Part shown: in pieces, positions 1-12,801 of the stretch
How positions within the stretch are numbered: the stretch's first letter is position 1
How the letters are laid out: every line of letters begins with the position of its first letter
Source of the DNA: Myxococcales bacterium
GTDB lineage: Bacteria; Myxococcota_A; Polyangia; Polyangiales; Houyiibacteriaceae
Direction: 5' to 3'
Assembly (NCBI GenBank): GCA_020354595.1
Contig: CP070650.1
Coordinates: 1,612,804-1,625,604 of the forward strand
Length of the DNA stretch: 12,801 nt
Program-made: the position numbers and the translations under genes
The notes under the pieces: generated by a model
The model's database searches: none
What the model was told of the DNA's origin: nothing
Seen by the model: the letters and a program-made list of their open reading frames with translations, nothing else

Positions 1-1
1 C

Positions 2-298
2 AACAGCTTCATGACGCCCCGTGGCGTGAAGCGAGCGGTGCGAATGAAGACTCGAATCGGCCCCTCGAAGATCCCCGGCGACACGCGTGACAGCTTTCAC
101 CTCGAGTACGCCGACCTCAACGACTTCAAACGCGGTCCCGGTGGCGCCTTCGCGCACACCATGTTCGACGAGCTGCGCAAGGCAGGCCCAGGGCTTTACC
201 TCGGTATCGGTCGCGTCGGCTTCACCAAGAGACAGCTCTCCGAGCTTCGTCCGTTCATCTTGGAAGGACCCGTGGCCACCTTCGCGAAACAGAGCTAG
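2..298 (+). CDS. C-terminal part of an unidentified protein (5' end outside window)
   Basis: The reading frame is open from the first bases of the window to a TAG at 296-298, so this is probably the 3' end of a longer gene. The ATG at 11 is in frame but has no ribosome binding site and need not be the start. About 98 residues are visible. The segment is rich in Lys, Arg and aromatic residues, ends in a run containing GLYLGIGRVGFT, and has no transmembrane segment, cysteine cluster or recognisable catalytic motif. Codon use matches the neighbouring genes (C or G in most third positions), which supports real coding. I do not recognise the family. It lies 21 nt upstream of the aldo/keto reductase gene on the same strand and may share its transcript. 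Confidence 0.6.
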   Translation, partial: NSFMTPRGVKRAVRMKTRIGPSKIPGDTRDSFHLEYADLNDFKRGPGGAFAHTMFDELRKAGPGLYLGIGRVGFTKRQLSELRPFILEGPVATFAKQS

Positions 299-319
299 CC
301 GCCACCGCCGCCGCGACCC

Positions 320-1267
320 ATGGAATACCGACGACTCGGAAACACCGGCCTCAAGCTCAGCGTCCTCTCGTTCGGCTCGTGGGTGACGTTCCACAACCAG
401 CTCGGCAACCAGACCGCCCTGCGGTGCATGCAAGCCGCATGGGAGGCCGGCGTGAACTTCTTCGACAACGCCGAGGTCTACGCTGGCGGCAAATCCGAAG
501 CCATCATGGGCCAGGTCGTGCGCGAGCTCGGTTGGCCCCGAGAATCGTTCGTGATCTCGACGAAGCTCTACTGGGGATTGCGCGACACCCCGAACACGAA
601 GAACACGCTCAATCGGAAGTACTTGATGCATGCGATCGACGGTTCGCTCGACCGACTGGGCTTGGACTTCGTGGATCTCCTGTTTTGCCATCGCGCCGAT
701 CCGGATACTCCGGTCGAGGAAACGGTCTGGGCGATGAACGACATCATCGCGTCGGGGAAGGCCCTCTACTGGGGAACGTCCGAGTGGCCCGCGGAGGCGA
801 TCGAGGAGGCGTACGAGATCGCGGAACGCTACCGCCTGCGAAAGCCCGTGATGGAGCAACCGCAATACAACCTTCTGTGGCGCGATCGGGTCGAGCAAGG
901 GTACGCACCGCTCTACGATAAGTACGGCATGGGAATGACCGTCTGGAGCCCGCTCGCCTCGGGCGCCCTCACCGGGAAATACCTCGACGGTGTCCCCGAA
1001 GGCAGCCGTGCTGCCCTCGAGGGGTACGAATGGCTTCGGGAGCACATCCTCACCCCCGACAACGACGACAAGATCCGGCGCGTGATCGAGGTGGCCAACG
1101 ACCTCGGGTGCACCCCCGCACAACTCGCGATCGCCTGGTGCGCGAAAAACCCCCGGGTCTCGACGGTCATCACCGGCGCGAGCCGGGTCGAGCAGGTCGA
1201 GGAGAACATGGGCGCGCTCGAGGTGATTCCCAAGCTCACCGATGACGTCGTGGCGCGGCTCGGTTGA
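320..1267 (+). CDS. Aldo/keto reductase (Kv-beta/YghZ-like)
   Basis: A 315-residue cytosolic NADPH-dependent oxidoreductase of the aldo/keto reductase superfamily, full length for the family. It begins with the typical [14 protein letters not shown] strand. The catalytic tetrad is complete: Asp49 and Tyr54 in FFDNAEVY, Lys82 in VISTK and His124 in LLFCHRAD. The segment [13 protein letters not shown] and the C-terminal [11 protein letters not shown] (cofactor-binding end) match the Kv-channel-beta/YghZ branch. Members reduce aldehydes or ketones; the substrate here is unknown, although a carbonyl on a steroid or side-chain intermediate would fit the neighbours (inference). No Shine-Dalgarno sequence precedes the ATG. 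The gene ends 10 nt from the stop of the convergent sulfotransferase gene, with no terminator-like hairpin between them. Confidence 0.92.
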
Positions 1268-1277
1268 AGCTCCGGTC

Positions 1278-2537
1278 TCACTCCTCGAGTCCGAAGTGCT
1301 CGATGTACTCCTCGAACGGCTCGCGGTCGCGAACCGGATCGATGCCGAAGTCCTCAGCCGTGTAGGTGTGCGACCCGTGCTTGTCGCGCGGGTTGCTCGC
1401 CATGAAGTGACGCATCTTCGCGTCGACCTCGTCACTCAGCTCGAAGCCAAAGTGGGCGTACATGCGACGCACGACCTCGATCGGGTCGGCAACCGTTTCG
1501 CGCAGCTTCACATCGAAGAACTGATCGCTTCGGTCGGCGAACCGCTTCCGTTGCTCGAGCGCCTCGTTGACGAGCTTGGCCCACATGTCGAGCTGTTGAC
1601 GACCGATTTCGTGAAGGTCGAGGTGATCGGTGCCCGCACTGCGCAGCATGGCCGTAAGGCTCGCGGCCGACGCACAGACCTTGATGGGATCGCGATGCGT
1701 GTGAACGATGCGGGCGTCTGGATACACGTCGAGCAACGCGTCGAGCTTATTCAAGTGCGCCGGAGACTTCAGCACCCAACGCTCGCCTCGCACGCCGCCC
1801 GACTGGACGTGCTGAAGGAAGCGCTTGTGGTACTCGTAGGTGGAGTGCATGTCGGCGTCATCCACCCACGCCTGATAGGACGGCACGTTGAACTGCACCT
1901 CGAGCTGCATGGACCTGAAACACTGGGTAAAGACCGCGACACACTCCTCGGGCTGCGTCGCGCTCATGGGGTGCATCGCGTCGAAGCCGGGCACGAGCTC
2001 GAAGAGTTGCTCGAGCGTCTTCTGCATCGTCGCAATGCGGGGATCGGTGTGGAACGTCTCGGGTGTGGCCGGCGGCACGGGGTGCTGGATCTCCCAGGCC
2101 AACGGAGAGCGGTTGGCCGGATCTTGCTCGAGAACGGAGTGGAGAATCGTGGTGCCCGTGCGCGGCAATCCGACGATGAACAACGGCCGAATGATCTCTT
2201 CCCGCTCGATCTCCGGATGCTTCTTCCGCCAGTCGACCAACCGCAACCGGTTGACGAGATTGTCGGTGGTGTAGCCAGCCACCATGATTCGCCCGAGGAG
2301 CGTCAGGCGGCCTTCGCGTTCGGCACTCTGCAGGAAGCGTTCGAGCCCCTCGCGAAAATCATCGTCGCCGAAATCCGAGCTACCTGCCTTCTGTATGGCC
2401 TTCTGCATCATCCGCTCCCCATCAAGCTTGATCGGCTGCAGACCGACGGAGTTGGCGGCGCGCCCCACGAAATTCATTACCTTGACGGGAAACGGACGAT
2501 GCGGCTCGCCGACCCGGATTTCTTGGGGAGAGCTCAT
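1278..2537 (-). CDS. PAPS-dependent sulfotransferase family protein
   Basis: A 419-residue protein of the Sulfotransfer_3-type family, which transfers sulfate from PAPS to a hydroxyl or amine. The 5'-phosphosulfate loop is visible as GLPRTGTT at residues 113-120. The 3'-phosphate region is seen as HTHRDPIKVCAS at 269-280, preceded by VLKSPAHL at 245-252. The roughly 110 residues before the P-loop form a helical N-terminal region typical of the long bacterial members. There is no signal peptide, so a cytosolic location is likely. It is the last gene of a four-gene minus-strand operon, and its ATG overlaps the SDR stop as ATGA (2534-2537), so translational coupling is expected. The acceptor is unknown; a hydroxylated sterol or lipid made by the neighbouring oxygenases is an inference. 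Related proteins in actinobacteria and proteobacteria are often uncharacterised. Confidence 0.88.
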   Translation of the reverse strand: MSSPQEIRVGEPHRPFPVKVMNFVGRAANSVGLQPIKLDGERMMQKAIQKAGSSDFGDDDFREGLERFLQSAEREGRLTLLGRIMVAGYTTDNLVNRLRLVDWRKKHPEIEREEIIRPLFIVGLPRTGTTILHSVLEQDPANRSPLAWEIQHPVPPATPETFHTDPRIATMQKTLEQLFELVPGFDAMHPMSATQPEECVAVFTQCFRSMQLEVQFNVPSYQAWVDDADMHSTYEYHKRFLQHVQSGGVRGERWVLKSPAHLNKLDALLDVYPDARIVHTHRDPIKVCASAASLTAMLRSAGTDHLDLHEIGRQQLDMWAKLVNEALEQRKRFADRSDQFFDVKLRETVADPIEVVRRMYAHFGFELSDEVDAKMRHFMASNPRDKHGSHTYTAEDFGIDPVRDREPFEEYIEHFGLEE

Positions 2538-3358
2538 CCCTTGCCCATCACCGAATCCATGAGCTCGTCGCCGTACATCATGCGGTTGAGCTCCTCGAAG
2601 TCGTCACCCTGTGGGATGCTCATGCCGCCACATACGCTGAGGATCTGGCCCGTGACCCACTTCCCACTGTCGGCAGAGAGGTAGACGACGGCATCGCCGA
2701 CTTCTTCTGGAGCCCCAGCACGGCCGAGCAGCGTGTGCTCGACGAGCCCCCGAATGAACTCCTCGCTGAAGTTGTCCGAGATCGCTTCGGTGTCAATGTA
2801 GCCCGGCGCGATACAGTTGACGCGAATCTGAAAGGGAGCGAGCTCCACCGCAGCGCAACGTGTGAGCATCTCGAGACCCGCCTTGCTCGTACTGTACGGC
2901 GCCATCCACTTTTCGACCTTCGAGCCGCCGACCGAAGAGATGGTGATGATGCTGCCGCCGCCGTAATCCCTCATCGATAGCGCCGCATGCTTGATGCAGG
3001 TCGCGGTGCCGACGATGTTGAGCTCGCAGCAGAACTGCCACGCGTCGACGGGCGCTTCGAGGATGGGGCCCGGGTAGCCGCTACCCGCATTGGCGACGAG
3101 GATGTCGAGACCGCCCTCGCCCGCCGCCGCGTTGACGGCTGCGACGACTTCGTCCTCGACGGTGATGTCGCAGACCTGGAACGAAACCTCACCCTCCGGA
3201 ACGATGGCCTTCAGCCGGCTGACCGCCTCCTCGAGGACGTCGTCGCGTCGTCCGACGATCAGAACCTCCGTGCCATGCTCGAGCAGTCGCTGCGCGCATC
3301 CAAACCCCACTCCGGTGCCGCCACCGGTCACCAATGCCTTCTTGCCAGCTAGTCGCAT
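2534..3358 (-). CDS. SDR family NAD(P)-dependent oxidoreductase
   Basis: A 274-residue classical short-chain dehydrogenase/reductase. The cofactor motif TGGGTGVG is at residues 11-18, Asp64 is the adenine-contact position, and the NAG motif is at 90-92. The catalytic residues are Asn114, Ser142, Tyr155 and Lys159 (YSTSK). Arg37-Arg38 after the second beta-strand suggests NADP(H) preference. The C-terminus is slightly longer than usual and acidic. Such enzymes interconvert hydroxyl and keto groups; in this setting a sterol or steroid alcohol is a reasonable but unproven substrate. A good ribosome binding site, GAGGAG (3365-3370, minus strand), lies 6 nt before the ATG inside the end of the ferredoxin gene. 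The gene starts 3 nt after the ferredoxin stop and overlaps the sulfotransferase start by 4 nt. Confidence 0.93.
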   Translation of the reverse strand: MRLAGKKALVTGGGTGVGFGCAQRLLEHGTEVLIVGRRDDVLEEAVSRLKAIVPEGEVSFQVCDITVEDEVVAAVNAAAGEGGLDILVANAGSGYPGPILEAPVDAWQFCCELNIVGTATCIKHAALSMRDYGGGSIITISSVGGSKVEKWMAPYSTSKAGLEMLTRCAAVELAPFQIRVNCIAPGYIDTEAISDNFSEEFIRGLVEHTLLGRAGAPEEVGDAVVYLSADSGKWVTGQILSVCGGMSIPQGDDFEELNRMMYGDELMDSVMGKG

Positions 3359-3361
3359 CTG

Positions 3362-3553
3362 TCACTCCTCGATCTTGAGGGCCATCGTGGGACAGTACTT
3401 CACCGCCCGTTCGACCTTCTCGCGGAGCTCTTCGGGGGGGCTTTCCTGAAGGACCTTCATGTTGCCCTCGTCGTCGACCTCGAACACCTCCGGCGCTTCC
3501 CCTTCACACTCGCCGTGACCCCGGCATAGATCGTAGTCCACTACGATTCTCAT
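3362..3553 (-). CDS. Small 3Fe-4S-type ferredoxin (P450 redox partner class)
   Basis: A 63-residue ferredoxin starting MRIVVDYDLC. The cluster ligands are Cys10, Cys16 and Cys54 in the pattern CxxHxxC...CP, with His13 where a fourth Cys would stand in a 4Fe-4S protein. This is the pattern of small actinobacterial ferredoxins that feed electrons to cytochromes P450, including the one next to CYP51 in Mycobacterium tuberculosis (Rv0763c). The protein is very acidic, as expected for docking to a P450 and a reductase. The start is set by the ATGA overlap with the upstream oxidoreductase stop (3550-3553); a frame can be read much further upstream, but only as a shadow of that gene. The best partner in view is the CYP51-like P450 about 7 kb away on the other strand. 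No ferredoxin reductase gene is present in the window. Confidence 0.93.
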   Translation of the reverse strand: MRIVVDYDLCRGHGECEGEAPEVFEVDDEGNMKVLQESPPEELREKVERAVKYCPTMALKIEE

Positions 3554-4644
3554 GGCTGAAAGCGCCCCGCGAAGGCACGTAGAGGAAGGTCTGCGCTGGT
3601 CATCAAACCGGGCTTGGCGTCGCAGACCGGACCGATGGCGTTGAGGGCGGGCATTCCGGTGATCGTCATCCCGATCGACGCCATGTAGGTCGGGTCGCTC
3701 CAGTCCATTTGCCCGGAATCCATGGCGGGCAAGATCATGTGCCGGTTCATGATCTGCGGATTGCCTCGAACGGTCATGAGGTAGCAGTTCTGCACGTTCC
3801 ACTTCGGCTTCGTCTTGGGCGTCATCTGCCACTCGAGGTGCACCTCGATCTTCGGTTCGCCTTTCGACTTTCCAATGTACTTGGCGAGGCTCGCGCCAAC
3901 CGAGCCCTCCGGAAGCACCCACCATCCGAGGTCGACCTCTTCGGTGCATGCGCCGAGCTCGATCTCGAAATCCACTTCGTCGATCTCGACGCCGCAGCAA
4001 TCGGCAATCAGGTGAATCGAATCGATGAACACCGTCGCCCCCGCTCGAAACATCTCCGGGATCTCCGGGTCCTCGACGGGGCGTCCATAGCCATGCCGCT
4101 TCCAGGTCTCCACCGAATGGTGGCAAGACACGTCGACCGTTTCGGTCACGGTGATGTGGTCGATCCGGGACAGGCCCGCGGTGTTCACGATGGCCAGGAT
4201 CTGCGCCAACCCCGGGTTCATTCCGGTGCCGTAGAACGTCGCACCGCCGCGCTCGCATGCCTCTGCGATGAGCTCCGTCGCCTTCTTGCCCGAGGGGTGT
4301 GTGAAGTTCACGTCGCGCGAGTACCCGGTGATCCAATCCGAGGTCGTCACGATGTTGATGCCCGCCTCGAGCAGCCGGCAGAAGATGTCGATGTCCGGCC
4401 AAACGCCGAAGAACGTCACGCAGTCAGGCTTCGCCGCCAATACATCGTCCAGGTTACCCGTCGCTTGGATGCCAACCGGATCGATGCCTACGATCTCGCC
4501 TGCATCGCGGCCGATCTTGTCCTCGCTGTAGCAATAGAGCCCGATCAGCTCGAGGTCGGGATGTTGAATGGTCTTGTGCACCATCTCGCTGCCGACGTTG
4601 CCGGTCGCGAACTGAAAGACTCGAAGGGGTCTCGTGGTCGTCAT
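3550..4644 (-). CDS. Dihydrodipicolinate reductase-like / 2,4-diaminopentanoate dehydrogenase-like oxidoreductase
   Basis: A 364-residue NAD(P)-binding protein. The N-terminal Rossmann strand and loop read QFATGNVG at residues 11-18. A second conserved block is GTGMNPGL in the middle of the protein, as in the family usually annotated as dihydrodipicolinate reductase or 2,4-diaminopentanoate dehydrogenase. The length is much greater than true DapB (about 270), so a lysine-pathway role is unlikely. Homologues recur beside P450s, ferredoxins and SDRs in mycobacteria and other lipid-degrading bacteria, but their reaction is mostly unknown (established pattern from memory; identity not computed). 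It is the first gene of the operon leading to ferredoxin, SDR and sulfotransferase. There is no clear Shine-Dalgarno sequence; a -10-like TATCCT ends 8 nt before the ATG, suggesting a leaderless message. Confidence 0.85.
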   Translation of the reverse strand: MTTTRPLRVFQFATGNVGSEMVHKTIQHPDLELIGLYCYSEDKIGRDAGEIVGIDPVGIQATGNLDDVLAAKPDCVTFFGVWPDIDIFCRLLEAGINIVTTSDWITGYSRDVNFTHPSGKKATELIAEACERGGATFYGTGMNPGLAQILAIVNTAGLSRIDHITVTETVDVSCHHSVETWKRHGYGRPVEDPEIPEMFRAGATVFIDSIHLIADCCGVEIDEVDFEIELGACTEEVDLGWWVLPEGSVGASLAKYIGKSKGEPKIEVHLEWQMTPKTKPKWNVQNCYLMTVRGNPQIMNRHMILPAMDSGQMDWSDPTYMASIGMTITGMPALNAIGPVCDAKPGLMTSADLPLRAFAGRFQP

Positions 4645-4708
4645 GGCGCGCGAGGATAGAATTCGTTTCCATTCGTTGCAATTCGATTATACCGTGCACG
4701 ACGACCTC
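4645..4708. promoter_or_regulatory. Divergent promoter region with three 10-bp-phased ATTCG repeats
   Basis: This 64-bp spacer separates the minus-strand oxidoreductase operon from the plus-strand Rieske gene. ATTCG occurs at 4661-4665, 4671-4675 and 4681-4685, exactly one helical turn apart, so a regulator bound to the copies would sit on one face of the DNA. On the minus strand, TTGCAA (4676-4681) and TATCCT (4653-4658) are 17 nt apart and fit a -35/-10 pair whose start would fall at or next to the ATG at 4644. A perfect minus-strand TATAAT also occurs at 4686-4691, but with a poor -35. On the plus strand, TTTCCA (4666-4671) and TATACC (4688-4693) are a weaker pair. The repeats sit within these promoter elements, consistent with an operator. 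Promoter calls are by eye. Confidence 0.45.
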
Positions 4709-5677
4709 ATGAAGCTACCGATGCCATCGGGGTGGTTCCGGATCGCGACCAGCAAAGAGGTTCCGCGCGGGGAAGTCCGTGTCTTCAAGATCAACGGCCG
4801 CGAGGTGGTCGCGTTTCGGGACGAGCAGGGTGAAGTCACCGTCGTCGATCCCATCTGTCCTCACATGGGCGCGCACCTCGGCTACGGAGGGACGGTCGTC
4901 GACGGCGCCATCCGATGCCCATTTCACGGCTTGCGATTCAACCAGCAAGGCAAGTGCGTGAGTACGGAGTATCCCGACAATCCGGAGGTCGATCTCTCGG
5001 TGCGAACATGGCCTGTCATGGAGCAGCTCGGGTGCGTCTTCGTGCATGCGGGACATGACGCCGCCGCCCCCACCTGGGAGCTCCCGAAATACGACACGGA
5101 CGGTTGGACGGCGCCTGTCACCAAGGTGCTGACGCTCAAAGGCCATGTTCAAGACGTTGCGGAGAACGCCGTCGACTTCGGTCACTTCGGAGCGGTTCAT
5201 CGGTATTCGGATCTGCTGGACCCGACGCTCGAGATCGACGGGCCTCGCATGCATTCGAAGTTCGGCTTCAGTCGACGCCACCCGTTTCTGCCGAGGTCCA
5301 AGGTCGAGTCGATCTTCGACACCGACGTGCACGGTCTCGGTCTCTCAGTGACCGATTTGCGCTCCCCCAAGCTCGGCATCCACTTTCGGGTGATTCTGAC
5401 GGCGACCCAACTGGACCCGGACACGATGTCCTTCGGAATCGGTCTCAGCTCCGAATGTCCTCCGCCGATCGTCCCCAAAGCCATCCGCGGCCTGCCGGGA
5501 GTCTGGCGCGCTGCAACGCACGCCCAGATCCGCCTGGTCCATCCCTTGGTCGTGTCCGACGTGCTCCAGGACAAAGAGATCTGGGAGCACCGCGTGCCCA
5601 TGGAGGCCCCGGCGTTGATTCGCGGGGACGGCCCCATTGCGAAGTACCGCCGCTGGGTGAAGCAGTTCTACGCCTAG
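4709..5677 (+). CDS. Rieske non-heme iron oxygenase, KshA-like (copy A)
   Basis: A 322-residue oxygenase component of a Rieske-type monooxygenase. The [2Fe-2S] ligands are Cys50, His52, Cys70 and His73 (CPHMGAHLG ... CPFHG). The mononuclear iron site is Asp156, His159 and His164 in AENAVDFGHFGAVH, with Asp288 in LQDKEIWEHR as the carboxylate ligand. That block and the C-terminal DGPIAKYRRW...QFY closely resemble 3-ketosteroid 9alpha-hydroxylase KshA and the related bacterial sterol C-4 demethylase SdmA class, so a steroid-like substrate is likely. The ATG at 4709 was chosen because it leaves a short lead before PSGWF, as in the neighbouring paralogue; 4721 and 4634 are in-frame alternatives. 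No Shine-Dalgarno sequence is evident. No KshB-type reductase is present in the window. It converges on copy B with an 18-nt gap. Confidence 0.92.
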   Translation: MKLPMPSGWFRIATSKEVPRGEVRVFKINGREVVAFRDEQGEVTVVDPICPHMGAHLGYGGTVVDGAIRCPFHGLRFNQQGKCVSTEYPDNPEVDLSVRTWPVMEQLGCVFVHAGHDAAAPTWELPKYDTDGWTAPVTKVLTLKGHVQDVAENAVDFGHFGAVHRYSDLLDPTLEIDGPRMHSKFGFSRRHPFLPRSKVESIFDTDVHGLGLSVTDLRSPKLGIHFRVILTATQLDPDTMSFGIGLSSECPPPIVPKAIRGLPGVWRAATHAQIRLVHPLVVSDVLQDKEIWEHRVPMEAPALIRGDGPIAKYRRWVKQFYA

Positions 5678-5695
5678 GAACCGCTCGCAGTCCTG

Positions 5696-6649
5696 CTAGT
5701 GGGCCCCGGAAGCCGTGTCGCTCGACTGGGAGTAGAACTGACTCGTCCACCTGCGATATTCCGAGATGGGCCCGTCGCCGTCGCAGAGCTTCGGTTGTGC
5801 GAGAAACGCCTTGTGCTCCCAGATCGGAATGTCCTGTTCCATCTGCTTGCAGACGTCTTTGATGACCGCGGCAGCGACGCGGTTCTCGGCGTCGCTCATT
5901 TTCTGCGTGAACGAGAACTGAGAGTCGATCGTCTCGTTGTCGACGGGCGCGTGCGACAGAAGAAGCACGGTCTCGCAAATGCCGGTGAACCGGGTGATCG
6001 TGCAGCCCATCCCGTGAGCCTCCACGGAGACCATTCCCTCGACCTCGCCGCGCGGCGTGGCCATCTTCACGTGCTGGCGGGCACGACGAATGTGCCCGTC
6101 GAGCTCGAGCTCGGACTCGGGAACGTTGGTCGTGCCATGTACGTACCGGAAGTGCGCGCGGTCGACGGCGTTTTCGCCCATCTCTTGGTTCTGCGTCTTC
6201 ACGGTCCAGCGGTGCCGTTCCAGCTCCGTCCAGTCGTCGCTCATGACCTCCGCAACCTCGGGGACCTCCCATGCCGGCGGCTCGCCCGCGCCGTGGTGCC
6301 AGGCCCAGATGATCTTGTTGCGCTCGACGCAATGCCAAGGCGCGACCTTCGCTTTCGGCGGGATGCGGCTCGCATAGGGGATCTTTGCGCATGCGCCCTC
6401 CCCGTCGAACTCCCAGGCGTGGAACGGGCAGCGGATGCTCTCGCCTTCGACTGTGCCGCCATGCCCCAGGTGCGCTCCGAGGTGCGGGCAAAAGGCGTCG
6501 AGCAGCGCAACCCGTCCCGATTCGGTCCGGAAGAGCACCAAGTCTCGCGCGAAGTAGCGCAGCGGACGTACGTCGCCGCGCGCGAGATCGTCCGCATAGC
6601 CGATTTGAAACCAGCCGTTGGGGATCGGATGCGGGAAGTCCTTGCTCAT
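5696..6649 (-). CDS. Rieske non-heme iron oxygenase, KshA-like (copy B)
   Basis: A 317-residue Rieske oxygenase component. The cluster ligands are Cys54, His56, Cys74 and His77 (CPHLGAHLG ... CPFHAW). The catalytic iron ligands are His166 and His171 in GENAVDRAHFRYVH, with Asp273 in EQDIPIWEHK. The C-terminal block DGPISEYRRWTSQFY again matches the KshA-type group, followed by a short Ser/Ala tail. It shares architecture with copy A but differs over most of the catalytic domain, so the two probably act on different substrates or positions rather than being a recent duplication. It is transcribed alone, convergent with copy A (18 nt between stops) and divergent from the acyl-CoA ligase gene (51-bp spacer). 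The electron donor is not encoded next to it. No Shine-Dalgarno sequence is seen before the ATG. Confidence 0.92.
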   Translation of the reverse strand: MSKDFPHPIPNGWFQIGYADDLARGDVRPLRYFARDLVLFRTESGRVALLDAFCPHLGAHLGHGGTVEGESIRCPFHAWEFDGEGACAKIPYASRIPPKAKVAPWHCVERNKIIWAWHHGAGEPPAWEVPEVAEVMSDDWTELERHRWTVKTQNQEMGENAVDRAHFRYVHGTTNVPESELELDGHIRRARQHVKMATPRGEVEGMVSVEAHGMGCTITRFTGICETVLLLSHAPVDNETIDSQFSFTQKMSDAENRVAAAVIKDVCKQMEQDIPIWEHKAFLAQPKLCDGDGPISEYRRWTSQFYSQSSDTASGAH

Positions 6650-6700
6650 GGGCGACGGGATTTGACCGCGTTTCCATCGTCCCGCATAGCGTGAGAACCC
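6650..6700. promoter_or_regulatory. Divergent promoter region, Rieske B / acyl-CoA ligase
   Basis: A 51-bp spacer between two divergent starts. On the plus strand, TTGACC (6662-6667) and CATAGC (6685-6690) are separated by 17 nt and would start transcription almost at the ATG at 6701. This matches the absence of a ribosome binding site. The minus-strand promoter is unclear (a weak TCAAAT at 6660-6665). The nonamer CGTTTCCAT at 6669-6677 also occurs at 4664-4672 in the other divergent Rieske spacer. Assigned by eye only. Confidence 0.35.
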
Positions 6701-8302
6701 ATGTCGCTACAAGAGGAAGGAACGCGAGGCGATTTGGAGTTTGGCACGATCGCCCGGCTCGTCCATCTCGCCGCGGAACGTTACGGGGACGATCCTGCAA
6801 TCGTCGATCACGGTCACAAAGTCTCGTTTCGGCAGCTCGAGACGGAGAGCCGACGCGTCGCCAAGGCGTTGATCGCAAGCGGCATCGAGCACGGTGATCG
6901 CATCTCGATTTGGGCGCCCAACATGCTCGAGTGGGTTGTGGTCGCGCTCGGCGCACAGACGGTCGGGGGCGTCGTCGTGCCCATCAACACGCGATACAAA
7001 GGCATCGAGGCCGAGTACCTGCTTCACAAGAGCGAAGCTCGCGTGCTTTTCACGGTCACGGGCTTTCTCGACACCGACTACGTCGCGCTCCTGCGCGAAA
7101 CCAACCCGGACCTTCCGTCCCTCGAAACTATCGTCGTGCTCAGAGGAGAGGCACCGGAAGGGACCGTAGGGCTCCAATCGTTCGTGGAACGCGGCACCTC
7201 GGTGTCCGATCAGACAGTAGACGCCAGACGCGACGCGGTGAAGCCCGACGACCTCTCCGACATCTTGTTCACGTCGGGAACCACCGGGAAGCCGAAGGGC
7301 GGCATGTGCACGCACGCCCAGAACCTTCGCGCCTTTCACGACTGGAGCGACATTTCAGGGCTCCGCCGCGGAGACCGATACCTCGTGGTTGCCCCGTTCT
7401 TCCATAGCTTCGGCTACAAGGCGGGCTGGTTGGCGGCGCTCATGATGGGGGCGACGGTCTACCCGCAGCCGGTTTTCGACGTCGACGCGGTGTTGGAGCG
7501 AATCGCCGCAGACCGAATCACGATGCTGCCTGGCCCGCCGGCCCTCTATCAGAGCATCCTCGCCCGGTCCGATCTCGAACGCTTCGATCTATCGAGCCTG
7601 CGGCTCGCGGTGATGGGTGCCGCGTCGATTCCCGTGGAGCTCATCCACAAGATGCGCGACGTGCTGAAGTTCGATTCGGTCGTGACGGCGTACGGGCTCA
7701 CCGAGACCACTGGGTGCGTGAGCATTTGCCGCCAAGGCGACTCGGCCGAGGTCATCGCCAACACGTCCGGCCGAGCCTTTCCCGGAGTCGAGACCCGTGT
7801 CGTCGACCCGGAAGGCAACGAAGTGCCACGCGGCGAGCCCGGGGAGATCATGGTCCGCGGTTATAATGTCATGAAGGGGTACTTCGGCGAGCCCGAGCAA
7901 ACACGCGAGGCCATCGATGCGGCCGGTTGGGTTCACACCGGCGACATCGGCGTGATGGACGATGACGGCTATCTCCGGATCACCGACCGCATGAAGGACA
8001 TGTTCATCGTCGGTGGCTTCAACGCGTATCCCGCGGAGATCGAGAACATCCTTTCAACGCACGACAAGATCGCACAAGTCGCTGTGGTAGGAATGCCGGA
8101 TTCCCGCCTTGGAGAGGTCGGAGCGGCGTTCGTCGTGCTCAAGCACGGCGAGCAGCTCAGCGAGGACGAGCTGATCGCGTGGAGCCGCAACGCCATGGCG
8201 AACTTCAAAGTCCCGCGCAGGGTCGAGTTCGTGGACGCGCTTCCGACGAATGCTACAGGCAAGGTCCTGAAGTTCGAGCTCCGAAAACGCGTCGGCGCTT
8301 GA
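6701..8302 (+). CDS. FadD3-like acyl-CoA synthetase (AMP-forming)
   Basis: A 533-residue adenylate-forming ligase that would activate a carboxylic acid as its CoA thioester through an acyl-AMP. Visible motifs are the phosphate loop TSGTTGKPKG (191-200), YGLTET (331-336), HTGD (412-415), the hinge region around RITDRMKDM (426-434) and the catalytic Lys521 in NATGKVLK. The blocks RYLVVAPFFHSFGYKAG and GGFNAYPAEIE strongly recall FadD3, the CoA ligase for the C/D-ring propionate intermediate (HIP) of actinobacterial steroid catabolism. The same subfamily also includes ligases of unknown specificity, so HIP remains an inference. It heads a co-directional run; the next SDR gene starts 14 nt after its stop. 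No Shine-Dalgarno sequence is visible at the ATG. Confidence 0.92.
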   Translation: MSLQEEGTRGDLEFGTIARLVHLAAERYGDDPAIVDHGHKVSFRQLETESRRVAKALIASGIEHGDRISIWAPNMLEWVVVALGAQTVGGVVVPINTRYKGIEAEYLLHKSEARVLFTVTGFLDTDYVALLRETNPDLPSLETIVVLRGEAPEGTVGLQSFVERGTSVSDQTVDARRDAVKPDDLSDILFTSGTTGKPKGGMCTHAQNLRAFHDWSDISGLRRGDRYLVVAPFFHSFGYKAGWLAALMMGATVYPQPVFDVDAVLERIAADRITMLPGPPALYQSILARSDLERFDLSSLRLAVMGAASIPVELIHKMRDVLKFDSVVTAYGLTETTGCVSICRQGDSAEVIANTSGRAFPGVETRVVDPEGNEVPRGEPGEIMVRGYNVMKGYFGEPEQTREAIDAAGWVHTGDIGVMDDDGYLRITDRMKDMFIVGGFNAYPAEIENILSTHDKIAQVAVVGMPDSRLGEVGAAFVVLKHGEQLSEDELIAWSRNAMANFKVPRRVEFVDALPTNATGKVLKFELRKRVGA

Positions 8303-8316
8303 AAGAAGAGGAAAGC

Positions 8317-9096
8317 ATGTCGGATCTGTTGGATCTCAAAGACAAAGTCGTCATCGTCACCGGCGGCACGATGGGCGCCGGCAAAGGCATTGCGGAGCGG
8401 TTCCTCGAGATGGGCGCGCACGTCACTGTCTGTGCGCGCAACGCACCCGCCGAGCCCATTGCCGTCGACGGACGCGAGGCGGTCTTCGTCGAGGCCAACG
8501 TCCGAAAGCCGGAAGACATCGATCGGGTCATCGACGATGTGGTGCAGCGACACGGACGGTTGGACGTTTTGGTCAACAACGCTGGCGGGTCGCCACCGGC
8601 CGACGCCGCGACCGCCTCGCCTCGCTTCTCGGCGTCGATCATCGACCTCAACCTCACGGCACCGCTGAACTTCGCTCAGAAAGCCAACGCCATCATGCAG
8701 AAGCAGGACGCCGGCGGCTGCATCATCAACATCGGTAGCGTGAGCGGGGTGCGCCCATCTCCGGAGACCGCGGTATATGGAGCCGCCAAGGCTGGGCTCA
8801 TGAATTTGACGACGTCGCTCGCCGTGGAGTGGGCGCCCAAGGTCCGCGTCAACACGATGGCCGTCGGCCCAATCCTCACTGAGAAAGCCGACGTGCATTT
8901 CGGCGACGGCAACATCCGCGAGGCCGTCGAGCGGACCGTGCCAATGGGTCGAATGGCGACACCGAGAGACGTAGCCGACGTTTGCCTGTTCCTCGCTTCG
9001 CCGCTGGCCAGCTACGTCACAGGAGCGAACGTCCTACTGCACGGCGGCGGTGAATGGCCGGCTTTTCTTCGAGCGTCCAAAGGCGAAGACGCCTGA
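8317..9096 (+). CDS. SDR family NAD(P)-dependent oxidoreductase
   Basis: A 259-residue classical SDR. The cofactor loop TGGTMGAG is at residues 15-22 and NNAG at 87-90. The active site is Asn112, Ser141, Tyr154 and Lys158 (YGAAK). The enzyme is expected to oxidise a hydroxyl or reduce a ketone. The start was chosen at 8317 because AGAGG (8307-8311) lies 5 nt upstream and the protein then begins at the normal distance from the Rossmann strand; the same frame is open further upstream only as an overlap with the ligase gene. It sits 14 nt behind the FadD3-like ligase and is almost certainly cotranscribed with it. Its residues differ widely from the other SDR in the window, so the two likely have separate substrates. 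Confidence 0.93.
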   Translation: MSDLLDLKDKVVIVTGGTMGAGKGIAERFLEMGAHVTVCARNAPAEPIAVDGREAVFVEANVRKPEDIDRVIDDVVQRHGRLDVLVNNAGGSPPADAATASPRFSASIIDLNLTAPLNFAQKANAIMQKQDAGGCIINIGSVSGVRPSPETAVYGAAKAGLMNLTTSLAVEWAPKVRVNTMAVGPILTEKADVHFGDGNIREAVERTVPMGRMATPRDVADVCLFLASPLASYVTGANVLLHGGGEWPAFLRASKGEDA

Positions 9097-9106
9097 GGAC
9101 CATTGC

Positions 9107-9159
9107 GTTGGACCGCCCGGGATCGATGGGCTAGAACACGTTCTAGTTTGAGGTCCAAC
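9107..9159. repeat. Inverted repeat flanking the KstR-type operator
   Basis: GTTGGACC at 9107-9114 and GGTCCAAC at 9152-9159 are perfect 8-bp inverted arms around the 16-bp palindrome at 9131-9146. The two symmetries are not exactly concentric (centres 9133 and 9138.5). The arms could be additional regulator half-sites or could pair in the transcript, or they may be chance. Confidence 0.4.
9131..9146. promoter_or_regulatory. KstR-type TetR operator palindrome
   Basis: CTAGAACACGTTCTAG is a palindrome with perfect 7-bp arms around a central AC. Its core matches the published mycobacterial KstR motif TnnAACnnGTTnnA at every fixed position. It lies 15 nt before the start of the alpha/beta hydrolase gene. 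The TAGAAC part (9132-9137) could serve as a -10 element, with TGGACC (9109-9114) as -35 at 17 nt spacing, so binding would block the promoter. KstR is the TetR-family repressor of cholesterol catabolism genes; which regulator acts here is unknown. Similar palindromes are used by other TetR regulators of lipid genes. Confidence 0.7.
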
Positions 9160-9161
9160 AC

Positions 9162-9998
9162 ATGGTCGTAGCAGCGCTCCCCGAAGGAAAGTACGCCGAG
9201 GTCGGCGGCCGCATCACGATGCACTACCACGACGCTGGCAGCGGCGAGCGCGGGGTGGTCCTGTTCATGCACGGGAGCGGCCCGGGCGCGAGCGGTTGGA
9301 GTAACTTCAAGGGAAACTACCCGTTCCTCGCCGAGCATGGCTATCGAACGATCGTCCCCGACACGATGGGATACGGCTACTCGACCAAGCCCGAGGAAGG
9401 CGCATTCAGCCTTGCCGACGTGGCCGCCCAGTACAAAGGCTTACTCGACGCGATCGGCGTCGAGCGCGTGACCCTCGTGGGCAACTCGCAAGGTGGCGCG
9501 ATCGCGATTTCCATGGCGCTCGCGTACCCCGAGACGGTCGAGAAGCTCGTGTTGATGGCGCCCGGCGGTCTCGAGCCTCGCGAAACGTACATGGTGATGG
9601 AAGGGATCAAGGCGATGATCCGGGTCCTCTACAAGGAGGGCATCAGCAGGGAGACGATGCGAAAGGTCTTCACGCTCCAGCTAAACGACGAGTCGCTCAT
9701 CACCGACCAGATCATCGAGGAGCGTTACCAAGTCGCGATGACGCAGCACAAGGACAACATCGCGCGCATCCAAGTTCACAATCAAGAAGACCGCCTGTCG
9801 GAGATTCACTGCCCGGTGCTGTGCTTCTGGGGCACCGACGACAAGTTCTGCCCATCGACTGGCGCCGTGAAGATCGCAGAGCGATGCCCGAGCTCCCGAA
9901 CGATGCTGATCTCGCAGTGCGGCCACTGGGTCATGGTCGAATACGAGAAGCTCTTCAACGAGCTCACCCTGAAGTTCCTCGACGACGACCTCGGTTGA
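9162..9998 (+). CDS. Alpha/beta hydrolase, meta-cleavage product (HsaD/BphD/MhpC-type) family
   Basis: A 278-residue alpha/beta-hydrolase with the layout of C-C bond hydrolases that cleave aromatic meta-cleavage products. The oxyanion region reads HGSGPGASGW (37-46). The nucleophile elbow is GNSQGG with Ser109, followed by APGG (133-136). The acid is in GTDDKFCP (Asp226 or Asp227), and the base is His255 in CGHWVMVE. The CGHW block and PGG motif favour the HsaD/BphD group over ordinary esterases. HsaD acts on the opened A ring of cholesterol, but the partner extradiol dioxygenase (HsaC type) is not in this window, so another C-C or ester substrate is possible. A GAGG ribosome binding site (9150-9153) lies 8 nt before the ATG, directly after the KstR-type palindrome, which probably controls this gene. 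Confidence 0.88.
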   Translation: MVVAALPEGKYAEVGGRITMHYHDAGSGERGVVLFMHGSGPGASGWSNFKGNYPFLAEHGYRTIVPDTMGYGYSTKPEEGAFSLADVAAQYKGLLDAIGVERVTLVGNSQGGAIAISMALAYPETVEKLVLMAPGGLEPRETYMVMEGIKAMIRVLYKEGISRETMRKVFTLQLNDESLITDQIIEERYQVAMTQHKDNIARIQVHNQEDRLSEIHCPVLCFWGTDDKFCPSTGAVKIAERCPSSRTMLISQCGHWVMVEYEKLFNELTLKFLDDDLG

Positions 9999-10035
9999 GG
10001 CGCGCCCGCTCCCATCCGGCTGAAATTCATCGAGA

Positions 10036-10070
10036 TATAACGGATTTGCGAAATTTAGAATTGCGTTATA
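10036..10070. promoter_or_regulatory. Dyad symmetry upstream of tetR, probable autoregulatory operator
   Basis: TATAACG (10036-10042) and CGTTATA (10064-10070) are perfect 7-bp inverted arms, with AAATTT at 10051-10056 close to the centre. The whole patch is distinctly A+T-rich within a G+C-rich region. The right arm overlaps a -10-like TTATAC (10066-10071) that ends 9 nt before the regulator ATG at 10081. This is the usual arrangement for TetR-family autorepression. It bears no resemblance to the CTAGAAC palindrome at 9131-9146. Confidence 0.5.
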
Positions 10071-10080
10071 CGCTCCGTCT

Positions 10081-10701
10081 ATGTCGCAGGCAGCCGAAAA
10101 GGCGCGGAACGCGAAGGCCTCGATGTATCGGTCCCTCATCGTCGATGCGGCGGAGAAGCTGTTCGCGGAACGGGGCTACGAGCACACGAAGATTCAAGAC
10201 ATCGCCGCCGAGTCAGGGCTTTCACTCGGCACGCTCTACTCCGTGTTCGGCGGCAAGGGCGCGGTCTACGACGCCGTCCAAAGCGACCGACTGAGCGCGG
10301 TGTTCGCCCTCGCCGGCGAGGCGATGGCGAGTGGCGACAGCGCAGCCGACCGCCTCCTCAAGGGAAATCGCAGCTTCATTCGATGGCTGACCGAGCACCC
10401 CGACTTCCTTCGCATCCACCTCGAAGGCAGCACCTGGGCGACCAACCCCGGTGAAGTGGGCGAGGATCTGGTCGACGCTTGGCGCCGCGGCATCGAGCTC
10501 ATCGCGTCCGTGTGCGAAGAGGCCATCCAACAGGGCGACATGTACGAGGGAGACCCCGACATCTCCGCCCGCCTGATGGTGGCGACGCAACAGGTTTTCA
10601 TGTCGGCGTGGGTCGATTCAGGGATGAAAGAAGGCCCGGACAGCCTTGCTGACCGAATCGAGCAGCAGCTCGAGCGAGCGCTGATGAGGAGAGAACGATG
10701 A
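10081..10701 (+). CDS. TetR/AcrR family transcriptional regulator
   Basis: A 206-residue one-component regulator. Residues about 15-60 form the TetR DNA-binding domain: a first helix with LIVDAAEKLFAERGYEHTK, then the helix-turn-helix IQDIAAESGLSLGTLYSVFGGKGAVYDAV. The remaining 140 or so residues are the helical ligand-binding and dimer domain, too variable to name a ligand. It is probably a repressor of its own operon: its stop overlaps the P450 start as ATGA (10698-10701), so regulator and P450 are made from one message. A dyad just upstream (10036-10070) is the likely operator. No Shine-Dalgarno sequence precedes the ATG, and a -10-like element only 9 nt upstream suggests a leaderless transcript. 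A sterol, steroid or acyl-CoA ligand is plausible from context only. Confidence 0.92.
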   Translation: MSQAAEKARNAKASMYRSLIVDAAEKLFAERGYEHTKIQDIAAESGLSLGTLYSVFGGKGAVYDAVQSDRLSAVFALAGEAMASGDSAADRLLKGNRSFIRWLTEHPDFLRIHLEGSTWATNPGEVGEDLVDAWRRGIELIASVCEEAIQQGDMYEGDPDISARLMVATQQVFMSAWVDSGMKEGPDSLADRIEQQLERALMRRER

Positions 10702-12077
10702 GTGTAACCGCAACCGCTGGCACTGCACCGGCTGCGTCCCTCGAGCTCAAGACCCCCCCTCGTCTCAAAGGCGGCCTGCCTTGGATCGGCCATACAGTCG
10801 AGTTCGCGAAGGATCCGGTGGGCCTTCTTCAGCGAGCGTACGACGAATGCGGTCGGGTGGCCCAGTTCAAGCTAGCGGGGAAGAACGTCAACGTATTCGT
10901 AGGTCCAGAGGCGCACGAATCGCTCTTCCGGCATCCGGACGAGGTGCTCAATCCCACCGAAGCCTACAAGATGATGATCCCGGTGTTCGGCAAAGGGGTC
11001 GTTTACGACACCACGCACGAACGGATGATGGAGCAGCTGCACATGCTGCACCCGGCGCTTCGCAACAAGCGGATGCGCTCGTACACCGAGATCATCGCGG
11101 AGGAAACGCAGCTGATGATGGAGGACTGGGGCGACGAAGGCGAGTTCGAAGCGTGCGACTTCTTCGGCGTCCTCACCAGCTACACATCGAGCCGTTGTTT
11201 TCTCGGGCCCGAGTTCCGAAACGAAATGAGCGAAGAGTTCGCGCACCTGTATGTCGACCTCGAGGGCGGCATCGTTCCGATCGCGTATATCAATGCCTAT
11301 CTGCCCATTCCGGCATTCCGCAAACGGGACAAGGCGCGCAAGCGCTTGGGCGAAATGGTTTCGACGATCATCGCGCGGCGCAGGGAGCGGGGCACCGTGG
11401 GCGAGGACTTCATCCAGACGCTCATGGAGTCGACCTACTCGGACGGCACCACTCTCACCGACCACGAGATCACGGGCATCCTCATCGCCAACATGTTCGC
11501 CGGCCACCACACGAGCTCGGTGACCACCGCGTGGTCGTTGATCGAGCTCCTACGCCATCCCGAGCACTACGAAAAGGCATGCACGGAGGTACGCGGTCGT
11601 TTCGGAGACGGTGAGCCCTACTCGTTCAATGCGATGCGCGACATCGTGCAAACCGAGTGGGCCATCAAAGAGGCGCTTCGGATCCACCCGCCGCTTTTCA
11701 TGTTGTTCCGGACGGCGACGCAAGACTGCGAGGTGTACGGTCATCTCGTGAAGAAGGGCGAGTGGGTGTGCGTTTCGCCGATCGTCGCTCACCGGGAAGA
11801 CGCCGTGTTCCCGGACGCGCTCCGCTACGACCCTGATCGCTATGGCCCGGGGCGAGAAGAAGACCGGCGGCCGTTCGCCTACGTCTCCTTCGGCGGAGGC
11901 CGCCACAAGTGTTTGGGCAATGCATTCGCGTTGCTTCAAATGAAGGTCATTCTGTCCGCGATGCTCAATCGGTACGATTTCGAGCTCGCCGGCGACGAGA
12001 TTGCCACGGACTTTGGACGCGTCGTGCTAGGCCCCAAGCCACCCATTCGCGTTCGTTACCGCAAGAGAGGAGCATGA
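10698..12077 (+). CDS. Cytochrome P450, CYP51-family (sterol 14alpha-demethylase-like)
   Basis: A 459-residue soluble P450 without an N-terminal membrane anchor. The CYP51 B'-helix signature YxxMxxPxFGxxVxYD is intact at residues 90-104, and the I-helix has AGHHTSS (268-274), the CYP51 form with the invariant His-Thr pair. ExxR is EALR at 325-328. The heme loop is FGGGRHKCLG (398-407) with Cys405 as ligand. These features, and long runs like the Mycobacterium tuberculosis enzyme (for example FAGHHTSS and ALR.HPPL), place it in or next to CYP51. CYP51 enzymes remove the 14alpha-methyl group of sterol precursors in three oxidations. Two points differ from the mycobacterial enzyme: Met92 replaces Phe78, and Val275 follows the SS where Gly is usual. 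AGGAG (10687-10691) precedes the ATG by 6 nt. Electrons probably come from the ferredoxin at 3362-3553. Confidence 0.93.
   Translation: MSVTATAGTAPAASLELKTPPRLKGGLPWIGHTVEFAKDPVGLLQRAYDECGRVAQFKLAGKNVNVFVGPEAHESLFRHPDEVLNPTEAYKMMIPVFGKGVVYDTTHERMMEQLHMLHPALRNKRMRSYTEIIAEETQLMMEDWGDEGEFEACDFFGVLTSYTSSRCFLGPEFRNEMSEEFAHLYVDLEGGIVPIAYINAYLPIPAFRKRDKARKRLGEMVSTIIARRRERGTVGEDFIQTLMESTYSDGTTLTDHEITGILIANMFAGHHTSSVTTAWSLIELLRHPEHYEKACTEVRGRFGDGEPYSFNAMRDIVQTEWAIKEALRIHPPLFMLFRTATQDCEVYGHLVKKGEWVCVSPIVAHREDAVFPDALRYDPDRYGPGREEDRRPFAYVSFGGGRHKCLGNAFALLQMKVILSAMLNRYDFELAGDEIATDFGRVVLGPKPPIRVRYRKRGA
12065..12072 (+). promoter_or_regulatory. Ribosome binding site deciding the NTF2-like start
   Basis: GAGAGGAG lies 7 nt before the ATG at 12080 but only 1 nt before the in-frame ATG at 12074. 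The spacing favours 12080 as the start, although 12074 would give a typical ATGA overlap with the P450 stop. Confidence 0.6.
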
Positions 12078-12079
12078 CG

Positions 12080-12679
12080 ATGCCCGCATTTCCGCGTGAA
12101 GAGCTGGAAGAGATGATGGACCGGTGGCTCGAGGCCAACCGCAACGCCGAACGAGAAGGCAACTGGAGCAAGTACCTGGGCGTCCACTACACCGATGACG
12201 CGGTGTACCGGTGGAACATGGGTCCCAATGAGGAGTTCTGGGCGCGCGGCGTCGACGAGATCCGGGACGTCGCGCTCGGCTATCAGATGAAGGGCTTCGA
12301 GGATTGGTCGTACCCGTACGAGACGGTGCTCATCGATGAGAAGCAAGGCCAGGTCGTCGGCTTCTGGCGGCAGGTCGCCCCCTTCAAGCGCGACGATGGA
12401 ACCGACTACGAGATCGCGGGCGTCGGCGGCTCCTGGTTCAAGTACGCGGGTGACTTCAAGTGGTCTTGGCAGCGGGACTTTTTCGACCTCGCCAACGTGA
12501 AGTCGATCTTCTTCGAGCTCGCCGGAGCCGGCCATCTCAACCCGGTGATCCGCGAAAAGGTTCATCGGCAAGCCAAGGGCGAGATGCTTCCCGGGCACGA
12601 AAAGCTTCGCGAAGAGCCGGGTCGGATCGAGAAGGTGAAGAACGCGCTAGCGCTAGTGCGCATCGCAGTGTTCGGATGA
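12080..12679 (+). CDS. NTF2/SnoaL-like family protein
   Basis: A 199-residue protein (201 if it starts at 12074). The N-terminal helix with EELEEMMDRWLEANRNAE, followed by WSKYLGVHYTDDAVYRW, has the look of the cone-shaped NTF2/SnoaL fold shared by ketosteroid isomerase and many polyketide or steroid enzymes. The central part is rich in Trp, Tyr and Phe, as expected for a lined hydrophobic pocket. A basic C-terminal helix (about 155-190) extends beyond the usual 130-150 residues. No confident catalytic Tyr/Asp set of ketosteroid isomerase could be assigned, so isomerase activity is only a possibility. It directly follows the CYP51 gene, as an NTF2-like gene (Rv0760c) lies near CYP51 in Mycobacterium tuberculosis. 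It is probably cotranslated with the P450. Confidence 0.8.
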   Translation: MPAFPREELEEMMDRWLEANRNAEREGNWSKYLGVHYTDDAVYRWNMGPNEEFWARGVDEIRDVALGYQMKGFEDWSYPYETVLIDEKQGQVVGFWRQVAPFKRDDGTDYEIAGVGGSWFKYAGDFKWSWQRDFFDLANVKSIFFELAGAGHLNPVIREKVHRQAKGEMLPGHEKLREEPGRIEKVKNALALVRIAVFG

Positions 12680-12801
12680 GCGGCTCGATCCCACGATCGT
12701 CACCAATGGCACCCAGAGCAAGTGCCGCATGCTCTCGTACATTGACGTACCAATCCTTGAGTGCGTGGACGATAACGTCCACCGCACTTGGCTCCCCGAT
12801 C
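12537..12801 (-). CDS. C-terminal end of a HEAT-repeat-like protein, probably truncated (5' end outside window)
   Basis: Reading leftward from the window edge, the frame encodes the end of one repeat (IGEPSAV) and then a full unit with ALKDW...VREHAALALGAIGDDRGIEPLI between about 12764 and 12675. This is the consensus of PBS-lyase-type HEAT repeats (AL.D....VR..AA.ALG.IGD.R.I..LI). Such proteins are scaffolds or lyases of phycobilin type; no specific role can be given. The HEAT pattern stops at about 12663, within 20 nt of the stop of the NTF2-like gene. From there the frame continues about 42 codons antisense to that gene without repeat character. A 143-nt tail-to-tail overlap is unusual, so this is better seen as a gene cut at its 3' end than as an intact overlap. 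Its start is beyond the window. Confidence 0.5.
   Translation of the reverse strand, partial: IGEPSAVDVIVHALKDWYVNVREHAALALGAIGDDRGIEPLIRTLRCALALARSSPSRSDPALREAFRAREASRPWLADEPFRGSPG
12760..12788. repeat. Strong hairpin/inverted repeat
   Basis: AGTGC-GTGGACG (12760-12771) pairs with CGTCCAC-C-GCACT (12776-12788) around an ATAA loop, with a single bulged C at 12783. This gives a 12-bp stem. There is no T-run on either side, and it lies inside the HEAT-like reading frame. It is not a convincing intrinsic terminator, and its role is unknown. Confidence 0.5.

Follow-up and report, generated by a model that had tools for sequence, protein, structure and literature searches.

The closest described relatives of the locus analyzed here are CYP51-containing units built around the 8,14-sterol reductase 8,14-Bsr. 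Its characterization dates from May 2026, and homologues shown to be active come from M. capsulatus, M. tuberculosis, and a Sandaracinus. The available part of PMC13277303 reports that the core CYP51 + Bsr unit alone yields an 8(14)-sterol and that mutating D136 or Y80 has no effect while mutating the other four pocket residues does, and it claims that Bsr is inherited together with its CYP51. The mycobacterial CYP51 locus follows the order Rv0762c, Rv0763c, cyp51, Rv0765c, cyp123, and Rv0767c (accessible part of PMC10198500), and Rv0762c is listed beside the ferredoxin Rv0763c and cyp51 in the excerpts of PMC10198500 and PMC10470581.

The stretch analyzed here, called the window, spans 12,801 nucleotides of contig CP070650.1 from a Myxococcales bacterium of the family Houyiibacteriaceae, and its genome (G000) is a MAG that is 66.8% complete. 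The TetR–CYP51–NTF2-like operon described in an earlier note on this DNA is confirmed (Table 1). An ATGA overlap joins the DapB-like gene to the ferredoxin gene.

Table 1. Features of the window, with their positions, strands, and supporting evidence
Feature	Position	Strand	Evidence
SDR oxidoreductase	2534..3358	-	profile matches
Small Fer4_15 ferredoxin, 63 aa, probable CYP51 redox partner	3362..3553	-	PDB sequence matches
DapB / 2,4-diaminopentanoate-dehydrogenase-like oxidoreductase	3550..4644	-	PF19328, PF01113
Rieske oxygenase, KshA_C type, start uncertain	4634..5677	+	profile match
Rieske oxygenase, full-length KshA-like (3-ketosteroid 9alpha-hydroxylase oxygenase)	5696..6649	-	PDB 4qdf 175.7 bits; PF19298 E 2.1e-40
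FadD3-family acyl-CoA ligase	6701..8302	+	NF005801 737 bits vs cut-off 657
SDR oxidoreductase	8317..9096	+	NF005893 375 bits vs cut-off 255
Alpha/beta hydrolase, HsaD/BphD-like meta-cleavage-product hydrolase type	9162..9998	+	NF045632, TIGR03343, both sub-cut-off
Promoter/operator-like intergenic region before TetR	9999..10080	+	upstream alignment; putative operator role
TetR-family regulator	10081..10701	+	PF00440 E 2.6e-13; directly upstream of CYP51
CYP51, predicted sterol 14alpha-demethylase P450	10698..12077	+	PDB sequence search, tree, signature stretches
8,14-Bsr (8,14-sterol reductase) orthologue, NTF2/KSI fold	12080..12679, alternative start 12074	+	homology, residue alignment, PMC13277303 (available part)

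The window P450, the only one among the 13 window ORFs scanned, is a true CYP51 and a predicted sterol 14alpha-demethylase. In a PDB sequence search, named CYP51s and lanosterol demethylases score 446 to 205 bits, 9wat, named only "Cytochrome P450", ranks among them with 263 bits, and the best other P450 falls below them at 174 bits. The 45 CYP51 rows of the tree, including the window, M. capsulatus, and one partial sequence (L062, 302 aa), group together with support 95/97 in a tree that has long outgroup branches and a root that is drawn only, and that leaves out eukaryotic CYP51s. CYP51s carry a BC-loop of the form YxxxxxPxFGxxVxYD and an I-helix with GHHTSS or GQHTSS, and the window protein keeps both stretches (YKMMIPVFGKGVVYD and AGHHTSS). 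The PDB matches, the tree clade, and the signature stretches rule out that the P450 is not a CYP51, and its placement, which the earlier note proposed checking by phylogeny, holds. In the tree, the genus CYP51s form a lineage separate from those holding characterized enzymes. Two positions past the motif tyrosine, their BC-loop carries M where the other CYP51 rows have L, I, V, or F, and the window CYP51 is only 40-46% identical to those of L044, L051, and L053. A Planktothrix plasmid CYP51 (46%) of a different CYP51 lineage sits beside squalene/phytoene synthase and Rieske genes.

The NTF2-like gene downstream is an orthologue of 8,14-Bsr, with reductase/isomerase activity predicted from homology. 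Its product is 57% identical over residues 1-199 to the tested M. capsulatus Texas protein (L112; the strain of PMC13277303 in its available part). The residues Y37, Y43, Y78, Y80, D133, and D136 are all identical between the two at equal numbering, and the window protein classes with the NTF2/KSI fold. It has no match in Pfam and NCBIfam, and the single sequence has none in the PDB; a PDB profile search returned two matches ("RPB_PLP3_R6" and a monooxygenase) that are not taken as relatives. The description of the module as unassigned does not stand, since its NTF2-like partner is the 8,14-Bsr already characterized in the accessible text of PMC13277303.

The pairing of CYP51 with the NTF2-like gene, often with a small ferredoxin, proves to be conserved across phyla and includes a mycobacterium. 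Among the best 80 of at least 451 confirmed Bsr loci, CYP51 lies within 1,959 bp of the Bsr gene in 68, from several phyla and with 64 on the same strand, which rules out an association unique to this genome. Six of the 12 loci without a nearby CYP51 (L104, L109, L111, L115, L118, and L128) offer under 2.5 kb of sequence ahead of the Bsr gene, and the others include M. capsulatus, whose CYP51 lies elsewhere in the genome. The window ferredoxin is the probable redox partner of CYP51, judging from its matches and neighborhood. In the PDB sequence search it is closest to CYP51 ferredoxins: the best matches are the "possible ferredoxin" 8amp (57.7 bits), which we take to be an M. tuberculosis protein, and 6mcw, a CYP51 entry, at 52.7 bits over its residues 473-532. 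Of the 19 loci listed, 7 have a counterpart (68-77%) adjacent to CYP51 or TetR-CYP51, as called with a simple ORF script that small genes such as ferredoxin may escape. For the KshA_C-type Rieske gene, 5 of the 19 listed loci show a counterpart (74-80%) close to TetR-CYP51, and counterparts of the DapB-like gene (82-83%) follow Bsr on its downstream side in L028 and L058.

The CYP51 and Bsr of the window probably have different ancestries. In a Bsr tree of 28 matched taxa, the genus groups with Gammaproteobacteria (99/98), whereas the CYP51 data for these taxa reject a genus + Gammaproteobacteria clade (p-AU 1.7e-5) and the CYP51-like grouping imposed on Bsr gives a p-AU of 0.041, the groups in both tests having been picked after seeing the trees. 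Because the two trees conflict, the partners were probably paired anew.

Eight of 13 genus loci have a TetR counterpart (62-70% identical) upstream of CYP51 and five lack one, so TetR is not general even within the genus. In an alignment of nine upstream regions, an AT-rich stretch (TTGC[A/G]A ... AGAA-n-TTCTA-like) is alignable in 8 relatives, and a search for a TetR operator found no palindrome common to the nine. Relative to the 8,14-Bsr system in the available part of PMC13277303, the locus is alike in its orthologous Bsr with the tested residues, its CYP51, and its cognate-type ferredoxin. It differs in that (i) the ferredoxin is a separate gene ~6.5 kb off on the other strand, (ii) TetR precedes CYP51, (iii) the incomplete G000 has no cyclase or epoxidase match, and (iv) CYP51 falls in a separate lineage, with conflict between the CYP51 and Bsr trees. 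The parallel to M. tuberculosis drawn in the earlier note stands for CYP51, the small ferredoxin, and a Bsr homologue, but Rv0760c is set aside as the NTF2-like counterpart; by gene order, as given in the available texts, Rv0762c is more likely the mycobacterial Bsr. The gene order there differs from that of the window, where Rieske oxygenases adjoin CYP51, and the mycobacterial locus includes cyp123, whereas the window holds a single P450.

We infer that the locus encodes a sterol-nucleus processing unit that would act on a sterol from outside and pass its product to breakdown, and we give this reading, including its substrate, catabolic direction, and regulation, a probability of roughly 0.55. 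CYP51, fed by the small ferredoxin, would oxidize the sterol 14alpha-methyl group and remove formate to leave an 8,14-diene, whose double bonds 8,14-Bsr would reduce and shift to give the 8(14)-ene. The sterol in this genus would most likely be external, supplied by prey, algae, plants, or methanotrophs. The product would then be handed on to enzymes that act on 3-keto-steroids and open their rings, namely KshA-like Rieske and KstD-like proteins, an extradiol dioxygenase, and a meta-cleavage hydrolase. Most relatives also encode a cycloeucalenol-cycloisomerase-like protein, which would open the ring of 9,19-cyclopropyl sterols. The unit stands behind a TetR gene in the window genome, which may regulate it.

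A CYP51-clade gene occurs in 17 of the 19 genus genomes, including G000 (one is a fragment), but a triterpene (oxidosqualene) cyclase match in only 5, with none in the other 14; a squalene-epoxidase match above 60 bits also occurs in 5. These counts suggest that CYP51 in the genus is mostly uncoupled from sterol synthesis. Because the lineage mostly seems unable to make sterols, the CYP51-Bsr pair probably acts on outside sterols. Ordinary sterol biosynthesis, with the epoxidase and cyclase of a de novo pathway in the missing third of the incomplete G000 (no match to either at 66.8% completeness), is an unlikely alternative. It would fit relatives in other genera of the family, where L044 pairs CYP51 and Bsr with SQMO (squalene epoxidase), L051 combines CYP51 with a cyclase and SdmA/SdmB-like genes, and L053 combines it with a cyclase and HMG-CoA reductase. 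A cyclase match is present in 11 of the 14 non-genus family genomes, and a second CYP51 copy shares its contig stretch with the cyclase in G028 and G029. Even in the window's CYP51 clade, G023 has cyclase and epoxidase and G026 an epoxidase match. However, profile scans recognized no isoprenoid gene in the window, and five members of that clade (G014, G018, G022, G025, and G026) lack a cyclase match, G018 and G025 being 100% complete; across the genus, four genomes with a listed completeness of 100% (G015, G018, G024, and G025) carry CYP51 and match neither cyclase nor epoxidase. All five cyclase-bearing genus genomes also carry a KstD-like gene. The family mixes apparent producers, non-producers, and mixed genomes and offers a natural comparison.

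The full-length KshA-like oxygenase of the window aligns with 4qdf over 6-313 and is of KshA type by similarity only. KstD-like matches of 454-578 bits occur in 17 of the 19 genus genomes, with weak ones only in G000 and G019, as counted with NF009473, a model named "FAD-binding protein" (cut-off 837) that also matches weakly in 14 of 14 control genomes. The only copy scored against KstD models, that of G018, reaches 582.6 on NF009478 (KstD, cut-off 789). In six genomes (L141-L146) the KstD-like gene lies outside the CYP51 block, among ORFs that by eye look like housekeeping genes. An extradiol dioxygenase with 73-100% identity to the L028 copy (80% in G000) is found in 18 of the 19 genus genomes, and matches (39-51%) among the 14 non-genus family genomes are confined to the three without a cyclase; the L028 copy is closer to a biphenyl-diol dioxygenase model than to HsaC, below the cut-off of both. 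The window hydrolase scores 197.7 bits on NF045632 (cut-off 400) and 175.2 on TIGR03343 (cut-off 462) and has 82-86% counterparts near CYP51 in 5 relatives, and meta-cleavage-type genes join the CYP51 block in several genus genomes. Fisher tests on these distributions give p 0.0013 (33 genomes) and 0.0027 (14 non-genus genomes), with related genomes treated as independent and a self-set threshold of 400 bits on NF009473 for the KstD column. Cholesterol oxidase was rejected as a marker of degraders: a similar gene occurs in 27 of 33 genomes, producers included.

A remodeling or detoxification without breakdown, in which scavenged 14-methyl sterols would become 8(14)-sterols for membranes or with blunted toxicity, is rather improbable. 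The 8(14)-sterol output of the core unit alone agrees with it, as do a block without a complete ring-degradation set and a KstD-like gene elsewhere, but the window carries KshA-like, FadD3-family, and meta-cleavage-type genes, and both the extradiol dioxygenase and the strong KstD-like matches track with the genus plus those sister genomes that lack a cyclase. We consider it very improbable that the P450 has changed its job and acts on another polycyclic substrate, with Bsr acting on that product; the separate lineage and the BC-loop M would allow this, but the P450 retains its conserved signature stretches and Bsr shows no change in its pocket residues.

In plants, the cycloeucalenol cycloisomerase (CPI1) step precedes CYP51. 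A cycloeucalenol-cycloisomerase-like gene is strong in 16 of the 19 genus genomes and lies just after Bsr or CYP51 in most genus relatives, whereas none was found in G000 (66.8% complete). The relatives' proteins are named cycloeucalenol cycloisomerase at JGI and hypothetical at NCBI, a plasmid collection holds no match, and literature listings show no bacterial activity for such proteins. We tentatively suggest that the lineage may degrade sterol precursors that other degraders cannot handle, with the cycloisomerase opening the 9,19-cyclopropyl ring, CYP51 taking off the 14-methyl group, and Bsr saturating the diene ahead of KshA/KstD-type ring opening. CYP51 and Bsr may also have been joined once more, in an event separate from those behind the methanotroph and mycobacterial pairs.

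Beyond the available part of PMC13277303, the genus adds a CYP51 that appears mostly uncoupled from sterol synthesis and a conflict between the CYP51 and Bsr trees, and so supplies a case of CYP51 and Bsr with probably different ancestries. The genus also offers a testable candidate for a bacterial cycloeucalenol cycloisomerase, such as the protein encoded at 7927-8721 of L032. Why apparent sterol non-makers keep CYP51 is a long-standing mycobacterial question, and we know of no sterol synthesis in the mycobacterial host. A CYP51-ferredoxin-Bsr unit that may serve scavenged 14-methyl sterols, as proposed here, offers a concrete reason.

By its sequence, the window P450 is a CYP51. Among solved structures, its closest matches bear the names CYP51 or lanosterol 14-alpha demethylase, including 7jj1/6mcw (446 bits; M. 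capsulatus), 7tef (396 bits), the Rv0764c entries (380 bits), and 3jus (311 bits; human). Entry 9wat, named only “Cytochrome P450”, ranks among the CYP51 entries with 263 bits, and the next non-CYP51 P450 is 3dbg with 174 bits. CYP51 signature stretches are retained in the alignment. Named relatives at 77–85% identity are from MAGs of Polyangiales, Myxococcales, Myxococcota, or Deltaproteobacteria, and on this basis we assign the host to Myxococcota. In a 52-row tree, all 45 CYP51 rows stand apart from the other P450s (95/97; root drawn at the midpoint, outgroup branches long). The window protein groups with sequences of its genus and a sister genus (15 rows, 100/100), and this clade joins a 27-row group (87/86) containing M. 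capsulatus, Mycolicibacter, Actinomadura, and Spongiibacter (42 rows together, 96/96). In a 28-taxon set, the genus is placed beside UBP10/NIOZ with weak support (85/73).

A CYP51-like P450 (46%) on Planktothrix agardhii plasmid NZ_LR882940.1 (L163) belongs to what may be a cyanobacterial cluster for triterpenoids or sterols, with squalene/phytoene synthase, an SDR, an FAD oxidoreductase, more P450s, and three Rieske proteins. Similar families meet again in a distinct cluster on Novosphingobium aromaticivorans pNL2 (L164): a 31% P450, a 2Fe-2S protein, several SDRs, a sulfotransferase, and a 143-residue protein annotated as NTF2 family.

The NTF2-like gene is assigned as 8,14-sterol reductase (8,14-Bsr), a family whose function was published in May 2026 (Lee, Giner and Welander, J Bacteriol, PMC13277303). 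In that paper, the M. capsulatus enzyme turns the product of CYP51, 4,4-dimethylcholesta-8,14,24-trienol, into the 8(14)-dienol, the M. tuberculosis and Sandaracinus NAT131 homologues are active with lower efficiency, and activity is lowered by changes at D133, Y43, Y37, and Y78 and not by changes at D136 and Y80. All six mutated residues are found at identical positions in the window protein, which has a predicted KSI/NTF2 fold and 57% identity to the gene of M. capsulatus Texas (L112), the strain of that paper. A 28-sequence profile (A1) yielded 80 named Bsr loci, the best 80 of at least 451; of these 80, 68 have a CYP51 (≥38% identity) no more than 1,959 bp from Bsr, and the two genes share a strand in 64. 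The module that the earlier note called conserved is real. What that note considered unassigned has had its key unknown, Bsr function, solved by the 2026 work. Hosts include Methylococcales, Spongiibacter, Oceanococcus, Salinisphaerales, and Stenotrophobium as well as UBP10, Myxococcota, Actinomadura, Planobispora, Mycolicibacter, and Acidimicrobiaceae.

Features of the window; the hydrolase and all rows below it lie 5′ of TetR–CYP51–Bsr
Feature	Position	Strand	Remarks
Candidate promoter and operator	9999–10080		before TetR; AT-rich, alignable in 8 relatives; TTGCAA-like box, AGAA...TTCTA-like half sites
TetR	10081–10701	+	first of three consecutive genes
P450 (CYP51)	10698–12077	+	directly after TetR
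NTF2-like gene (8,14-Bsr)	end 12679	+	directly after P450
HsaD/BphD-like hydrolase
SDR			listed between hydrolase and ligase
FadD3-family ligase			737 bits, cut-off 657
Two KshA_C Rieske oxygenases
DapB-like oxidoreductase
Ferredoxin	3362–3553		63 aa
Second SDR			listed after ferredoxin
Sulfotransferase
Aldo-keto reductase

The ferredoxin best matches 8amp (“possible ferredoxin”, 57.7 bits) and also residues 473–532 of the CYP51 entry 6mcw (52.7 bits), and it is assigned to the CYP51–Bsr unit. Since counterparts (68–77%) adjoin CYP51 or TetR–CYP51 in 7 of the 19 relatives’ loci listed, the locus in the window’s genome (G000; a single contig of 2,779,197 bases, 66.8% complete) is a rearranged version. 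Of 13 genus loci, 8 have a TetR gene 5′ of CYP51. Across the genus, genes for an MscS-type mechanosensitive channel and PDZ/T2SSC-like and CAAX-protease-like proteins (L028:2259–7609 in G018) recur beside the Rieske–ferredoxin–TetR–CYP51 block; no link to sterols is apparent. The case that CYP51, ferredoxin, and Bsr constitute one two-step unit is strong.

Coupling to sterol synthesis was compared across the 33 genomes obtained from a family search allowing up to 60, 19 of the window’s genus and 14 others; in the genus, CYP51 is mostly uncoupled from it. A CYP51-clade gene is present in 17 of the 19 (a fragment in G017), and none was found in G019 or G027. Triterpene cyclase matches occur in five genus genomes (G016, G021, G023, G028, G029) and squalene-epoxidase matches above 60 bits in five (G016, G021, G023, G026, G028), with four further genomes at 20–26 bits. 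Four genus genomes with a listed completeness of 100% (G015, G018, G024, G025) carry CYP51, and neither cyclase nor epoxidase was matched in them. A cyclase match is found in 11 of the 14 others (G008 partial only). Searches of Spongiibacter and Stenotrophobium genomes, which hold CYP51 and Bsr, gave no cyclase match; that of M. capsulatus gave one, and that of Actinomadura gave cyclase-family matches of 32–33%. We infer, with moderate confidence, that the sterols come from outside. A biosynthetic role is suggested elsewhere in the genus: second CYP51 copies end gene runs in L041 (G028, 1–10837; squalene-epoxidase match, HMG-CoA reductase, cyclase, polyprenyl synthase, and, by eye, kinase-like ORFs) and L042 (G029; cyclase). 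Because both copies nest within the genus CYP51 clade, the genus-type enzyme serves an apparent biosynthetic operon there.

That externally acquired sterols then feed degradation has moderate to weak confidence, less than their outside origin, itself less certain than the two-step unit. The second Rieske protein of the window is KshA-like along its whole length. KstD-like genes were counted with NF009473 (“FAD-binding protein”, cut-off 837); because this model matches weakly in all 14 control genomes, a threshold of >400 bits was set, and accepted matches (454–578 bits) lie below the cut-off. Such a gene occurs in 17 of 19 genus genomes (the G027 copy cut by a contig end) and was not found above 400 bits in G019 or the incomplete G000. 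Three of the 14 others carry one (G005, G006, G009), and these are the very three of the 14 in which no cyclase was matched. A Fisher test of KstD-like gene against cyclase gives p 0.0013 for 33 genomes and 0.0027 for the 14 (kinship ignored and with our own threshold). One copy, from G018, scores 582.6 bits with the KstD model, below its cut-off of 789; among solved structures its top match is the 3-oxosteroid 1-dehydrogenase 7p18 (474.6 bits). An extradiol dioxygenase lies in the CYP51 neighbourhood in several relatives, and 18 of the 19 genus genomes have it at 73–100% identity (G000 at 80%; only a 43% match in G027), with 39–51% matches among the 14 only in G005, G006, and G009. In G000 it lies with esterase, FAD oxidoreductase, and GMC genes at 2.40 Mb, not near CYP51. 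Counting against breakdown, none of the dioxygenase, hydrolase, and KstD-like proteins reaches its curated cut-off. The surroundings of the KstD-like gene, examined in six genomes, are ORFs resembling housekeeping genes by eye.

In most genus relatives, a protein of ~270 residues is encoded directly 3′ of Bsr, or of CYP51 where Bsr is missing. Its relatives are named cycloeucalenol cycloisomerase by JGI and hypothetical by NCBI; the plant enzyme opens a cyclopropane ring just before the CYP51 step. Strong matches occur in 16 of the 19 genus genomes; G017 has a weak fragment, none was found in G000 or G027, and 2 of the 14 others have 29–31% matches. The protein may add an extra step beside CYP51 and Bsr. 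Among the papers listed by literature searches, none links it to myxobacterial sterol breakdown.

Bsr occurs in 7 of 19 genus genomes, G000 included, with frames broken beside CYP51 in two (L028 in G018, L030 in G025) by sequencing error or decay. The other genus CYP51 clade gave no Bsr apart from a 64-residue remnant in G028 (L039), likewise attributable to sequencing error or decay; because this remnant sits at the expected place beside CYP51, loss of Bsr from that clade is suggested. A second CYP51 lineage within the one family, grouping with Planktothrix, lies beside a cyclase in L051 (G012, with SdmA/SdmB-like genes) and L053 (G010, with HMG-CoA reductase), and searches of these two genomes gave no Bsr match. 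The Bsr tree places the genus inside Gammaproteobacteria (99/98 with 28 matched taxa, 90/88 with 41 rows). In topology tests on 28 taxa, with groups picked after the trees were seen, CYP51 data reject a genus plus Gammaproteobacteria clade (p-AU 1.7e-5), and Bsr data marginally reject the CYP51-like grouping (p-AU 0.041) and do not reject the genus plus producer Myxococcota as one clade (p 0.082). The joint inheritance of CYP51 and Bsr proposed in PMC13277303 may therefore not hold for the genus lineage. New here are a probable re-pairing of the two genes in this lineage and their myxococcotal setting, poor in cyclases and accompanied by genes of cycloisomerase-like and ring-degradation type.
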